Shown here: one piece after another, positions 1 to 64,000 of the stretch
Position numbering within the stretch: position 1 is the first letter of the stretch
Layout of the letters: every line of letters begins with the position of its first letter
Assembly (NCBI GenBank): GCA_019240525.1
Contig: JAFAYE010000001.1
Location: forward strand, 1,647,300 to 1,711,299
Source: Candidatus Eremiobacterota bacterium
GTDB lineage: Bacteria; Vulcanimicrobiota; Vulcanimicrobiia; Vulcanimicrobiales; Vulcanimicrobiaceae
Reading direction: 5' to 3'
Length of the DNA stretch: 64,000 bases
Translations under genes and position numbers: made by a program
The notes under the pieces: model-generated
Databases searched by the model: none
Told to the model about the DNA's origin: nothing
Seen by the model: only the letters and a program-made list of their open reading frames with translations

Positions 1-615
1 CCGCGCAACCGTAACGAGGATGGGCGCCTGTGAAGGAGAGATTGGCGACCGATGCGGGATTGGCGATCTGCGTTGCGCAACTGCGACGCGTACAAGGAGC
101 GGGGCGCGCCTCGCCTCGCGCTGCGTCATGATACGTGGGCCGCGAGTGTAGCCGTCCTGAATTCCGGCCGCGGCGAGCACATGGGAAACGTAGCGTGCCC
201 CAGCATCGACGCGCCCGGTGTTGTACATGCCGATGGCGTGGCGGAGCGCGACCTGAGCATCGCGATACCTCCGCGCCGCGAACGAGTAGTCGGCGGCGAG
301 GATCCTCGCACCGATGCTGAGATTGATACATGGATCGAAGATCGAATGCACCGTCACGCCGAAGCCGGCGAAGTTCATGCTGTCGATCTGTGCGATACCG
401 GCGTCGATCGAATGCCCCGCTTCCAGTAGCCGACGTGCCAAAGACTCGGCAGTCTCGCGGTCGCGTGGGTAGTACGATCGGCCGGCGGTGTTGTCGCCAA
501 TCGCCAACGAGTTGCCGCCGCTCTCGACATTGACGATCGCCGCCATCGTTGCGGGCGCAACGTTAGACGCACAATGCGCAATAAGCGCTGCGAGAGTAAC
601 CGAATGGAACATCAT
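1..615 (-). CDS. VirB1-like lytic transglycosylase (partial, runs off left edge)
   Basis: Predicted to open the peptidoglycan for the conjugation channel. The reading frame is open from an ATG at 615 to base 1, so the C-terminus is missing. Visible SLT-type motifs are an N-terminal catalytic Glu in VESGGNSLAIGD, then GIAQIDSMNF, CINLSIGARIL and a MYNTG segment, in the order usual for VirB1/TrbN-type enzymes. The start overlaps the trbI stop by 4 bp (ATGA), so it is translationally coupled as the last gene seen in the trb operon. No clear signal peptide is visible. Basis: motifs seen in the sequence; role from family knowledge. Confidence 0.85.
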   Translation of the reverse strand, partial: MMFHSVTLAALIAHCASNVAPATMAAIVNVESGGNSLAIGDNTAGRSYYPRDRETAESLARRLLEAGHSIDAGIAQIDSMNFAGFGVTVHSIFDPCINLSIGARILAADYSFAARRYRDAQVALRHAIGMYNTGRVDAGARYVSHVLAAAGIQDGYTRGPRIMTQREARRAPLLVRVAVAQRRSPIPHRSPISPSQAPILVTVAR

Positions 616-1868
616 GGCGCGCCAACCCCGTCGTAGGGTGTCGTTAAGACCATATCGCGATCGACGAGCACGTTGAAGAGATAACCTGGCGGAACGTCAA
701 GCGTCGGCGGTATTTCAAGCTCCCGCTGCGTGAGCTGAATGCTGGTGTTCCCGATCTGCTGCCCGAAGGCGGCCGCGATGGTTTGGCCGACGCTCGGCGC
801 GGTATAAAGGCTCGACGACTGCTGCGGCTGGCTCAGTTGGGCGCCGGCGCCGATGATGCTCAACAACAGCGCCGACGTGAAGATTTTGTTGAGGTGCTCG
901 TCAACGTTGGCGCCAAACCCAGCATACCCGGCTTCGTCAGTCCCTGGCATGCCGAGAAGATCGAGGCTTGAGCCATCCGGATAGAGCAGCCGCGTCCAAA
1001 CGACTAGCACTCGGCACTGACCCTGGACGATCCGGTTATCGTACGTACCCACGAGTCTGGTGCCACGCGGAATGAGCAGATAGCGTCCCGTTACACTATC
1101 GAAGACGTCGTTACGTACCTGCGCAACGATCGTGCCCGGTAGAGCCGCATTGATGCCGGTAAGGAGAACCGCTGGAATGATGCTTCCCGCGTGCAACTCG
1201 TATGGCGACGGATCGTCTTGGCGTACCGCAAAGAAGCGGTCGCGTGCAGCGTTTGCAGCGGACCCGAGAAATGCGTCGGGCGGGTTTTTATCCTGCTGCT
1301 CTGTTGTCTGCGATGCGTTCTCAGCAGTCGGCGACGCCGCAAGCTCTGTTGACCCGAGACTCGCCGCACGTTGCGCCGCACCGGCAAGTGCTGGCGTTGC
1401 CTGCCCGTTTAATCGAACGGTGACCGGGGCGGCCTCTGCCGCTTCGAGCAGTGCGCGCCGCCGTTCTTGAGCTTCGCGCGCGGCATCAAGCGCTGACGTT
1501 TCGGCCGTGGAGGTTGGTGTCAGTGGCGGCACGCGCACCGAATTTTCGGCGCTCTTAATCAGCGGCGCGACGCGCGATGGAATCTGAATGGGCGGAAGCT
1601 TCAGCGCTGTAGGTTGCGCGTTGGGAATCGCGTCCCACCACGGCGCGTGTTGCTCCGACGCTTTGGTCAGATTGGCCCCAGCATTTGCGTTGGCGGCATG
1701 ACGATGGCCAGCCGTCGAGATTCCGTAGATGATCAGGCCGACGAGGCCGGCAAGCGCCAGCGCCGCAAAGAAGCCGGCCTTCGCGCTGATTTTGATGACC
1801 CCGAGAACGGGGCCGCGCCACGTCTTTTCGACCAGCTCGACCGGCGAAGGGACATGCTTTTGATCCAT
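612..1868 (-). CDS. trbI: TrbI/VirB10-type T4SS channel protein
   Basis: 418-residue bitopic protein spanning inner and outer membrane in the conjugation channel. A short cytoplasmic tail is followed by one membrane helix at about residues 31-50, a Pro/Ala-rich periplasmic linker to about 215, and a conserved C-terminal beta-domain. That domain shows LHAGSIIPAVLLTGIN, IPRGTRLVGTYD, the YPDGSSLDLLGMPGTD segment and the LLLSIIGAGAQL helix that forms the antenna region in VirB10. It follows trbG by 2 bp and overlaps the transglycosylase gene. Length and order match the trb operon of IncP-like plasmids and many ICEs. Confidence 0.93.
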   Translation of the reverse strand: MDQKHVPSPVELVEKTWRGPVLGVIKISAKAGFFAALALAGLVGLIIYGISTAGHRHAANANAGANLTKASEQHAPWWDAIPNAQPTALKLPPIQIPSRVAPLIKSAENSVRVPPLTPTSTAETSALDAAREAQERRRALLEAAEAAPVTVRLNGQATPALAGAAQRAASLGSTELAASPTAENASQTTEQQDKNPPDAFLGSAANAARDRFFAVRQDDPSPYELHAGSIIPAVLLTGINAALPGTIVAQVRNDVFDSVTGRYLLIPRGTRLVGTYDNRIVQGQCRVLVVWTRLLYPDGSSLDLLGMPGTDEAGYAGFGANVDEHLNKIFTSALLLSIIGAGAQLSQPQQSSSLYTAPSVGQTIAAAFGQQIGNTSIQLTQRELEIPPTLDVPPGYLFNVLVDRDMVLTTPYDGVGAP

Positions 1869-1870
1869 GA

Positions 1871-2620
1871 CTAGCTCCCGCGCGTGACCAGCGCGCGGCG
1901 CTGACGCTTTCCGCTGCCTTCGATCAGCGCGATGCCGTCGGGCACGCCGTCGACGACATAATACTGGCCGGTAAAGCGATAGTTGACGAGCGTGTTGCCG
2001 CCATCGCTGCCGACCGCGAACAGGACGGGAACCTCGCGCATGCTTTGCGGCATCTGGAGATACGTGTGCGTACCGTCGTTGAATACGCGTATTGGCTGCA
2101 GGGCGCGGTCGCCGTTCATGCGGTAGTTGAAATCGAGCTTGTCGATCGCCGTCTCGGCCAGCGGCGCTTTCGTGCGCATCCCCCGCGACACCGCAGCGGT
2201 CGCAAAGGCCTGCTGGGGGTCTTGCGGATAAAGAAAGCCGATCCGCAACATCGGATTGTTATAGCTGGAAACGAGCGTGAGATAGTATGTCCGCTGGTTG
2301 GTCGTCACGATGAGGTTTGTGCGCAGCCCGGCCTCGGTCGGCTTGACGAGCACGTGCGGTGTAGCGTTGTCCGTGCCGCCGCTCGACGCCGGCGCGATCA
2401 GCCACCGCACCGAGTCGCCGACGGCCACGTTGACGATCGTCTCGCCCGGTTCGAGTACGAGGTCGCAGACGAAGAGTGGCTTGCAACGCAACGTCGGCGG
2501 TGTACGCTCGCCGAACGGATAGCGCAGCACGCCGTCTGGTCCAGCAATCGCTCCCGCGCCGGCGACGGCCGGGACGAGCGCACAGGCAAGAAACGCGAAG
2601 ATGGTGATCTGTCGCAGCAT
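1871..2620 (-). CDS. trbG: TrbG/VirB9-type outer-membrane channel component
   Basis: Periplasmic/outer-membrane protein that pairs with TrbI in the T4SS core. I chose the ATG at 2620 because AAGGAAG lies just upstream and the protein then begins with a signal peptide (MLRQITIFAFLACALVPAVAGA); a TTG 15 bp upstream is the alternative. CagX/VirB9 features follow: LRYPFGERTPPTLRCKPL near the N-terminus, LEPGETIVNVAVGDSVRW, the LIVTTNQRTYYLTLVS strand, and a C-terminal half with NYRFTGQYYVVDGVPD. Length is about 249 residues, normal for the family. Confidence 0.92.
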   Translation of the reverse strand: MLRQITIFAFLACALVPAVAGAGAIAGPDGVLRYPFGERTPPTLRCKPLFVCDLVLEPGETIVNVAVGDSVRWLIAPASSGGTDNATPHVLVKPTEAGLRTNLIVTTNQRTYYLTLVSSYNNPMLRIGFLYPQDPQQAFATAAVSRGMRTKAPLAETAIDKLDFNYRMNGDRALQPIRVFNDGTHTYLQMPQSMREVPVLFAVGSDGGNTLVNYRFTGQYYVVDGVPDGIALIEGSGKRQRRALVTRGS

Positions 2621-2651
2621 TGTTCTTCCTTTCAAGAAAAGGGACGAAGAG

Positions 2652-3335
2652 TTACAAACGTTGGGTCCAGCTGATGCCGGTGATATAGAGCCCGAGCGGG
2701 TTGCTCAGAATGCCTCGCTCATCGGTTGGCGGATCGAACGCGACGGTGACGCTCGCGATCCAGTGAGTCGTGGCGAGGTCGCGGCCTTGCAGATCACGAG
2801 CGTCCTCGCTCCATTGAATTTGGTAGGTTTGCTTGCTGATCGGCAGCACCGCGTCAACGCTGACCGCAACGGTGCGCGGCTGGCCGAAGGGCGAGTGCTG
2901 CCGGTAGTAGTCGTTGAGAAAGATCGTCGCGGTTGCGGCGGCCAGCGCGTAGGAGCCGGCGAGGGCGCTTTTCTGGGCAAGCGGGTCGGAGCTGACCGAT
3001 CGCACGTCGACAATCCACGCGGCAAGCTGCGCTTTAATGACGCGCATGTCGGTGGGAGCGGCACGATCGGCGCGCGTAACGGCAACCGCATCCCCGAGCT
3101 TATCGACCTCGACGATGTAGGGCACGACTTTGCTTTGTGCCGCTTGCCAGGCGACGCCGACTGCGAGCACGAGCGAGACGGCAAGGGCGCCGAATGCGGC
3201 CCACCGCCAGTTGCGCGCCCGAGCGATGTAGTCACCGTAGCGCTCGTTCCACTCGCGACGAGCGGAGAGATACGGACTGTCCAAAGCCGCATCGGCAGCG
3301 GCTGCAGGTTTCGCTGTTTTCATGTATTCACTCAC
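2652..3335 (-). CDS. trbF: TrbF/VirB8-type inner-membrane assembly protein
   Basis: 227-residue bitopic protein that nucleates the inner-membrane part of the T4SS. It has a short cytoplasmic N-terminus ending in REWNERYGDYIARARNWR, one membrane helix at about 46-64, then a NTF2-like periplasmic domain with PYIVEVDKLG and a C-terminal GLYITGISWTQ. The GTG start follows the trbL stop codon with no gap (TGA-GTG); an in-frame ATG 12 bp in is the alternative. It lies 31 bp before trbG. Confidence 0.9.
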   Translation of the reverse strand: MSEYMKTAKPAAAADAALDSPYLSARREWNERYGDYIARARNWRWAAFGALAVSLVLAVGVAWQAAQSKVVPYIVEVDKLGDAVAVTRADRAAPTDMRVIKAQLAAWIVDVRSVSSDPLAQKSALAGSYALAAATATIFLNDYYRQHSPFGQPRTVAVSVDAVLPISKQTYQIQWSEDARDLQGRDLATTHWIASVTVAFDPPTDERGILSNPLGLYITGISWTQRL

Positions 3336-4865
3336 TCATTTAGGATGTTTGAATCGAATCTCGATGTTGCCGTCGGCCGCGTCGTCTGGAACCGGCGGCT
3401 GGCGAAATATCATTGGATTGATGCCGGTCGAGGAAGAGCCGCCGGTACCAACGTCGTGTTGCTCAGCTTGAGCTGTCGCGCGTGCGTCATCAGCGGAGAC
3501 CGCAGCGTCGCTCGCGCGCGTTTCCGCGCTTTCTTCTGCCTCAATCTCGGCCTCGGTTGGGCCGCGCGGCTCGCCGGAGAGGCCATCGTCGCCTGAAGCG
3601 CTGTCGGATTCGTCTGCCGCTTCCACTGCGCTAGCATCGGCTTCCTCAGCGGCGGCACTTGCTTCCGATGATGAAGGTCTCGCGGATCTCTCCGGTTCGT
3701 GCGCGTAGGCGTCAGTATCGTAGGCGTTTGCAAACTCTCCCGAGCCGCGCCCATTGCCGCGCGCGGCCGTGCCCGTATCGAGCAGCCGCGCACTGCTCGC
3801 GTCGCCGACGTCGCCAGCAGCGCGGACGGTGTCGGTGTTGCTGCTCGACACCGCTCGCGCGCCGGCAACTATCCCGCCTACGCTGCTTCCGGCAATGACG
3901 CTTCCCACCGCAACGGCGCCGGCCGTGTTCACGAAGCTGCCTAACGTCATGCGTGGTGCGCCGTTCATAAGCGATGCCGCTAGACTTGGAATCTGCCAGG
4001 CGAGAAAACCGAAGACCAGCGCCGCGCCCACCACTTCGATGTAGGTTTCCGGCGGCGCGATCCCGTTGTAGAAGAGCGCCGCCCACTGCTGCCCGAGGCT
4101 GTAGCCCAATCCGACGATCAGCTCCAGCATGAAGAGCTTGATGCCGACGCTGACCGCGTAGCCGACGTATTTCTCACCGAAGACCAGTGTCCAGCGGCTG
4201 CCAGTGAACCCAAGCATGAAGACGCCGGCGCCGACAACGATATAGGATTCGATGAGCGTGATGAGCAGCTGCCCTGCTACGATCGCAAACGCGATTACGA
4301 CGCCGAGCGAGCAGATCATCGACGCGAGCACCGCTTCGATTGCCGGCAGGATGTTGCCGAGGTTGAGCCCGACCTTGTTTTCCGAGATGCTCTGCAACAT
4401 CGCGTTGGCGATGTCGGTGCCACAGTTGAAGACCGAGCTCGGGTCGCTCGCCATGAGCTGGGATTGGCCGCCGATGGCGCTGCCGGCTTGGCTGAAGCTC
4501 GAGATGATATCGGCGATCCAGACCGGCCCGTACTGCGGCTGCAGCAAGATGTAGAAGAACCCGATGCCCAGGATCTTGAGCAGTAGCGACGCCACGAAGT
4601 CCGGCAGACTGTCTTTCTGCAAGACGTAGGTGATCGCCGACCACGCGATCTCGATCCCGACCAGCGCAAAGAAGAGGCCTTGCGCGTAGTGCAGCGCCGT
4701 GTTCATCCACGCCCCAGTCGTGTTGCTGAACTGGTGCGCAAGACCGGTCAGAATGCCGCCCTGACCGGCGTTCGGCGCGCAGGCGGGCACGGGCTGTGCC
4801 ATTGCAGCCACGGGCAAAACCGCAACAAAAAAGAGCAGCGACGCTACTCTGGTGATCGGACGCAT
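3336..4865 (-). CDS. trbL: TrbL/VirB6-type polytopic inner-membrane protein
   Basis: Predicted channel base in the inner membrane. The ATG at 4865 gives a signal sequence (MRPITRVASLLFFVAVLP) and leaves 7 bp to trbJ; longer in-frame extensions lack a ribosome site. About six hydrophobic segments lie between residues 40 and 330, among them LLLKILGIGFFYILL, VVIAFAIVAGQLLITLI and ALVFGFLAWQIPSLAASL. The last 150 residues are a low-complexity Ala/Ser/Asp/Glu-rich tail, typical of TrbL. Length is about 509 residues. Confidence 0.9.
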   Translation of the reverse strand: MRPITRVASLLFFVAVLPVAAMAQPVPACAPNAGQGGILTGLAHQFSNTTGAWMNTALHYAQGLFFALVGIEIAWSAITYVLQKDSLPDFVASLLLKILGIGFFYILLQPQYGPVWIADIISSFSQAGSAIGGQSQLMASDPSSVFNCGTDIANAMLQSISENKVGLNLGNILPAIEAVLASMICSLGVVIAFAIVAGQLLITLIESYIVVGAGVFMLGFTGSRWTLVFGEKYVGYAVSVGIKLFMLELIVGLGYSLGQQWAALFYNGIAPPETYIEVVGAALVFGFLAWQIPSLAASLMNGAPRMTLGSFVNTAGAVAVGSVIAGSSVGGIVAGARAVSSSNTDTVRAAGDVGDASSARLLDTGTAARGNGRGSGEFANAYDTDAYAHEPERSARPSSSEASAAAEEADASAVEAADESDSASGDDGLSGEPRGPTEAEIEAEESAETRASDAAVSADDARATAQAEQHDVGTGGSSSTGINPMIFRQPPVPDDAADGNIEIRFKHPK

Positions 4866-4872
4866 CGAAGCT

Positions 4873-5580
4873 TTACTCGCTGGACTTGTAGGTCTGCTGG
4901 CTGTCCAGCCACGCGCGCAGGGTTGCGAACTTGACCAGGTCATTCTGTTGCTGCGTGGCGAGGTAGTCGAACTCGCCCTGCAACTGCGCCATCTGCAACT
5001 GACGCAGCTTCTCGAGCTGCTGCACTTCCTGAACGCCGATCATGTTGCCGACCTGCAGCGCCTGCATGTGCCCCACCGACCCGTCAGAGAGCCCTTGGAG
5101 CTGACTGAAGAGCGCGTCTTCGCTCTGGAATTGCGTGCTCTGCAGGTTTGCCGACTGCAACGCGCCCTGGATGCCGCCGAGCGAGTTGGTCGCCCACTGC
5201 GTATAGGCTTGCGTGTAGTTCGTCGGAACTTCGTAGCCGGGGTACATGTGCGTGAACTCGCTGCTCAAGTTCCCATCGGCATAGCTGATGCTCTGCCCGA
5301 CTTTGGCGACGCGGGTGAGGGCCTGAAGGTCTTCTTGGATCTGGCCCCAGATGCCGTTGGGAAAGTTGCGCAAACTTTGTACTTGATACTCTATTTGCTG
5401 GAGCTGGTTCGTGATTTGCGTTGCTTCATCGGTGACCATCTGCAACGTGTGGAGTTCGGTTAGGGCATTTTTAGCGAAGTTAGCTGCATCGTAGACAGCG
5501 ACTTGCGCGTGCGCCGGCTGTGCCGGCACGCAGAGAAGCGCTGCCGCCAGCGCGGCGGCGCGGACGAGATATCGGTTCAT
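4873..5580 (-). CDS. trbJ: TrbJ/VirB5-type conjugal transfer protein
   Basis: Secreted helical protein thought to sit at the pilus tip. The ATG at 5580 is preceded by AAAGGAG and starts a signal peptide (MNRYLVRAAALAAALLCVPA) ending in AHAQ. The mature part is Gln-rich and helical (QITNQLQQIEYQVQSLRNFP and LEKLRQLQMAQLQGEFDYLA), as in TrbJ. The Cys seen in IncP TrbJ is not obvious. Length about 235 residues. It sits between trbE and trbL, its standard position. Confidence 0.88.
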   Translation of the reverse strand: MNRYLVRAAALAAALLCVPAQPAHAQVAVYDAANFAKNALTELHTLQMVTDEATQITNQLQQIEYQVQSLRNFPNGIWGQIQEDLQALTRVAKVGQSISYADGNLSSEFTHMYPGYEVPTNYTQAYTQWATNSLGGIQGALQSANLQSTQFQSEDALFSQLQGLSDGSVGHMQALQVGNMIGVQEVQQLEKLRQLQMAQLQGEFDYLATQQQNDLVKFATLRAWLDSQQTYKSSE

Positions 5581-5590
5581 GGTTTCTCCT

Positions 5591-8077
5591 TTAGAGGTGT
5601 TGGGCTGATGGTGAAGGCGGCGGCGCGAGGTCGGCCCATTGCGCGGCCGCGTCGCGCAGACCGCGGCGGTAGAGCCACTCCGCGGGCCACGTGCTTGGAA
5701 ACCGTTCGACGAGGTTGCGCACCGCAGCAAGATCGTCGCGGCCGGCTGCACCGAGGAAGCTGACGGCGATCGGTCCGAGCCCGAGCTCGAAGAGCCGTTT
5801 GCCCAGCGGACTGCTGTAGTAGTAATGGCGCTTGGGAACGGCGCGCGCGATCAGTTCGATCTGCCGAGACGAAAGTCCCAAGGCTTTATAGGCGCCGCTC
5901 GCGTGTTCGGTCTGCGCCTCGCCATTGGGCAAGAAGATCTTCGTCAAACACGACTCGATGATGACGTCGCGGATCGGCGAGCCCGTGATGTCGCTGATGG
6001 ACTGCGTCTCGAGGATCGCTGCACCGTTGCTCTTGCGCAGAGTCTTGAGCCACTCGCGGATCTTCTCGCGAAAGAGCGGGTGGGACAGTGCGAGCCACGC
6101 TTCGCCAAGCGCAACGAGTGCTGGACGGCCTCGCGCCAAGCGCCGCTGCACGCGATGGAAGAGATAGAGCAGCACCGGCACGAGATTCTTCTCGCCCATC
6201 GCTGCGACATGATCGAGTTCGAAGACTTGAAAGACGTTTTCGTCAAGCTCGTCGCGCTCGGCGTCGAGCAGCCGTCCGAGCGGGCCGGCTAACGTGTACG
6301 GCGTGAGCGCATCGCGCAAAAGTTGGTCCTGAACCGTGTTGACCAGGTCGGTTAGCGTGCGGCTTGGGGCGCTGGCGAGCAACCCGAGCGCGCGATGGAG
6401 CGCGCGGCGGTGGATCGGTGTCAGTGTGACGCCTTGCAGCGTGACCAGCGTCTCGAGCCATTCTTGCGCCCAGAGCCGCTCGGTTGGCGCGTCAATTTCC
6501 GCTAGCGGCGTGAACGCCGGTCCAGTGTCAGCACCGATCTCGTAGTACGATCCACCGCTGGCTATGCAAAGTGGATAGAGCGAGTAGCCTTTGTCGAACG
6601 CAAAGACGTGCGCGCCGGGATAGCGGAACTGCTGCGCGAGCAAAAAACCGAGCAGTGTCGATTTGCCGCTGCCCGTCGGCCCGACGATGAGCGTATGGCC
6701 GACGTCGCCGACGTGCAGATTGAGCCGAAACGGCGTCGCGCCGGTCGTCGCGGCGTAGGCGAGCGGCGGGCTTTGCGGCGGATAGAACGGGCATGGCTGG
6801 TGCGGAAGCCCCGGCCAGATGCTCGTCAACGGCAGAAGATCGGCAAGGTTGAGCGTGTGCAGCAGCGGCCGGCGGATGTTGGGATAACCGTGTCCGGGCA
6901 GCGTGCCTAGGAACGCTTCCACCGCGTTGACGTCTTCGATGCGTGCGCTAAAGCCGGCGTGATGGATCGCCTTGAGCACGTCGCGCGCAGCGGCGTCGAC
7001 GAGCTCGGCGTTCTCGTCCATCAGTACGACGACGCTGGTATAGTATCCGAACTTCACCGCACCGCTCGATGCATCGGCAAGTGCACTGACTGCGTCGTTG
7101 GCCATGGCATCAGCGTCCGAGTCAACGTGCGTGGCCACGCTACCGGTCTGCTCGCGCAGCAGGTTGCGCAAGCTCTTGCGCTTCTGCCACCAGCGTGCGC
7201 GGTAGCGGTTAATGCGCTGCTGCGCTGCCGGCGTATCAAGGAGAATGAAACGCGTCGACCACCGGTAGCACAGCGGCAAGCGGTTGAGAAAGTCGAGAAT
7301 CCCCGGATAGCTCTCTGCGGGAAAGCCGGTGATCGCGATCGGGCGAATGTGGCGGCGACCGACGCGCGGGCGCAAGCCGCCAAAGAAGTCCTGCGCCCCG
7401 AGCACGGCGTCGAGGTACATCGGCACCGGTGGCAGATTAACCGCATGATCCTCGCCGGTGAGGCACGTCATGAGATGGCGCAGCAGGTCGTCCTGAACGT
7501 GGCGGCGCCCAAACGGATCCTCGATTCGGCGGCCACGGAGGCGCACCAGCCGGAGCGCCGCGGACAAGTTATCCTCGATATCCACAAGCGCGGCGTTGAA
7601 GGTTTCGAGCGCGCGCGAAGCCGTACCGGCGTGATCGCGCGCCCGGTCGCCCTCGATGAAAAAGCTCGCGATCGCGCTCTGCGCGTCGATGGGCGGCAGG
7701 TACGTGACCGCCAGGACGTAGCGGCTTTCGTAGTGGGCACCTTCGGCCTCGTGGGCCGTGCGGCGCTCCGCGTCGATGAGCAGCGTGGTGCGGTCGGGGA
7801 AGGCGCCAACGTCTGGATAGCCGCGCGCCTCGGTCCGCAGGGCGTCGACGTGCACCATCCAGCCGCTGCCGCGTCGCTCGAAGGCGGCGTTGACGCGCGC
7901 CGACAGCGCGGAAAGCTCCTGCGCACTCGCAGAGTCGAGATCTTCGCCGCGGTACGTCCAACCCGCCATCACGCTGCCATCTTTGTTGAGCACCACGCCG
8001 TCGTCGACGACCGCGGCGTAGTTGAGCAGATCGGGAAACCCCTTTGCCGTCGAACGAAACTCGCGCAGCGCTAGCAC
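5591..8077 (-). CDS. trbE: TrbE/VirB4 conjugation ATPase
   Basis: 828-residue cytoplasmic ATPase that powers pilus assembly and DNA transfer. The N-terminal CagE/TrbE/VirB domain begins with RSTAKGFPDLLNYAAVVDDG, and the C-terminal AAA domain has the Walker A VGPTGSGKSTLLGF at about residue 460, followed by HVFAFDKGYS. The VPVLLYLFHRVQRRL and ILETQSISDITGSPI segments fit the VirB4 signature region. It overlaps trbD by 7 bp, showing operon organisation. Confidence 0.95.
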   Translation of the reverse strand: MLALREFRSTAKGFPDLLNYAAVVDDGVVLNKDGSVMAGWTYRGEDLDSASAQELSALSARVNAAFERRGSGWMVHVDALRTEARGYPDVGAFPDRTTLLIDAERRTAHEAEGAHYESRYVLAVTYLPPIDAQSAIASFFIEGDRARDHAGTASRALETFNAALVDIEDNLSAALRLVRLRGRRIEDPFGRRHVQDDLLRHLMTCLTGEDHAVNLPPVPMYLDAVLGAQDFFGGLRPRVGRRHIRPIAITGFPAESYPGILDFLNRLPLCYRWSTRFILLDTPAAQQRINRYRARWWQKRKSLRNLLREQTGSVATHVDSDADAMANDAVSALADASSGAVKFGYYTSVVVLMDENAELVDAAARDVLKAIHHAGFSARIEDVNAVEAFLGTLPGHGYPNIRRPLLHTLNLADLLPLTSIWPGLPHQPCPFYPPQSPPLAYAATTGATPFRLNLHVGDVGHTLIVGPTGSGKSTLLGFLLAQQFRYPGAHVFAFDKGYSLYPLCIASGGSYYEIGADTGPAFTPLAEIDAPTERLWAQEWLETLVTLQGVTLTPIHRRALHRALGLLASAPSRTLTDLVNTVQDQLLRDALTPYTLAGPLGRLLDAERDELDENVFQVFELDHVAAMGEKNLVPVLLYLFHRVQRRLARGRPALVALGEAWLALSHPLFREKIREWLKTLRKSNGAAILETQSISDITGSPIRDVIIESCLTKIFLPNGEAQTEHASGAYKALGLSSRQIELIARAVPKRHYYYSSPLGKRLFELGLGPIAVSFLGAAGRDDLAAVRNLVERFPSTWPAEWLYRRGLRDAAAQWADLAPPPSPSAQHL

Positions 8078-8388
8078 GGCATGCCCTCCCGCGCGGGCGA
8101 AACGCGCGCCGTCGCTCGCGACTGCGCAGAATAATAGGCACGATAACGGGTGTGGCGCAAATACACGCGGCTGAGCAGCGGATCATTCTTGGCTGCGCGT
8201 TGCAGCGTCGCGACTGTCAGCGCCCAGAAGACGACGCCGACAACTGCGAAGAGCGGCCGTTCGAGGCTCATCACCAGCACTGCGGTGATGATGGCGGAGA
8301 TGAGCACGAGTTCGCGCTCGGCGCCCATGAGTAGGATCGGACGAATCAACGAGACGTGAATCGGAATGGTGCGCGGTTGCTCGTTCAT
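8071..8388 (-). CDS. trbD: TrbD/VirB3-type inner-membrane protein
   Basis: 105 residues. The family start (TIPIHVSLIRPILLMGAEREL) is followed by a double hydrophobic segment at about 30-65, and a C-terminal amphipathic region with KNDPLLSRVYLRHTRYRAYY, the diagnostic TrbD/VirB3 motif. It works with TrbE and is fused to it in some systems. Starts inside the trbC stop (ATGA) and overlaps trbE at its end. Confidence 0.9.
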   Translation of the reverse strand: MNEQPRTIPIHVSLIRPILLMGAERELVLISAIITAVLVMSLERPLFAVVGVVFWALTVATLQRAAKNDPLLSRVYLRHTRYRAYYSAQSRATARVSPAREGMPC

Positions 8389-8708
8389 ATGACCGCTCCC
8401 GTCAACCCAAGCGCCGACAAGAAGTTGTTGCCGAGCACGAGGAACGCAATCGCGACGACGAGCAACAGCGCGCGCCGCACGAACGGTCCCATCTCTTCAC
8501 CGAAAACGAGCGCCGCGCCGGCGGCAAAGAGCGCCATCACCGAGACGGCGGTGGCGACAGGCCCGGTTAAGTCGTTCTGCAGCGTCTGCAATGGCGTATC
8601 CCACGGCAGACCGCCGCCGGTACTCGCCAGCGCCGACCTCAATGTGCTAAGCACGAACAGCGGAAACAAATACGCCGCGGTCTTTACCGCGGCGAGCATA
8701 CGATTCAT
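8385..8708 (-). CDS. trbC: TrbC/VirB2-type pilin
   Basis: 107-residue pilin precursor. It has an N-terminal signal-like hydrophobic stretch (AAYLFPLFVLSTLRSALAS), a processing region around STGGGLPWDTPLQ, then two membrane helices (VATAVSVMALFAAGAALVFG and ALLLVVAIAFLVLGNNFL), the TrbC/VirB2 fold. Gene order trbB-trbC-trbD and the 4-bp overlap with trbD support the call. Confidence 0.9.
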   Translation of the reverse strand: MNRMLAAVKTAAYLFPLFVLSTLRSALASTGGGLPWDTPLQTLQNDLTGPVATAVSVMALFAAGAALVFGEEMGPFVRRALLLVVAIAFLVLGNNFLSALGLTGAVI

Positions 8709-8736
8709 AAAGACTCCTCTTTGTTTTACTCGATGG

Positions 8737-9795
8737 TCATATAGCGATCAACTGGCGGCGAAGCTGCGGCGCATCCGCAGTCGCCGGATCGATACGGTCA
8801 AGCTCATAGCCCGATGCACGGACGCCGCGCACGCGTGCTATCTCGGTGATCTTTCGCCCGGTCGGCGTGCGAACGATCACGACGATCAAATCGACGGCTT
8901 CGGCGATGAGCGCCGGCTGCGGCGGTACGTTGGCTTCCTGCACGAGCTGCTCGAGCCGGATCAAACCGGCGTGCGCGTCGTTAGCATGGACGGTCGCAAT
9001 GCCGCCGGGGTGTCCGGTGTTCCAGGCCTTGAGCATAGCGAGCGCCTCCGCGCCACGCACCTCGCCGACGATGATCCGATCCGGACGTAAGCGCAGCGCC
9101 GTGCGAACGAGGCGCGTCATGTCCACAGTCTCAGTCGTGCGCAGCGTCACGCAGTTCGATACCGTGCAGCGCAGCTCGCGCGTCTCCTCGATCGTGAGTA
9201 CGCGCTGGCTCGTACCAACCATCGAGCTCATTTCGTGCAGCAACCCGTTCGCGAGCGTCGTCTTTCCACTTTGCGTCCCCCCGACGACCAGAATGTTCTG
9301 TCGCGCCCGGATCGCATGTCGCAAGGCGCCCGCGTGTCCATTCGACGGCGGGCGATCGAGGCTAATAACGTCTGCGTGCACGGGGCCGTCGAGAATGCCG
9401 TCACGCACGTAATCGTCGAGCGAATACACCAGTGCCGCGGCCTTGCGAATGCAGAACGCCGGTCCCAGCACCACCGGTGGGAGCAATCCGCAAAAACGGC
9501 TGCCGTCGAGCGACAACTCGCCTTCGAGGATTGGACATTCCGGTGTGATGACGCGGCCAAGCGTCGCCGCAACCGTGCCGAGAAGATTCTCGGCTTGCAC
9601 CGCTGAGATCCGCGTCCCGGTGTCGCGCATGCCGATTCCGAGCTCGTCGATCCAGAGGCGCCCGTCGGGATTGAGCATCACCTCGACGACCCGCGGTTCA
9701 GCGAGCGCGTCGAGCACGGCAGGACCGAGCTCGCGCCGGAGCTTTTCCTCCAACCTCACGTGCAGCTGGTCGTGCAAAGATAGCTGCTCAGGCAC
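8737..9795 (-). CDS. trbB: TrbB/VirB11-type conjugation ATPase
   Basis: About 352-residue hexameric ATPase of the type II/IV secretion superfamily. I chose a GTG at 9795 (protein starts VPEQLSLHDQL), which overlaps the traG stop by 8 bp; longer extensions are Arg-rich shadow translation. Motifs: MLNPDGRLWIDELG in the N-domain, Walker A VVGGTQSGKTTLANG, Asp box LTIEETREL, Walker B LRPDRIIVGEVRGAEAL, and the His box TGHPGGIATVHAN. All catalytic elements look intact. Confidence 0.95.
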   Translation of the reverse strand: MPEQLSLHDQLHVRLEEKLRRELGPAVLDALAEPRVVEVMLNPDGRLWIDELGIGMRDTGTRISAVQAENLLGTVAATLGRVITPECPILEGELSLDGSRFCGLLPPVVLGPAFCIRKAAALVYSLDDYVRDGILDGPVHADVISLDRPPSNGHAGALRHAIRARQNILVVGGTQSGKTTLANGLLHEMSSMVGTSQRVLTIEETRELRCTVSNCVTLRTTETVDMTRLVRTALRLRPDRIIVGEVRGAEALAMLKAWNTGHPGGIATVHANDAHAGLIRLEQLVQEANVPPQPALIAEAVDLIVVIVRTPTGRKITEIARVRGVRASGYELDRIDPATADAPQLRRQLIAI

Positions 9796-11668
9796 GGCGC
9801 ACCTCCGGCGGCGGGATCGACGCGCGCTGCGTAAATGTACGATCGCGGAAGTAAAGCGGCTGCACGCCGTAGATCGGTGGCTGCCCCGAGGCGAAGACGA
9901 GAAGATTTCCCGGCTCGACGATCTCGCCGGTCTCGGTCTTGCGGGCACCTGGCAGTCGCATCACCTCATCGGGCGTCAAGAGCGGGCGCTGCGTGTCATG
10001 TTCTGTGGTCATCGTATGTGGGAGCAGCGCACTGAGCCGGCTTCCCGAGTAATTCCGTATCGTGTGGCGCACCGTCATCGTGCCGCACATCTTGGAGAGC
10101 AACTCGGCGGTCGCGACGTCGTTGGCCGCCGATGCAATCCGTATCGCGCAGTTCGCGACGAGCGTCTTGCTCTTGGTGCCCCATGCCGTCTCAAGCTGGC
10201 TCAAATCTTGCGCGATGAGATAGAGCTTGATCCCGTAGCCCCGGCCAAGGCCAAGCGCGGTCGCTACGACATCGAGCGCGCCGATCTCCGCGACTTCTTC
10301 CAACATGATGAGGAAGCGCGGTTCAGTGACGTGTTCGTGTGTATCCATTAGCGCAAGCATGGTTTGCGTGAGGATCAAACGCGTGAGCGTGCGCAGCCGC
10401 TTCTTGTTCGCTGGCTGTACTACAAGGTAGAGACTGATGCGGCCGTCGTGCAGCTCCGTCAGGTCGAAGTCGCTGGATGAGATGTTCGCGGCGATCACCG
10501 GATCGCTGTAGAGGGTCAGGAAGCTCTGCGTCTCGGCGACGATATTCGCCTTGACGCGCCCCTCCATCGCAAGCATCTGGGTCGCAACCTGGGCGACGAG
10601 CGGATGTGTCGCCGTAGCCTGCCCCTTTGCGTCGACCCATCCGCGCGAATGCGACGGATCGTGGGCGTAGTCTCGCAGGTGATCGAACAGTTTGTCGAGA
10701 TCGTCGAAGCGCGGGTCCGAAAGGGTAGCGGCTACACCGGGAAGGGAATCGTTGCCCGGATCATCGTCGTGTTTGACGTGAAGGCTTAGGCCGAGCAGCA
10801 AGCGCTTCGCCATCTCGACCCAGAATCGATTGTCCCCACGCACGGGCTTCTCGCCCTCGTCGGCGACGAGCTCGACGATGTTCTGAATATCCTGGACCTC
10901 GTAGGGCGTGCCGATGCGAATGCGATCGAACGGATTAAGCCGGACGCTCGACCCGTCCGTTGCTGTCGGCTCGAACTTGAAGACGCGCTGCCCGAGACCG
11001 CCGCACTGGGTGCTCGTCGCGCGCCAGCCGGCAGTTCTGTGCCAGATTTCACCTTTGACGTCGTGAACGACCGCCGAGCGTTCCCACGAAAGCAGCGTCG
11101 GAATCACGAGGCCGACGGTTTTACCGGAGCCGGTCGGCATGAACGCCAGGCAATGCGTCGCGCTTGGATCACGCAGATACTTTGTCCGTTTCGATTGCGG
11201 ATCGCGCCATGCGCCGACGTAGACCCCGCGGTCGCGGCCGAGTAGACCGGTGGCGCGAATCTCTTCGAGTGAAGCCCAATGGGCCGAGCCATGGAGGTCC
11301 GAGTACCGTTGCAAGCGCCGGAGTCGGCCTACCGCCATCGAGGCCGCGGCGAACACCCCGAGCCCGTTGCCAAATAGTACGATTTCATACGCATGTAGGA
11401 ATACGTGATGGGTTGCAAGCCCAAAGCGCGAAGGATGATCGAACCTCACCGCCCAGGCGATGAATTGAAACGGCGAATAGATATGCTCGAATAGCGGCTT
11501 ACCGAGCGACGCTTGGTAGGCGAACGTCCGCGCGACGTGTTCGGTAGCTGCCCAGCATGACGCAGCGCCAAGCCAGACGACGATGCCAATCGATGGAAAA
11601 ATGACGGCCATCGGATCGCGGTCCCGTCGCGGCAGCGTGTAGAGATTGGGATGTGTCGATGCTTTCAT
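9788..11668 (-). CDS. traG: TraG/VirD4-type coupling protein
   Basis: About 626-residue T4CP that brings the relaxase-DNA complex to the channel. I chose the ATG at 11668, preceded by GGAAAGAGAA. The N-terminus carries two membrane segments (AVIFPSIGIVVWLGAASC and a second near YEIVLFGNGLGVFAAASM). The Walker A is FMPTGSGKTVGLVIPTLLSW. The Walker B region reads FLIMLEEVAEIGALDVV, with Glu where many VirD4 proteins have Asp. First gene of the trb operon seen here, and its relaxase partner is at 22.2 kb. Confidence 0.94.
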   Translation of the reverse strand: MKASTHPNLYTLPRRDRDPMAVIFPSIGIVVWLGAASCWAATEHVARTFAYQASLGKPLFEHIYSPFQFIAWAVRFDHPSRFGLATHHVFLHAYEIVLFGNGLGVFAAASMAVGRLRRLQRYSDLHGSAHWASLEEIRATGLLGRDRGVYVGAWRDPQSKRTKYLRDPSATHCLAFMPTGSGKTVGLVIPTLLSWERSAVVHDVKGEIWHRTAGWRATSTQCGGLGQRVFKFEPTATDGSSVRLNPFDRIRIGTPYEVQDIQNIVELVADEGEKPVRGDNRFWVEMAKRLLLGLSLHVKHDDDPGNDSLPGVAATLSDPRFDDLDKLFDHLRDYAHDPSHSRGWVDAKGQATATHPLVAQVATQMLAMEGRVKANIVAETQSFLTLYSDPVIAANISSSDFDLTELHDGRISLYLVVQPANKKRLRTLTRLILTQTMLALMDTHEHVTEPRFLIMLEEVAEIGALDVVATALGLGRGYGIKLYLIAQDLSQLETAWGTKSKTLVANCAIRIASAANDVATAELLSKMCGTMTVRHTIRNYSGSRLSALLPHTMTTEHDTQRPLLTPDEVMRLPGARKTETGEIVEPGNLLVFASGQPPIYGVQPLYFRDRTFTQRASIPPPEVRRA

Positions 11669-12590
11669 TTCTCTTTCCGAGCAAAATGTGGCTAAAAAAA
11701 GAAAAGCCCCGAAACCGCTCGATTTCAGAAGCTTTACATACGCATTATTATGCGGACGAAAGTCGCGTGTGCTCTTACACGCCAATTATGCCGCAGAGCT
11801 TCGCCGACGTCAACTGGCAGCTGCGGTCGTCTGCGGCGGGTCGTCCTGCGGCGATCCTGTGCTGTAAGTCGGCAGCGGTCGAGGAGGCCGTCGTTGCTGA
11901 GCGCGCGCAGGCAAACCCTAGAACCTGAGAAACTACCGAGGACTCGCGCGTGATCTAGGCCCTAGATGGAGGACATCGCCGCATCACTTAGTCCAGTACA
12001 TTGATCACCTGAAGCGCGTCCGAAAAGTTGGCCGCTCAACTCCGTGCCGCACCTTACGGTGGTTTATCACTAGCACCAGAAGAACGCCGATCGACCCACC
12101 CGCAGCCCGTTCTAAAAGATCCTGAGCCACAGGCGCGCTTACGCAGACCTTCAAAAACTTCATTCAGCAGCTACACTCGTTAAAGCGCCGAATAGTTGCT
12201 CCAGTCTCGAGGGTCAAACGTCGCGAGCGAACACGCCTTCACGTCACGAACATTGGATTTAGCATAGGCCCAGACGATGCGAACGGAAACCGGTACTGCG
12301 GTCCGTGATTCCGATAAGTTATTGTTGCCAAGTGAGATCGCAATGCTTTTGTTACCATTGACAGTTACTACCAGAAGCGGCAAAGAATCGAATGAAGATA
12401 GCCTCGATAGTGTATCTAGCGAGCGTGCGACTTGTGGCAGTGATGGCCTCTAGCGGCATCGCAATCTGGCATCTCGTCGTCACGTCGTCGATTGCGAGTA
12501 TCGTGATCGCATCGTGGGGCGTTGCCTCCTTGAAGCCTGGCGTTGGAGTCTAGTTCCTCAACTCGCTTGGGGTTAGGCGGACGAAACGAT
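11669..12590. other. Intergenic region upstream of traG
   Basis: No convincing gene. A 14-bp inverted repeat (CGCAT-tatt-ATGCG) lies at 11741-11754, about 75 bp upstream of the traG start, and could be an operator or part of the operon promoter region. A 67-codon minus-strand frame (12180-12383) and a 53-codon hydrophobic plus-strand frame (12392-12553, beginning MKIASIVYLASVRL) are open but lack ribosome sites and recognisable motifs, so I do not call them. Confidence 0.5.
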
Positions 12591-12926
12591 TCAGCCCACG
12601 TCGTCGCCGAGCTCAGGGAGCGCGCTTGCGCTTACGCGCTCGATCAGCTCGTCGAAATGGGCGAGAAGCATTTCGATGAACCGCGCGTGGTAGATGGCAT
12701 AGAGTTCGACGCTGAGAGAGCGATCGGTGGGCGCCAGGATCGCGAAGCGCAGCTGGTTGTGCAGGACGTGCGGTCGGAACCACGCGCGCTTCTGCCATTG
12801 CGTGCGAGCGTGAGTGAAGTCGCCGTCGTCGTCGCAGGTCCAGGCGCGGATATGTCCCCCGGCGATCTCCTGACGAATCGCAGCGAGCAGCTTTTCCGGC
12901 TGCGACGCAAAAACGTCGACCGCCAT
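12591..12926 (-). CDS. Hypothetical protein in C39-like protease operon
   Basis: 111 residues, unknown family. Mostly helical and acidic, with aromatic clusters (TQWQKRAWFRPHVLHNQLRF and VELYAIYHARFIEMLLAHF). There is no signal peptide or membrane segment. The ATG shares one base with the stop of the upstream 519-residue gene (TGATG), so the two are translationally coupled and likely work together, perhaps as partner or immunity/antitoxin subunit. That role is inference only. Confidence 0.7.
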   Translation of the reverse strand: MAVDVFASQPEKLLAAIRQEIAGGHIRAWTCDDDGDFTHARTQWQKRAWFRPHVLHNQLRFAILAPTDRSLSVELYAIYHARFIEMLLAHFDELIERVSASALPELGDDVG

Positions 12927-14485
12927 CAGGCACCTTCTCCAGCGGTCGGCGCGGGCATTTTAGTCGGCGGACCTTGCCGATTGCGGAATTCCCTGGCGAT
13001 GAGAATGCGGTAAGGCTTCGAAAGCCGGTCCGATGCGTACGGTGCGATGGCTGCAAGGCGCGTCGCGAAGCGCTCGTCATAAAAGTTGATTGCCATCAAG
13101 GGAAACGACTTCGTGAACCCCGTCGCATCGACGAGCAATTCGCATACGATTTTGTTGCCGCGCATCGCCGCAAAGCGCCAGAAGAAACGGGGCTGCTGTT
13201 CCGTCAGGAGGTATTCGAGTCGCCTGCGCGCGAGCGTGCGCGCTTTACGAATCTGCTTTTTGTAGTCGTTGGTTGTCGTCAAATGCGCGTCCCATTCCAA
13301 CTCGCCGTAGTCAAGGGCGCGCGCAATCACCTGAATGGGCAGGTTGATTCGGTTCACCCAATCGAGAGCCTTCAGATACGGCAGACGTATCTTCTGGTAG
13401 ACGGGGATAACGATCTGCGTTGGCGTGAGCCGGCGAGCCGTGCCGTCGTCGCGTTTCCACTTGCCCTCGAAGTACGGCAACTCGTGGTCGCAAGTTGGCG
13501 CGAAAAACAGCAACCGTGAAAACGGCCCTTGCTGGTCGTCGTGCGCGTAAAACTCGTCGATGCGCCGCCCGATTAGCGGTGGGGCGTTGCCGTACGGCGA
13601 TTCGTTCGCGTGGATCGGCTGCTCCCTCAGAGAGTAGCCGGATATGGTGACGGCGTGCTGGCCCAACTCTTCCACCTGCATAATCAGCAGCACCGGAAGT
13701 CCCATGCGAACATGCGCGTAGATCAGCGAAGCGACCGGAGCTTCGGCGCACGCGGCCGCGCCGTACACTTCGGGATCGAGTCCGTTTTGGCGGATCGCGC
13801 TGCAGATCTGCTCGACGTACAGGTAGCTAGACGGCAGCGCGCGCTGGTCGAAGAACGACATCGTCGCGTCCATCGTGATCTTGGGTGGACGAGGAGCCGG
13901 CGTCCCGAAAAGCCGCGACGTTTTCTGGAAACACGACCATAGCGCGACCGTCGCACACGCCGCCAGTGCCTGGTCCTGTTCCTGGAACGCCAGGCTGCGC
14001 ACACGCAGCGAAACGCCGAAAAGGTGCACGTCGTAGTCGACCAGCGCGTCGTAGTGACGTCGGCCGTGATCGTCGCCATATGTCTTCAATTGCGTGCGGC
14101 CGATGATCGCGTCCGGCAACGGTTTGATGACGATAAAACCGAGGTACGTTTTCCGCAGTCGGCGTACGTGTTTGGGTTTGGCTTCGCCAGCGATGATCGC
14201 TTCGAACTGCGCACGCGGAACGTATTCCGAGAAGAAATGCAGTCGCTTGCAATATCGTTCGTACGGCGTGTGACAGCTGACGTAATACGACGCGAAGTCC
14301 TGAAGAAAATCGCCGTCGACGTAATCGTGTTCGACGACGATCATCTTGGCGTCGAGTTCATCGTTGTTGAGATAGCCGAACAGGTAATCGACGTGCGCGT
14401 CGGTCGCCGCAGAGTCAGCGGGGAATTCGCGGGTCCCTACGGCTGCGTTGAAATTCTTGCGGTCGAACTCGTAATGATCAAGCAC
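12926..14485 (-). CDS. Large hypothetical protein with C39-like cysteine-protease signature
   Basis: 519 residues from a GTG start. The middle shows the order expected of a papain/C39-like peptidase: Gln and Cys in QEQDQALAACATVALW (about residues 168-183), a His in QHAVTISGY (about 278-286), and an Asp in YAHDDQQGPF (about 315-324). N- and C-terminal regions are unrecognised; the C-terminus contains ATGFTKSFPLMAINFYDE. No membrane segment. It is flanked by a 77-residue upstream gene and a coupled 111-residue downstream gene, on a presumed conjugative element, which fits a defence or conflict cargo operon. The catalytic triad is inferred from motifs, not proven. Confidence 0.72.
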   Translation of the reverse strand: MLDHYEFDRKNFNAAVGTREFPADSAATDAHVDYLFGYLNNDELDAKMIVVEHDYVDGDFLQDFASYYVSCHTPYERYCKRLHFFSEYVPRAQFEAIIAGEAKPKHVRRLRKTYLGFIVIKPLPDAIIGRTQLKTYGDDHGRRHYDALVDYDVHLFGVSLRVRSLAFQEQDQALAACATVALWSCFQKTSRLFGTPAPRPPKITMDATMSFFDQRALPSSYLYVEQICSAIRQNGLDPEVYGAAACAEAPVASLIYAHVRMGLPVLLIMQVEELGQHAVTISGYSLREQPIHANESPYGNAPPLIGRRIDEFYAHDDQQGPFSRLLFFAPTCDHELPYFEGKWKRDDGTARRLTPTQIVIPVYQKIRLPYLKALDWVNRINLPIQVIARALDYGELEWDAHLTTTNDYKKQIRKARTLARRRLEYLLTEQQPRFFWRFAAMRGNKIVCELLVDATGFTKSFPLMAINFYDERFATRLAAIAPYASDRLSKPYRILIAREFRNRQGPPTKMPAPTAGEGA

Positions 14486-14504
14486 CCCGGGTCAACTGCC
14501 GGGG

Positions 14505-14738
14505 CTAAATGCTGACTTGCGTACGCAGATCCTTTTCGGTGACACGGAGGGCCCGTTCGAGGGTGCGACCGTAGGCGTCGGCCTGTTCGGCGCCTTCGGC
14601 GATCTCGCGTAGGATCGCATCGCGGTCCTCATCATTCAAGTTAAAGTCCTCCGTCGAAGGCGCATTCTGACGCTGGGAGCGCGCTAGCGGCATCGGGGCC
14701 CCCTTTCTGGCGACGTGCGACTGTATCGGCTTCGACAT
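14505..14738 (-). CDS. Small acidic hypothetical protein
   Basis: 77 residues starting MSKPIQSHVARKG, chosen because CGGAGGA lies 8 bp upstream of the ATG. The C-terminal half is helical and acidic (NLNDEDRDAILREIAEGAEQ). It precedes the C39-like gene by 19 bp and is divergent from a putative DNA-binding gene at 14861. No family recognised; size and charge suit a regulator or small partner protein. Confidence 0.68.
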   Translation of the reverse strand: MSKPIQSHVARKGAPMPLARSQRQNAPSTEDFNLNDEDRDAILREIAEGAEQADAYGRTLERALRVTEKDLRTQVSI

Positions 14739-14775
14739 ACCCGAAGTCCTCCGTACCCGCGAATCAAGACCGGGC

Positions 14776-14803
14776 TTGCTCGATTTCATTTTTACCATAT
14801 AAT
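14776..14803 (+). promoter_or_regulatory. Sigma70-type promoter
   Basis: TTGCTC, a 16-bp spacer and a perfect TATAAT (14798-14803). It faces the 90-residue gene that begins at 14861. Predicted from consensus match only. Confidence 0.55.
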
Positions 14804-14860
14804 AAGAGGTCAATCAACCGTAAACACGAGATTTTTACCAGGGAGAAAAGACCACGCGCA

Positions 14861-15133
14861 ATGGCTCCTCCCAAGAAGAAACGCGAAGGCGGCCCCGGGC
14901 GGCATGAACTGCCCGCAGGCGCCGGTCGCGAGGACCTACAGACAACGATTCATCCTGCCACGATGCGGTGGCTGCGCAGCGCCGCTCGTCGGCGGAGTTG
15001 CGGAATGGGGCGAGTCCTGGACGATCTCGTAGACCGGGCCTATGCGATCACCGAGCTCGTCAAGGCCGGCGAAGAAGCGGCTATCGAGACGACTGATCCG
15101 CTTGCCGTGCAAGAACCCAACGTGGTACGCTGA
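14861..15133 (+). CDS. Small basic protein, possibly ribbon-helix-helix type
   Basis: 90 residues. A Lys/Gly-rich N-terminus (MAPPKKKREGGPG) is followed by LQTTIHPATMRWLRSAARRR and MGRVLDDLVDRAYAI, which resembles the strand-helix-helix pattern of RHH DNA-binding proteins. It is preceded by GGGAG and a strong promoter, and the XRE gene starts 8 bp after its stop. Likely a DNA-binding regulator or antitoxin-like protein; family not established. Confidence 0.68.
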   Translation: MAPPKKKREGGPGRHELPAGAGREDLQTTIHPATMRWLRSAARRRSCGMGRVLDDLVDRAYAITELVKAGEEAAIETTDPLAVQEPNVVR

Positions 15134-15141
15134 TCCGCGGA

Positions 15142-15480
15142 GTGGCTGCGAAAAGAAAGCCTTCGTTCGGCGAAACGATTATTTCGCTACGCCGCGAGCA
15201 AGGGCTCAACCAAGCCGATCTGGCCGCGCGGATTCGACGCGAAGACGGGCGGATCGGCATCTCGCGGCAGTACCTGAACGACATCGAGCACGACCGACGC
15301 AGCCCGGCCGGCGATCACATCATCCGGGAAATCGCCAAGGCGCTTCGAGCCGATCCGGCGTTCCTCACGTTTCTCGCCGGGCAGATGCCGCCCGAAATTC
15401 GGAGCATGGATCTCGACGAGCGGCAGCTGCGAGCGGCGATTGAAGGCTTCCGCAAAGCCGCCCGCAAGATCAGCCGCTGA
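15142..15480 (+). CDS. XRE-family transcriptional regulator
   Basis: 112 residues from a GTG start 8 bp after the previous gene. Residues about 10-70 form a Cro/C1-type helix-turn-helix (LRREQGLNQADLAARIRRED then ISRQYLNDIEHDRRSPAGDH). The C-terminal part (about 80-112) is a short helical tail. It is likely to regulate the flanking small genes of this element; a strong promoter with repeated GTAC motifs follows directly downstream. Confidence 0.88.
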   Translation: MAAKRKPSFGETIISLRREQGLNQADLAARIRREDGRIGISRQYLNDIEHDRRSPAGDHIIREIAKALRADPAFLTFLAGQMPPEIRSMDLDERQLRAAIEGFRKAARKISR

Positions 15481-15495
15481 CGTTCTGCTCCTCCG

Positions 15496-15524
15496 TTGAC
15501 ACAGACGTCGCGCGGGCGTATGCT
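15496..15524 (+). promoter_or_regulatory. Strong sigma70-type promoter with repeated GTAC motifs downstream
   Basis: TTGACA (15496-15501), a 17-bp spacer and TATGCT (15519-15524). Immediately after the -10, GTAC occurs three times in about 26 bp, a candidate binding site for the adjacent XRE protein. It would transcribe the two small genes at 15584 and 15712. Confidence 0.7.
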
Positions 15525-15583
15525 TGTACGGCAGTACGCGGATTAGCGTACAGCGCCGAACCCGGCGCGGAAAGCAGGACGAG

Positions 15584-15709
15584 ATGGATCCGGAAAAGAT
15601 TCCCCAGGCGGTAGCGATCGGCGCACTGATGTTCGTTACCGCCGACGTTTTCGTCAGACGCGAGCGTTCGCTGTTCGCCGCGCTGATGCGCACGTTGGGA
15701 TGGGCCTAA
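15584..15709 (+). CDS. Small (41-residue) hypothetical protein
   Basis: Starts at an ATG after AGGACGAG and ends 2 bp before the next gene. The middle (PQAVAIGALMFVTADVFV) is hydrophobic and could be a single membrane helix, followed by a basic segment. It lies between a consensus promoter and a coupled 85-residue gene, which supports expression. No family recognised. Confidence 0.6.
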   Translation: MDPEKIPQAVAIGALMFVTADVFVRRERSLFAALMRTLGWA

Positions 15710-15711
15710 CA

Positions 15712-15969
15712 ATGACGTTCGACGGAGCGGTCGTCCGCGAGCGGGGCGTCACGTTCGCGATCGCGGTGGTGAACGCCAACGTCCTGCAGCTTCCATCAGA
15801 ACGCGATGCTTTGCAGATGCGCATGAGCTTATTGTTCCGCGTGCCGACGGTGCTCATGGCCCAAGATTCGTGGGGAAGGCCCACGTATTGGGGGCGCCGC
15901 GACATCGTCAACTTCCTTTCCGGCGTCGATCCAAGCCGCATTCCGTGGCGCCGATATACGCTGAGTTAA
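15712..15969 (+). CDS. Hypothetical protein, 85 residues
   Basis: Begins MTFDGAVVRERGVTFAIAVV, an unrecognised alpha/beta-like small protein ending IPWRRYTLS. It starts 2 bp after the 41-residue gene and shares its promoter. No signal peptide, membrane helix or catalytic motif. About 150 bp without genes separate it from the convergent RES toxin gene. Confidence 0.65.
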   Translation: MTFDGAVVRERGVTFAIAVVNANVLQLPSERDALQMRMSLLFRVPTVLMAQDSWGRPTYWGRRDIVNFLSGVDPSRIPWRRYTLS

Positions 15970-16123
15970 GGGCCGACGACGGCGTTGGTCTCCGTCGTGC
16001 CGATCGAGTTGCAGGGTGCGTTGGAGCAAATTCTGGACCGCACTGGCGACCAGAACGTTCGCCCATACCGGCTCGCCGTGGACGGCAGCTGCGAATGGCG
16101 AAGGAAATCGGAACCTGCGCGAA

Positions 16124-16714
16124 TTACGGGCCTCGCAGCGGAACGACGGTTTTGGGAAGATCGCTTTCCGGATCGTGTGGGTCCAACTTGGCACCGCTAT
16201 GCTCTTGCAGGTGATCGATGAAGACGACCAGGTTGGGCTCAATGTCTTTTTCGCCGAATTTGCTCGGAAACTTGATTGCAGGGATTCCCAGACTGTAGGT
16301 GACTTGTCCCAATCGGATGGTCGGAGGATCGACGTCCAGCAGCCATGATCCCGTCAGTTCCTGCATCGACGTTCCCAGCGCCCCGTGGTTTGACGGATCT
16401 GTCAAGTCCAGGATTCCGATGGGAATCTCGACGTGGACGCACGTGATGATCTGTGGCGCTCGAGGCGCCATCATGTATTTCCCGCCAACCGCGGCCAACG
16501 ATCCGACCTCGGCCAACGCGACGATCGGCGACTTGGCGAAATAGAGCGCCGGCGCTTTTCCCGCGCGATGGTACCGTCCATCGGAAACCGCCGAACCGGC
16601 CGCGCTCAGGAGCGTTTTACGCCATTTGTACAGCGAGACGTTTGTCCACGTCTCGCTGCACGTGGCAAGTCTTATTTTGGGGAGCGCGGCACGCAGCTCA
16701 GCCTCATCGTGCAA
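16124..16714 (-). CDS. RES-domain toxin (NAD-degrading type)
   Basis: 196 residues from a TTG start 5 bp after the antitoxin stop. The RES pattern is visible: Arg in YKWRKTLLSAAG, then DGRYHRAGKAPALYFAKSP and IVALAEVGSL with the conserved Glu. RES toxins studied so far degrade NAD+. It lies directly downstream of an MbcA/ParS/Xre-type antitoxin, the usual arrangement. A 10-bp perfect inverted repeat (CAGCGAGACG and its complement, 8-bp loop) sits inside the gene at 16631-16658. Confidence 0.85.
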   Translation of the reverse strand: MHDEAELRAALPKIRLATCSETWTNVSLYKWRKTLLSAAGSAVSDGRYHRAGKAPALYFAKSPIVALAEVGSLAAVGGKYMMAPRAPQIITCVHVEIPIGILDLTDPSNHGALGTSMQELTGSWLLDVDPPTIRLGQVTYSLGIPAIKFPSKFGEKDIEPNLVVFIDHLQEHSGAKLDPHDPESDLPKTVVPLRGP

Positions 16715-16719
16715 ATCGA

Positions 16720-17037
16720 CTAGCCAAACTGCAGGCCTTTGAGCGCTTTTTCGACGCGCTCGAGCACGTCAATGCGTCCGTCCTTAAAGAACTCGATCGG
16801 GCGTTCGTCGTCCAGACCGTGGTTTTCGGTTTTGAGCCACGCTTTAAGCGTTTCTTCGCCGCCGAGCTCATGTTCGAGACCTCGCCGGACGCGTTCGCTG
16901 CGCTCGACGAAATCAGCGAGACTGATCGGCTGCTTTTCGATCGCGTTGTGAACGACGCGTTCGTCGACGTCGAAGCCCAGCGCCACCCGTTTCAGCAACG
17001 CGGCGTCGTAAATCTCTCGTTTTCCCTTGCCTGGCAC
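16720..17037 (-). CDS. MbcA/ParS/Xre-like antitoxin (toxin-binding domain)
   Basis: 105 residues. The C-terminal half matches the toxin-binding domain (DUF2384-like): EETLKAWLKTENHGLDDERP then IEFFKDGRIDVLERVEKAL. The N-terminus (MPGKGKREIYDAALL) has no clear HTH, unlike most RES antitoxins, which carry one. A separate XRE gene sits immediately upstream (11-bp gap), so DNA binding may have been split into its own subunit. Confidence 0.82.
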   Translation of the reverse strand: MPGKGKREIYDAALLKRVALGFDVDERVVHNAIEKQPISLADFVERSERVRRGLEHELGGEETLKAWLKTENHGLDDERPIEFFKDGRIDVLERVEKALKGLQFG

Positions 17038-17048
17038 TTCGATCTCCT

Positions 17049-17402
17049 TTATGATGTTCGCTCGTCGACGGTACGCCTGCGCGACTGCGCGCGACGAAAC
17101 TCTGCGTATCGTTTCACTTCCTCGATCTCGGCCGGATCAAGCAGGCGCGCGATGTCGATCAGACGCTGGAGCGTTGCTTCCGAGTTGGCGCTGTTCTGCG
17201 GAATCAGCGCTCCGATGTCGAGGTCCAGGGCCGCCGCGATCTTGCCCAGGTCGTCGAGCCTGGGCTTGTATGTGCCGGTCTCCCAACGTGAAACGGTGTT
17301 AGGGGCGACTCCAAGCTTGGTTGCCAACTCCTGTTGTGACAAGCTTCGACCTTCACGTTCGGCCTTGAGTCTGTGGGCGATCTGTTCGGAAATGGACACC
17401 AT
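17049..17402 (-). CDS. XRE-family regulator of the RES and ubiquitin-like operons
   Basis: 117 residues starting MVSISEQIAHRLKAERE. The HTH at about 18-50 reads LSQQELATKLGVAPNTVSRWE, with LDDLGKIAAALDLDIGALIP next. Residues 75-117 form a basic helical tail with LLDPAEIEEVKRYAEF. I chose the ATG at 17402 because a promoter -10 (TAGAAT) ends only 4 bp before it, suggesting a leaderless or near-leaderless transcript. It is the first gene of the XRE-antitoxin-toxin operon and faces two matching palindromes in the divergent promoter region. Confidence 0.88.
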   Translation of the reverse strand: MVSISEQIAHRLKAEREGRSLSQQELATKLGVAPNTVSRWETGTYKPRLDDLGKIAAALDLDIGALIPQNSANSEATLQRLIDIARLLDPAEIEEVKRYAEFRRAQSRRRTVDERTS

Positions 17403-17406
17403 GGCT

Positions 17407-17435
17407 ATTCTACGCCGAGCGTAGACCTTTGTCCA
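17407..17435 (-). promoter_or_regulatory. Minus-strand promoter of the XRE-antitoxin-RES operon
   Basis: Read on the minus strand: TGGACA (17435-17430), a 17-bp spacer, then TAGAAT (17412-17407), four bases before the ATG of the XRE gene. Five of six matches in each box. The first palindromic operator covers its spacer and -10. Confidence 0.7.
17409..17425. promoter_or_regulatory. Operator 1: 17-bp palindrome TCTACGC-cga-GCGTAGA
   Basis: Perfect inverted repeat with 7-bp arms and a 3-bp centre, lying over the -10 region of the leftward promoter. The same arms recur at 17487-17503 with a different centre (tag), which is the mark of a specific protein-binding site. The XRE protein encoded next to it is the obvious candidate. 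Confidence 0.85.
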
Positions 17436-17442
17436 GTCAGCG

Positions 17443-17471
17443 TTGACACCGTTTGGACGGTGTGTTATCCT
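17443..17471 (+). promoter_or_regulatory. Plus-strand promoter of the ubiquitin-like operon
   Basis: TTGACA (17443-17448), a 17-bp spacer, TATCCT (17466-17471). Predicted start of transcription near 17478. Its -35 is only 7 bp from the -35 of the divergent leftward promoter. Confidence 0.8.
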
Positions 17472-17486
17472 AAGCACGGATGTAGC

Positions 17487-17503
17487 TCTACGCTAGGCGT
17501 AGA
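17487..17503. promoter_or_regulatory. Operator 2: 17-bp palindrome TCTACGC-tag-GCGTAGA
   Basis: Same 7-bp arms as operator 1. It lies about 10 bp downstream of the predicted transcription start of the ubiquitin-like operon, a position where a bound repressor would block elongation or promoter escape. Centre-to-centre distance to operator 1 is 78 bp. Confidence 0.85.
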
Positions 17504-17528
17504 TTCCGAAGAAAGGTCAGAAACACTC

Positions 17529-17978
17529 ATGGAGCCCAAGGAATCTGCCGGGCGCGAATCCGGCGCAAAGATCTGGATCGACGACGTCGAGCACGTCGTG
17601 GACGTCCTCGAACTCTCCGGCAAGCAGCTCAAGGAGCTTGCGGGCAAGAACGGAGGTGCGCGTCTGTTCCTCGCGCAGGCTGAAACGCGCGACCTCGCCA
17701 TCGCGGACGACGAGATCGTTCAGATCAACGGCGGCGAACAGTTCCGCACGACGAAGATCCGCAAGGCCTATCAGATCTACATCGACGAGGTCGAGTACGT
17801 CGTCGAAACGGAAAAGATGACCGGCACGCAGATCAAGCAGCTCGCGGGAAAACCTGCCGACTACACTCTGTTCCTCGAGAGGCCGGGCCAACCCGACAAG
17901 CAGATCCGCGACGACGAAGTCGTCCATATAAAGGAGGGCGAGCACTTCCATACGGTGCCGCCGGCGAACTTTGGATAG
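17529..17978 (+). CDS. Two-repeat multi-ubiquitin (ubiquitin-like) protein
   Basis: 149 residues made of two similar beta-grasp repeats, about 14-74 and 80-144. Compare KIWIDDVEHVVDVLELSGKQ with YQIYIDEVEYVVETEKMTGT, KELAGKNGGARLFL with KQLAGKPADYTLFL, and DDEIVQINGGEQFRT with DDEVVHIKEGEHFHT. This matches the multi-ubiquitin domain family found beside bacterial E1/E2/JAMM genes. The protein ends in a free Gly (PPANFG), as expected for a conjugatable modifier that needs little or no trimming. The ATG at 17529 lies after AAAGGT. The E2-like gene starts within 5 bp of the stop. Confidence 0.9.
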   Translation: MEPKESAGRESGAKIWIDDVEHVVDVLELSGKQLKELAGKNGGARLFLAQAETRDLAIADDEIVQINGGEQFRTTKIRKAYQIYIDEVEYVVETEKMTGTQIKQLAGKPADYTLFLERPGQPDKQIRDDEVVHIKEGEHFHTVPPANFG

Positions 17979-17982
17979 AACT

Positions 17983-18360
17983 GTGTCGCGCAGTCTCGCG
18001 GAAAAATGTGTCGATGATTTCATCGCAAGACATCCGGAGGCGAAAGTGCATCGCCTGCAAAACGGCGACTTCAGCGTTTGCGTGCCCGGCGTGGCGCTGA
18101 CCGGGTGGTCGAAACCGCAGAGCGCCGTCGCGTTCGTCGTGCCCGCCGGATTTCCGGTGCAGCGGCCTGATTGCTTCTGGACCGACGGAGATCTCACGCT
18201 ACAAAGTGGAGCGGCGCCCGCGAACTCGCAGATGAGCCAGCCGCATCCGGTACATCCCGGAATGCGCTGGTTTTCCTATCATCCGAATATTTGGGACGTG
18301 CGCGACACGGTGGAAACATATTGGCATCTAATCCAAGGACGTCTGCTGCAGGCGCGATGA
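17983..18360 (+). CDS. Prokaryotic E2-like protein (family E type)
   Basis: 125 residues from GTG 17983 (a TTG at 17971, overlapping the previous stop, is the alternative). It resembles the E2/UBC-fold proteins that accompany multi-ubiquitin genes: VVPAGFPVQRPDCFW aligns with the E2 FPxxPP strand region, and the C-terminal FSYHPNIWDVRDTVETYWHL carries the family's Trp/His pattern. No Cys follows an HPN box as in eukaryotic E2; the Cys residues are at about 9, 33 and 64. Whether one is catalytic is unclear. It ends in an ATGA overlap with the E1 gene. Confidence 0.82.
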   Translation: MSRSLAEKCVDDFIARHPEAKVHRLQNGDFSVCVPGVALTGWSKPQSAVAFVVPAGFPVQRPDCFWTDGDLTLQSGAAPANSQMSQPHPVHPGMRWFSYHPNIWDVRDTVETYWHLIQGRLLQAR

Positions 18361-20015
18361 AAACGCTCGTTATCCCCGCGAACCTTGCGCAGGAGTTGCG
18401 CAAGCTGTTCGAGGCCGCGCCGCTGGAAAGCGGCGGCGTGTTGTACTGTCGCGAAGCGTGCGGTCTGAATGATGTCAAGCTGCTCGGCGTCGAATTTTCG
18501 CCATACGAGGAAGACGAATATCGCAAACGCACGGCGGAATCCCTGACCGTCGATCCCGTCGCCGTGAACGAACGCATTCAGCGAGCGAACCGAGACGGTC
18601 TTTCGATCGTGCAGGTGCACACGCACCCGGCTTCCGAGCAAGCGACGTTTTCGTCGGTGGATGCGGCGGGCGAAGACGAGATGATGCCGGTGATCGCTCG
18701 GCGTTTGCCGGATCGGGTCCACGCGACACTGGTGCTTGGGCGATCGTCGTCGTCCGTCCGCTTTTACGACCGCGAACTGAATAGGAACGACGGCCGAATC
18801 GTTTCAGTCGGCGCGAAAATCGAGCGTCTCGACCACCTTCGAGTGGGTACGATCGATCGCTTCGTACGGTCGTACCTGGCGCTGGGCAAAGGCGGCCAGG
18901 CCGCGCTGCAGGACATGACGATCGGCGTCGTCGGCCTGGGAGGGCTCGGGTCGGTCGTCGCCGAGCAGCTGTCATATCTGGGCGTCGAACGCGTGGTGCT
19001 GATCGATCCCGATCACGTCGAAGAGAGCAACTTGAATCGCGTCGTCGGCGCGGTTCCCTCCGACGTTCGACGCAATAAAGTCGAAGTCGCCGCTGCGCGT
19101 TACCGTTCCGTGCTTCCGTCGGCGACGGTCGACATGGTCGTCGGATCGATCATCGACGAGCGCGTTGCTCGCGCGATCGTCGATTGCGATCTCGCTTTTT
19201 GTTGCACCGACGGACACGGGAGCCGGGCCGTGCTGAGTTGGCTGGCCTACCAATACCTGGTTCCCGTCGTCGACGTGGGCGTGCAGATCGACGTGTTCGA
19301 CGAAACGGTCGCCGCGATCGCGGGGCGCGTGCAGCTGGTCGGGCCGGGAATGCCTTGTCTGCACTGCTGCGAATCGCTCGACGCCAACCGCGTTCGCGAA
19401 GAATTCATGACCGAAGAAGAACGTGCGCGCGACGCATACGTCACGGGCGCAGCCGTCGCGCAGCCGGCCGTCGTGACGTTCAATAGCGTGGCGGCTTCGT
19501 TGGCGACGACTATGCTGCTCGGCCTTGCAACGCCGCTTCGCCTGGCGGCTCGCATGCAGACGTTTAACGCGATGACGGGCCAAGTTCGACCTGCGGAAGC
19601 AACGCCGAAGGACGGCTGTCCGTTCTGCTCCGCAAGTTCGGCTGTTTTCGGCCTGGGCGACTCCTTGCCGGGTATCTGGAGAAAAGATGTCGGACTGACG
19701 GTGTCGCGCTACCGCTTCGTTTCGTTCGGGCCGGTCAAGCGAGTCGTGACGCAAACTGACGCACAAGCTCACGCTTGTACCGGCGGTATCGGCCTCGTGA
19801 TGGCCGGTAAACTGCCGAAGATGGCTGTGTTCGCCTGTCCGGACGGCTGCGGACAGACGCTCAAGATCAACCTCATGCGACAGATGGGGCGGGCGTGGAC
19901 CGCGAGCGTGGACCGGATCGGTCGTCTGACGCTTTCGCCGTCGGTTGACCTGAGCGGCGGCTGCCGAGCGCATTTCATTCTGGGAAGCAACGTCGCACGG
20001 GTGATTTATGCGTAA
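18357..20015 (+). CDS. JAMM deubiquitinase - ThiF/E1 fusion with C-terminal Cys/His-rich (DUF6527-like) domain
   Basis: 552 residues in one frame. About 1-140 is a JAB/JAMM isopeptidase: Glu24 in ESGG, then HTHPASEQATFSSVD (His88, His90, Ser99, Asp102), the full metal-binding set. About 160-430 is a ThiF/E1 adenylation domain: GLGGLGS (193-199), DPDHVEESNLNR (218-229), Lys241, Asp285, and two CxxC pairs (334/337 and 421/424) that fit a structural zinc. About 445-552 is a third domain with ACPDGCGQTLKINL, LTLSPSV and GCRAHF, resembling DUF6527, a small domain usually separate in such operons. No clear E1 catalytic Cys was located. It overlaps the E2 gene by 4 bp. Confidence 0.88.
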   Translation: MKTLVIPANLAQELRKLFEAAPLESGGVLYCREACGLNDVKLLGVEFSPYEEDEYRKRTAESLTVDPVAVNERIQRANRDGLSIVQVHTHPASEQATFSSVDAAGEDEMMPVIARRLPDRVHATLVLGRSSSSVRFYDRELNRNDGRIVSVGAKIERLDHLRVGTIDRFVRSYLALGKGGQAALQDMTIGVVGLGGLGSVVAEQLSYLGVERVVLIDPDHVEESNLNRVVGAVPSDVRRNKVEVAAARYRSVLPSATVDMVVGSIIDERVARAIVDCDLAFCCTDGHGSRAVLSWLAYQYLVPVVDVGVQIDVFDETVAAIAGRVQLVGPGMPCLHCCESLDANRVREEFMTEEERARDAYVTGAAVAQPAVVTFNSVAASLATTMLLGLATPLRLAARMQTFNAMTGQVRPAEATPKDGCPFCSASSAVFGLGDSLPGIWRKDVGLTVSRYRFVSFGPVKRVVTQTDAQAHACTGGIGLVMAGKLPKMAVFACPDGCGQTLKINLMRQMGRAWTASVDRIGRLTLSPSVDLSGGCRAHFILGSNVARVIYA

Positions 20016-20097
20016 AGGCGACAGGCTTTGGCCGATTTGCGGTAAAAGCACGGGACAGAACCTTCTGGTTCGTTACCGTCGCCGGAGAGAACCCATC

Positions 20098-20271
20098 ATG
20101 GCTTCAGAAGAGCGCAACCGCCTGACTACCGAAGACGTTCTCACGGACCTCAAGAGGCGCGGAATCGATGTGCGCGACCTTGGCTTGCGCCGGGTGTCGC
20201 TTTCTGTCGACACTGACCAACGGCTGAACGCTGCCGAAGACCGCATAAAAAAATTGCTGCGTCGCGATTAA
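20098..20271 (+). CDS. Small hypothetical protein ending the ubiquitin-like operon
   Basis: 57 residues starting MASEERNRLTTEDVLTDLK, after GGAGAG at good spacing. An upstream in-frame ATG at 20008 that overlaps the E1 stop would give 87 residues. The sequence is charged and helical, with RRGIDVRDLGLRRVSLSVD in the middle. No family recognised. Its stop overlaps the stop of the convergent Ntn-hydrolase gene by a few bases. It may be an accessory factor or a substrate of the operon; this is speculation. Confidence 0.65.
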   Translation: MASEERNRLTTEDVLTDLKRRGIDVRDLGLRRVSLSVDTDQRLNAAEDRIKKLLRRD

Positions 20272-21380
20272 CTCTTGCCCGGCTCTTCGCGGCCATTGAC
20301 CGCCGTGTCAGGCGAAGCTTCCGTCGAATTCTCCGGGGGCTTAATGCCGAACAGTTCCATGAGTTCGGTGATCTTGGTTTTGTCAAGTTGATTGCTCGTC
20401 GGACCCATCATCTGACGGAAGGCGTGACCCATCATTTCGCGCATCCATTCGCGCTCGTCGTTCATGACGGCTTTTTCTCGCGCGTAAGCCATCTTCTTGA
20501 GAAAACCTTTGCGACGGTACCAGTGGAGACCGTCAGGCTGTATCGCGACCACGTCGAGCTTTCCGCCGACGGCGGGATTGCCGGTGCAAAACCGATCGTA
20601 TCCGATGGCGGCTTGTCCCAGGTAATCCGCGAATTTCACGGCCTCTTGCAACGGCATTCCGCGAAGTCGCGCAGGCATCGCCATCAGCGGACCCACCGAA
20701 AGGATTCGGTCGAGGAATTCCTCGTCTTCGGGTGACGGCTCTGCGTGCAGTTGCTCCAGCAACGCGTTCAGTTCCTTGCGGGAGACTTCGCTGGGATCGC
20801 GTCCCATATCGATCAACCGTTTGGTGAGACGCCGAATCTCCAGCGCGCCGATCAGTTCACGCATGTCGATCCCGTAGTAGAGCCGATCAAGCGCGCAGCA
20901 CTTGCCCCAGTAGTCGATCCGCTCCTCGCCAGTCGGTTTCCCTTGCGTGCTCGGAATCACCATCCGCAACGATTTTTTCGCGAAGTTCAGTTCGTACAAT
21001 TCGGGAAAGAAGCATCCCGGCGAATATCCGCCGACGATTACGCCCAGGTCGGGCCACTTTTCAGGATGGGCTTGATCGTATTTCTCGCCGATGAACGCAT
21101 ACAGATTCGAAGCCAACGCCGAGACCGGCCACGCGCGGATCGGCGCCGCAGGTTCTTGATACTGGTGAAATTCGAACTCGCGGATGAGGCTGATGATCGT
21201 TCGATTGTCGATCTCCCCGAGCCCATTGATCATGACAGCGATGGGTCGCGCGCGAATCTCCGTGATCTTCTCGACGCTCTGGTGAATCGAGTCGACATCG
21301 CCACCTGCGCTGATCTGAGACAGACTGTCTGCAGCCATCACGAGGCCTTCATTTACCGAGATGGCGATGTTGATCGTCAT
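20268..21380 (-). CDS. Proteasome-beta/HslV-like Ntn hydrolase, convergent to the ubiquitin-like operon
   Basis: 370 residues, ATG 21380 after AAGGAAT. The N-terminus MTINIAISVNEGLVMAADS has proteasome-like layout. If Met is removed, Thr1 is the nucleophile, Asp falls at position 17 and Lys at about 37 (VEKITEI), with VMINGLGEIDN in place of the Gly47 strand turn. The ~180-residue core is followed by a long helical C-terminal region (EWMREMMGHAFRQMMG) ending in a flexible acidic tail, longer than HslV or Anbu. Gene placement, tail-to-tail with a modifier/E1/E2/deubiquitinase operon, suggests a linked peptidase. Activity is inferred. Confidence 0.75.
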   Translation of the reverse strand: MTINIAISVNEGLVMAADSLSQISAGGDVDSIHQSVEKITEIRARPIAVMINGLGEIDNRTIISLIREFEFHQYQEPAAPIRAWPVSALASNLYAFIGEKYDQAHPEKWPDLGVIVGGYSPGCFFPELYELNFAKKSLRMVIPSTQGKPTGEERIDYWGKCCALDRLYYGIDMRELIGALEIRRLTKRLIDMGRDPSEVSRKELNALLEQLHAEPSPEDEEFLDRILSVGPLMAMPARLRGMPLQEAVKFADYLGQAAIGYDRFCTGNPAVGGKLDVVAIQPDGLHWYRRKGFLKKMAYAREKAVMNDEREWMREMMGHAFRQMMGPTSNQLDKTKITELMELFGIKPPENSTEASPDTAVNGREEPGKS

Positions 21381-21715
21381 AGGTATTCCTTGCGCAAATA
21401 GCGCGAGATCGCAAAAACTGTCGGCCTTCGGCCGAGTGGGCGACCTATTCGGGATCGGATGACTGATTCCAGTCCTTAAGCGAAGGCCGGGCGGAATGGA
21501 ATGCGCGAGGCCCGTCACCGCTGCAAACCTTCGGCGGCAGTGCTATTTCCCGGCTGGCGAACCGCCTGTGAAACGACGCCGGGCGGACCGGTCGAGAGCA
21601 TTAGGCCGCCAGTTAGATGCGTAGGTCTCCAACCATACTCTTAGCCGAAGAAGCTTGAGGCTTCGGAAATAGTCGGCTACGAAGGACGCAGCACTCTCGA
21701 TGCTCCAGGCCGCCG
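21381..21715. other. Intergenic region
   Basis: No gene seen. It contains short GC-rich inverted repeats (for example around GGCCTTCGGCC near 21421) and would carry the promoter of the leftward Ntn-hydrolase gene, which I could not pinpoint. Confidence 0.4.
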
Positions 21716-22222
21716 TTAGGAGGGCGCTCTTGGGCGATCGCGGCTATAGGTCGCTCCACGCCGCGGACGATTCGGACCGTGGCACGAGGGTGTGGACCTC
21801 ATCGAACTGGAAAGGCAGAATCCGACTTGTAGTATGGTCGCAGCGATACAGATCATCGCGACCAATCTTGCAAACTCTCCCAAATGTAAAACTCGAGTCC
21901 CGTGCAGCATCGCCGACGCCCCTAGGATCAGGCCGGCAGCTATGGCAAAGGCATATGTCCATTGGATGCGCGCTGAAACGGTGTGTACTTGCGGGCATGT
22001 CCACCGTCGCAGTATATCGCGCAGCGCCCGCAACATCGGAATGCTCCAGACTAACAGGGTCACCGATGCCGCAACAATTAATGCACCCTCCCGGACATTC
22101 CTAATCTGAAAAATCGCGAGAGTGGGTACCGCCAGAATCAAAGTTGAAATGAACAAAGCGGCGAGCCTGCGTATCGAGATCGGCTTGGCTGTTGCGAAGA
22201 TATATATTAGGGCTAGCGCCAT
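21716..22222 (-). CDS. Hypothetical multi-pass membrane protein
   Basis: 168 residues with about four hydrophobic segments: ALALIYIFATA, LAALFISTLILAVPTLAIF, GALIVAASVTLLVWSI and YAFAIAAGLILGASAMLH, then a possible fifth. It ends in a basic tail. Located just downstream of the relaxase gene (5 bp), so probably co-transcribed with it. The family is not recognised; it may aid transfer or be unrelated cargo. Confidence 0.55.
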   Translation of the reverse strand: MALALIYIFATAKPISIRRLAALFISTLILAVPTLAIFQIRNVREGALIVAASVTLLVWSIPMLRALRDILRRWTCPQVHTVSARIQWTYAFAIAAGLILGASAMLHGTRVLHLGEFARLVAMICIAATILQVGFCLSSSMRSTPSCHGPNRPRRGATYSRDRPRAPS

Positions 22223-22227
22223 CGCGA

Positions 22228-24666
22228 CTACTTCGATATTGTTTCGCGTGTTCGATCACGATCGCGGTGATCACGTCTGATGGCGGACTTGACATCGCGC
22301 CTTAACGTATCCGGAAGAGCTTGGTACTCCTGACTAATCGCGGCCGCAAGTGAACTTAGCGCTGAGGTATGGTCGTAAGGCACGATCGTCGAGACACCGG
22401 AACGCTCGAGCACATCGACTTGGTGTTCTATTCTCGGGATCCGGTCCCTTAGCTCAGTGCGAGCATCCCGCATTTGCTGTTCGAGGCCAAGGGACGCCGA
22501 CACGTATGCTCGATAGCAACGGTCGTCGTCCGCTACACGCTTGGCGATCTGGGAAACGTCGCGCTCCTCAAAGCGGCGCGTGGCTTCTGCAATTCCCAGA
22601 TTCTGGCGCGACTGATGCGCCGCGCGGATTAACGTTTCGGCCTTGGCGGCTGCGGCGCGCGTAAACGGATTCCAGGAGTGTTTCTCGGCGTCAAGCTGTG
22701 CCAGCCGCGTGCGCTCTGCATCGGTCAGCCTCGTGGGTTCGAAGGCGCCTCGCTCGATGCGGGCGCGTTCCGCTGCCACGGCCTCGTTCGCCAGCGGCTT
22801 TGCAACTCGGGGAAGCCTACTGCGCTCGGCGCGGGCATGTTCGTACCGTGCCTCTTGCTCGGCTCGGATCACGTTGAGGCGTGCACGCACTTCGGCGAGA
22901 CTCAGCGTGCGCGCAATGTCCGCATCGCGCTGGCGCCGACCGGCTGACGCCAGGAGTGTGTCAAGCACGCGCTGAGCGGCTTGATCGCCGGCGCGAGCTT
23001 TCTCGGCGGCAAATCCTCGGTAGTCCATAGGCTTCTCCTTACGCGCCAGCCCACGCTCCGCTGCCAGCACGATTTTGGTCGATTCCCACCGGACGCGCGC
23101 CGCGTCGCACTCGTGCGCGCGTCGGCGAGCGATGACTGCGTCGATCGACCAATAGGCGATCTGTCGAGCAACTAGACTGTGGACACCTAGTCGCGCTACT
23201 GCACGCAACAGTTGGCGCGCTTCGCGGCAGCGCAGTGCTTCGAGCCGTCGCTGCGCGTGCTCGCGCTCCCATGCTGCCGTTCGACGATCCTCGGCTGCCC
23301 GATTCTTGTCGCCGAAGAATCGGTCACGGTACGCTGCGTATGCAGCACGCGTGCTCGCGTGATTTACGATGCGACTGGCTTCGTGCAGCGCCCAACGCGG
23401 ATCGTTGTTTGCCTCTGTTTCGGCACGGTTGCGGATCGCGCGATTACGCGACCGCACTCGATCCTGGACGGCGCCGTGGGATTGCTGCTGTCGTTGCGGC
23501 TCGGTATCGGGAAAGGGGCCGAACCGCTGCTCAAGTGCTGACTTCTTGCAGCGCGGGGCGATGCGCGACGCGCCGCACCCCTGCGCATCGGGATGCTGCC
23601 CTTGCGCGAAGGCGAGACCTTGTACACGACCGCCGCGCTCGACGAGCTTGACGACGATGCCATGCTGATCGAGTCGCTGTCGCAGCTCATCCCATGAGCG
23701 CGCCGTATCGACGCCTGCGAGAATCGTTAGACGGACGGCATCACTCCATGGCACGCCGCGCGCTACGCCGGGATCTGACTCGTGCGAGGGCGTGAATGGC
23801 CCGAAGCGGCGTTCGAGCGCGGAGAGTGCGCAGCGTGGATGGATGCGTGACGCCGCGCATCCGGGCGCTGTGCGATCGAAGCCTTCCGCGAATGCGAGAC
23901 CCTGCACGCGGTCACCACGGCGGACGAGTTTCACGATGACGCCCTCCGCGCGAAGACGCTCGCGCAGATCGTTCCAGGTGCGCGCGCCGTCGACGGCATC
24001 AAGAACGTAGGGCCGTGCCGCGTCCTGCCACGGCAGCTCACCGTCCTTGTGCAGGCGGCGGTACACGCCATCGCTCAGCCCGCGTTCCGGCTCGGGCGGA
24101 AGATCGTGAAGCCGCTCGATCCGCTGGATGATGTCGCGGTTGTGGTGGCCGACAACGATGTCCCAGCCGCGCTCGGCAGCAATCTCCGCGCAGGTACGCT
24201 CGCGAAGGATCCGCTCGTGCCAGAGGTCGTTGGCGCGGCCGTCCGCGCCGACACGGTTCGCGATCACATGCGCGTGGAAGTCGTCGGTGTCCTTATGGGC
24301 GGCCAGGACGTACTGATGGTCGTCCATCCCAATCGCCTTCAGCAACCGCTCCGCATCGCTGACGACCTGATCGCGCGTGGGATGTTCGTGCTTTGCGTAG
24401 GCGATAATGAGGTGATAGACCGGATCGCGACAGCGCGCCGAGAGCGCGGCGACCGCCTCCATCTCGATCGCCGCCGTTTCCACCGACATCACTCCGCGAA
24501 GATGAACCCATGCTGCCTTCTCGGGAGCGCTCGCGTACGTGACGCCACCCTCGAAGGTCACGCCCGCAGCGGCCACGGCACGTTGGTGCGTATGCTCCGT
24601 GATGTAGTCGACGCCGACGGCGAAGGTCCGGGTGTGGGCGCGGGCCGCGACGGATTTCGTAATCAT
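22228..24666 (-). CDS. Relaxase / mobilization nuclease with duplicated middle domain
   Basis: 812-residue relaxase that nicks oriT and pilots the strand into the T4SS. The N-terminal domain has a candidate catalytic Tyr21 (VDYITE) and the three-His motif HKDTDDFHAH (His124, His131, His133). Residues about 211-291 and 304-385 are two copies of one module, each with PW-D-A-R, GxxxKLVxRGxRVQGLAFA, CxASRIxPRC and LExRFGPF. The remainder is a long charged helical region, possibly primase- or helicase-like remnant, without Walker motifs. I chose ATG 24666, which overlaps the mobC-like stop (ATGA). Confidence 0.88.
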   Translation of the reverse strand: MITKSVAARAHTRTFAVGVDYITEHTHQRAVAAAGVTFEGGVTYASAPEKAAWVHLRGVMSVETAAIEMEAVAALSARCRDPVYHLIIAYAKHEHPTRDQVVSDAERLLKAIGMDDHQYVLAAHKDTDDFHAHVIANRVGADGRANDLWHERILRERTCAEIAAERGWDIVVGHHNRDIIQRIERLHDLPPEPERGLSDGVYRRLHKDGELPWQDAARPYVLDAVDGARTWNDLRERLRAEGVIVKLVRRGDRVQGLAFAEGFDRTAPGCAASRIHPRCALSALERRFGPFTPSHESDPGVARGVPWSDAVRLTILAGVDTARSWDELRQRLDQHGIVVKLVERGGRVQGLAFAQGQHPDAQGCGASRIAPRCKKSALEQRFGPFPDTEPQRQQQSHGAVQDRVRSRNRAIRNRAETEANNDPRWALHEASRIVNHASTRAAYAAYRDRFFGDKNRAAEDRRTAAWEREHAQRRLEALRCREARQLLRAVARLGVHSLVARQIAYWSIDAVIARRRAHECDAARVRWESTKIVLAAERGLARKEKPMDYRGFAAEKARAGDQAAQRVLDTLLASAGRRQRDADIARTLSLAEVRARLNVIRAEQEARYEHARAERSRLPRVAKPLANEAVAAERARIERGAFEPTRLTDAERTRLAQLDAEKHSWNPFTRAAAAKAETLIRAAHQSRQNLGIAEATRRFEERDVSQIAKRVADDDRCYRAYVSASLGLEQQMRDARTELRDRIPRIEHQVDVLERSGVSTIVPYDHTSALSSLAAAISQEYQALPDTLRRDVKSAIRRDHRDRDRTRETISK
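23512..24036 (-). repeat. Tandem duplication inside the relaxase gene
   Basis: Two adjacent modules of about 81 codons (24036-23794 and 23757-23512) encode similar protein segments, for example VKLVRRGDRVQGLAFAEG versus VKLVERGGRVQGLAFAQG. The copies differ at many positions, so the duplication is old. Confidence 0.8.
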
Positions 24667-24998
24667 CGCGTGATCCCGCCGACCACCGTTCGTAATTGGT
24701 CGAGGCAAGCGCGAAGCTCGTCCTGCGGGATCGTCCCGTTCGCCCGTCCGTAGGCCTGAAGTTGATGGAGATCGGCAGCGATCGCGCTCAGCTGCCGAAC
24801 TGTGCCCGCGGTGTCGTCCGCCACCATCGGCCGCCTCACACGGCGCTGCCGTCCACTGCCACGGAATACCGCTTTCCGCACAAAGTCCGCAAGCGTTAGT
24901 CGGCGAGCACGCGCAACGGAAGCCAGGTGTGCCGCCTCTTCAGGCGTGAGGCGGATCCAGAGCCGTTTCGTACGCACGGCTCGCCGAGTCGCGTTCAT
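24663..24998 (-). CDS. MobC-like relaxosome accessory protein
   Basis: 111 residues. The N-terminal RHH-like part (TKRLWIRLTPEEAAHLASVA then LTLADFVRKAVFRG) and the C-terminal RQLSAIAADLHQLQAYGRAN match the MobC/TraJ-like layout. It is expected to bind oriT beside the relaxase. It overlaps the relaxase start by 4 bp and follows a candidate oriT and promoter upstream. Confidence 0.85.
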   Translation of the reverse strand: MNATRRAVRTKRLWIRLTPEEAAHLASVARARRLTLADFVRKAVFRGSGRQRRVRRPMVADDTAGTVRQLSAIAADLHQLQAYGRANGTIPQDELRACLDQLRTVVGGITR

Positions 24999-25020
24999 GG
25001 AGCGCTGCTACGCGCCGTGC

Positions 25021-25129
25021 CGGGCTGAGCGAAGCGACCCCGGCACCGCATCGCTCTGTTGCGGGCTGAGGGAAGCGACCCCGCTTTTCTGGCTGGGCGG
25101 ACGGCGCCGAAGGCGTTGTCCGCACAGCC
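25021..25129. other. Candidate oriT region: direct repeats and strong stem-loop
   Basis: Two 22-bp direct repeats differing at one base (25021-25042 and 25062-25083, core GGCTGAG[C/G]GAAGCGACCCC). They are followed by a stem-loop at 25091-25129 with arms GGCTGGGCGGACGGCGCC and GGCGTTGTCCGCACAGCC around a GAA loop. It lies directly upstream of mobC and the relaxase, the normal place for oriT. The nick site itself is not identifiable. Confidence 0.6.
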
Positions 25130-25201
25130 ACCGGCTTGCGTCGTGAAAAATCGTTGTGGCGCGATGCCTGCCTGGTGCGCCGGTTGGTGAGCCATGCTAG
25201 A

Positions 25202-25229
25202 ATCATAGCAAGATCCATAGTAAAGTCAA
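25202..25229 (-). promoter_or_regulatory. Sigma70-type promoter for mobC-relaxase
   Basis: On the minus strand: TTGACT (25229-25224), a 16-bp spacer, TATGAT (25207-25202). The motif TCATAGCAA occurs here and again near 25251, on the side of the divergent gene, so the region may be co-regulated. Confidence 0.6.
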
Positions 25230-25273
25230 TCATTTCATATGGATGCAAGTTCATAGCAATAACGAGGTAACCA

Positions 25274-25615
25274 ATGCTGTCGGATGAGTTGATCGCAAAG
25301 ATCGGCGATTGCATTGACGCCATGCCACCGAAGCCGGCGTCACGCCGCGAGCTCGATGTGCTGGTCTCGCGCATCGAGGGAAAGATTCGTGCAGCGCAAG
25401 AGCGCGGAGCCACATATGCTGAGATCGCCACACAGATAAGCGAGAGCGGCTACCCGATCAAGGCCAACGCGTTGCGCATCGCCGTGCAGCGTCGCCGCAG
25501 GCAACGGTCAGACGTAAAGGATCCGGGCCGAAGAAGCGCCGCGCGACGTTCGCCGCCACGGGCGCGTGACAGCGGTGTTGCCGCGGCGCAGCCGGCGGAC
25601 TCAAAACGGACATGA
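25274..25615 (+). CDS. Conserved-type conjugation-region hypothetical protein
   Basis: 113 residues, ATG after GAGGTAACCA. It has the ERGATYAEIATQISESGYPI and KANALRIAVQRRRR pattern common in small proteins encoded divergently from mobilization genes on plasmids and ICEs: a helical region that resembles an HTH, with a basic tail. The C-terminus is low complexity. It may bind the oriT/mob promoter region; not demonstrated. The next gene overlaps by 4 bp. Confidence 0.68.
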   Translation: MLSDELIAKIGDCIDAMPPKPASRRELDVLVSRIEGKIRAAQERGATYAEIATQISESGYPIKANALRIAVQRRRRQRSDVKDPGRRSAARRSPPRARDSGVAAAQPADSKRT

Positions 25616-26004
25616 AACCGCGATGGTATTGGTGCGTCGCGGTCACGCTCGTGATACTCGGCGGATGCGGCCATGGATCTGGCGACGCTCTGCTTGGGAA
25701 ATGGACGAATCATCACCTGGAGGCGACGCAGCCTGCGATCGTGTCAATCGAGTTCTTGCCGAAGAACACGGTGACGATCAATGCAATCGATGCGTTCGCA
25801 GCAACGGGCTGGCATTCGCCAACGACGTCGACCGGCCAGTATGAAGTCGTCGCTCCAAACAGGCTCAAGATCACCGAAGAGCTCAGCAGCGCGATGTTCA
25901 ACTATCACATCGACGGTATGCGGCTTGTGCTCTCCGGTGATGGCCTAGCGCAGCTTCTGGGCAAGGCGGAAGCGCCGCAGACTCTCGATAAGACGAGTCA
26001 GTGA
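25612..26004 (+). CDS. Predicted lipoprotein
   Basis: 130 residues with a signal sequence and lipobox (VTLVILGGC, Cys at about 19). The mature part is a small beta-rich domain (ALLGKWTNHHLEAT, VSIEFLPKNTVTIN, GQYEVVAPNRLKITEEL, YHIDGMRLVLSGDG), resembling lipocalin-like or DUF-type 'G-K-W' lipoproteins. It starts within the stop of the previous gene (ATGA). Could be an exclusion or surface protein of the element; function unknown. Confidence 0.75.
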   Translation: MKPRWYWCVAVTLVILGGCGHGSGDALLGKWTNHHLEATQPAIVSIEFLPKNTVTINAIDAFAATGWHSPTTSTGQYEVVAPNRLKITEELSSAMFNYHIDGMRLVLSGDGLAQLLGKAEAPQTLDKTSQ

Positions 26005-26037
26005 AATGGCCCGCGCACGCCGCGAGCGAGAGGAGCG

Positions 26038-26262
26038 TTACAGGAAGGCGTCGCGCCTAAGCGCGGCCTTCGCCTCGGCGATGCGCTGGGCGTGCATGCG
26101 GCAGGTCGCGCACTCGAACGCATCAGTATCGCAATCGCTGCGGTGAGCGTCGCGCGCGGCGCCACGAATCGCAAGCTCGCGTGCGGCATGGAGGAACTCC
26201 GCACTGATGCTGCGGAGGAGGGTGCCCCGGTTTCGCGCCGGGGGCGCCTTGTTATTCGTCAC
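26038..26262 (-). CDS. Small CxxC protein
   Basis: 74 residues from a GTG that overlaps the preceding stop (GTGA). It is helical and basic, with DAFECATCRMHAQR near the C-terminus. The coupled start also fixes the true end of the frameshifted gene upstream. Function unknown. Confidence 0.6.
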   Translation of the reverse strand: MTNNKAPPARNRGTLLRSISAEFLHAARELAIRGAARDAHRSDCDTDAFECATCRMHAQRIAEAKAALRRDAFL

Positions 26263-26861
26263 GCATCCCCGGCGTCGACGGTGGCCGCGAGGTCGAACTC
26301 GTCGCCGCATTCCGTGCAGGCACCGCGACGGATCGTCCTCGTCTTCGTGGATCGGCGTCAGCGTGACGTTCTTCGGGCCGATTGGATCGTCAACGACGTT
26401 GTAGCCGACCAATATCGACTCATCGAGTCCCTTGCGGCCTATTGTCCCGCCGGCTCCGACATAGTCGCGTTCTTCGACCGGCGCGAACAGTTCCAAGGCG
26501 CGCTCGGTCGCGAGGTGGGAGCTGATCTCGCCGATGATGTCGCCGAGTTGCTTGGTAAACTTTGAGACCTTCGGCTCGTTGTCGGCGCCATATTTGAACT
26601 GGCGCGCGCCTATGGCCGCGAAGCGGCCTGGAGGTGCTGCAGGTCGCGCAGCAGCGTGTGGTCGATGCGATCGGCACGGCCGTATTCGCCCTCGAACTGG
26701 CGGATGCGCTCATCGCGCTCTGCTCGCGCTTCGTGGTAGATCTCTTGGGCACGCTGCTTGAGCAGCTTGTTCGCGTCGGAACGGCTGATCGTCGGCAGTG
26801 CCGACGGCTCAACCGTCGCAAGCGCGGTGCCGTTCGAGTTGGACGTGCGGTTTCGTGGCAT
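26259..26861 (-). pseudogene. Hypothetical gene broken by two frameshifts (or two sequence errors)
   Basis: The reading starts well (MPRNRTSNSNGTALATVEPS, ribosome site AAGGAGA) and runs to LLRDLQHLQ. It must then shift frame near 26622-26630 to continue as RFAAIGARQFKYGADNEP through VTLTPIHEDEDD, and shift back near 26330 to end in RRGACTECGDEFDLAATVD and a TGA at 26259. Joined, it would be about 200 residues with an end zinc-ribbon-like CxxC. The first shift lies in GGCCGC-ttc-GCGGCC, a perfect hairpin prone to sequencing or replication slips. No family recognised. Confidence 0.65.
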
Positions 26862-26957
26862 GGTCGTCTCCTTTTTCTGACGTGAGGGATATGAGAACGC
26901 GCCGCGGCGCCCACCAGTCGGACGCCGCAGCGAGGATCTATCGGTCGCGCCGCTTCT

Positions 26958-27494
26958 TTACGCGGCGAGGCTTACACGGGACGCGGCCAGCTTGTAGCCG
27001 ACGCCGTGAACGGTTTGGATGAGCCTTGCGCCGAGACAGTGCCGGAGGCGCGCGATGTGGACGTCGACGGTACGCTCGTCGCCGTCGTAGTCGCGTGGCC
27101 ATACACAATCGAGCAGGTGCGCGCGTGAAAAGACCTGACCGGGATGGCGCGCGAGGATCTCGAGCAGCCCGAACTCGCGAGGCTTCAGATCGAGCTCGCG
27201 CCCGCCGAGGCGAACCGCGCGATGCATAACGTCAACGACCAGGCTGCCCACGACGATGGGCTCCGGCGCAACTGCCAAAGGGCCAATTTCCGAAGACAGT
27301 GCGATGCTGTAGCCCGCACGCTCGAACATGAGCGCTGCGTGCCTAACGCAGTCGAATCGCAGGGGATTATCACCCCGGTAGGTTATGTCAGCAACTGCGC
27401 GGATTTCGTCATCGCGAAGCGATCGCGTGGTGAACCGGTCGCGTTGCGGCCGCTCGGCCTCATCGCTTGTGATTTCATGGAACGTCGTAATCAT
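26958..27494 (-). CDS. OmpR/PhoB-type winged-helix DNA-binding protein without receiver domain
   Basis: 178 residues, ATG 27494 after GGAG. The C-terminal about 100 residues form the Trans_reg_C winged helix: LDLKPREFGLLEILARHPGQ, VFSRAHLLDCVW, DERTVDVHIARLRHCLG and IQTVHGVGYKL. The N-terminal half has no phosphoacceptor Asp motif and is not a normal receiver. It probably acts as a stand-alone regulator of the element. Same strand as the neighbouring accessory genes. Confidence 0.85.
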   Translation of the reverse strand: MITTFHEITSDEAERPQRDRFTTRSLRDDEIRAVADITYRGDNPLRFDCVRHAALMFERAGYSIALSSEIGPLAVAPEPIVVGSLVVDVMHRAVRLGGRELDLKPREFGLLEILARHPGQVFSRAHLLDCVWPRDYDGDERTVDVHIARLRHCLGARLIQTVHGVGYKLAASRVSLAA

Positions 27495-27571
27495 CGGGAC
27501 TTCTCCAAAAGTGTAAAAAAACGAAGAGCCCGCCATTAGGCGAGCTCTCGTGAAGTTTTGTAAAGCCGGTG

Positions 27572-28012
27572 CTACGCAGCGTTGCGGCGGCGTCGCCCGC
27601 GCGCTTGCTCACGCGCTTCGAACTCCGACGCGTCGAAGGTCGCGGGGTCTTCGCCGGGCTGCTCGACATCGTCGAGCGGATGCACGCCAAGAACGCGGCG
27701 CACCGCGTAGCCGGCACCGAGAAGTTTAGAGGCTTCGCTGCGGTCGAGCTCGTCGATCAGAAGCGGCTTTTCCGCTGGATCGATACCCCACGCGAGGGCG
27801 CCCGTCCCGTCGGCCACCATGGCCTGAAGCGCTTCGCGCATTCCGACCGTCGGCCGCGTTACGTGGTAGAGCTCAGCGACGGCATTTGCGTGATCATTCC
27901 CGTCGTGGAAGATCCATTCACGCGTTACCGGATTCCACACGCCCCCGTTGGCTTTCATTGCTGCGCGGCAGTAAACGGTTCGTTCGTCTTTGATCGTATA
28001 GAGATTAGACAT
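27572..28012 (-). CDS. Hypothetical protein with DUF5710-like N-terminus
   Basis: 146 residues starting MSNLYTIKDERTVYCRAAMK after AAAGGAGA. The N-terminal about 35 residues (ANGGVWNPVTREWIFHDG) resemble small 'GG-W-N-x-K-W' modules found in accessory proteins of conjugative elements. The middle contains VGMREALQAMVADGTGALAW and the C-terminus is Arg/Glu-rich. Function unknown; commonly seen type of ICE/plasmid passenger. Confidence 0.7.
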   Translation of the reverse strand: MSNLYTIKDERTVYCRAAMKANGGVWNPVTREWIFHDGNDHANAVAELYHVTRPTVGMREALQAMVADGTGALAWGIDPAEKPLLIDELDRSEASKLLGAGYAVRRVLGVHPLDDVEQPGEDPATFDASEFEAREQARGRRRRNAA

Positions 28013-29039
28013 CGTAGATTCTCCTTTCGCGCTCGAGGCGCTTGCCGTTGATGGGTCCGGCACAGCCGCGACCGGCGAGGCGCGCAAGGGCGAAGCGAAG
28101 CGGAGAGGCGTGGACCGGAGCGCAGTAAGGACCGAAAGCCGGTCCTTGCACGAATCGACGGGCGTGGGTAGTATCCTTAAACAACGGCAAGCGCCTCAAG
28201 TGCGAAACGAGCCATATCATGTGGCCAACACCCAACCGCTTCGGCTTAGCAATGGAGCGGGCCGAAAGCTTTTCTTGATCGTCAAACCGCCTTCAGCGTC
28301 GCTCCGTCAGTTTTGACCCATGAGATGCTTCACTACGCTTCGGCGGCTTCCACGCCGGTTTCGTCACTCAACGCAAGAGATCAAGTAGTGGATCGTTACG
28401 TTGCCGGTTCTTCATTGGTAATCCAATCCGAGATACCGAGGAACTTCGCGATGTCAACCAATCGCTTTAGAGAAGCATCGGCCAAATGCTGATTCGATGT
28501 TTTGAAACGTACCTGTTCGAAGGGCAGCCCTTCGTTCTTGTACGCAACTGACTGCCTAAGTCGAGTCGGCGCAGATGTTTTTCAGGCGTTTGGCTTACGC
28601 AGGCGTATATTCCGCATCTCTCGAAAGGCTCGACGGTTAATCGGACCCATCGGAAAATGGATCGGCTCCATTAAGGAAAGAGATATATATCTCTTTTTTG
28701 AAGACTTTACATTTCTATCGCCAACCTGGAAGCGATTGCCCTCGCGAAGGGCAAGACGCATGTTGCGCAGCGATGGTATACCTGAAATCAGTAAGGGATG
28801 GGTGTGTCCAAGAAGCGCATTTGCGGCACACTCGCGACTCCACTATAACGAGCCGCGGGCCCTTGCTCACAGTAATATAAGCCACGCGATAACCAAGAAA
28901 GGCCTGCTGCCCAGATCGCGTGGCGTCAAACAATGGGGCACCTCAGAAAAGGAGCATAGTAACGTGAAAGGCAGCATCTTTAGCATTTCCATATCGAGGA
29001 CGGCGGCGGCAGACGGTATGCACACACGCGGCTATCGCG
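28013..29039. other. Region with a possible decayed gene
   Basis: No intact gene. A long plus-strand frame at 28502-29062 is Arg/Ser-rich with unnatural composition and I do not accept it. On the minus strand, 28671-28396 reads like one protein interrupted by a TGA (see separate entry). Confidence 0.5.
28396..28671 (-). pseudogene. Possible remnant gene interrupted by an in-frame stop
   Basis: From an ATG at 28671 the frame reads MEPIHFPMGPINRRAFREM to a TGA, then continues in the same frame without another stop as APTRLRQSVAYKNEGLP, FEQVRFKTSNQHLADASLKR and LVDIAKFLGISDWITNE to a TAA at 28396. The second part has natural composition, but no start codon of its own. I take it as a likely nonsense-mutated or truncated gene; no family recognised. 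Confidence 0.35.
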
Positions 29040-30077
29040 TTGCTCGCGGGTTGCAGCGGTAGCAGCGCGTCACTGTCTTCGACGCCCGCGCCAGGCCTAA
29101 ATCCAGCATCGATGGGTAGCCATGCCTTGGGCGTTCAGAATCTCCATGATGCTATACACTACACCTCGATCGAGCCGCCGCGGGTGCAACGCGATACTCG
29201 AAAGTCCCACATTTCAGTCGACGCCAAATCGGCGCATCCGCTTCTCTTTGTGTCCGACGATAAGACGTATGATGTTTATATCTTCAGCATGCCGAAGCTC
29301 GATCTCAAAGGAACCCTCACCGGCTTCAACGATCCACAGGGCATGTGTAGCGATAAATATGGTAACGTATGGATTACGAACGCCGAAGACTACAAAGTTG
29401 TCCAGTACTCTCACAGCGGCACTTTCCTTAAGAGCTTGACCGACCGTAACGGGTATCCCGTTGGGTGCGCCGTGAATGATTCAACCGGTGACCTTGCCGT
29501 TACCAATATCTTCGACCAATCGGGAAACGCTAGCGTCGATGTTTATGCAGATGCGCGTGGAAAGCCCACCGTGTATAGCAATGCTACACAAATTGAAAAC
29601 TTCTTCGCTGCCTACGATAACAAAGGTGACCTCTACGTTGATGGATTTAGCAGTTCTGGTTTCTCGCTCTCCGAGATTCGCAGCGGCAGCAGTAAAATGA
29701 AGACGCTCAGCATCAGCGGCGGTACTATCTACTTTCCAGGCGGAGTGAACTGGAGCAAAGCGACTGGTTTGGTCATCGGCGACCAAGATTGGAATAACGC
29801 TCCGGAATCCTGGCAGTATGCGCTTTCAGTTTCTGGCTCGACCGCAACGATCACGGGCTCGACTCCGCTTACGAATTACGAGGGCGGCGCTTGCGATGTC
29901 GATCAAGGTACGATCTCCTCATCTGGCAACTACTTTTTCGGAGAATGTGCGCTAATCACCACGGCCAATGCCGGCACAGTGGATCAGTGGACGTATCCGG
30001 CGGGAGGCGCGCCGGTTAACTACACCACGAACGTTACGAGCCCCATCGCCGCAGTCATCAGCGAGATGAAGAAATAA
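29040..30077 (+). CDS. NHL-like beta-propeller lipoprotein (start uncertain)
   Basis: About 345 residues with repeats of propeller blades: LLFVSDDKTYDVYIFSMP, GMCSDKYGNVWITNAEDYKV, VGCAVNDSTGDLAVTNIF, and later YVDGFSSSGFSLSEI. It begins near a lipobox (ALLAGCSGSS), but the signal peptide lacks a start codon in this frame. A GTG at 28964 opens a signal-like segment in another frame, so a one-base slip in the CACACACG tract near 29020-29027 is likely; otherwise TTG 29040 is used. Probably a surface lipoprotein. A sedolisin lipoprotein follows 38 bp downstream. Confidence 0.7.
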   Translation: MLAGCSGSSASLSSTPAPGLNPASMGSHALGVQNLHDAIHYTSIEPPRVQRDTRKSHISVDAKSAHPLLFVSDDKTYDVYIFSMPKLDLKGTLTGFNDPQGMCSDKYGNVWITNAEDYKVVQYSHSGTFLKSLTDRNGYPVGCAVNDSTGDLAVTNIFDQSGNASVDVYADARGKPTVYSNATQIENFFAAYDNKGDLYVDGFSSSGFSLSEIRSGSSKMKTLSISGGTIYFPGGVNWSKATGLVIGDQDWNNAPESWQYALSVSGSTATITGSTPLTNYEGGACDVDQGTISSSGNYFFGECALITTANAGTVDQWTYPAGGAPVNYTTNVTSPIAAVISEMKK

Positions 30078-30115
30078 CTGGCGAAACCTAAGCAAAAAGG
30101 GAGCCGTGAACAGCT

Positions 30116-31381
30116 TTGAAGAGACCGCGCGAAGTTAAAACGTTGCTCGGCCAGGCGCTCGCGATTGGTGCGATTGCACTCGTAGCGGGCTGTGGCGCAG
30201 AAACGCCGATTGGGTCGCCGACTGTTCTGTTTAAAAAAGACTCTCAGCACATTGTACCGCAGTGGGAAACGAGGCATCTCGCACGCGCCGTGTGCCCGCA
30301 GGTAATCGGAAAACCCACTTGCTTTGCGCTTCAGGTCCTGAAAAACGGCATCAGACCGCTTTGCTCACCTTCAGGGAGTCGCGGCTGGACGGCGATTCAG
30401 ATCGAAGCCGCATACAGTCTCACCGGATACTTGGCCGGTGGATCGGGGACGAACGTCGCTCTTATCGAAGTCGGCGACCTCGCGGGTGCGTCATCGGATC
30501 TTGCAACGTACCGTACGCAATATGGACTCGGCGCGGCCAATCTAACGAAGTACAATGAAAACGGAAAAAGGTCGAACTATCCGCCGGGCTGTGGTGACTA
30601 CGACTGGTGCGTCGAGACAGATCTTGATATGGATATGGTCTCTGCGACATGTCCAAAATGCAATATCCTTCTCATTGAAGCCAAGGCCGGAGTCAAGGAT
30701 CTGGAGGCAGCCGAAGCCTCGGCCGTCAAGCTGGGCGCGACAATTGTCAGCAATAGCTGGGGCTGCTACGCTAGCTACGACTGCGGCGATCCTAACTTTC
30801 CGAATTACTTCGACACGCCGCACATCACGTATATGGCTGCGACGGGCGATACCGGCTATGGCAGCTTGTCTAGTCCGGCGGTGCTGAGCACCGTGATTGC
30901 GGTCGGCGGTACGCAACTCGAGCTTAGCGGCGGAAACTACAGCGAAAGTATTTGGGACGATACAAGTGCGGGTTGCGCGGACCCACAGAACGTCGGCGGC
31001 TCGGGCGTTAGTAAGCCGCCCTGGCAGCGCGATCCCGATTGCACATACCGTACCGTTGGCGACATATCGGCGGAGGCGGGCTGCTCGCCTGGTGTTGTGA
31101 TCTACGTCGGCAGCGGGGGCGGGTGGACCGCCGCGTGTGGCACGAGCGCCGCCTCCCCGCTCACAGCGGGCGTCGTGGCCCTCGCTGGTGACGCAACGGG
31201 ACACAAGGCCGGCAAAACGTTCTGGTCTTTTGACAGCAAGAGGCATAAAAAGTATTTCAATCATCCTAGCGGCACCGGGTATGGAACCTGCGGTGGTTAT
31301 CTCTGCGGTGTCGGCCGATACAAGAAGTACTATTCGGGACCGGGCGGATGGGGGACGCCAAACGGCATCAAAGGCTACTAG
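30116..31381 (+). CDS. Sedolisin-type (S53-like) serine peptidase lipoprotein
   Basis: 421 residues from a TTG start after GGGAG. The signal sequence ends in a lipobox (IALVAGC, Cys about 26). The peptidase domain shows the Glu-Asp pair in VETDLDMDMVSA, IVSNSWGCY, an oxyanion Asp in MAATGDTGYG, the strand VIAVGGTQLE, and the catalytic Ser in CGTSAASPLTAGVVAL (Cys replaces the first Ser of the usual SGTS). Many Cys residues suggest disulfides. No long propeptide is visible. Likely acts outside the cytoplasm, anchored by lipid; subtilase-like S8 is the less likely alternative. Confidence 0.85.
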   Translation: MKRPREVKTLLGQALAIGAIALVAGCGAETPIGSPTVLFKKDSQHIVPQWETRHLARAVCPQVIGKPTCFALQVLKNGIRPLCSPSGSRGWTAIQIEAAYSLTGYLAGGSGTNVALIEVGDLAGASSDLATYRTQYGLGAANLTKYNENGKRSNYPPGCGDYDWCVETDLDMDMVSATCPKCNILLIEAKAGVKDLEAAEASAVKLGATIVSNSWGCYASYDCGDPNFPNYFDTPHITYMAATGDTGYGSLSSPAVLSTVIAVGGTQLELSGGNYSESIWDDTSAGCADPQNVGGSGVSKPPWQRDPDCTYRTVGDISAEAGCSPGVVIYVGSGGGWTAACGTSAASPLTAGVVALAGDATGHKAGKTFWSFDSKRHKKYFNHPSGTGYGTCGGYLCGVGRYKKYYSGPGGWGTPNGIKGY

Positions 31382-31537
31382 CGAGCAATGGCGCTGATTA
31401 GCTGCGCGCTGCAATGCACCGCCGTTTGCTTTCGAATGCGCCAGTTCGGGGATCAGCTACGAGATCGCCCAGCCTAGGCGTTTATGCGGCGCCCGTCGTC
31501 CACGGTCACGCCGGGAGCCGCGTGACACGCTGAACGA

Positions 31538-31762
31538 TCATTCAGGTGGCAGTTTGGCCGAAAGATAACGATCGGCGACGTACTCGTCGGCGAGTTGACC
31601 GAGAGACTTCTTCTCGCGCCGTGCGTGCTCGCGGAGTATCGCGAGCTTAGACGGCTCTATTGTCGTCGTAATGCGGACGCGTTTCGGACGCCCTAACTTT
31701 GGGCGCCCGGCGGCCAGCCGGCGCTCCGCCGCGCTTTTTCCTAGCTCGTCGTTAGGACACAT
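31538..31762 (-). CDS. Ribbon-helix-helix type small protein
   Basis: 74 residues starting MCPNDELGKSAAERRLAAGR. The segment KRVRITTTIEPSKLAILREH then ARREKKSLGQLADEYVADRY has the beta-helix-helix pattern of CopG/Arc-like DNA-binding proteins. It overlaps the end of the upstream gene by 11 bp. It may be an antitoxin or plasmid-type regulator. Confidence 0.68.
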   Translation of the reverse strand: MCPNDELGKSAAERRLAAGRPKLGRPKRVRITTTIEPSKLAILREHARREKKSLGQLADEYVADRYLSAKLPPE

Positions 31763-32177
31763 GCGTGAGCTTTCTGACACAATCGTCAAAAACGTCGGCG
31801 AGCCTGATGCGGTGCTTGACGAGAATATCGCGCGTTGTTTGGCCTATCATCGTCTGCACGTGGACCCGCACTTCCGAGCCGATTCTAGGGCGTCCAACGC
31901 GTGGCGTCATGCGTTCCGCCAATTGCCGATAAAATCGCGCAGCGCCTCTAGGATCGCCCTGAACCGGCGCCGATAAGTGCTGGCGGCGGCGGCCACGCGA
32001 TCCTGCCCTCCGAAAATTGATCTCGTGGCGCATCAATTCGGCGATCGACGGCTCGCGGTCCACCGCGTCGAAGTCAACCTCATCCGGTATCTCGGGAAGG
32101 CTCACGATGATCCGGCCCTTGTGGTCTACTTGCACGCCGCGATCGCGCAGCCAGTCGAGTTCATCGTCGTAGGACAT
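31752..32177 (-). CDS. Hypothetical protein with RHH-like C-terminus
   Basis: 141 residues, ATG 32177 after GAGGAG. The N-terminus is acidic (MSYDDELDWLRDRGVQVDHK, VSLPEIPDEVDFDAVD). The C-terminus RPRIGSEVRVHVQTMIGQTT then RDILVKHRIRLADVFDDCVR again resembles an RHH module. With the overlapping small RHH gene it looks like a regulator pair; no family assigned. Confidence 0.65.
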   Translation of the reverse strand: MSYDDELDWLRDRGVQVDHKGRIIVSLPEIPDEVDFDAVDREPSIAELMRHEINFRRAGSRGRRRQHLSAPVQGDPRGAARFYRQLAERMTPRVGRPRIGSEVRVHVQTMIGQTTRDILVKHRIRLADVFDDCVRKLTHVS

Positions 32178-32227
32178 AAGAAGCAATCTCCTCTAAAGAC
32201 GGCCACGCTGGCCGGTAGCGCAAGCAG

Positions 32228-32632
32228 TCACGTTTGTCGATTTAAGCGCAACAGCAATGCCGTCGCCTCGATCTCCGTCAACGCGTCGACGCGAGCCACT
32301 CGGCCTCCCGACGTCGCGCGGATGGCCTTCGTTATCTCGATCGGATCCATGCCACGCCGCTCGAAGGTATGATTCAAGTCGCGGCGTTGCTCGTCGGAGA
32401 GTGGCGCGGAGCCAACGACGATGCGCCTGAGTATGCGATCGATGAGGTGGCTGCGCATCGCGTCGATCTCGCCACGGTATGCGCGCAGAAGGGTCGTATG
32501 GTCTTCCTCGATCCAGCGAAGATGTTTCTCCGCGAACCGAATCGCCGAGCGAAGCTGCTCGTCGTCCAGTTGCGAGTAGTCGAACGTGTTATGAGAAGTA
32601 CCGAAAGAGACGTCTGAGTCCATAGCAGCCAT
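32228..32632 (-). CDS. Hypothetical helical protein
   Basis: 134 residues (an ATG at 32623 is an equal start). Helical and charged: LDDEQLRSAIRFAEKHLRW, IDAMRSHLIDRILRRIVVGS. The C-terminal part has an HTH-like feel (GMDPIEITKAIRATSGGRVA then DALTEIEATALLLRLN). It is first in a leftward operon with the two RHH-type genes, downstream of a promoter overlapping a perfect palindrome. Confidence 0.65.
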   Translation of the reverse strand: MAAMDSDVSFGTSHNTFDYSQLDDEQLRSAIRFAEKHLRWIEEDHTTLLRAYRGEIDAMRSHLIDRILRRIVVGSAPLSDEQRRDLNHTFERRGMDPIEITKAIRATSGGRVARVDALTEIEATALLLRLNRQT

Positions 32633-32774
32633 ACCGTAGTTGCGAGCGGAAGCAAGAAGCGTGGTACTGATCGGCAGACCCAGGCTACGGCGTGAGGTGC
32701 GCTACGCCGAAGCCTAGGCTTCGATAAGGCATCGCGTGCTCTTACTACCTATATAATAGAAAACTCTCGCTAAA

Positions 32775-32796
32775 AGTCAATAGTAAACTATTGACT
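32775..32796. promoter_or_regulatory. 22-bp perfect palindromic operator between divergent genes
   Basis: AGTCAATAGT-aa-ACTATTGACT. On the minus strand TTGACT inside it serves as a -35, with TATTAT or TTATAT 16-18 bp further for the leftward operon. On the plus strand it sits about where the -35 of the repressor gene's promoter (TATTCT at 32805-32810) would be. An XRE-like protein is encoded 20 bp away. Confidence 0.8.
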
Positions 32797-32816
32797 CCTT
32801 ATGTTATTCTAAGTTG

Positions 32817-33236
32817 GTGACCGTTGCTAATTTCAGCAAGCGCTTTAAGGAGCTTGTTCGGGGTCTGAACGACACGGAACTGGGCTACATTCTCGGAGTC
32901 TCGGCCGACGCAGCACGCAAGATGCGCACCGGGGATATCAAGAGCCTCAAGCTGCAGGCGGCCTTGCGGCTGGCAAAAGCGCTCAAGGTTTCGCCTTGGT
33001 ATTTGGCGGGAGAGCCGGAGCCGGCCATCCCGCTTTCGGCGGGCCCTCCGGCGGAAGCTATGGGTCGGAAGAGGCGGCAGGGCGGGCGACGGGAGCTGGA
33101 GCGGACTCAGTTGGAGACCGCCGAGAGCACTTTGCTCCTTCACGACGAGGTGGTGGAGTTGAGCGCTCGGGTGCGTCGGCTTGAAGCCACTGTCGAAGAA
33201 TTGCAATCACAGGCAACAGCTTCGTCCTCGCCGTAA
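32817..33236 (+). CDS. XRE-like repressor with C-terminal coiled coil
   Basis: 139 residues from GTG 32817 (TTG 32814 is possible). The N-terminal HTH-like region reads FKELVRGLNDTELGYILGVS then ADAARKMRTGDIKSLKLQAA. The linker is Pro/Gly/Arg-rich, and residues about 105-133 (HDEVVELSARVRRLEATVEE) form a coiled coil for oligomerisation. The -10 TATTCT ends 6 bp before the GTG, so the mRNA is probably leaderless, as for some phage and ICE repressors. A palindrome just upstream suggests autoregulation. Confidence 0.8.
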   Translation: MTVANFSKRFKELVRGLNDTELGYILGVSADAARKMRTGDIKSLKLQAALRLAKALKVSPWYLAGEPEPAIPLSAGPPAEAMGRKRRQGGRRELERTQLETAESTLLLHDEVVELSARVRRLEATVEELQSQATASSSP

Positions 33237-33695
33237 CTAACCGGTCGTTTGGTCCGTCCGAGGCTCAGTTCCCGATCATCCTTAGGGAGGTGATCGGCGC
33301 TAAAGTTATTGCTCGAGGGTGTTCAAGGGCTCGTTTTCTTGAAGAACGTGCAGGCATGCTTGTTAGTTTCTTCACTTCGCGCCTCAACGAAGGCGCTTGC
33401 GCCGACGGCGCGGTCGGCGAGTTCGGGGCTTCGATTCTTCGCTTGCGAAACGGAGTAAGAGTGCCGCTATTACGCGCACGAGTTTTTGGCGCACCACAGC
33501 CAATCGGTTGCTCGATGGAGTCTGCGGATCGCGATCCACCCGACAAGCGTATGGGGCAAACCAGTGTGCGTCTCTAGTCATGCTGCATTACACCGTTCGG
33601 CGCTTACATTTGGTATAATAACCAAACGTGCGGCGCCTTGCATAGATGACGTGCGAGCGGATCGTCAGCATCGCAAGCTGAGCCGTCACTCGCTG

Positions 33696-33721
33696 TGGGG
33701 TCGAATCCCCCATCTCCACCA
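33696..33721 (+). other. tRNA/tmRNA 3'-end-like fragment (candidate attachment site)
   Basis: The sequence GGGGTCGAATCCCCC then ATCTCCACCA resembles a T-arm, acceptor strand and encoded CCA of a tRNA or tmRNA, though the T-loop is one base short. No matching 5' half is found upstream. A terminator follows at once. Such 3'-end duplications mark the ends of elements integrated by tyrosine recombinases. Confidence 0.55.
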
Positions 33722-33734
33722 ACGGAATTATGCA

Positions 33735-33763
33735 AAAACCCTGACAGGTCGGGGAATTTTTTG
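33735..33763 (+). terminator. Rho-independent terminator
   Basis: CCCTGA-cagg-TCGGGG hairpin flanked by AAAAA and followed by AATTTTTT. It lies 13 bp after the tRNA-like CCA end, as expected for the natural terminator of a tRNA or tmRNA gene. Confidence 0.75.
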
Positions 33764-33954
33764 CGAGCGTGTTGGAAGGACGACACCGTCAAATCTCGCC
33801 TTCTCCGTCTCTATCTTCGCTTCTATCTTCCCTCAAAACGGGCAGAACTTTGGGAGAAGTCCACATAGGGTTCGGAATGGCGGCGATGCCCGCAGAACGC
33901 GGCACTGGGTCGCTGCCCGCCCATGTACTAGCAGGGGTCATGAGCGCCGGCGCG

Positions 33955-34862
33955 GCTATGGAGCCGTTTTTTGTATCATAATTTTTGCCAGGTCGGTGCG
34001 CCTTTGACAGCCGAGTTTATCGAACGCTCCCTTGAGATGGTACTTCACAGTGCGTTCTGCCATCTTGAGTCGAAGGGCCACTTCTCGATTGGTGAGACCG
34101 CTCGCGGCGAGCCTGGCAATTTCTCGTTCGCGGGGGGGTTAGCAACTCGCCCTCCACCGTATGCGCTAATTTATTAGGATAGGAGCGGCCCGGCACACCA
34201 AGTTCTTCGAAAACACGCTTGGCCTCAGCATATCGCTCTGCAATCTCCAGTGCGATCGCGTGATGATACCGCCAATGCAAAGTGGAGAAAACATCTGCAG
34301 CCGCGTTCGCGAGCGAGATTGTCGTTTCGTGGCGATCATCGAACTCAGCTGCTCGTGCGTGAAACAAGAGACGGTGCGCACGACAAAGTAGAAAGTCGTT
34401 TTTGTAGTTCTCTAGGATGAATAAACCGCGAGCCACATGCTCTCGCGTTCCGGAAGTGGCGGCCTGCAAGAGTAACCACCAACACTCGTCGGGGTTGTCG
34501 ATCGCGTACAGTGCGCGCGTCAATAACTCGGCTGCCTTTACCACATTCCCCCGGCTCATGTACAATTGGTGAATCGCCGCAGCAATCGGCCCAACCCGCT
34601 GTGCCGCTTCGGATCTGAAGGCAATTTCCAAAGCGCCCAGATCGAGGGAACGTTCGACCAACTCCTGATCTTTCGTCACTGCGCCTAAGAACACACCAAC
34701 AGCGCAGCGATAATAGCGCACGTAAAAATGGTTGTTAGGGCAGCATTCTGCATGCTCGAAAAGCTCTCGCGCGGTCGCCACGACGCGAGGGGGCGCAGCG
34801 GTCCCCTTTGCATCCTTCTTGGTCGCATGTGCGAGCATGAAGAACAGCGAACGGAATCCCAT
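33955..34862 (-). pseudogene. TPR-like LuxR-type regulator, frameshifted in a 7-base homopolymer
   Basis: The N-terminal part (MGFRSLFFMLAHATKKDAK onward) has helical repeats such as LLTRALYAIDNPDECWWLLL. The frame breaks at a run of seven C on the coding strand (34132-34138). With six, ELLTPRE continues as REREIARLAASGLTNREVAL then RLKMAERTVKYHLKGAFDKL, a clear LuxR HTH, to a TAG at 33955. With seven, translation ends in unrelated Arg-rich sequence. A related intact regulator is at 58.5 kb. It is divergent from the glycosyltransferase gene. Could be phase-variable, a pseudogene, or a sequencing error. Confidence 0.8.
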
Positions 34863-34941
34863 GAGCGGTTTGTTGCCAATACTCTGCGCGTACGACGATC
34901 AGGCACTCGCAGGTTGCAAAACGACAGAAGCGTAGTATAAA

Positions 34942-35706
34942 ATGGCTTCGACCAACGAAAACAAATCACTGAGAAAAATGAGCCGGCACGGGCGGGGCAT
35001 TGTTCCAATTTATATAAACAACTTCAATTGGTTGACGCCTGTCCAAAAGCTCGCCGACTTTTTCGAACGCACATCGGACACCGACATCATCATCATTGAT
35101 AACGCATCAACGTATCCGCCGCTTCTCGATTGGTACTCTGAGTGTGATCACAAAGTTGTGCGCTTAAGCGGCAATTACGGAGAGCACGCGCCCTGGGATT
35201 GCGGCATTATCGTTTCGGGAGATGATCATCGCGCTAAATATTCAAGCGAGTACTATGTGTTAACTGATCCAGATCTTTCGCTTGATTCGTGCCCAGCCGA
35301 CCTTTTGGATGTGCTGGAAGAAGGGGCAAGGTCGCATCCCTCTGTGACCAAGGTTGGTGTCAGCCTGGAGATAATAGACTTACCGAACGCTTCCCCAATG
35401 GCAGAAAATGTCAGACAATGGGAGTCGCAGTTTTGGCGCAATCGCTGCGACGATCGATTCTTTGAGGCTGCGATCGATACAACTCTAGCCCTTTATCATG
35501 TGGATGTGCCCTTCGCGCGCGCAAAAGGTACTGGAAATAGCCTACGCAGCGATCGTCCCTATACTGCTCGCCATTTCCCGTGGTATATCGATCCGAACCG
35601 CATGAGCCGCGAGGAGGAATACTACGTCCGAACGACTCAGAGAGGACATTGGGGAACCTTCCTGCAGCGTGTGCTGCAGGAAGGTTGTGGACCGCCCTCG
35701 CCTTGA
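34942..35706 (+). CDS. GT-A fold glycosyltransferase-like protein
   Basis: 254 residues. The nucleotide-sugar-binding part shows GIVPIYINNFNWLTPVQKLA, TDIIIIDNASTYPPLLDWY, VVRLSGNYGEHAPW, and a DxD-like motif in YYVLTDPDLSLD. The C-terminal GTGNSLRSDRPYTARHFPWY and NRMSREEEYYV are typical of capsule/LPS-type transferases of this size. The last about 17 codons lie on a perfect hairpin (35655-35686), so the natural C-terminus may be disturbed. It is divergent from the LuxR-type gene; acceptor unknown. Confidence 0.8.
   Translation: MASTNENKSLRKMSRHGRGIVPIYINNFNWLTPVQKLADFFERTSDTDIIIIDNASTYPPLLDWYSECDHKVVRLSGNYGEHAPWDCGIIVSGDDHRAKYSSEYYVLTDPDLSLDSCPADLLDVLEEGARSHPSVTKVGVSLEIIDLPNASPMAENVRQWESQFWRNRCDDRFFEAAIDTTLALYHVDVPFARAKGTGNSLRSDRPYTARHFPWYIDPNRMSREEEYYVRTTQRGHWGTFLQRVLQEGCGPPSP
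35655..35686. repeat. Perfect hairpin, 14-bp stem with GTGT loop
   Basis: Arms AACCTTCCTGCAGC and GCTGCAGGAAGGTT around GTGT, with no U-tract. It overlaps the 3' end of the glycosyltransferase gene. It could be a terminator, a recombination/transposon end or a protein-binding site. Confidence 0.75.
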
Positions 35707-36495
35707 CACCAGTATGTGCACAGTGACCTGAGGTGGCATTTTTCGCACCCAATACCTGTGAGAGCTGGGTAGTTTGATCAAACATCCAGTGGACGTTGTG
35801 GTGGCTATGTCAACCGTTTCGGCGTTCTTCAGCGAGGCGATGCCGGCCTCGCTACGAGGGAGAACGCCAACGCTCTTGATTGCAGGCGGCAAGCCCGCGC
35901 GGGGAGACGAACGGGCAACCGGCCTAAGAAGGCCGGCCGGATGCTCATAACGTTGCACCCAACATAAAGCGCGCGTTGTCCACGCTGTTCTCTGAAGCTT
36001 GAGTCCCGCCACGTCCTCCGCCTATTGTTGCAATGGGGTGCACGAAAAGCGTGAGAGCGTCGATGATCAGGGCCTCATCGGAGGCCGGGCGCCGCGAGCT
36101 TGTGGAGTGAGAAATCCGAAACCTCTCACAGATTTTTTCACCGAATAAGCGTCGACTAGTCTTTACAAGGAACACTTAGACGCACTAGTCGGAGAACTTG
36201 TCGGGGCGAGCTGTAACCATATCAAGACCGACGTATTCAACCGCTCTGCCACCTCTCCAAGTTCTCGCACAGCCTTATTATATGGCGTTTTCGTCTATTT
36301 CGGTTGCTCACAGAAGTATGTCATGGTTACGAATTCCTCACATTTCTCAGGGATTCCCACGCCAGTGCCTTCGGCGAGAATCTGCGAGCTTATTGACAGC
36401 TTCGCGGGCCACGCCTTCCATGGCGTGAGCATAGATCGATAGCGTGACCGATGGTTTGAACCAACTCCAAGGGCTGGGCACTCGCCGAAACTCCC
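35707..36495. other. Intergenic region with small hairpin and a tRNA fragment
   Basis: No convincing gene. It contains a 7-bp hairpin CCGGCCT-aaga-AGGCCGG near 35921-35938, a 45-codon plus frame beginning MSTVSAFFSEAMPASLRG (35807) and a minus frame ending near 35945. Neither has a ribosome site or a known motif. A tRNA-Ser fragment is at 36221-36258. Confidence 0.5.
36221..36258 (-). tRNA. Truncated tRNA-Ser (5' half only, broken at anticodon loop)
   Basis: On the minus strand the sequence begins GGAGAGGTGGCAGAGCGGTT and runs through the D-arm and 5' anticodon stem to CGGTCTTGA, matching the usual tRNA-Ser(UGA) order. After the anticodon the sequence diverges, with no anticodon 3' stem, variable arm or T-arm. 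It cannot fold as a tRNA. A break exactly at the anticodon loop fits integrase crossover. Confidence 0.75.
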
Positions 36496-37650
36496 TTATG
36501 TTGGTAATTGAATCCCCAAGAGTTTTTCCATTCGAGCAACCATGCCGATGTATGGCGTGATGTCAGACGGCCCGGAATGCTCGAGCAGATTCAGCACAAG
36601 AGCGTCGTCGGAATCACTGAAGTCTCTTGCGTTACCAGCTTCAGTATACATTTGGAAATTCTCGCGGACGGCGTGCGCTGTAAACAAATACACGAAGGCC
36701 TGCATCGTGTTTTTGAAATCCACTAAGGCGAAGAATCGGTCGTCGTCGTCGCCATCGACAATTCGCCTCCACGCAATGTTCAGGCACGCCCAATACGCGC
36801 GAGCCTGGTCATGTTGATTGATCACCCATTCAGCGCGCTTACGGTCCATGCCGCAGGCAACTGCTACGTCAATCATCGCTTCCTCGGCCCGTAGATGGAC
36901 CTGGTCGGCAAAGTGATTCACCAAGTGAATATAGTACTGCATTGATCGGTACAAAGGGCCATCGACTTCCCATGCGACCGCCGCGGGGCTAATCCAGCGT
37001 CCCTGATTCAAGGCAGGTTCTTTCCCTGCCACAAGCGCCCCAATCTGCTCGGCGATTGCACTACCGCATGCAAAGATCCGCTCACCTAACAAATGCTCAT
37101 GCTCGAGCATGGCTTGAAACTGTCGGCCGCTATCGACCGCAGATTTTCCGATCGGGCCAACGAGAGCTGGCGAAAAGTCTCGTCCTGGCGGACACTCTTT
37201 TCGCTTCGAGCTCATCCCCGCAAGCACCGCGCCAAGCACAGCGTTGAGGTCCGCCGCCACGAAGAGTGACTGCGGTGGTTCAATGCCGAGCTTCTTGGCG
37301 GCAAAGCGGTAGAGCTCTGGGTCCGGCAAGTGCGTCGGCCTTCCTAGTGCTTGAGTGGCTTCATGATTCGTCACGATGTTCTGTGCCTTGATGAAATCGC
37401 CGATTGTGGTCGTACCGCGCTCGTTTTGCGAAAGGACCGCGCTGGTGACCATGGCGCGGCCTTTTTCGTCCGACACGGCGTCAGGCAGATTCATGATCAC
37501 GCCGAGGATCACGCCCATCTCCGTGGTCGCGCGCAACAGTTGTTCCGTACTGGGAAGATATGGCGTCAAGTGGCCCGGACTATCGATTTCGCCGAGGGTG
37601 CTGTCGATGTCGAACAAAATTGCCTTAATAGTCGATGTTACGGTCGTCAT
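36496..37650 (-). CDS. HAD-like protein with unknown C-terminal domain
   Basis: 384 residues. N-terminal about 165 residues look like a haloacid-dehalogenase fold: FDIDSTLGEID (Asp14, Asp16), then a Lys/Asp region (ELYRFAAKKLGIEPPQSLF then VAADLNAVLGAVLAGM). The C-terminal about 200 residues are helical with many His and Glu (MLEHEHLLGERIF, YIHLVNHFADQVHLRAEEA, VINQHDQARAYW), possibly a metal-binding bundle. Last gene of the ten-gene leftward operon; 185 bp separates it from the ferritin-like gene. Substrate unknown. Confidence 0.72.
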   Translation of the reverse strand: MTTVTSTIKAILFDIDSTLGEIDSPGHLTPYLPSTEQLLRATTEMGVILGVIMNLPDAVSDEKGRAMVTSAVLSQNERGTTTIGDFIKAQNIVTNHEATQALGRPTHLPDPELYRFAAKKLGIEPPQSLFVAADLNAVLGAVLAGMSSKRKECPPGRDFSPALVGPIGKSAVDSGRQFQAMLEHEHLLGERIFACGSAIAEQIGALVAGKEPALNQGRWISPAAVAWEVDGPLYRSMQYYIHLVNHFADQVHLRAEEAMIDVAVACGMDRKRAEWVINQHDQARAYWACLNIAWRRIVDGDDDDRFFALVDFKNTMQAFVYLFTAHAVRENFQMYTEAGNARDFSDSDDALVLNLLEHSGPSDITPYIGMVARMEKLLGIQLPT

Positions 37651-37835
37651 ATATTACTCGCTTTCCATGGTTCTGAGGGGCGATGCTACTCTGGGAACTA
37701 CGAGGGGCGCTCGGCGCGTAACCAGACGTCCCGCTCTAAGACGAGCTGATGACGATTCCACCGAAGTTAACCGATGCGTGGAGCACAACGGGGAGCACTC
37801 GAAGCTTCGAGATCTGAAGCCAGTGCCAGAGGCGC

Positions 37836-39020
37836 TCATGGTGACCCCCCAGATTGGCCTCCAGGAGCGCAGTTCTTGTTGATGAAGCGGGGCCCATAGA
37901 AGCAGGGCGCCTTGAGATCCGTGTAATGATCGAGATAGTCATACTCGTCGGGATACAAGTGCCTGAGTTGCGCTATCGCCGCTCTCGGAATCTCGTGCAG
38001 CTCAACATTAAAGCATGAGATCACTCGCAGCTTCATCATTACTGCGACCGCGCCGCCAAGCGTTTTCCAAGACCCGTCAGGGGGTCCATTCCAGACCGTA
38101 TCGAGCTGCGCGAGAATCGCCGAAAGCTGCGTATCAAACGCATCAAGATCGGCTTGCGCCGCCGCGGCGTTTGGGTCAATCGCCAGAATGGTCGCATAGG
38201 CGTCTTTCGGTACTGCAAGCGTATTAATAACGCCGGGTGGATGAATCGGCATACCGGAAAAGCGAGCTTTGAGCTCGTCCCTTGTTGGTGGCGGCAGGCC
38301 GTGGGGGTGTTCGTATTCTCGCCCAAAATAGAGTTCGGCAAAGCGCACAAAATGCGATTTTTCGCCCTCGCTGCGTGGCCCGGTAATCAGGGATCCATGT
38401 GCGGTGCCCTCGCCCTGCTCGACAATTTCTTGAATCGCGGCGCAAAGGGGCTCGACGATGTCGCCATCAACCGCCGAGATCCTTGGCAAACCGATGTTGT
38501 CGCCCACCTGACTCGGTGGGGGCCCCTTTTTGGCGACGGCGACCGCAGCCGCGTTGACAGCGCTGCGGTTTGCTACGATCGCTTCCCGCAGCTCGGAATA
38601 AAAGCCCGAGATGGTTGTTTCAGGTTGATCTCGCCGGCGTTCGTCCAAGAGAAAGCTGGGACATTCGATCCGTAAGAAATTCTCAAGCTGACTGGGCGAG
38701 TACCGCGCCGGCCCAACGACGAGATCCGGCTCCGCACCACCCGGCAGGCCGGTGGACGGAAAGGTGACACAGAGTTTCGCTATTTGAGGAGCGCCGCCGA
38801 TCGCCGCCAGTATATTCGCCGCGATGCCCATGTGAACCATCTCTTCCATGACGACGGCGCGAATCCAATTATAAGCGGTGTAGTTTTGCACCTTGAGCGA
38901 AAACATCGCCGCGAGATAGAGCGGCTGGGTCGAGTATTCCAGCGCGATGGCATCCTGCAATCGTCCTTGAATCCAGGCCAAATCTTTAGCGGCTGCAGCT
39001 TGACCGTCAGTGTTGCCCAT
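37836..39020 (-). CDS. VioB-type ferritin-like protein (iminophenyl-pyruvate dimer synthase-like)
   Basis: 394 residues. The N-terminal ferritin-like four-helix bundle carries candidate metal ligands in LQDAIALEYSTQPLYLAAMF (Glu28), WIRAVVMEEMVHMGIAANIL (Glu59, His63) and a later SHFVRFAELYFGREY helix. Proteins of this type include the N-terminal part of VioB and related oxidative dimer synthases in specialized metabolism. It ends in a Gly/Ser-rich tail. It lies 12 bp after the metallophosphoesterase gene. The substrate cannot be told from sequence. Confidence 0.8.
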   Translation of the reverse strand: MGNTDGQAAAAKDLAWIQGRLQDAIALEYSTQPLYLAAMFSLKVQNYTAYNWIRAVVMEEMVHMGIAANILAAIGGAPQIAKLCVTFPSTGLPGGAEPDLVVGPARYSPSQLENFLRIECPSFLLDERRRDQPETTISGFYSELREAIVANRSAVNAAAVAVAKKGPPPSQVGDNIGLPRISAVDGDIVEPLCAAIQEIVEQGEGTAHGSLITGPRSEGEKSHFVRFAELYFGREYEHPHGLPPPTRDELKARFSGMPIHPPGVINTLAVPKDAYATILAIDPNAAAAQADLDAFDTQLSAILAQLDTVWNGPPDGSWKTLGGAVAVMMKLRVISCFNVELHEIPRAAIAQLRHLYPDEYDYLDHYTDLKAPCFYGPRFINKNCAPGGQSGGSP

Positions 39021-39032
39021 AGACGCTCCTTA

Positions 39033-40658
39033 CTACGCGACTGTTTCATGATAGACAAGAAGCGGTGTCGGATCCGCGCCAGCGATTTGATAATAATTGA
39101 TCTCCAGTGGCGCGCCCGCCCCCGCAAGTTCGATTAGTTCAAAGCCTCGGTTGTACCAACCGTTCGTGACCCCGAGCATTAGAGTGGGATCTTTCAGCGG
39201 AACCGGGTATCTTGCTGCATACGGTGCTTCACTCTCAGCGACGGGAATCGCGCCGTGTCCGACGCAGCGACCTTTCGGAAGCGGCCGAAACATTTCCGCG
39301 TCGGACCCAGATGTTGGCCAGTCTGTCGGACGGTAGTTGTCCGCATAGATGCCTAAATTATGTTCGTGGCCCCAGAGCCATGCCGCAATCCGAACGCCGA
39401 ATTGTTCCCCGAACTGACGCCACAGCCCCGTATTGATCCACAACCGATCGTAGTCGCCGGGGTCAGCGCTGGTCGTGCCATTAGACCCCGTGATCTGTTT
39501 TTGCGCAACACCACAAATATTCAAAGCTGAATAGAGCTGGTGATGCGAAAGGAGGACGGAGCGCCCCATAAACTGCTTGAGTTTGTCTTCGTGCCATACC
39601 AATTCGTCGGGGCGCACGGTGACGAAGGGCGGCGGCGACGTCGGGTCGGTTGGTGTTATTCCGGGCCCGGTCGCACCTGGGAAGTACGGATTGTACTGGC
39701 TTGGCCAGTAGGGGTCGCTGCTTGCTGGTGCCTGAACGGGTGGCCCCAGATGCAATCGCTCGAGAGTCGCTTGCGCGGCAGAACCGGCAACGTTCATGTA
39801 ATGACCGAAAAACCCGGTATCAAGTCCAAGGAACTGCCAGCCGTCGTCTTCACTCCGCAGCGCAAAGTAGGAAGCGCGCTGGCGTTGCGTCGCTCGATCT
39901 ACAAGCGAGCCAGAATCGAGCGTGGACAAAAATGGTTTTGCGCCGACGAAATATTCATGATTACCGGGGACCGTAAAAAATGGCACTCGGCGCCGGCTAA
40001 ATCGGCAAACGGTTTCGACGAGTTCCACTAGCCGGTGTCGCATTTCGAATCGCGTTCCCGAATAATAGACATCACCCACATGCAGAAACGCATCAGGTTT
40101 AAGCGAGATGGCCGCACTCAATACAGCCGCTGCTTGGTCCGTCCCCGTACCGATGTCGCCGATGATCGCGATACGAGCGCGAGACGGCAACTGCCACTCA
40201 ATCACGCCGTAGCTCAGGTCGCCACGCCCGGCGCGCGGGTCTTGCCAAGAACGATACTCCGGTGCTCCTCCCTCATGGTACGCATAATCCCAGTAGTAGT
40301 AAAAGTATCGCACGTACATGTCTTGCCACGGCGCGTTGCCCAGCTTGAACTCCTGGGTCTGCGCCAGAATCGTCGCTTGGAGCTTGGCGTCATTGGCGAT
40401 GCGCGCGTGCGCCAGACGATGATGCAGGCATGAGAGATACGCGCTGACCGCCACGTCGTCCGCAGATGCCGTCGGCTTCGGAACCACTCGGTTCTCCTCG
40501 ATCGCGCGACAGTATTCGTTAGTCCCAAGCATCGCAGGATGATCGCTGTCGATGCCGGCGCCACGACGATGTACTAAGCCGAAGGTCCGCGCGAGGGATT
40601 CGGCAACGCACGACTTCCAGAGCGCAAGGTGAGGAACTTCGATTGGCTCAATGGCCAC
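39033..40658 (-). CDS. Metallophosphoesterase (calcineurin-like)
   Basis: 541 residues. After an about 190-residue N-terminal region, the dimetal phosphoesterase motifs are in order: IAIIGDIGTG, AFLHVGDVYYSG, FFTVPGNHEYF, LSHHQLYSA and WLWGHEHNLGIY. All ligands look present. No signal peptide, so likely cytoplasmic. Its ATG overlaps the stop of the upstream gene by one base. In this operon it may act on a nucleotide or small-molecule phosphate; a specific role is unknown. Confidence 0.88.
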   Translation of the reverse strand: MAIEPIEVPHLALWKSCVAESLARTFGLVHRRGAGIDSDHPAMLGTNEYCRAIEENRVVPKPTASADDVAVSAYLSCLHHRLAHARIANDAKLQATILAQTQEFKLGNAPWQDMYVRYFYYYWDYAYHEGGAPEYRSWQDPRAGRGDLSYGVIEWQLPSRARIAIIGDIGTGTDQAAAVLSAAISLKPDAFLHVGDVYYSGTRFEMRHRLVELVETVCRFSRRRVPFFTVPGNHEYFVGAKPFLSTLDSGSLVDRATQRQRASYFALRSEDDGWQFLGLDTGFFGHYMNVAGSAAQATLERLHLGPPVQAPASSDPYWPSQYNPYFPGATGPGITPTDPTSPPPFVTVRPDELVWHEDKLKQFMGRSVLLSHHQLYSALNICGVAQKQITGSNGTTSADPGDYDRLWINTGLWRQFGEQFGVRIAAWLWGHEHNLGIYADNYRPTDWPTSGSDAEMFRPLPKGRCVGHGAIPVAESEAPYAARYPVPLKDPTLMLGVTNGWYNRGFELIELAGAGAPLEINYYQIAGADPTPLLVYHETVA

Positions 40659-41431
40659 TATGTCAACGACCGCTCAAGCTGAATATTGAGCGCCGGCGTT
40701 GTGCTCAGGTCGAGGCCTGGCCAGTTGTCCCATAGCCCCGCTTTGATCGCCAATGGCGCCAAGACATCCCAGAAGACTGGAATAGCCGACGCGGCCAGAT
40801 CTGACAGTGCTGCGTGCGCCGACGGGCGCGCCTCTTCGCCGCAATGGATCCAGGCGGCTACGTAATCGTTGCCGCAAACTATGAGAGCACCGTCGACACC
40901 GTCGGGTCTATCAGTGTGCAGCGAGCTGGCCCACGAACCTGCCCGTGTCAAGAATAGTTGCGAGGATAGATTGTCCGGACGTGCCCCGACCAAATGCAAT
41001 GTCGTACCAAGCATCCAATCAGCGTCGTCTTCATTTAAGTAGTACGGCTGTTCGGGCGCAAGGGCGCCGATTGAGCCGGCAATCGTGATCGGCTGCTCTT
41101 GGGTTTTGCTTCGGGTCATATCGTATGCATCACCATGGAGGTTTTGGTACACGCGCACCGCGAGCGTCACAGTTGCCTCGTCATGTGCGCAAGGTGTTGC
41201 CCAAAACATGAGTGCCGTTTGGTCCGGTACTCCCCCCGGTTTATTCGGCTGGGGGATCATTGTGGGGAGATACGCGCGAAGGCCCGCGCGTGGTTGCAAC
41301 AGCGCACAGGCCGGGATAAATACCGAACCCAAAAATTGCACGAAATCCTTGTAGTCCATGGTTGTCGACTTGAAGCCGCGCCAAACGTAGGCCGCCCTCG
41401 GTGAAACGGGACATGGCGTTGGTTTGCTCAT
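40658..41431 (-). CDS. Hypothetical protein, paralog of the next gene upstream
   Basis: 257 residues starting MSKPTPCPVSPRAAYVWRGF. Its YVWRGFKSTTMDYKDFVQFL, GLRAYLPTMIPQ, ALMFWATPCAHDEATVTLAV and VYQNLHGDAYDMTRS align with RVFRGFRGGAFVSDNAGFLK, GLASYTSGILTN and MYNSTHGGVYDMS of the neighbour. No catalytic motif or signal peptide; alpha+beta composition. The pair probably forms a heteromer or arose by duplication within the operon. Confidence 0.7.
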   Translation of the reverse strand: MSKPTPCPVSPRAAYVWRGFKSTTMDYKDFVQFLGSVFIPACALLQPRAGLRAYLPTMIPQPNKPGGVPDQTALMFWATPCAHDEATVTLAVRVYQNLHGDAYDMTRSKTQEQPITIAGSIGALAPEQPYYLNEDDADWMLGTTLHLVGARPDNLSSQLFLTRAGSWASSLHTDRPDGVDGALIVCGNDYVAAWIHCGEEARPSAHAALSDLAASAIPVFWDVLAPLAIKAGLWDNWPGLDLSTTPALNIQLERSLT

Positions 41432-41438
41432 CGGAACC

Positions 41439-42188
41439 TCACTGTAAGAAGTAACGTTCGTCGCGCACAAAGATCCAGTTCATCACCTTTGGAGCCGTGA
41501 ACGTTTGGAGCGGTGGCTCGGCTTCCTCCCACAAAATGCGTTGAGCCGTTGTGCTCAAAATCGGCGTCGAAATAGCCTGGAGCGCCGTCCAATCGATCGG
41601 TGCCGCGCCCAGCGCGGGACAATGCGCCCAGACGATCATGGTGGTGTCGCCTGGCGAACAAATCAAGCAATCATAGTCGCCTTGTTTCAATGCTCCGATT
41701 GCTGTGCGAGTTGCGATGCGGAACGTCCCAGTCGTCTTGCCATTCGCTTGCCCGAAGTAGACGCAGATCGATCCCGTCTGCCAATCTGCGACTTCTCCCC
41801 AGGTGTAGAATGGTCCGCAATCGTTCGCGTCGAGCCCAGACAGCGCCGATGGGAATTGTGCGCCGGACCTCCCTACGCTCATATCGTAGACACCCCCGTG
41901 AGTGCTATTGTACATGCGGCCCTGTAGCGTGTCGGTCATCAAGTGTTGCCAACGATCTGCCGAACTGTATCCGATTAGAGCAAACTCCTGCGGTACGTCA
42001 GAATCGGGGACATTGGTCAAAATTCCCGACGTATACGAAGCCAATCCCCCGCCACGGAGCATATAGGGCGTCCCGGGCATGAATGTTTGCCCAACGATCT
42101 TCAGGAAGCCTGCGTTGTCGCTTACAAAGGCGCCACCACGAAATCCCCGGAACACACGCATAGCCTTTGCACTTATCCGAAAATCCAT
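41439..42188 (-). CDS. Hypothetical protein, paralog of the next gene downstream
   Basis: 249 residues starting MDFRISAKAMRVFRGFRGG. See the downstream paralog for aligned segments. The C-terminal half repeats the pattern seen there (DYDCLICSPGDTTMIVWAHC versus GALIVCGNDYVAAWIHC). Family not recognised. The start overlaps the end of a small frameshifted gene by 16 bp and the next gene follows after 7 bp. Confidence 0.7.
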   Translation of the reverse strand: MDFRISAKAMRVFRGFRGGAFVSDNAGFLKIVGQTFMPGTPYMLRGGGLASYTSGILTNVPDSDVPQEFALIGYSSADRWQHLMTDTLQGRMYNSTHGGVYDMSVGRSGAQFPSALSGLDANDCGPFYTWGEVADWQTGSICVYFGQANGKTTGTFRIATRTAIGALKQGDYDCLICSPGDTTMIVWAHCPALGAAPIDWTALQAISTPILSTTAQRILWEEAEPPLQTFTAPKVMNWIFVRDERYFLQ

Positions 42189-42451
42189 CCACTTACCCCC
42201 GCAATCAAATCCGAGCCTTCGGAACTAAAGTGTCGCACATCCAAACGGACCATGGCTTCGACGAGTGCCGAAGCGCCGAGTAATCCCGCGCCGGAATGAG
42301 CACTCGGATCCAGGTGTACGCGTACTCGCTCCAGCGATACGCGCGGTGCTGCGCCCGCGCAGACATCGTCCCGAACCGGACGGAACCCTCACTTTCCGTG
42401 ACCAGCGGTTTAAGACGCAGTCTCTAATTTGCCGCGCGTTATCGTTCATCC
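42173..42451 (-). pseudogene. Small gene in the operon, apparently frameshifted
   Basis: An ATG at 42451 opens MNDNARQIRDCVLNRWSRK, 3 bp after the preceding stop. Near 42395 the natural-looking sequence moves to another frame (GFRPVRDDVCAGAAPRVSLE, RVRVHLDPSAHSGAGLLGAS, ALVEAMVRLDVRHFSSEGSD) and ends in GVSGWIFG and a TAA at 42173. Removing one base would join them into about 91 residues. The second part is annotated by composition only; no family recognised. Confidence 0.5.
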
Positions 42452-42454
42452 GTA

Positions 42455-44200
42455 CTAGACCGTTGGATCTACCAGTCCACGGAATGGGGAGTCCGTTATC
42501 GAGCGCTTCGCCAGTGCCCCATTGCTCGCACGCCAATTCTTGCCGGCGGCGACTAGTCGCTGTGCCACAGTAGTTAGAAAGCCGGATGGGTACTGTGGTT
42601 CGGCCGGCTTCCCGTACGGACACCCTTCGGCAAAGGCAAAATGCTCGCAGAACGTACAGGGGCCAGCGGCGCGCGCGAGATATCCGCCCCCATTGCCGGC
42701 GCCTCGCACCCAAGTGATCACGCCGGTATCGTAGAGACGGCAGAGTAGCGCGCCGAGCGTGGCATTCGGATCGCAAAACGCCCGCTCGAGTTTATCTGCA
42801 GCGGCTGGCCAACGCGCGCGCAGCTGCTGTCGGATGGTTTGTACATCACTCATCAGCGCAATGCCGACGAAGTTGTTCGGCGTTGCCGGCGGTACTCTCT
42901 GTACCGCGTTGCTAGTTTCAAGGAATTCGGCACACTCGGGGTACCGTCGTACGAACAAATTCCACTGGTCCGTCGGCAGCCGGTACTGTGGCGCGTAGTT
43001 GAATGCATACGAAAAATGCGGCACCACCACCACGCGTGTGTCAATCGAGTAACGAACTCCACCCACGGTGGAGTTGTAGCTGAACTTCGTAGGATGAGCA
43101 TCATCGCTGGTGAGCTCGAGCAATGTGAAGGCGCCGTCTTGTGGCTTCTCTGGCAAGGCTGGACTACGACTTAGGCAGTGCCCGAAGGCATATGCAAACA
43201 TATCGTAGCTCGCTTGACCAACGAGTAGGAGTAGGGCGGGCTTACTATGCAGGAGTTGTTTGAGCGCCCAGGCGTTCTTGCTCACGCAGGCGTGCATAAT
43301 CTGTAGGACACTATTATGGTCACCGCCGAGCCAGCCGGGACCCCAATGGGGGCTCGCACACGCGACCATATCGAGTTGTCCGACATCCTCTCCTATGGCC
43401 AGGTTGGCGCGCGGATGGCCCTTAGCACGTAGATGATTTTGGAGTGAGCTAAGCGCAGTTCGAAAACGCGTATAGTAGGAAATCTCCTGAGCGTAGACCT
43501 CCAGTGCTTTTCCAGGCGGTATCTGGACGCGACCCGCCAGAAGCTGGCCTTTTACAAAGGTATTGTGCGGCGGCGCAACATCGACGAAGACCGCGTACGG
43601 CAACTGTCCGGCTTTACTACGAAGTTCGATCGATGTCGGCTTAGTACGGTGTGCGTAGCGAACGATCAACGTATAGCTTGGTGCGTCGTCGGTGCGAACT
43701 GCCGACACGACGGTGCCGTTGCCCTCTGCGGTTACGCGCCCGGCAGCCTGGACGAACCGTTCGATGACGCCAAGGGCGAGTCGTTCTTGGGTCACCGATC
43801 GGTAGCGATAGTAATAGGCGGTTCTGCGAACGGCTTTCGTCGAGCCCGTTGGGGTGAATTTTGGATAGCACCAACTCGCTCCGAGTGTACCGGGGGCGAA
43901 GGCCGTTAGATTCGGATTGATCCCTATCGTCATGATGGGCGCCTTGCGGCAACCATCCATAACTTCCGGGTCCGGAAAGTCGGCTGCGACGCTCCGACCG
44001 CGCAGCCAGGGCTGACGTTGGCCACTTTTTGTTTTCGGCGTATCCGAGTCGAAGTCATAGCACGTATACGGACCGTAGGGCTGTGGCTTCCCCTGAGTCG
44101 GCCAGAAGAAACCGCACGTGCGGCATGCGCTCACGCGACCGACGAGATCGATCTCGAGGGGCTGCATCCTGGACGACGGTGCCGATCGCTTCGAAGCCAT
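42455..44200 (-). CDS. Large Cys-rich hypothetical protein (possible UDG-like fold)
   Basis: 581 residues. A N-terminal CRTCGFFWP pair and a C-terminal CTFCEHFAFAEGC group could hold zinc or an iron-sulfur cluster. The segment PIMTIGINPNLTAFAPG resembles the active-site strand of uracil-DNA-glycosylase-superfamily proteins, and ALLLLVGQASYDMFAYAFG and VVVVPHFSYAFNY lie where later UDG motifs would be. This assignment is weak. No signal peptide. It follows the propeller-like gene by 5 bp in the operon. Confidence 0.65.
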   Translation of the reverse strand: MASKRSAPSSRMQPLEIDLVGRVSACRTCGFFWPTQGKPQPYGPYTCYDFDSDTPKTKSGQRQPWLRGRSVAADFPDPEVMDGCRKAPIMTIGINPNLTAFAPGTLGASWCYPKFTPTGSTKAVRRTAYYYRYRSVTQERLALGVIERFVQAAGRVTAEGNGTVVSAVRTDDAPSYTLIVRYAHRTKPTSIELRSKAGQLPYAVFVDVAPPHNTFVKGQLLAGRVQIPPGKALEVYAQEISYYTRFRTALSSLQNHLRAKGHPRANLAIGEDVGQLDMVACASPHWGPGWLGGDHNSVLQIMHACVSKNAWALKQLLHSKPALLLLVGQASYDMFAYAFGHCLSRSPALPEKPQDGAFTLLELTSDDAHPTKFSYNSTVGGVRYSIDTRVVVVPHFSYAFNYAPQYRLPTDQWNLFVRRYPECAEFLETSNAVQRVPPATPNNFVGIALMSDVQTIRQQLRARWPAAADKLERAFCDPNATLGALLCRLYDTGVITWVRGAGNGGGYLARAAGPCTFCEHFAFAEGCPYGKPAEPQYPSGFLTTVAQRLVAAGKNWRASNGALAKRSITDSPFRGLVDPTV

Positions 44201-44205
44201 GCTTC

Positions 44206-45147
44206 CTACGTTAAGATTAACAAGCTCGCCTTAGCGATTGACACACACAGTATCTGCTTTGCACCGCGCGGAAGGGTCGTCGATAGGACCGGCGTCCAGC
44301 CTTGACAATTGCTCCAAAATCGGTAGAACGTTGCCGCCCCGCTTCCGGCATCGTAACCGACGAAGTATGGCAGCGCGTCCGCAAGATAAAAGGACTGGCA
44401 AATCGTCAACTTGTTCCAGTTTGGCAGCTGGCCTTGGAGTAGCGTTGCAACTTCGACCGAATCTCTCGTAAGATCGTCCCAGAAATGGTCGATGTTTACG
44501 TTGGGCGTTTTTATGTTCGTCTTCAAGAAAAACGGTTCGTTACCGAGCCGAAAATGTGCAAAGCGCGTCCAGCCTTCGGCCCAAACATGATCCCAAGCGT
44601 ACACCGGGAGCAGCGGAGGCTTGCCACTCGACGTCGCCGTAAGCGTGTACGTCGAGACTCGCGCGGTTGTGATGCTGTAGCCAAAAAGAAATGGCGTGTT
44701 TAGAGGGCTGAGAAGCACTGCCACCTCGCTGAATCCGTCGGTCCTGGCGGGCGGATGGGTCCGCACGAACGGCAACGTCGTTTCCGGTCGCAGACGTCCA
44801 TCGAGCGCAATGAAGGTAAAGCCGACGGGCCCCTTCGTGCCCGGACTCTTCGTAGCGGGACTATAGGCCATCAGATACGGGCGATTACCAATGGTGAACC
44901 CCTGAATGTGGTCGAAGCCCGCCCCAATGCGTAGTTTGGCCTTAGCCTTAGGAGCTTTTTCACTCAGAGCATTCACCGCGATCTCGCCCGTGCTCTTAGC
45001 GTAGTCTAGTAGATACTCCTGACCGTCAGCTGTTTGTAAGATCCCACTGGTCGTGGTACCTCGGGCAGCGGGCGAAGGCCACGGCAACTTCGTACATGTG
45101 ATACGATCGTACTCCGCGGCCTGTTCGAGTTTGTAGTACGCGCGCAC
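44206..45147 (-). CDS. Beta-propeller-like repeat protein
   Basis: 313 residues with four or five related repeats: GFTIGNRPYLMAYSPATK, SPLNTPFLFGYSITTARVST, FRLGNEPFFLKTNIKT and FYLADALPYFVGYDAGSGAA, each with aromatic strands ending near a Trp or Phe. The layout suggests a small beta-propeller or lectin-like sensor. No signal peptide. It lies 15 bp downstream of the caspase gene, so may supply target or ligand recognition. That role is inference. Confidence 0.7.
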   Translation of the reverse strand: MRAYYKLEQAAEYDRITCTKLPWPSPAARGTTTSGILQTADGQEYLLDYAKSTGEIAVNALSEKAPKAKAKLRIGAGFDHIQGFTIGNRPYLMAYSPATKSPGTKGPVGFTFIALDGRLRPETTLPFVRTHPPARTDGFSEVAVLLSPLNTPFLFGYSITTARVSTYTLTATSSGKPPLLPVYAWDHVWAEGWTRFAHFRLGNEPFFLKTNIKTPNVNIDHFWDDLTRDSVEVATLLQGQLPNWNKLTICQSFYLADALPYFVGYDAGSGAATFYRFWSNCQGWTPVLSTTLPRGAKQILCVSIAKASLLILT

Positions 45148-45162
45148 GTTATCGTTCGCCGA

Positions 45163-45978
45163 TTAGTGGACGCCCAAGCCATCGAAGATCGGATGACTCT
45201 TGGCCGCATCCATCCCGCGCACTTCGGGATGCTGGTCCGCGATCTTTGCTGCTTTTAGGGCACGTATGACCTTGGTTATCACTTGGCTCAAACTAGCCTT
45301 TGCACTCAAATTCGCAATCAAGAAGTGCGTGAAGGCGCCGTTATCGCGGCCCTTAAAGACCGTGTCCGTTGCTTCTTCCCCTGACTTGCATGCAGCCAGG
45401 AGCGAGAGGTTGAGCTTGTCGATGATCGCACGGATTTGGGGACCGACGAGACTGCTTGAAATCGCATGGGTAATTTGCGCCTGCAGCGCCGCCGGTACCG
45501 GCAAAAACCGCACGTTGCTCGCCGGCGCCCCCTGCGCGGGCAGTACACGGGCCAAATTTCCCGAATGGCATGAGTCAGCTACCCAAACCACGTGAGCCTT
45601 CGGATTAATGCCCGCGAAAAGAGCAGTAAACGATTCGTCGGTTAAGAAAGTCGTGGGCTTATTGTAGTCGAAATCGTACGGGACAATGGTATCGTGCGCC
45701 TTGCCGCCCTGCATCACCTGGGTGCCGTGGCCCGAAAAATGAAAGATTGCGCGGTCGCCGTTACCGAGACCCTTGAGTAAGGCCTTGATACCAATTGCGA
45801 TCGCATCCGCCGTCGCCTTTGCATTCGTGAGCTGATCTATATCGGACTTCGAAAAGCCACAGTGCCCTTGGAGGTAGGCCCCCATGTCCGCGACGTCGTT
45901 GACGCAGCCTTTCAGCGAGTTTTGCGGAAAATTCTTAAATGTATTGATTCCGACCAAGAGTGCTCTGCTGTTGGCCAT
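45163..45978 (-). CDS. Caspase-like peptidase (C14 family)
   Basis: 271 residues. Starts MANSRALLVGINTFKNFPQN, then KGCVNDVADMGAYLQ. Catalytic His84 lies in IFHFSGHGTQ and Cys137 in VWVADSCHSG. The segment DTIVPYDFDYNKPTTFLTDE completes the p20-like core, and AACKSGEEATDTVFKGRDNG fits the p10-like part. No extra domains, so it is a stand-alone effector. Its ATG shares one base with the stop of the phosphorylase-like gene. Bacterial caspases often act in defence or programmed death, usually triggered by partner proteins. Confidence 0.92.
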   Translation of the reverse strand: MANSRALLVGINTFKNFPQNSLKGCVNDVADMGAYLQGHCGFSKSDIDQLTNAKATADAIAIGIKALLKGLGNGDRAIFHFSGHGTQVMQGGKAHDTIVPYDFDYNKPTTFLTDESFTALFAGINPKAHVVWVADSCHSGNLARVLPAQGAPASNVRFLPVPAALQAQITHAISSSLVGPQIRAIIDKLNLSLLAACKSGEEATDTVFKGRDNGAFTHFLIANLSAKASLSQVITKVIRALKAAKIADQHPEVRGMDAAKSHPIFDGLGVH

Positions 45979-47321
45979 CAGCGATGACCTTTCTGTCGAC
46001 CACCTGCGCGACGCTTACTCGCGGGTTTTTTGGGTCGAGGAGTCCGCGCCCGTGCCCGAGGGCCCCTCGCCTTATAAGCGCCTTTCTTGCGCGTTCCGGC
46101 TCGGCCCACGGTTCGCCCTTGCATATTACTAACGACGATTGCCCAGCACGCGATTGCACTGCAAATCGTCGTCCAGTAACCATACTTCTGGTAAATCGCG
46201 GCCGCCGCACGTACCCGCTGCGCTGGCGGCAACTTTCCATCCATTTGCGGATCCGAAGCGTTCCGCACGGCTACCCATATCGGTGGTCGTTGCAACAGAC
46301 CTAAGACGGCATCGCCCATCTCGACGGCACTCCCTAAGCCGGTGAGGTCACTCGGAGGGCCGCTAGCCGGCTTGCTATAATCGAAATCGAAGAAGTCTGT
46401 GGTAACGATACCCTTGTTGCGATCGCTGACTTGATTGGGGACAGCAATGATCTTTGGCTGCGAACTGCCTTTTGGCAGCTCGTCTGCGTTGATCTTCATT
46501 CGCGGTTGCGCCAGCGTAGCGAGTTTTTGCACGTTTAACGCCTTCGCGCAATAGTACGGATCGAGGTTGCTGCCGCGATTGAGCGCCTTGTATTTCTTCT
46601 TGCAATCGAATCGGACAACTTGAGAAACGACGGTGTCGCCTAGTCGTTCGCTCGGTCCAATACCGCCCGCGGTGCCCGTCGTAATGACGAGTGCCGGCCT
46701 CGCATCGGAAATCATCTGCTGCCACAGCTTGAGAACGGGCGGTATGGGATGAGCCGCAGTTCCCATGCGCTTGTCCTGGCTCATATGGAGTTGACTTTTC
46801 ACGCACAATACACGGGTATTGCCAACGGTCGCAAGAGCATAACATGCAAGCTGTTTTGACGCTCGAGCGGGCATGCCCAAATAGGGGGCGAGGCTCGCCC
46901 ATCCTTTGCGATAGGCATGCCAATTCCGAAAGGAATGCCCTGGCGTCATCACGGCTGCGAGCGCCTCGGCCTCAGCTACCGTCCACGTCACAATCAAAAC
47001 GTCCGCTTTCGGCATCGGTGCATTCGGCTCGCTTGGCCCATGGACAGGCGCCGGAACCGGCGCGTATCGTTCGCCCTTCTTAAACACGGGGGTGATCGGT
47101 CGCGGGAGCGCGCGCGTTGCCAACAGTGAACGTGACTGCGGATCAAGGGGATCGTATTCCAAGATGTCGCGTGCCACGTTTACCGAAGGGCCGCGAAGTG
47201 CGCGGGGCGTGGCGAGCTCCTTGAGAATGGAACGTGAGAGAGCCGCTTGGGGGTTGCTTCGCGCATTCGTTCGAGTATGAGTACGCTTTGAACGCTTCGC
47301 TGTTGAACGCTTCGCGGCCAT
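45978..47321 (-). CDS. Nucleoside-phosphorylase-superfamily protein with basic tails
   Basis: 447 residues after a near-perfect ribosome site (AAGGAGG). Core about 100-400 resembles the PNP/MTAN phosphorylase fold: ADVLIVTWTVAEAEALAAVM, ALVITTGTAGGIG, SERLGDTVVSQVVRFD, GSAVEMGDAVLGLL (conserved Glu near the base/ribose site) and VAVRNASDPQMDG (Asp). N- and C-terminal tails are very basic (KRSKRTHTRT; GARTRKKGAYK-like), suggesting nucleic-acid binding. Phosphorylase-fold proteins recur next to caspases in bacterial conflict systems. First gene of the operon. Confidence 0.82.
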   Translation of the reverse strand: MAAKRSTAKRSKRTHTRTNARSNPQAALSRSILKELATPRALRGPSVNVARDILEYDPLDPQSRSLLATRALPRPITPVFKKGERYAPVPAPVHGPSEPNAPMPKADVLIVTWTVAEAEALAAVMTPGHSFRNWHAYRKGWASLAPYLGMPARASKQLACYALATVGNTRVLCVKSQLHMSQDKRMGTAAHPIPPVLKLWQQMISDARPALVITTGTAGGIGPSERLGDTVVSQVVRFDCKKKYKALNRGSNLDPYYCAKALNVQKLATLAQPRMKINADELPKGSSQPKIIAVPNQVSDRNKGIVTTDFFDFDYSKPASGPPSDLTGLGSAVEMGDAVLGLLQRPPIWVAVRNASDPQMDGKLPPAQRVRAAAAIYQKYGYWTTICSAIACWAIVVSNMQGRTVGRAGTRKKGAYKARGPRARARTPRPKKPASKRRAGGRQKGHR

Positions 47322-47599
47322 TTTGAGCCTCCTTACTTATAATGCGTCGACTTGCGTAACCGCAGGCGCGGACCAGTCTCGACTAACTCACGGATCGAGC
47401 AATGTGGCGATTCCTTAGACCCTAGCTACGCCGCATATCGTCCCAATCTGGCGAGCGCCAGGCTCTATCAGCTGCTTATATGCGCTTGCCTTGATGACCT
47501 TTCCCCATCAGGCCCGTTTGGGCCCGTCATGCTTGCTTGGTTACTCCCTATAGCTTCCGAGCCACTTCGGGGCGTCTCGGCACTCAAGGATCTTCGCGT

Positions 47600-47755
47600 G
47601 GCGTACACCGCTGCGGGGCATTTATTCGGCGCAGCCACGGAAGCGGCGCGCTCGACGGCGCTCTGCACAGGAAGATTTGTGCCGCAATAGACTGCTCCCT
47701 TAATGATGGTGCAGCTCCGAGTGCCCAATATGACCGCCGGCGAGCGGCGCAATGG
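47600..47755 (-). pseudogene. Fragment paralogous to the C-terminus of the 55.6-kb gene
   Basis: The frame reads AVILGTRSCTIIKGAVYCGT and NLPVQSAVERAASVAAPNKC, similar to AVVLDTRSYAISNERTAYWA and EIFLCNAPSSVPRPAPAVSK of the protein encoded at 55558-56391. The DNA is also recognisably similar, for example GCGGGGCATTTA in both on the plus strand. The rest of the gene is missing, so this is a decayed copy or a recombination remnant. Confidence 0.6.
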
Positions 47756-47830
47756 CGGGGTGATGCCGCGCTCCGCTGCCGAAGTCACTCCTTGGAAGCA
47801 GCGCGTTCTAGCTAGAGGAAGGCTTTAACC

Positions 47831-47854
47831 GACTGAGTATAAGCTAGCTCAGTC
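47831..47854. promoter_or_regulatory. Inverted repeat abutting the start codon
   Basis: GACTGAG-N10-CTCAGTC, ending at the base before the ATG at 47855. In RNA it would hide the translation start; in DNA it could be an operator. Confidence 0.6.
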
Positions 47855-48859
47855 ATGCATTTCGGCTGGCGGGCGGCTTGTCTTTGCTTGATAGCCTTCC
47901 CAGTGACGGGCTGTGGACGCGGTAGTGTCGGCGGAGGCGCCGGGCGCCCAGCGGCTCCGCCCTTGACCATCGGAATCTCAATACAAAACGAGCAATACCC
48001 ATTTTATGAGGCCATGATCGATGGCATGCGGCAAACGGTCGCGAAGCGCGAATACCCTTACCAGCTAGTAGTTAGAGACGCCGAAACCTCGCTAATACAG
48101 CTATCGCAAGTCGAGGACTTCATCGAGAGTGGTGTCGACGCTATCGTTTTGGCCCCCGTCGACTCAGAAGACGTCGACCCAGCCATCCTCGAGGCCAACA
48201 CGGCGGACATTCCTGTCTTTACCGTCGACATTGAAGACGAAACGGGTGAAGAGCGAGTCGCTGCAAGCATCACGAGCAACAACGAAGGCGGTGGTGAGAG
48301 CGCGGGCCACGCGCTTTGCCAACTGCCAAAAGACCGCACGATCCTCATCCTCGGTCAACCCGGCATTACAAGCGTTCGAGAACGCGTTTTCGGCTTCAGG
48401 AAGATAATCTCGCAGTGCCGACATTCATTCCCGAAAGGCTTAAATGGTGGGACGTCCAGCGATAGCGCGGCAAAGGCCTTGAAGACCGTGCTCGGAGAGC
48501 AACGTCATCTTGGTGCTGTCTTCGCTGTGAACGACACAATGGCGTTAGGAGCCCTTCAAGCGATCGGCGACGCAAAATGCCATCACACCGTTAGCGGCCA
48601 CATCGATGTTATCGGTTACGATGGAAGTCCAGATGCGATTGCAGACGTCGGAAAGGGCGACATTTCTCTCGAGGTCGTCCAATACCCGCAGAAGCTCGGT
48701 TCATTGGCGATCAAACAGATCCACGACTACTTCTTAAAAACACTTCACCAGACGACACCAGTGCCAACCACCACCTATCGCAAAGGTGAGCCTACGCCTA
48801 CGCCTTGGTCGAGCGCTACGCCGAATGCGCCTCGTGCGACGGGATCCAGATGCAGTTAA
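47855..48859 (+). CDS. Periplasmic sugar-binding lipoprotein (RbsB-like)
   Basis: 334 residues with a signal sequence and lipobox (LIAFPVTGC, Cys20). The type I periplasmic binding fold is clear: TIGISIQNEQYPFYEAMIDG, IESGVDAIVLAPVDSEDVDP, IPVFTVDIEDE, ILILGQPGITSVRERVFGFR, AVFAVNDTMALGALQAIGDA and VIGYDGSPDAIADVGKG. No ABC permease or ATPase lies nearby; instead a membrane protein gene overlaps its end by 10 bp. It may be a receptor for signalling rather than uptake. Ligand unknown, probably a sugar or autoinducer-like molecule. Confidence 0.88.
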   Translation: MHFGWRAACLCLIAFPVTGCGRGSVGGGAGRPAAPPLTIGISIQNEQYPFYEAMIDGMRQTVAKREYPYQLVVRDAETSLIQLSQVEDFIESGVDAIVLAPVDSEDVDPAILEANTADIPVFTVDIEDETGEERVAASITSNNEGGGESAGHALCQLPKDRTILILGQPGITSVRERVFGFRKIISQCRHSFPKGLNGGTSSDSAAKALKTVLGEQRHLGAVFAVNDTMALGALQAIGDAKCHHTVSGHIDVIGYDGSPDAIADVGKGDISLEVVQYPQKLGSLAIKQIHDYFLKTLHQTTPVPTTTYRKGEPTPTPWSSATPNAPRATGSRCS

Positions 48860-50022
48860 TTGTTCACGCGTGGCACCGTTTCCTCGCAATTGCCCGCGAA
48901 TGCTATCTAGCAGCGCGAGCAATTGCATCCACCTATCCCATATATGCCGCCGTAGTGGTTGCGCTCGCAACGTTCGCCGCGTGCGAGTTGGCATCCAACT
49001 CAGTTGCCTCAAAAATTGACGAACGCACGCTACAATGGAGTCCCGGCTGGATTCTCGTCTCCTGGATGGCTATCGGCCTCGCGACCGGCGCGGCAGTCCA
49101 TGTCGTCTTTTGGTTGTTGCTCACGCCGTACCGTCGCCATCTCCGAGATCGGCACTTATCGGAAAGTCGCACCGAAACTGCACATACTGCAAGCGGAGGA
49201 CATTCGCATGAAATCGCCCCCCACTTCTTCGCTGTCGTCGGCGTCATCTATGCTGTACTCGTCGCCTTCGTTGTCGTGACGGCCTGGCAGGTCCGAGCTC
49301 GCGCCGAGGAACTCATGATTGGTGAGCAGCACAGCGTTGATTACCTGTTCCACCTAAACGGGAGCTTGGACGTTCCGAATGCGAGGCAACTTCAGTTCCT
49401 TTTACGTGATTATGCCGTCTACACCTCGGCCGAATGGGGCCAAATGCAACTAGGTGAACCGATCTGTCGTGACATTTCGGAATCAGACACAACGTGTTTC
49501 GGCGCCGAGGGGGCCGTCTCAAGGCGGGCAAATATCTTAGCCCACTGCATCACAGAATTATCCTTGAAACTCCCCGCCGAACATTTTTATCAAAACGTTG
49601 CACCTAAACTTGCGGAGCAGCAGCAAGATGTTCTATACCGGCAGTCCCTTCGGCTGTTGCAAGGGATCTTAGAGAATCGCGCGGAGCGACGCCTACGTTA
49701 CAGCGAACGGACATTGCAGCCAATACTGTGGACGGCGTTTCTGCTCGGCGCATTGCTGCTCGCCGGAATGACCTACTTCGTTCGGGGGCAAAGCTTTGGC
49801 GGCCAATTGCTGCGAACTTGCGCGCTTTTCGGCATGGTTGGCATGATGACTGCGATAGCCGTCGTGTTCGATCGCCCGTTTGCGGGCACTACGCATGTCG
49901 AAGGAATCGCGTGGGCGCAAATGGTGACCCATTTTAACGAGGATCTTGGTTTCAAGAAATCTCCGCATTTATTGGACGCCTGCCTCGAACGGAGAGAGCT
50001 GCCAATTGATAGTGACTTCTAA
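48850..50022 (+). CDS. Bestrophin-like (DUF4239-type) membrane protein
   Basis: 390 residues from ATG 48850. Hydrophobic segments at YAAVVVALATFAACELA, WILVSWMAIGLATGAAVHVV, FFAVVGVIYAVLVAFVVVTA, and near the C-terminus ILWTAFLLGALLLAGMTYFV and TCALFGMVGMMTAIAVVF. The central soluble part (VDYLFHLNGSLDVPNARQLQ) and the FDRPF motif in VVFDRPFAGT are characteristic of DUF4239 proteins. Overlap with the sugar-binding lipoprotein gene implies joint function, perhaps a ligand-gated channel. This is inference. Confidence 0.8.
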   Translation: MQLIVHAWHRFLAIARECYLAARAIASTYPIYAAVVVALATFAACELASNSVASKIDERTLQWSPGWILVSWMAIGLATGAAVHVVFWLLLTPYRRHLRDRHLSESRTETAHTASGGHSHEIAPHFFAVVGVIYAVLVAFVVVTAWQVRARAEELMIGEQHSVDYLFHLNGSLDVPNARQLQFLLRDYAVYTSAEWGQMQLGEPICRDISESDTTCFGAEGAVSRRANILAHCITELSLKLPAEHFYQNVAPKLAEQQQDVLYRQSLRLLQGILENRAERRLRYSERTLQPILWTAFLLGALLLAGMTYFVRGQSFGGQLLRTCALFGMVGMMTAIAVVFDRPFAGTTHVEGIAWAQMVTHFNEDLGFKKSPHLLDACLERRELPIDSDF

Positions 50023-50154
50023 GGGTTAGTCCGCGCGGAGAACATTACTCTGCTCACGGAGAGCTTGCGTTATGGGCGGATTGCGCCCCGTTAGGTGGAC
50101 ATGAGTTCTAGACGACTTCCGTCGATTCGCTAATATGCACCTCAAGGCGAGCGT

Positions 50155-50796
50155 TCACTGGCTCGGCATTGGAGCCACAGAGTAAATCCTGCTAGTTGTC
50201 GGATCTATATAGAGGTCGAATGGCGAGCTCACACTCTTAGAGCCATTCCGTATGAGAAGTTGAACGTGCCACGAATCATTTGCATTTCGGTTCTCACCAG
50301 CCCCTTTAACGAGTTCTACTTTGCCGACGCTAGTTATATGCTGCGTTGACGAGAGCGCACGCATCGCAGTCTTGACCGCATCGATTGGCGAAGCGACCTT
50401 CGTTTTACCCCTGGATGGAGCACTCAGCAGGGTCATGATTAAGGCAATGGCCAGACCCAAGGTACCGAGTAAGAATAACACCTCCATCGCCATTGCGGAG
50501 CCTCTGATGTCGCGTGCATTTATGTCATAGTTATTTTTTTTGATTTGGAGAGGCAATAAGCTTTGCGCCCAAACGCCGGCGAGAACAGCGAGGAAAAGTA
50601 GGAGCCAAGTAATGGCGAGCAGGGTTCTAACCCACCCAACGAAGTCGAAACCTGTTGGCGAGAGGAGGCCGACGCTGAAGACAAGTGACCCCGTTGCTAG
50701 CCCCGTAATGAGCTTGAGAAGGTCCGCCATATTTTTGAAAGCGGCCTGGTCTGGGCTGATCGCAGGCAAAGAGTCGTCGCTCCTACCAGCAGTCAT
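50155..50796 (-). CDS. Hypothetical membrane protein
   Basis: 213 residues starting MTAGRSDDSLPAISPDQAAF. Three membrane helices: LITGLATGSLVFSVGLL, TLLAITWLLLFLAVLAGVWA and AMEVLFLLGTLGLAIALIM. The C-terminal about 75 residues are soluble (VGKVELVKGAGENR, WHVQLLIRNGSKSV, PFDLYIDPTTSRIYSVA). It overlaps the upstream gene by ATGA. Family unknown. Confidence 0.75.
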   Translation of the reverse strand: MTAGRSDDSLPAISPDQAAFKNMADLLKLITGLATGSLVFSVGLLSPTGFDFVGWVRTLLAITWLLLFLAVLAGVWAQSLLPLQIKKNNYDINARDIRGSAMAMEVLFLLGTLGLAIALIMTLLSAPSRGKTKVASPIDAVKTAMRALSSTQHITSVGKVELVKGAGENRNANDSWHVQLLIRNGSKSVSSPFDLYIDPTTSRIYSVAPMPSQ

Positions 50797-51101
50797 GCGT
50801 CGCCCCAAGGCCAAGGAAGCGTGATTCGAGCCATTACTTCCACATCGATGGTCACCTGTTTTGCCGAACCGTAAGCGTTTCCGATCGCAGCTTGGTGGGC
50901 AGTTCCAAGAGCTCCCAGTGTGCTGGTGTATACCCGGTATTCCCAAGCTCTGTCCTTCGTTAATTGCTTGATTCTCGCTTGAGAAAGCTCGTCGACAAGC
51001 ATGGTCTGAACGTCTGGGGCCACGGTGACACCGGTATTGTCACTATACTCGCTCAGGGCCCGACTTACGATGTCATTAAGAGTCTTCTCTGACCGCTTCA
51101 C
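50793..51101 (-). CDS. Small hypothetical protein
   Basis: 102 residues starting MKRSEKTLNDIVSRALSEYS. Soluble, with MLVDELSQARIKQLTKDRAW and AAIGNAYGSAKQVTIDVEVM. Translationally coupled to the membrane protein gene that follows, so the pair is probably one unit. No family recognised. Confidence 0.65.
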   Translation of the reverse strand: MKRSEKTLNDIVSRALSEYSDNTGVTVAPDVQTMLVDELSQARIKQLTKDRAWEYRVYTSTLGALGTAHQAAIGNAYGSAKQVTIDVEVMARITLPWPWGDA

Positions 51102-51864
51102 TGTCCAATATTCCTCCTAGTGGAATTCGCCGACCAACGACCAAGCCACATTCCAAAGCCCATATTAGTCGCAGAAGGCCTTCCGCACAACCAGTGCCCC
51201 AAAGATCTGGCTTCGCGTGCTGACCGGTGCATGGAGTCTGTCCGCAGCGACCAGCTTCTCGACCCGCCGAACTTCCCCAAGAATCGGCACTCTCAACGAT
51301 GATCCACCCCGAATGCAAGCTCGGTCGCAGAAGGAGTGCGAAACCCAGTCGCCCGGTAACTTCGCAGATTATACCGCCTACTTTTTGTCGCGAAAGTTGC
51401 ACAGCCAATCTGCGCAGCGCCACCCTCACATTGGGCCGAGCTGGTGCCGAGCGCCGTCCCGAGCTTTACGGGGTTCTCGGGCGTTAAAAGCCTTGGGTTT
51501 GGGCTCGGGCAGCATTTTTCCGCAGCCCTCGTGCGCGTCCGCCTAGCTTCGTTGCGCCTCGGCGTTGTCGTCGAGCCTGGGTGGTACACAAACCGCCAAG
51601 CGAGTGGCTCACTCTGCGATGGCCGCGCTTGCGATGCGTACCGCATGGCCGACAATGACCGCCAACGACTCGATCTCCATGGGGCTCGCGCTTCTCGATG
51701 GCGTCGTAAATGCGGGAGCGGGCCGACCCGGTCTCCGAGAAATCTGCTACCCGGAGCTGACCCAGGTGGGTACAGCAACTTTTGCATTTCCGCCTAGGCT
51801 GTCGCGAATAATTGCAGAACCCATCGGGGCTTACACCCCTTAACTATAGGAGGCAGATGCCAAT
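51102..51864. other. Gene-poor region
   Basis: Two opposite frames overlap here: 51293-51787 minus and 51565-51843 plus. The latter reads ISMGLALLDGVVNAGAGRPG and LREICYPELTQVGTATF with natural composition but no proper start or ribosome site. Probably remnants. No RNA or repeat recognised. Confidence 0.45.
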
Positions 51865-52110
51865 ATGAAACGGATCGAGCGAACAATCTATGTTGCCCTG
51901 ATCGTGGCGCTGGTCAGTATCTGCGGTTTCATATGTCTTACTGCACCAAGTCGCGCGCAAGAGACATCTAATTACAAAGTAGTCAGCGCATCTCAAGCAC
52001 TGCAGCTAGATTGCGAGAGCGGTAGTTGTCACGAGAGCGGTTGGACCTTAGTGGGCGCCGTTGCGAATAGCAGTGGAAAGCCCACGGCTCTCTTATTTAG
52101 ATCGCCCTAG
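51865..52110 (+). CDS. Small secreted protein
   Basis: 81 residues, ATG after AGGAGG. The signal peptide (TIYVALIVALVSICGFICLT) ends near PSRAQE. The mature domain is about 45 residues with a Cys pair (LDCESGSCHESG) and SGWTLVGAVANSSGKPTALL, a beta-rich pattern that distantly recalls SGWTYIGIGSNAHGSPDLHF of the 55.6-kb protein. Function unknown; exported or periplasmic. Confidence 0.75.
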   Translation: MKRIERTIYVALIVALVSICGFICLTAPSRAQETSNYKVVSASQALQLDCESGSCHESGWTLVGAVANSSGKPTALLFRSP

Positions 52111-52479
52111 CTCAACGGACGCTGCAAGACGTTATCAAAGTGGTTGACCCACCCTCGGCGCAATGAATACTTGCAGATGGTCGTTGTTGCGAGAATAGGC
52201 TACAGCCGGCGATTTCGGCGTCTTATCTGTTCGTTGGCATTGTAAGAATGAATCCCCAAGGCCAGGATCGGCGAACCGCGATGTCTGGGCGGGGAGTTGG
52301 CCGTGCCTGCTGGTTGACGGTGGCCGGGTTTCATACCAGCAGGCTCACAATTTCGCGGCCCGAATGGGACCGCCCGCGAAGCGACGTTGCTCGCTAAAAC
52401 CGGGCCAGTTGAATCGTGGCTTTCCAGGCCATAGGCCGAAAGGAAATCCTCATACCGAAGACGCGATTCAGCGAGTCAG
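52111..52479. other. Intergenic region before the transposase remnant
   Basis: No gene seen; may include the decayed left end of the IS element. No terminal repeat recognised. Confidence 0.4.
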
Positions 52480-53040
52480 CCTCGTCGTAAGCGCGGCGTT
52501 CGTTACGTTCGTGGAAACGCCTTACCAGCGGTGGCCAGACCGCACCAAGGCGATGGTCGATCGACTTCATCCAACCGGCTCTCGGGGCGACGGTTCCATT
52601 GTCTCACCGTCGTTGACCACTTCAAGTGCGTTTTCTATTGAAACAGACTTTTCGGGTTCAAAGCGCTCGAGTCGCCGCCCTGTTCAATCGCATCGCCGAG
52701 CGGCGTCCTTTGCCACCGGCCATCAAATCAGACAATGGCGAAGAGTTCACCAGGGAGTTGATGCTCAAGTGGAGCGTAGAGCATAAGATTTACTTACATT
52801 TCATCGAGTTTGAAAAGCCGAATCAAAATGCGAGCGTCGAGAGCTTCAACGGCAGATGCGTGACGAGCTTCTCAACGAGCAGCTTTTCCAACGATCTTCC
52901 ACGCTCGATCGGCGACCGAAACCTGGCGCATTGACTACAACGAGAAGGCTTCATGCGCAGCTGTCGTGTTTGATGCTGGCAGATTTTATCAAGAAAAATG
53001 CACAACCATCGACTCACGGTGCCGGCTGGTCAGTTGATAA
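52480..53040 (+). pseudogene. IS3-family transposase (OrfB) remnant
   Basis: Pieces of an rve-type integrase lie in all three frames: RRKRGVRYVRG, RWSIDFI-like near 52555, a strand-order RRFHCLTVVDHFKC, then IKSDNGEEFTRELMLKWSVE and HFIEFEKPNQNASVESFNGR (one frame), MRDELLNEQLFQRSSTLD (second) and TWRIDYNEK (third). The core D-N-G and E residues of DDE transposases are recognisable, but at least four frameshifts prevent expression. No terminal repeats or orfA found. Resembles the IS407-like group. Confidence 0.8.
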
Positions 53041-53823
53041 CGGCAACGTCGGCGTTGGAGCAAGTTTGTGGTCGAGTGCGGATTGTTGCCACCGTCGGAG
53101 TTTGAGCTGAGCGTGTAAACCGTCGGTCGATCCGAAGTCACTGCACTGATTGGTCTCGATGTTTTTGCAGAACAAACGGCAATCAGCCCTCATAGTGACG
53201 GGAATTGCGGCTCATACTGCGCTCAACCGATGTCGCGGATTAGCTCTATGTAATTCTAAAGGGCAATCCACAGGGGATCTATACTCTCCGAACGCCTGCG
53301 TCCTCGGTAGCGTCGACGAAGGCGCGCGCGAGGCTCCTAAAGTCAAACGCTCACTCGAATAGGAAACGTAAGCCACTAAGGGAGGGGCAGTTTCTTGTCA
53401 TTCCTGACGACACATTTGTTCAACCAGGAGTGAACCAGCGTTACACGTATATTACCGCATTACCAAGAGACCGCCGTGTACGTGCTAGCCGGGCGTCGGA
53501 TCACGCCGTCTCCAGTTAAGTTCGCGATGCTTGGGTTAGGCGATCGCTGGGGAATGATCCAATATAGTCTCGAGCATGTAGAACAAGCGCACACGGTCGA
53601 GCGCTGCCTTTAAGGGCAATTAAGGGGGACCTGACATAGCCGAGATCAGCGAGACTGTCGAGAAAAAATCGATTTGATTAGAGCTATGATTTCGGACTAC
53701 GAACTTTGACTTTGCGTACAAGGCCATCCGTTGCTCGCCTAAGCTCTCCAGAAACGTGAGCTTTCGCTAACAGTTGACTCGTCGTCGCGGCGCGCAGGAA
53801 CGGCAAAATAACCTAGCCGTAGT
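53041..53823. other. Gene-poor region after the transposase remnant
   Basis: Only short frames without ribosome sites (the longest, 53150-53362 plus, has no motif). Probably decayed sequence or a long intergenic spacer. No repeats or RNA genes recognised. Confidence 0.45.
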
Positions 53824-54909
53824 TCAGAGAGCCAAGATCGCATCTTGCACTTCGTCGTTCCGAAAATACATCGAGTGGGACTTTCCCAATGTGCTCTGCC
53901 AGTAGCTTGCTCGTAGGTTTACGGTGTGCGTCTTGAATTTCGCCTCCGTGCTCGGTACCGGCGCGGCTGCCGCGAAGTGATCTTGAGTCGAGTAGTAATC
54001 CTTCCACATCGCCAGATTGGAGCTCCGCAGGCACTCGCGTATGCGCTGGCCAGCCCACGGGTTTTCCGCTGCTAAAAAGGCCAAGAACCCGCCCAGGCTG
54101 ATAAAGTTCACGTTTTGCGCCAAACCTTCGGCAATCGCGTCGAGAGCCACGAGGACGCCGAAACTATGGCCGACGAGCAGAACCTCGTCATACGAAGCGT
54201 CGGCCAGCATATCTAAGGCATCGGTCAGGCGACTTCGCATTACGGTACGCGTGGGCAAACCATTGTCATCGTCTGCGTCGTCGAGGTAGCGGCGGAAGAG
54301 ATCGGCGACATCGACTGAGGCGGAGATGCTCACGCCGAGTAAGACGAGTACGGCGCTCGCGAGAGGCCACGAATTCCTTAGCAGCACGAGAAAAACGAGT
54401 ATCGAATGGCCCAGAGGCGTTCGGTTTAGCGCAGAAATCCGCGGCACCGATACCGCGTGTAGGAAACTACCGACAACGGGGACGTTGTGGTGCACGAAAT
54501 CGCCGATTGCCCCAACCAGAGCCAGGAGTGTGCTAATCCACCAGATTCCCATGATCGCCAGCGCGATGGCAAAGGAGAGGAACCAGCCTTTGTGATCCTT
54601 GGCTCGGATTAACGACTTAGGCGATGCCCATGCCCCCACCAGACGTAGACCCCAGGTCAATTTCCTAAACCAGTCTTGGCTACTCAGAAAGGACGTTGCA
54701 CTCTGCCAATCTGCTTCGAAGACCTCAGTGATTGAGGCTGAGCCTTCGATTCGATAGCCGGTGTACGTTTGGCAGCTAATCTGCGAAATCGTGAAACCCG
54801 GATGGCGGAGCCTGATGCAATTCTTTAGAAGGTTGAGTTGCGATCCTACCACCAGGGCCTCCTGAAATCCGGGAACGAGCACGACGAGACGCTTGCGCTT
54901 CTTAGTCAT
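53824..54909 (-). CDS. Membrane-associated alpha/beta hydrolase
   Basis: 361 residues starting MTKKRKRLVVLVPGFQEALV. The N-terminal strand with LVPGFQ and the nucleophile elbow in YDEVLLVGHSFGVLVALDAI (Ser in GHSFG) define an alpha/beta hydrolase. Two membrane segments (LSFAIALAIMGIWWISTLLA and a pair around LVFLVLLRNSW) are inserted between them, an unusual layout that tethers the enzyme to the membrane. It follows a hypothetical gene by 52 bp. Substrate unknown. Confidence 0.8.
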   Translation of the reverse strand: MTKKRKRLVVLVPGFQEALVVGSQLNLLKNCIRLRHPGFTISQISCQTYTGYRIEGSASITEVFEADWQSATSFLSSQDWFRKLTWGLRLVGAWASPKSLIRAKDHKGWFLSFAIALAIMGIWWISTLLALVGAIGDFVHHNVPVVGSFLHAVSVPRISALNRTPLGHSILVFLVLLRNSWPLASAVLVLLGVSISASVDVADLFRRYLDDADDDNGLPTRTVMRSRLTDALDMLADASYDEVLLVGHSFGVLVALDAIAEGLAQNVNFISLGGFLAFLAAENPWAGQRIRECLRSSNLAMWKDYYSTQDHFAAAAPVPSTEAKFKTHTVNLRASYWQSTLGKSHSMYFRNDEVQDAILAL

Positions 54910-54961
54910 TTCGCGCTGTTCAGCTAACGGGGGTGCGCACCTCTGAGCAGTGGGTCGTGGG

Positions 54962-55345
54962 TCAGAATCGAGGTGTGCCGATACTCTGTTCACACCTCAG
55001 TAGCCATGCAGTTAAGCAGATTACGACGGACCGAGACAATATCGTCATATTGGAAATGAGCAGGCTCAACGCGATCGCCGCATCGCTCGTCGGGCTGCGC
55101 GCGTTGTCTTCTATCGCTAACGTCGCGAGGCCATTCGCCTCGTTTAGCAATTCGGCGCGCTCCGTAATCGTAAAACAATACTCGGGCAAGGCGAGTCCTA
55201 AGGCGGTCAACTCCATCATCAACACTTGGATGGCGTCCTTCTCGCTGGAATGTGCGGTCAGTACTTGCAGCAAGCTGCCGTGCTCGGGCCGCAAGGTCCG
55301 TTCCGCTGCGCCTCGATCTGGGATCATCGGTCGCAAGCGTGCCAT
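54962..55345 (-). CDS. Hypothetical protein
   Basis: 127 residues (an internal ATG gives MIPDRGAAERTL). Helical, with LLQVLTAHSSEKDAIQVLMM and LALPEYCFTITERAEL and a weakly hydrophobic stretch at AIALSLLISNMTILS. Natural composition and same strand as the hydrolase gene. No family recognised. Confidence 0.5.
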   Translation of the reverse strand: MARLRPMIPDRGAAERTLRPEHGSLLQVLTAHSSEKDAIQVLMMELTALGLALPEYCFTITERAELLNEANGLATLAIEDNARSPTSDAAIALSLLISNMTILSRSVVICLTAWLLRCEQSIGTPRF

Positions 55346-55557
55346 GCGCTCGCCCTTGATGTGGCTTTCCTAACAGCCATTCGCTTGCTCGGTCGCTACT
55401 ATTGCTGCCAAGGAATTTCTTGGGATATCTTTGCCGATTTTCCGATACCGCGAAACTTACTTAGCGATCTTTCGCCCAAAGGCCAGAGCACCGATACGGG
55501 CGTTCCGAGGAGGTAGCGATTTGTGCTGCGAGGCGAGCCCTTTCTATAGAAGCTACG

Positions 55558-56391
55558 TCACAACGTCGCGGGGCATTTACTAACGGCAGGGGCGGGACGC
55601 GGTACACTCGATGGCGCGTTGCAGAGGAAGATCTCCGCCCAATATGCGGTCCGCTCGTTACTAATGGCGTAGCTCCGCGTGTCCAGTACGACTGCTGCAT
55701 CATCTTGTTGAACGACACCGATCCGAACCGATTGAGGCGAGGCAGCGTCACGAAGGTTCACGGTTCGGCCAAAAGTGATCAATTCTCCCTTCGTGGGCGC
55801 GCTAGCTGTCTTAATCGTGTGATCAAAGTGAAGGTCTGGCGATCCGTGAGCATTGCTTCCAATGCCAATGTAGGTCCAGCCGGATCCATTAAGCAGGGCC
55901 GCGGTGCGATCAAGATTGTCAGAGCGCGCCGGGCTCTCAGGTAATGGGCTCGGCGTAGGCCCTCCTGATTCCTTGGGGGGGGTGATCGGCGATCGCGACA
56001 CTTTGTCTCCGACTATAATCGCTTCGATGTCTGGATCGTGTGCTAAGGCGGGACCGCTCTGCCGGTCTATTAGGAGAAGGTGCGATATTGCGTCTCTTAT
56101 CGGCGTCGATTGTGAAGAGCCGGCGGTCTCGATGATTTGTTTCCGTTCCGCGGTATTTTCCCCCAAGAAGTAGATCGCCGCTAAGGCCACCTGAACATGA
56201 TGTCCATCAGGGTTGAATAGATCCTCAAGTTCCTTCTGAAACGCTTGCGCAACGTCGTTGCTATGGCTCAACTCAGCGCCTTGGAGTTGCGCCCGCGTTG
56301 TGAGCCACGTGGTTCCAACGGTGATGCATCCGACGATAATTGACGCGCCTGCGGCAATAAGGGCAGTGCGAAGATCATCTCTACCAGCCAT
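55558..56391 (-). CDS. Membrane-anchored hypothetical protein
   Basis: 277 residues, ATG 56391 after GGAGG. One N-terminal membrane helix (TALIAAGASIIVGCITVGTT), then a helical region (QAFQKELEDLFNPDGHHVQV), a Pro/Ser linker (SGGPTPSPLPESPARSDN), and a C-terminal beta-rich domain (NGSGWTYIGIGSNAHGSP, SVRIGVVQQDDAAVVLDTR). Its end is similar to a remnant at 47600-47755. Type and role unknown; the TM-plus-linker-plus-small-domain layout resembles signalling or effector proteins. Confidence 0.72.
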   Translation of the reverse strand: MAGRDDLRTALIAAGASIIVGCITVGTTWLTTRAQLQGAELSHSNDVAQAFQKELEDLFNPDGHHVQVALAAIYFLGENTAERKQIIETAGSSQSTPIRDAISHLLLIDRQSGPALAHDPDIEAIIVGDKVSRSPITPPKESGGPTPSPLPESPARSDNLDRTAALLNGSGWTYIGIGSNAHGSPDLHFDHTIKTASAPTKGELITFGRTVNLRDAASPQSVRIGVVQQDDAAVVLDTRSYAISNERTAYWAEIFLCNAPSSVPRPAPAVSKCPATL

Positions 56392-57189
56392 ATCTTCCTC
56401 CAATTTCCGGGGCAATCCAGATGGCTATAACCGTGAAGGAGCGAACTGCCGGACTTCTGTCCTACCTGCTACGCGGGCCACATCTTCTATAGCGCGCGAC
56501 TGATTTGCTTGCACTCTTGGCTTACGCACTTTATAAGTCCGCAAGGCAACAGTGGTGGGGTATCTAGTTTGACTTGCGCCTCCAATCAGAAGTATCGGAA
56601 GGCTTTCTTGGTCCGTGATGATTTCTGGTGTGCCCTCATTTCCATTCTCCTCGCAATAGCGGCGGAGGATATCTAGCGGCAGTCGTTTCTTGCGTATCAG
56701 TGCCAGGTAATATCTAAGGACTACAGCGACATCGGCTACACGGTGTAATTGATCTTAATTATTGTATAAACACGGTCGAGTTTGTTCAATTAGCGTCAAA
56801 GCAATCTCGTACAAAAATTGTCTGATCGGTCTTTATGTTCCCGAGAACTGGCCCTACTTGAGCGGCCGGCAGTGCCAGTTGGTCAGGAGTCAATTGCAGC
56901 ACTCTGAGCGCTTGGATCATCGATTCCCTCCCGCGCGCGACATGGCGCGCCTGCCCCACTTTAGGCTACAGCGCTGGCGAATGCCGCGCCCAACGGCAAG
57001 TGCTAGCGCAGCTTCGGGCTTGCGCTCCGGTCCCGGCGCGCGGTTCCGACGGGCGCCATCCCCATGGGAAGGCCGCAGGAGCACCAAGATGATTTCGATG
57101 GTCAGCCGCCAGGACCCGAATGGAACGAAACTTTCAGTAAGCCTAAACGTGCGAATTGATACGCACGGAGCAAGGGCCGACGTGGGTCT
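56392..57189. other. Gene-poor region
   Basis: The longest frame (56762-57193 plus, 143 codons) has Arg/Pro-rich composition and no ribosome site. I see no gene or RNA here. Confidence 0.45.
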
Positions 57190-57357
57190 CTAGTACCGCT
57201 GACAGTCCTTGCAAAGAGGATAGCCCCCGGTTCCCGATTTGCGCTCGTGCTTCGGTATGTCGCGACCTGGTGCGCACTGGGTCTCGTTGTGGTGGAAGCG
57301 TTCGCCTGCGGGCTTATTGGTCTCGTTGATCGAGTAAAACGGGTCTACTTTTGCCAC
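57190..57357 (-). CDS. Small CxxC protein (55 residues)
   Basis: GTG start at 57357 after AAGGGGG. Sequence starts MAKVDPFYSINETNKPAGER and continues FHHNETQCAPGRDIPKHER to GTGGYPLCKDCQRY. The NETQCxPGRDIPxxER and GGYPLCKDC pattern is highly ordered and looks like a conserved small protein with a single zinc knuckle. I recall similar unnamed proteins in other bacteria but cannot name the family. It stands alone in a gene-poor stretch. Confidence 0.75.
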   Translation of the reverse strand: MAKVDPFYSINETNKPAGERFHHNETQCAPGRDIPKHERKSGTGGYPLCKDCQRY

Positions 57358-58202
57358 CTGGAAGCCCCCTTCGATTGCCTGGTTAGGGCTCGATTTGGCT
57401 AGTCAAACAGCGTCACCCTGCGACGCATTAGAGAGAACCGGCCCTCACCCGCCCGCGACTGCGAGAATAGTGGGGTACTGAGGAGGTTCGATAATCTTGC
57501 TGCGAAGCAGCATGGCACGAATACCTTAATGCGCCTACGGCGTAACGTGCGGTGGCAGGAAGGGAGCGCGGGTTCCGGGCGCTGAGCCGGCCTCAGTTCA
57601 GAGGCGAGCGGTCGAGCCCTTTTTTGGCCCGACGAAAAATGGGCTAGCATGAAATGATTAACTGATTAGAGCAAAGGCAGCGTGCGGTCGTATGGAATGC
57701 GGCGGGAAAGGAGCTCGGTTGATTGCAGACAGGCGACGAGTTGATCACCTTTTGAGGGAATAAAACCGCGCCTGCCCTGCGGACTGCTCCTACTGGTTTT
57801 ACTAAGTCAGTCGTCGAGTACGCACCCGGCGGCCGATGGAGCCCCTGGTCGGTTCATTTTCCGGACGTGATCGGGAGTGCTCGAACTGATCGCAACCCAC
57901 GAAATGATCGCGATGGCCGAGTTGCACTGTAGTGTGCCGCACCCGCTCATCCATTACACGGCGTTGCCGCCGCGGCTTCCAGCCGATTGCACGTCCGCCT
58001 CACACCGAGATCACTACGAATTGCCGCGCAGGGCATGAAGCGCGGTCAGGCCCGTACGGCCGACCGACCTAGCTTCCACAAGGCTACTGCAGCCGAGAGT
58101 TTGCTAGCGCTAGCCGAGCCGTGCAACTAGGGTAAGCAATATCTAGCTAGAACAGGCTGGCCTCTACTAGTCTGGGCTAACGCTCATGAAGGAGGCTCTG
58201 AA
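57358..58202. other. Gene-poor region
   Basis: A minus-strand 83-codon frame (57399-57650) is Arg-rich and lacks a ribosome site. No other structure recognised. The promoter of the small lipoprotein gene at 58203 must lie at the right end but was not defined. Confidence 0.4.
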
Positions 58203-58397
58203 ATGAAGGCCCTTTCCATTGCCGCGATATTTGGTTTTGTCGCAATGGTCGCATCGGGATGTTCTGCGAGTGGTGTTTTGCCGACTACATCGGCGCTGGC
58301 AGCGAAGAAGGCCCATAGCAATCGTGTCTTAAGGTCCAGCGATTGCCCGAACGATTCGGGCGGGATCATGACTGGTGATGGTAGTGGCACCTGCTAA
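58203..58397 (+). CDS. Small lipoprotein (64 residues)
   Basis: ATG after GGAGG. Signal sequence and lipobox MKALSIAAIFGFVAMVASGC (Cys20). The mature part is only about 44 residues, ending in DCPNDSGGIMTGDGSGTC with two Cys. It is followed by a strong hairpin and then the TPR-LuxR gene. It could be a secreted or signalling peptide tied to that regulator; inference. Confidence 0.75.
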   Translation: MKALSIAAIFGFVAMVASGCSASGVLPTTSALAAKKAHSNRVLRSSDCPNDSGGIMTGDGSGTC

Positions 58398-58424
58398 GCC
58401 GTTAAACTAGCTGGCGGAAAAGGC

Positions 58425-58453
58425 GGGTGGCGGGGAATGCGCCCTCGCCACCC
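58425..58453 (+). terminator. Strong hairpin between small lipoprotein and LuxR genes
   Basis: An 11-bp stem (GGGTGGCGGGG pairing with CCCTCGCCACCC-side bases, one G-U) with a 7-base loop, ending 13 bp before the ATG at 58467. No U-tract follows, so it may attenuate rather than end transcription, or restrict translation of the regulator. Confidence 0.6.
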
Positions 58454-58466
58454 CTAACGTTGCATC

Positions 58467-60089
58467 ATGACGAAAAGCAGTCCCCGGGCCGCGCAGGATT
58501 GGTTTTCCGAGATGCAGCGGCTCTTTCAAAGTGCGCAATACCGCAGCGCGGCCGCGTTATACGATCAAGTGATTGAAAGTGGCGAAGCACCCGGTAGCGA
58601 TGCGACCTTATTGCGGGCGCGGCTCTATCTAAAGACGGAAAGTAAGCGGGTAGTGCCCTTTCTTCTACGGCATGAGCTGCACAAGCCGACGCAAGCTCAA
58701 GTCGCTCGTCGAGCGATGTACCTTGGCACTGGCTATTCTAGGCTCGGCGAGTTCACGGAAGCGGATGATCACTTTCTACGGGCGGAGAAGATCTTTCGTG
58801 AAGGTCCAGCACTAGGAGAGCTCGCGGCACACGTTACGCGCAGCTACCTTGAACGGCGCGACCTTGACGAGGCCGAAAAGTGGCAGAATAGAAGTCTTGC
58901 CGATCGGAGTTTGCGCGGCAAGATTCGAAGCGAACATCTCGCTTCGTACATCGCGGCGCGGCGCGGCCAATATTATAAGCAAGCGGAATGCTTGATCAAA
59001 GTTTTGGACCTGATCGGTGGCCGCCGCGAAGACTTCGTCGAGGACTGGTACGCTGCAGTTCATACCTTAGCCGTGCTCGCGCGGGAACTTCCGTCATCTA
59101 TGGCCTCGATACGGGCGAAGGCTGAAGTAGACTTAGACGTAGCATGGTCAGCAGACTTTGCCGTAAGCCGATTCCAAGCACTAAAGGGGGTAGCTTGGTC
59201 CCAGGCGCTCGCAGGGGACGAGCTGAGCTGCTTGCGCTACCTGCGGTTAGCGCAGCACGCCGACGTCGGGTCGGTCTGGCGCATAATTCTTTACTTAGAC
59301 CGCTCCTACTTTGCTGCTATCGTCGGCGAACAGCAGTGGGCGGAAAATGAGTTTTTCGCTGCAGAGGAGGTAGCCGAAGGAATAGCCTGGGAAGAGACCG
59401 TGGGCGAGGAGCGCATCGCCTTACTATTGATGGCAGAATTGGCTACGCTTCATGCGCCGAAGCGTGCCCCCTTTTATATCGCTCGATTCAAGGATCTTGG
59501 GCGACTTAGGACCAACGTTCAGCATCTCGCCTTCGACGACCGGCTACAAGCCATGGAAGCCTATGCAACGGGGCTAGTCAATCTTTCCTCGGGAAATCGC
59601 GAAAAAGCAGAAGAGCAATTGCGGATAGCCTGGAAAATCTTTGACGGTATCGATTACGATGTGCGCGCAGCCTTAACCGCCCAGGCGCTTTACCGCGCTA
59701 CCGACAAGGCGAGGTGGCTGCACCTTGCGGAAGACAAGCTCGAAAAATACCCGCGTTCATGGCTGGCTCGCGGTCTGGCAAGAAATGTGGCGATCGTTCA
59801 CCGAGAGGATGCTAGTCTTTCGAGGATGCAAACAGCTGTTATGCAGCTCATTTGTGAGGGCCTTTCCACTGACTCGATGGCTCAAAGGCTGGGGCTTAGC
59901 CGCAACACGGTACTCAATCATCTTAAGATCGTATACAAGAAGATGGGGGTGAAATCGCGCGAAGCCCTCGTCGTCGAAGCCATGCGTCGCAATTTGGCTG
60001 GTTGGACGCTCGAACAGAAATCGGATCGCTCGCGCCCAGCATTCACGGCTCAACCGCGGGTTTCATCGCGTGCCGAGGAAGTCGATTAA
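58467..60089 (+). CDS. TPR-containing LuxR-family transcriptional regulator
   Basis: 540 residues. Residues about 15-440 are helical repeats (QSAQYRSAAALYDQVIESGE; YLGTGYSRLGEFTEADDHF; RSYLERRDLDEAEKWQNRSL), TPR-like. The C-terminal HTH at about 450-505 reads LSRMQTAVMQLICEGLSTDS then MAQRLGLSRNTVLNHLKIVY and KKMGVKSREALVVEAM, the LuxR/GerE fold. No receiver or NACHT domain seen. Intact relative of the frameshifted gene at 34 kb. It lies between a small lipoprotein gene and the lanthipeptide cluster and could regulate either. Confidence 0.88.
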   Translation: MTKSSPRAAQDWFSEMQRLFQSAQYRSAAALYDQVIESGEAPGSDATLLRARLYLKTESKRVVPFLLRHELHKPTQAQVARRAMYLGTGYSRLGEFTEADDHFLRAEKIFREGPALGELAAHVTRSYLERRDLDEAEKWQNRSLADRSLRGKIRSEHLASYIAARRGQYYKQAECLIKVLDLIGGRREDFVEDWYAAVHTLAVLARELPSSMASIRAKAEVDLDVAWSADFAVSRFQALKGVAWSQALAGDELSCLRYLRLAQHADVGSVWRIILYLDRSYFAAIVGEQQWAENEFFAAEEVAEGIAWEETVGEERIALLLMAELATLHAPKRAPFYIARFKDLGRLRTNVQHLAFDDRLQAMEAYATGLVNLSSGNREKAEEQLRIAWKIFDGIDYDVRAALTAQALYRATDKARWLHLAEDKLEKYPRSWLARGLARNVAIVHREDASLSRMQTAVMQLICEGLSTDSMAQRLGLSRNTVLNHLKIVYKKMGVKSREALVVEAMRRNLAGWTLEQKSDRSRPAFTAQPRVSSRAEEVD

Positions 60090-60858
60090 GACTTTTTGCG
60101 CAGGCGAAGGGCTCTGATGCGGGGGTTAGATTCAGAATCGTCATTCGAGTCCAACGCGAATAACGCCGACGACCTTCGGCTTCGTGAGGATGAGTGGTCG
60201 CGCCCGCATCGCGAAGGTACGCCTCCGTCTTACTTGGCAACGGCGTCTCCTCTTGCCACCTTCGTCTGCTCAATCGTTCTATCGGCTCCAAGCGAGCCGT
60301 CAGAATTTAGACGGTCAAGGCACACCCACCGGTATTGCCCTTGACTCTCACCGCCTTCATAGGTCAGCCGCTCATCGATCGGAGCCCTGGGTCTGAGGCC
60401 GGACACGCCGCGTTCGATCCTGGCGCCGGCGTCGAACGCGCGCGCGTTAGGGCTCGGCATAATCCCACGATGAGTTAACTTTAGCCACAATAAACTATGT
60501 GGAAGTAAGAGATCTATAACGACCATTCCGGTATCGTACCGACGACGAGAATTATAGCTGAAATGCCAAGGATCCCTTTGTTCGTGTAACTGAAGACGTC
60601 GGGTCCTGTTGGCGCAGTTTGCCAGCTATCTAAAATCGACGCACGCACGACGGCCACCTCACACGCGAGAAATCTTGCAGTATCCGCGGAAACGACCGTC
60701 CCAAACGCTGCGGCGAGATGATCCTCCACGGTTAAGGCATCTCGCGCTTTCGCTGATGCTCGAACCACAACGACAGAGTCGTGTAAGCTTAGTCGCTTGC
60801 ATGGCGGTGCGCGCGTCGCGTCTGCTATTGAACCTCAAAATGAGCCGGGGACGTAATC
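60090..60858. other. Region between LuxR gene and lanthipeptide cluster
   Basis: No confident gene. An 84-codon minus frame (60514-60768) has a possible C-terminal membrane helix (GILGISAIILVVGTIPEW) but no good ribosome site. Confidence 0.45.
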
Positions 60859-60894
60859 ACAATGGGTCGGGGGCGTAAGCCCCCGACCCATTGT
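60859..60894 (-). terminator. Perfect 16-bp hairpin after lanA
   Basis: Arms ACAATGGGTCGGGGGC and GCCCCCGACCCATTGT around a 4-base loop (GTAA on the plus strand). It lies 18 bp after the lanA stop, the position of a transcription terminator, though no U-tract follows. Confidence 0.75.
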
Positions 60895-60912
60895 AAGGTC
60901 GTTAAAACCGGC

Positions 60913-61062
60913 TCAAACGAAGCAGCAAGTGCACGCCGAAGTGCAAGCTGTGCCGCCTGTGGTATGAATGCATTTGCATTGCGGCGGCAGAGTTGGTGTC
61001 TTTCCGCTGGCGTTCTTTTCTTTGTCGGATGCGCCGATTTTGAGGTCGAGTTCTTCGAACAT
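60913..61062 (-). CDS. lanA: Class I lanthipeptide precursor peptide
   Basis: 49 residues. Leader MFEELDLKIGASDKEKNAS with a class I-like (F/E)LDL box, then GKTPTLPPQ, where PQ matches the cleavage site of some nisin-group leaders (for example subtilin). The core CKCIHTTGGTACTSACTCCF and a final Val has six Cys and six Ser/Thr, ending in CC. The frame begins after GAGGTAA at 61062 and ends TGA at 60913. It lies just downstream of lanC, with its own promoter and a hairpin after it, which supports a real gene too short for default annotation. Confidence 0.88.
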   Translation of the reverse strand: MFEELDLKIGASDKEKNASGKTPTLPPQCKCIHTTGGTACTSACTCCFV

Positions 61063-61102
61063 ATGCTTACCTCACAAATGTGGCTAAGGTGGGATAGCTA
61101 CT

Positions 61103-61130
61103 AGCATACCCCCAAGTCTCGCAATTGCAA
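61103..61130 (-). promoter_or_regulatory. Promoter of lanA
   Basis: On the minus strand TTGCAA (61130-61125), a 16-bp spacer, TATGCT (61108-61103), about 40 bp before the lanA start. A private promoter would let the precursor be made in excess over LanB and LanC. Confidence 0.6.
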
Positions 61131-61160
61131 AGGCCTCCGGCCACCTTCGGGCTGGCTAGG

Positions 61161-62390
61161 TTAGCCAATGCGGCCCGCCGGCTGGCAGGCTCCTTGTCGT
61201 TTCCACGGGACCAGGCCGTGCAGTCGTACCCAATCCGCGGGAATTTGATCGGCCAGGGTGAGCAACGCCATCGCCATTCCTGCTGAGCCATCGAGCTGGC
61301 TAAGGAGGACGTGCTCGCGAGTATCGGGTCGTACTCCCAAATGGGCCATTTCGTTTGCTTCTAAATCGTCGAGCGACAGTTGCACGAGCGGCTCGACGAA
61401 CCGACCTAAGGCTTGGCACCTGCTAGCGTGGCCGACGCTGGCATAAATGAGAGCGCATCCAAGCGCGCCATGACACAGTGCCCTGTCCCAAAAGTTCCAA
61501 GCCTCTACAGGCTGCGACCCTTCGGCCTCAAGCGCGTCTAGCGCGAACGCCGTAATGGCATCGTCTGACAACGCACGACCCGTCCAGAGTAGGGCCGCCG
61601 CAGTTCCGGGTGTACCATAGCACCAACCCCGCTGATCAACCTTTAGAGTCCCCTGCGTCGACGAGGGCCAGAGAACGCGACCTCCCTCGCGTAGCGAGTA
61701 GGATATCAGCTTCAACGCCTGCCCACGAAGAAAAGTACGATGCAAGTCGTCGGACATATCCGCGGTAAGCGCTAGGGTCGCCATGACTCCGGCAATCCCG
61801 TGAGCCACGCCAATATCGTTTTCTGGCGGGCGGTCTGGCAGAGCCGGGTGTACAAGATACCAGCGTGTGTCATCGCCCAAAAGCCATATAAGCAAGTCGA
61901 CGAGTTTGTCGTCGGGGCTTGGTGCAGTCACACAACGCGCCAGGCGCGCGCCGCTCCATCCGGAGATGATATCGAAGTCCTGAAAACTACAAAGCGTCAC
62001 CGTTTCTGGGTCCGGCAGCTCGCTTTCCACGTATGTGTCACACTGATCGATCAGGCGCCGATACTCCGGGCGCTCCTTATCCAGAAGCGCCGCAACGGCA
62101 CGCAGGCCTGAGATACCTTCCACCAGTCCGATTGACGGGACGTCGTCGGCGTGAGCGGCTTGCCTCATGCATCGGTGCGTTGCTTCCCAATACGACGTCT
62201 CATCGGTCATCTTGGCGAGCGACGAAAACATTAGCGCGAAGCCTGAATCGCCTGCGAGACCGCGACCCCTCGGCAGATCATCCAGCCTGGCCAGAAGACG
62301 CTCCCCAATTGTTGCCGCCATCCTGCATGCGCGAGCCGCGGTTGCGGAAGTCAGCAACGGGAACGTGTCACTTTTGACGATGTCACACAT
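61161..62390 (-). CDS. lanC: LanC lanthionine cyclase
   Basis: 409 residues. Shows the double-toroid GXG-type repeats (GLAGDSGFALMF, LVEGISGLRAVAALL, VAHGIAGVMATLAL, YGTPGTAAALLW, CHGALGCALIY, QLDGSAGMAMALL) and the zinc ligands Cys in GWCYGTPG and Cys-His in ALCHGALG. It adds Cys thiols to dehydrated Ser/Thr to make the rings. Overlaps the lanB stop by 8 bp; lanA follows downstream. Confidence 0.93.
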   Translation of the reverse strand: MCDIVKSDTFPLLTSATAARACRMAATIGERLLARLDDLPRGRGLAGDSGFALMFSSLAKMTDETSYWEATHRCMRQAAHADDVPSIGLVEGISGLRAVAALLDKERPEYRRLIDQCDTYVESELPDPETVTLCSFQDFDIISGWSGARLARCVTAPSPDDKLVDLLIWLLGDDTRWYLVHPALPDRPPENDIGVAHGIAGVMATLALTADMSDDLHRTFLRGQALKLISYSLREGGRVLWPSSTQGTLKVDQRGWCYGTPGTAAALLWTGRALSDDAITAFALDALEAEGSQPVEAWNFWDRALCHGALGCALIYASVGHASRCQALGRFVEPLVQLSLDDLEANEMAHLGVRPDTREHVLLSQLDGSAGMAMALLTLADQIPADWVRLHGLVPWKRQGACQPAGRIG

Positions 62391-64000
62391 TTACAGCTTT
62401 TTCGTTCGTAGCGCGAGCTGCGCGACTCAATAGAAGATGCCTCATTAGCGAATTGGCGCGCGCTTCGCCATCATGGCTCAGACCAAGGCGATTGCAGTGC
62501 ATATGAAAGAGCGAAGCTATCGTTAGCTCTGGACGGTGCTGAGCGAGGATTGCTTCCATTATGCCATGGCGATTCGGTGAAACCTCCATGGAGCTCAAAT
62601 GTTTGAGCGATTTCCGATCGGCAGGCGGCAGTGACTGCTGTTTTGTTTTGCCGAATGTTATCAATGCTGCTTTCGACGCAGCGTCCAGCGTGAGCCAAGG
62701 CACGAACGACTCGACGGCTGCGGCGACGCGCTCTTCGGTAGTCTCCGCTATGCGCGAGATGAGATCGATGCAGAGGTTGCTGTCTAAGGTAAAGAATTCT
62801 TCTGCTAGTTCAACTCCGGCGGGGCCGCCGTACCGTTCATACTCAGGATCATACGTATCGAAAGCATACCGCAGGACGAGGTCCTCTGCAAGCCAACGAT
62901 ATGCGCCGGCGACTAGCTTGTCACAAACGGTGGAGGTGCTGCCGTCTACGGCGCGTACGCGCAGACGAAGGTGAAACTGCGGGTCAGCGTACCGAACGAA
63001 AAACCATCGGTCGATAGCTTCCTGGTCTTGGAGTTCTCTGATGAGCGGCATCACCGTCTTGAGCAAAAAATATTCCGACGCCTGATCGGCAATGTAGAGT
63101 TTTAGATAGGCCCACCTGGAGCCGAATCCATACCTCTTTCGAATCGAGCCATCCGCCATTTGACCAGGAGGGAGTGCACCGCTTTGATCCCGCAATGCTG
63201 CTCTATCACTTGTCGACTGCAAAACGGACGCTGCGAATTCAACGGAATAATGCCCGTCGCTGCCTTGAAGCCATGCGTGTTCGGGACTTGGAAGCGCCTC
63301 TATGAGATGCAGCGGCCGTCGCGCACGAACGGTCTGGTCGAAGAGGAGTTCGGGTGCGATTTTTGAGTCAAGGTCGACTAAGAGCCTGTTGTCCGCGTCA
63401 GCAAGCAGCACGTAACGGGGCAAGTTCCACTGTGAGCGCAACCGAGCCAGCTCTACGGTCGCGTCCGAGAGTGATTGCAGAGCGTCTTGCGATCGAAACA
63501 ACCAGCGCCGGTGGGATAGGACGACTCTTCCAACGCGAACTCGTGGCAAATAAGTAAGGGATGAGAGGGCTCCCCAGTCAAAGCCCCGCATCAGTCGTTT
63601 ACCGTCGTTGGCAATGATGGCCAGAAACCTGCACACGTTTGGCGCAAAGCGATCTGTCACGAACAGGTGGCTCTCGACGGGCGCGACACGTCGCTGGCGG
63701 CACGCCGACCACAGGTAGAACTTGCCGTCTTCGACGCCGACCCACAGATCGTCCGGAGGGATTTCATCCTCCGTACGTGGGATGCCGACGCCCAAACGTA
63801 TCTCGACATCAATGGTCTTGGGGCGGATCACCACATTATAGAAACGGCTCTCCGCCGGAGTGAATACTAGCTCAGCTCGTAAGTGACCGTCATGCGGTTC
63901 AGCATCACATACGCGATGCACGCGTTCTAGACTCTCTTCTCCCAAGAGATTTACGAACCGTCCGAGGCTTCGGGCGGCACGATCGGAGCCGGCAAAAGTG
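62383..64000 (-). CDS. lanB: LanB-type lantibiotic dehydratase, C-terminal part (runs off right edge)
   Basis: 539 codons are visible; the frame is open to base 64000, so the N-terminus is missing. The first visible part (FAGSDRAARSLGRFVNLLG then SLERVHRVCDAEPHDGHLRA) belongs to the LanB glutamylation region. The last about 280 residues are the thiopeptide-type elimination domain: SRWAYLKLYIADQASEYFLL, DRWFFVRYADPQFHLRLRV. Uses Glu-tRNA to dehydrate Ser/Thr in LanA. The natural start is outside the window. Confidence 0.9.
   Translation of the reverse strand, partial: TFAGSDRAARSLGRFVNLLGEESLERVHRVCDAEPHDGHLRAELVFTPAESRFYNVVIRPKTIDVEIRLGVGIPRTEDEIPPDDLWVGVEDGKFYLWSACRQRRVAPVESHLFVTDRFAPNVCRFLAIIANDGKRLMRGFDWGALSSLTYLPRVRVGRVVLSHRRWLFRSQDALQSLSDATVELARLRSQWNLPRYVLLADADNRLLVDLDSKIAPELLFDQTVRARRPLHLIEALPSPEHAWLQGSDGHYSVEFAASVLQSTSDRAALRDQSGALPPGQMADGSIRKRYGFGSRWAYLKLYIADQASEYFLLKTVMPLIRELQDQEAIDRWFFVRYADPQFHLRLRVRAVDGSTSTVCDKLVAGAYRWLAEDLVLRYAFDTYDPEYERYGGPAGVELAEEFFTLDSNLCIDLISRIAETTEERVAAAVESFVPWLTLDAASKAALITFGKTKQQSLPPADRKSLKHLSSMEVSPNRHGIMEAILAQHRPELTIASLFHMHCNRLGLSHDGEARANSLMRHLLLSRAARATNEKAVNV

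Follow-up and report, generated by a model that had tools for sequence, protein, structure and literature searches.

A Bub-type ubiquitin-like conjugation operon on a predicted conjugative element of Eremiobacterota, with the DUF6527 domain probably fused to the JAMM-E1 enzyme

The DNA analysed here, a stretch of 64,000 nucleotides (the window; contig 1, 1,647,300-1,711,299) from the 2.8-Mb genome of a soil-dwelling member of the Eremiobacterota, carries at positions 17529-20271 an operon of four genes in the same direction, which encode a ubiquitin-like protein (UBL), an E2-like protein, a JAMM-ThiF/E1-DUF6527 protein and a 57-aa protein. All open reading frames listed for this locus in a preliminary description of the sequence are present, and the HMM searches proposed there matched Multi_ubiq, Prok-E2_E, Prok-JAB, ThiF and DUF6527, with the UBL, the E2 and the domains of the fusion all scoring above the curated Pfam cut-offs. 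The closest homologous locus (L031; 59% identical, hereafter the sister locus) comes from a 'Candidatus Eremiobacterota' MAG from palsa soil and matches a genome of the same genus (G016). The features of the operon are as follows.

17529-17978, plus strand: BubA, two-repeat ubiquitin-like protein, 149 aa (PF14452 Multi_ubiq, E 2.7e-17, two stretches)
17971-18360, plus strand: BubB, Prok-E2_E/RWD-like protein, 129 aa, with S102-x-H104 (PF14462, E 5.3e-6)
18357-20015, plus strand: BubCD-BubE fusion, 552 aa, a single frame with JAMM, ThiF and DUF6527 in that order
18390-18743, plus strand: JAMM/Prok-JAB domain (PF14464, E 4.9e-6; E24, H88, H90, S99 and D102 intact)
18873-19622, plus strand: ThiF/E1 adenylation domain (PF00899, E 6.5e-39)
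19683-19703, plus strand: fusion junction, from comparison with the sister (A4 run at 19683-19686, in-frame GTG at 19701)
19818-19994, plus strand: DUF6527 (BubE) domain (PF20137, E 2.1e-12; Zn ligands C494, C498, C536 and H539)
20098-20271, plus strand: 57-aa accessory protein, conserved beside the sister operon (38% identity, E about 1e-31)

The overlap of genes that had been described for the operon holds for the first three, with the TTG start of the E2 gene embedded in the stop codon of the UBL gene (8-nt overlap) and the fusion gene overlapping the E2 gene by ATGA, but not for the fourth, which starts 82 nt after the fusion gene. Divergence from the sister by codon position is coding-like in every gene, that is, third > first > second, with first and second positions about equal in the UBL gene. 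BubA ends in VPPANFG, with Gly as its last residue, and a tail of the form VP(P/K)A(N/T/S)FG is common to nearly all relatives; the Gly is followed by 0-4 residues, often at least one, in one-repeat relatives and mostly by none in two- and three-repeat ones. Since the terminal Gly is already exposed, BubA needs no processing. The protein thus agrees with Bub (type 6e) systems, whose Ubl has one to three beta-grasp repeats and a Gly end, either encoded or exposed by processing, and is the two-repeat, Gly-terminated ubiquitin-like protein that had been proposed; the outcome named in advance as fatal to that proposal, no significant match to a ubiquitin-like fold, is not what was found.

The second protein is E2-like, as first described, based on its match to PF14462, but it is not a classical E2, given that the canonical catalytic Cys is absent, which is also how the E2/RWD-like proteins of Bub (type 6e) operons are made. 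In an alignment of 63 such E2 proteins, two rows of which are one column off at the S-x-H motif, the only near-invariant Cys is C68 (in DCFW), just after the YP motif and before the expected catalytic position, while all 63 have S-x-H roughly where the catalytic residue would be expected from W-x-P, in a region that is itself conserved in the family. Because a conserved catalytic Cys is missing, Ser102 of S-x-H is our candidate acceptor, which would carry the ubiquitin-like protein as an ester. Bub systems may use oxyester intermediates, which we take as a lead only.

In the 552-residue protein, the three parts that had been proposed, i.e., an intact JAMM deubiquitinase, a ThiF/E1 domain and a third, Cys/His-rich domain, were all recovered. 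The JAMM motif (E24, H88-x-H90, S99-x2-D102) lies at the N-terminus with its catalytic residues intact, as is typical of Bub (type 6e) enzymes, and H88, H90, S99 and D102 are invariant among 28 aligned sequences; a JAMM-E1 fusion is the norm among Bub relatives. The nucleotide-binding residues of the E1 are kept, and C334/C337/C421/C424, which are near-invariant, likely form a Zn site as in MoeB/ThiF-type E1s. No invariant Cys was found in the E1 crossover loop of the aligned relatives, the only invariant Cys of the E1 being C283, in the CTD motif. The closest solved structures by sequence are those of Citrobacter BubCD (E 1.4e-34). The structure prediction suggested in the preliminary description succeeded in part: the full-length model is confident to about residue 444, but residues 445-552 are of low confidence and the placement of DUF6527 is not given by it.

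The lack of a conserved Cys both at the active-site position of the E2 and in the crossover loop of the E1 could mean that the operon encodes a deconjugase or binding module, in which the Ubl is adenylated but not transferred, and this E2 family has indeed been called catalytically inactive (Iyer 2006, PMC1779556). We consider such a reading quite unlikely, as the strong conservation of S-x-H, W-x-P and the Ubl tail across phyla suggests that transfer chemistry has been kept. It is also highly improbable that the operon is a Bil-type (ISG15-like) antiphage operon, an assignment for which the weak similarity of BubA to solved BilA (E 1e-4; other multi-ubiquitin proteins are weakly similar as well) could be cited. 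In Bil operons, the JAMM protein (BilC) is encoded separately, and BilB contains a Cys and a CEHH motif (PMC11354881). In the window, by contrast, JAMM and E1 form one protein, the E2 has no such Cys, a DUF6527 domain is encoded, and BubCD gives the best full-length match. Among the PADLOC defence models, the E1 domain alone matches (E1-E2 models), and the UBL, the E2 and the small protein were without a match to these models.

DUF6527 is a normal Bub component that usually has its own gene. Its residues C494, C498, C536 and H539, in the pattern C-x3-C...C-x2-H, are invariant over 47 sequences, and the domain's own model is confident (pLDDT 89.6). A search of the PDB with this model returned no clear relative (best Foldseek E 1.0). 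SH2 domains were considered as relatives and rejected (best VIA Z 3.7, below noise). In both the window and the sister, the near-invariant D of NLD and W of PSVW are lost (the window reads NLM and PSVD), and the role of the domain could therefore have drifted; the segment is still under protein-level constraint, judged from codon-position divergence relative to the sister. The operon thus has the Cys/His DUF6527 partner of Bub (type 6e) systems in fused form and has no stand-alone DUF6527 protein, a variant trait by which the pathway is not defined.

To place this arrangement, 57 loci (one genome per species) and plasmid loci were surveyed, with UBL, E2, E1, phosphotransferase and DUF6527 mapped in all frames. 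This neighbourhood survey, also proposed in the preliminary description, returned the usual Bub gene order, UBL-E2-JAMM/E1-DUF6527, in many cases with a phosphotransferase-like gene inserted ahead of DUF6527. DUF6527 was its own open reading frame in 59 of the 59 other independent loci that have both genes and was fused to the E1 in the window only; hence the fusion with the C-terminal domain is as unusual as had been supposed. A broader search for DUF6527 covered about 850 genomes, namely 149 from the phylum itself, some 300 from a family centred on Sphingobium, some 400 from an order centred on Rhizobium, and four others, and, among its roughly 100 matches, none besides the window's lies in an open frame longer than 333 aa. 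The survey also revealed that more than half of the Bub operons (L032-L087) have a phosphotransferase-like gene separating BubCD from DUF6527 and that two loci (L058, L084) have two tandem DUF6527 genes. In four other Eremiobacterota operons (L134, L135, L136 and L137; L136 with Ubl repeats), DUF6527 comes after an E1-like protein of a different kind, and these apparently represent another subtype.

In the sister, BubCD ends directly behind the IWRK motif that the window has as well, with DUF6527 in another frame. Fused versus split comes down to one base in the A4 run; the GTG at 19701 is probably the former start codon of bubE. Accordingly, the operon might in reality be split, with bubCD and bubE two genes as in relatives and the fusion a sequencing or assembly indel. 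The single deciding base, the fact that the split form would end BubCD almost where the sister's ends, and the uniqueness of the fused state among the 59 comparable loci and the roughly 100 DUF6527 matches are all in line with an indel. On the other hand, when 400 kb of this genome was compared with 1.9 Mb from two relatives, 0 frameshifts were found in 89 homologous genes (93 kb); six suspects from a first screen were discarded by filtering, five because of stop codons inside the matched region and one because it read as an antisense shadow. The corresponding 95% upper bound is about 3 frameshifts per 100 kb, and the stretch that matters is roughly 40 bp long, which makes an error there improbable. 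The assembly is, in addition, a single contig of 2.79 Mb with open reading frames of normal length, and A4 is a short homopolymer. Taken together, an assembly artefact joining separate genes, the second outcome that had been named as fatal, is not indicated, and we regard it as unlikely.

The small fourth gene noted in the preliminary description is present as a 57-aa open reading frame and, given its conservation beside the operon of the sister, probably represents a genuine gene; it is kept in the sister locus only. Its convergent neighbour (20268-21386, minus strand) encodes a product that starts with MTINIAISVNEGLVMAADS, followed by VEKITEI and GGKLDVVAIQPDG, has no Pfam or PDB sequence match, and looks like a divergent N-terminal-Thr (proteasome/Anbu-like) hydrolase. 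It was considered as a degradation partner of the operon and rejected: its weak relatives, found in two or three further Eremiobacterota genomes and in none of the plasmids, phages and viral contigs, are on fragments without a Bub operon, and we therefore treat it as an unrelated neighbour. On the other side of the operon, a 519-aa protein without a Pfam match (12929-14485, minus strand) contains CATVALW and GQHAVTISGY, which suggest a papain/C39-like peptidase.

Upstream of BubA lies a conserved control region, bordered by a divergent regulator gene and a toxin-antitoxin-like gene pair.

16124-16714, minus strand: RES-domain protein, putative NAD-consuming toxin of a RES-Xre pair (PF08808, E 1.3e-9; gene kept in the sister)
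16720-17037, minus strand: Xre/MbcA/ParS-type antitoxin (PF09722, E 7.2e-7; conserved in the sister)
17049-17402, minus strand: XRE-family HTH regulator, divergent from the operon (HTH_3, E 6.8e-17; 66% identical to the sister's)
17407-17435, minus strand: predicted regulator promoter, sigma-70-like, TGGACA-17-TAGAAT (hexamers and spacing identical in the sister)
17409-17425, strandless: predicted operator 1, TCTACGC-N3-GCGTAGA, overlapping the regulator's -10
17443-17471, plus strand: predicted operon promoter, sigma-70-like, TTGACA-17-TATCCT, with TG before the -10 (hexamers and spacing identical in the sister)
17487-17503, strandless: predicted operator 2, TCTACGC-N3-GCGTAGA, shortly past the predicted start point of the operon

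Exactly two sigma-70-like promoters lie between the XRE gene and the operon, one per direction. The 15-bp core of the palindrome occurs exactly twice in the 2.8-Mb genome, both times in this control region; the two copies are 78 bp apart, and the same arrangement and spacing are found in the sister, where the copies are less perfect. These patterns argue strongly, at the sequence level, for a repressor-operator module private to the operon, with the divergent XRE protein as the likely repressor of the operon, and such a module would provide a simple handle on the signal that switches an operon of this kind on. About 5 nt separate the end of the regulator's predicted -10 from the ATG (17400-17412), and the regulator mRNA may thus be leaderless; the sister regulator has a similar layout of -10 and ATG. 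At the sister locus, the RES-Xre pair is followed by an integrase-like gene (identified by eye). A divergent RES-Xre pair is also found directly beside a Mesorhizobium Bub operon (L013, 3006-4096, minus strand). With this lineage and Mesorhizobium being the only two independent cases of RES-Xre next to Bub, we do not claim a functional tie.

Farther out, type IV secretion genes (VirB2, 3, 4, 8, 9 and 10, a coupling protein and a transglycosylase) lie on one flank, and a MobP-type relaxase and a NikA-like protein on the other, with the mobility genes at 1-11785 and 22231-24998 (both minus strand). With secretion genes on one flank and the relaxase on the other, the operon is read as cargo of a conjugative element.

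Based on these data, the operon is of the Bub type (type 6e): every defining trait that was tested is present, with the DUF6527 fusion as the one variant trait, and the preliminary assignment to the known multi-ubiquitin/E2/E1/JAMM operons can be narrowed to this class. Our preferred reading, to which we assign a probability of about 0.7, is that of a Bub-type, conjugation-like operon on a conjugative element, in which the normally separate bubE has been fused to bubCD and which would work as follows. The XRE protein would keep the operon off through the two palindromes around the divergent promoters. On its release, the two-repeat Ubl would be made with its Gly exposed, as can be read directly from the gene; the E1 domain, judging from its intact ThiF motifs, would adenylate the Ubl C-terminus; and the Ubl would then pass to the E2-like protein, probably as a Ser102 ester, and on to target proteins, which is the least certain step and is suggested by the position of the motif. 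The JAMM domain, with its catalytic residues intact, would cleave the conjugates. Finally, the zinc-binding DUF6527 would act on this complex too, most likely serving for docking or for presenting the substrate or the E2; being fused would hold it in a one-to-one ratio with the E1-JAMM core. By the gene-fusion argument, a natural in-frame fusion to E1-JAMM counts as evidence that DUF6527 works on that enzyme, an argument that is thin given that the fusion was seen once. A role for DUF6527 was not found in the literature that could be consulted. A bolder version, in which DUF6527 is a new type of zinc-binding domain, E3-like or E2-presenting, with a direct action on E1-JAMM, and the fusion an undescribed single-polypeptide enzyme for activation, targeting and removal, is possible but seems doubtful to us. 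In any case, the fusion offers one polypeptide for testing the role of DUF6527 and a hint that its three domains cooperate.

The pathway and the JAMM-E1 fusion are already known, as the operon type was described in 2006 (type 6e) and 544 Bub operons have been counted in a 2026 paper, according to which they have not been shown to protect against phage (PMC13373217); the new part is the C-terminal DUF6527 fusion, and the distribution of Bub operons now includes the Eremiobacterota and, within them, a conjugative element. Of the related systems, type 6a/6A-MBL and type II CBASS E2-E1(-JAB) share with the window multi-domain E1 fusions, some with JAB, but in another order and with another partner (E2-E1-JAB), whereas the window fusion is without an E2 domain. 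Bil (BilABCD) likewise has a two-repeat Ubl, E1, E2-fold and JAMM components, but with a separate JAMM, a Cys-active E2 and no DUF6527. Type 6e, by description, comprises a Ubl protein with one, two or three repeats, an RWD-like E2 that lacks the Cys, a JAB domain at the E1 N-terminus and an additional protein with the signature C-x3-C-x35-38-H-x2-C (PMC1779556); the window operon has the polyUbl, the RWD-like E2, the JAB-E1 and the small Cys/His protein in common with it, the last being a separate gene in the description and fused here. The window spacing fits this signature (C-x3-C-x37), with the last pair being C-x2-H, as in 47 of 47 aligned DUF6527 sequences. Finally, the Bub system itself (Citrobacter BubCD, 9ea4, 9ea5 and 9eav) is like the window operon in its Ubl repeats, Cys-less E2-like protein, JAMM-E1, DUF6527 partner and gene order, while the window differs in having DUF6527 joined to the JAMM-E1 C-terminus, a host among the Eremiobacterota and an extra 57-aa gene. 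In Citrobacter koseri, no separate E2 is annotated between the 1.1-kb multi-ubiquitin gene and the E1, and the E1 is without the Zn cysteines, whereas the window has a separate E2 gene and a Zn-type E1. Further, unlike Citrobacter Bub, no CapK/CapS genes adjoin the window operon, which has its private predicted XRE repressor instead.
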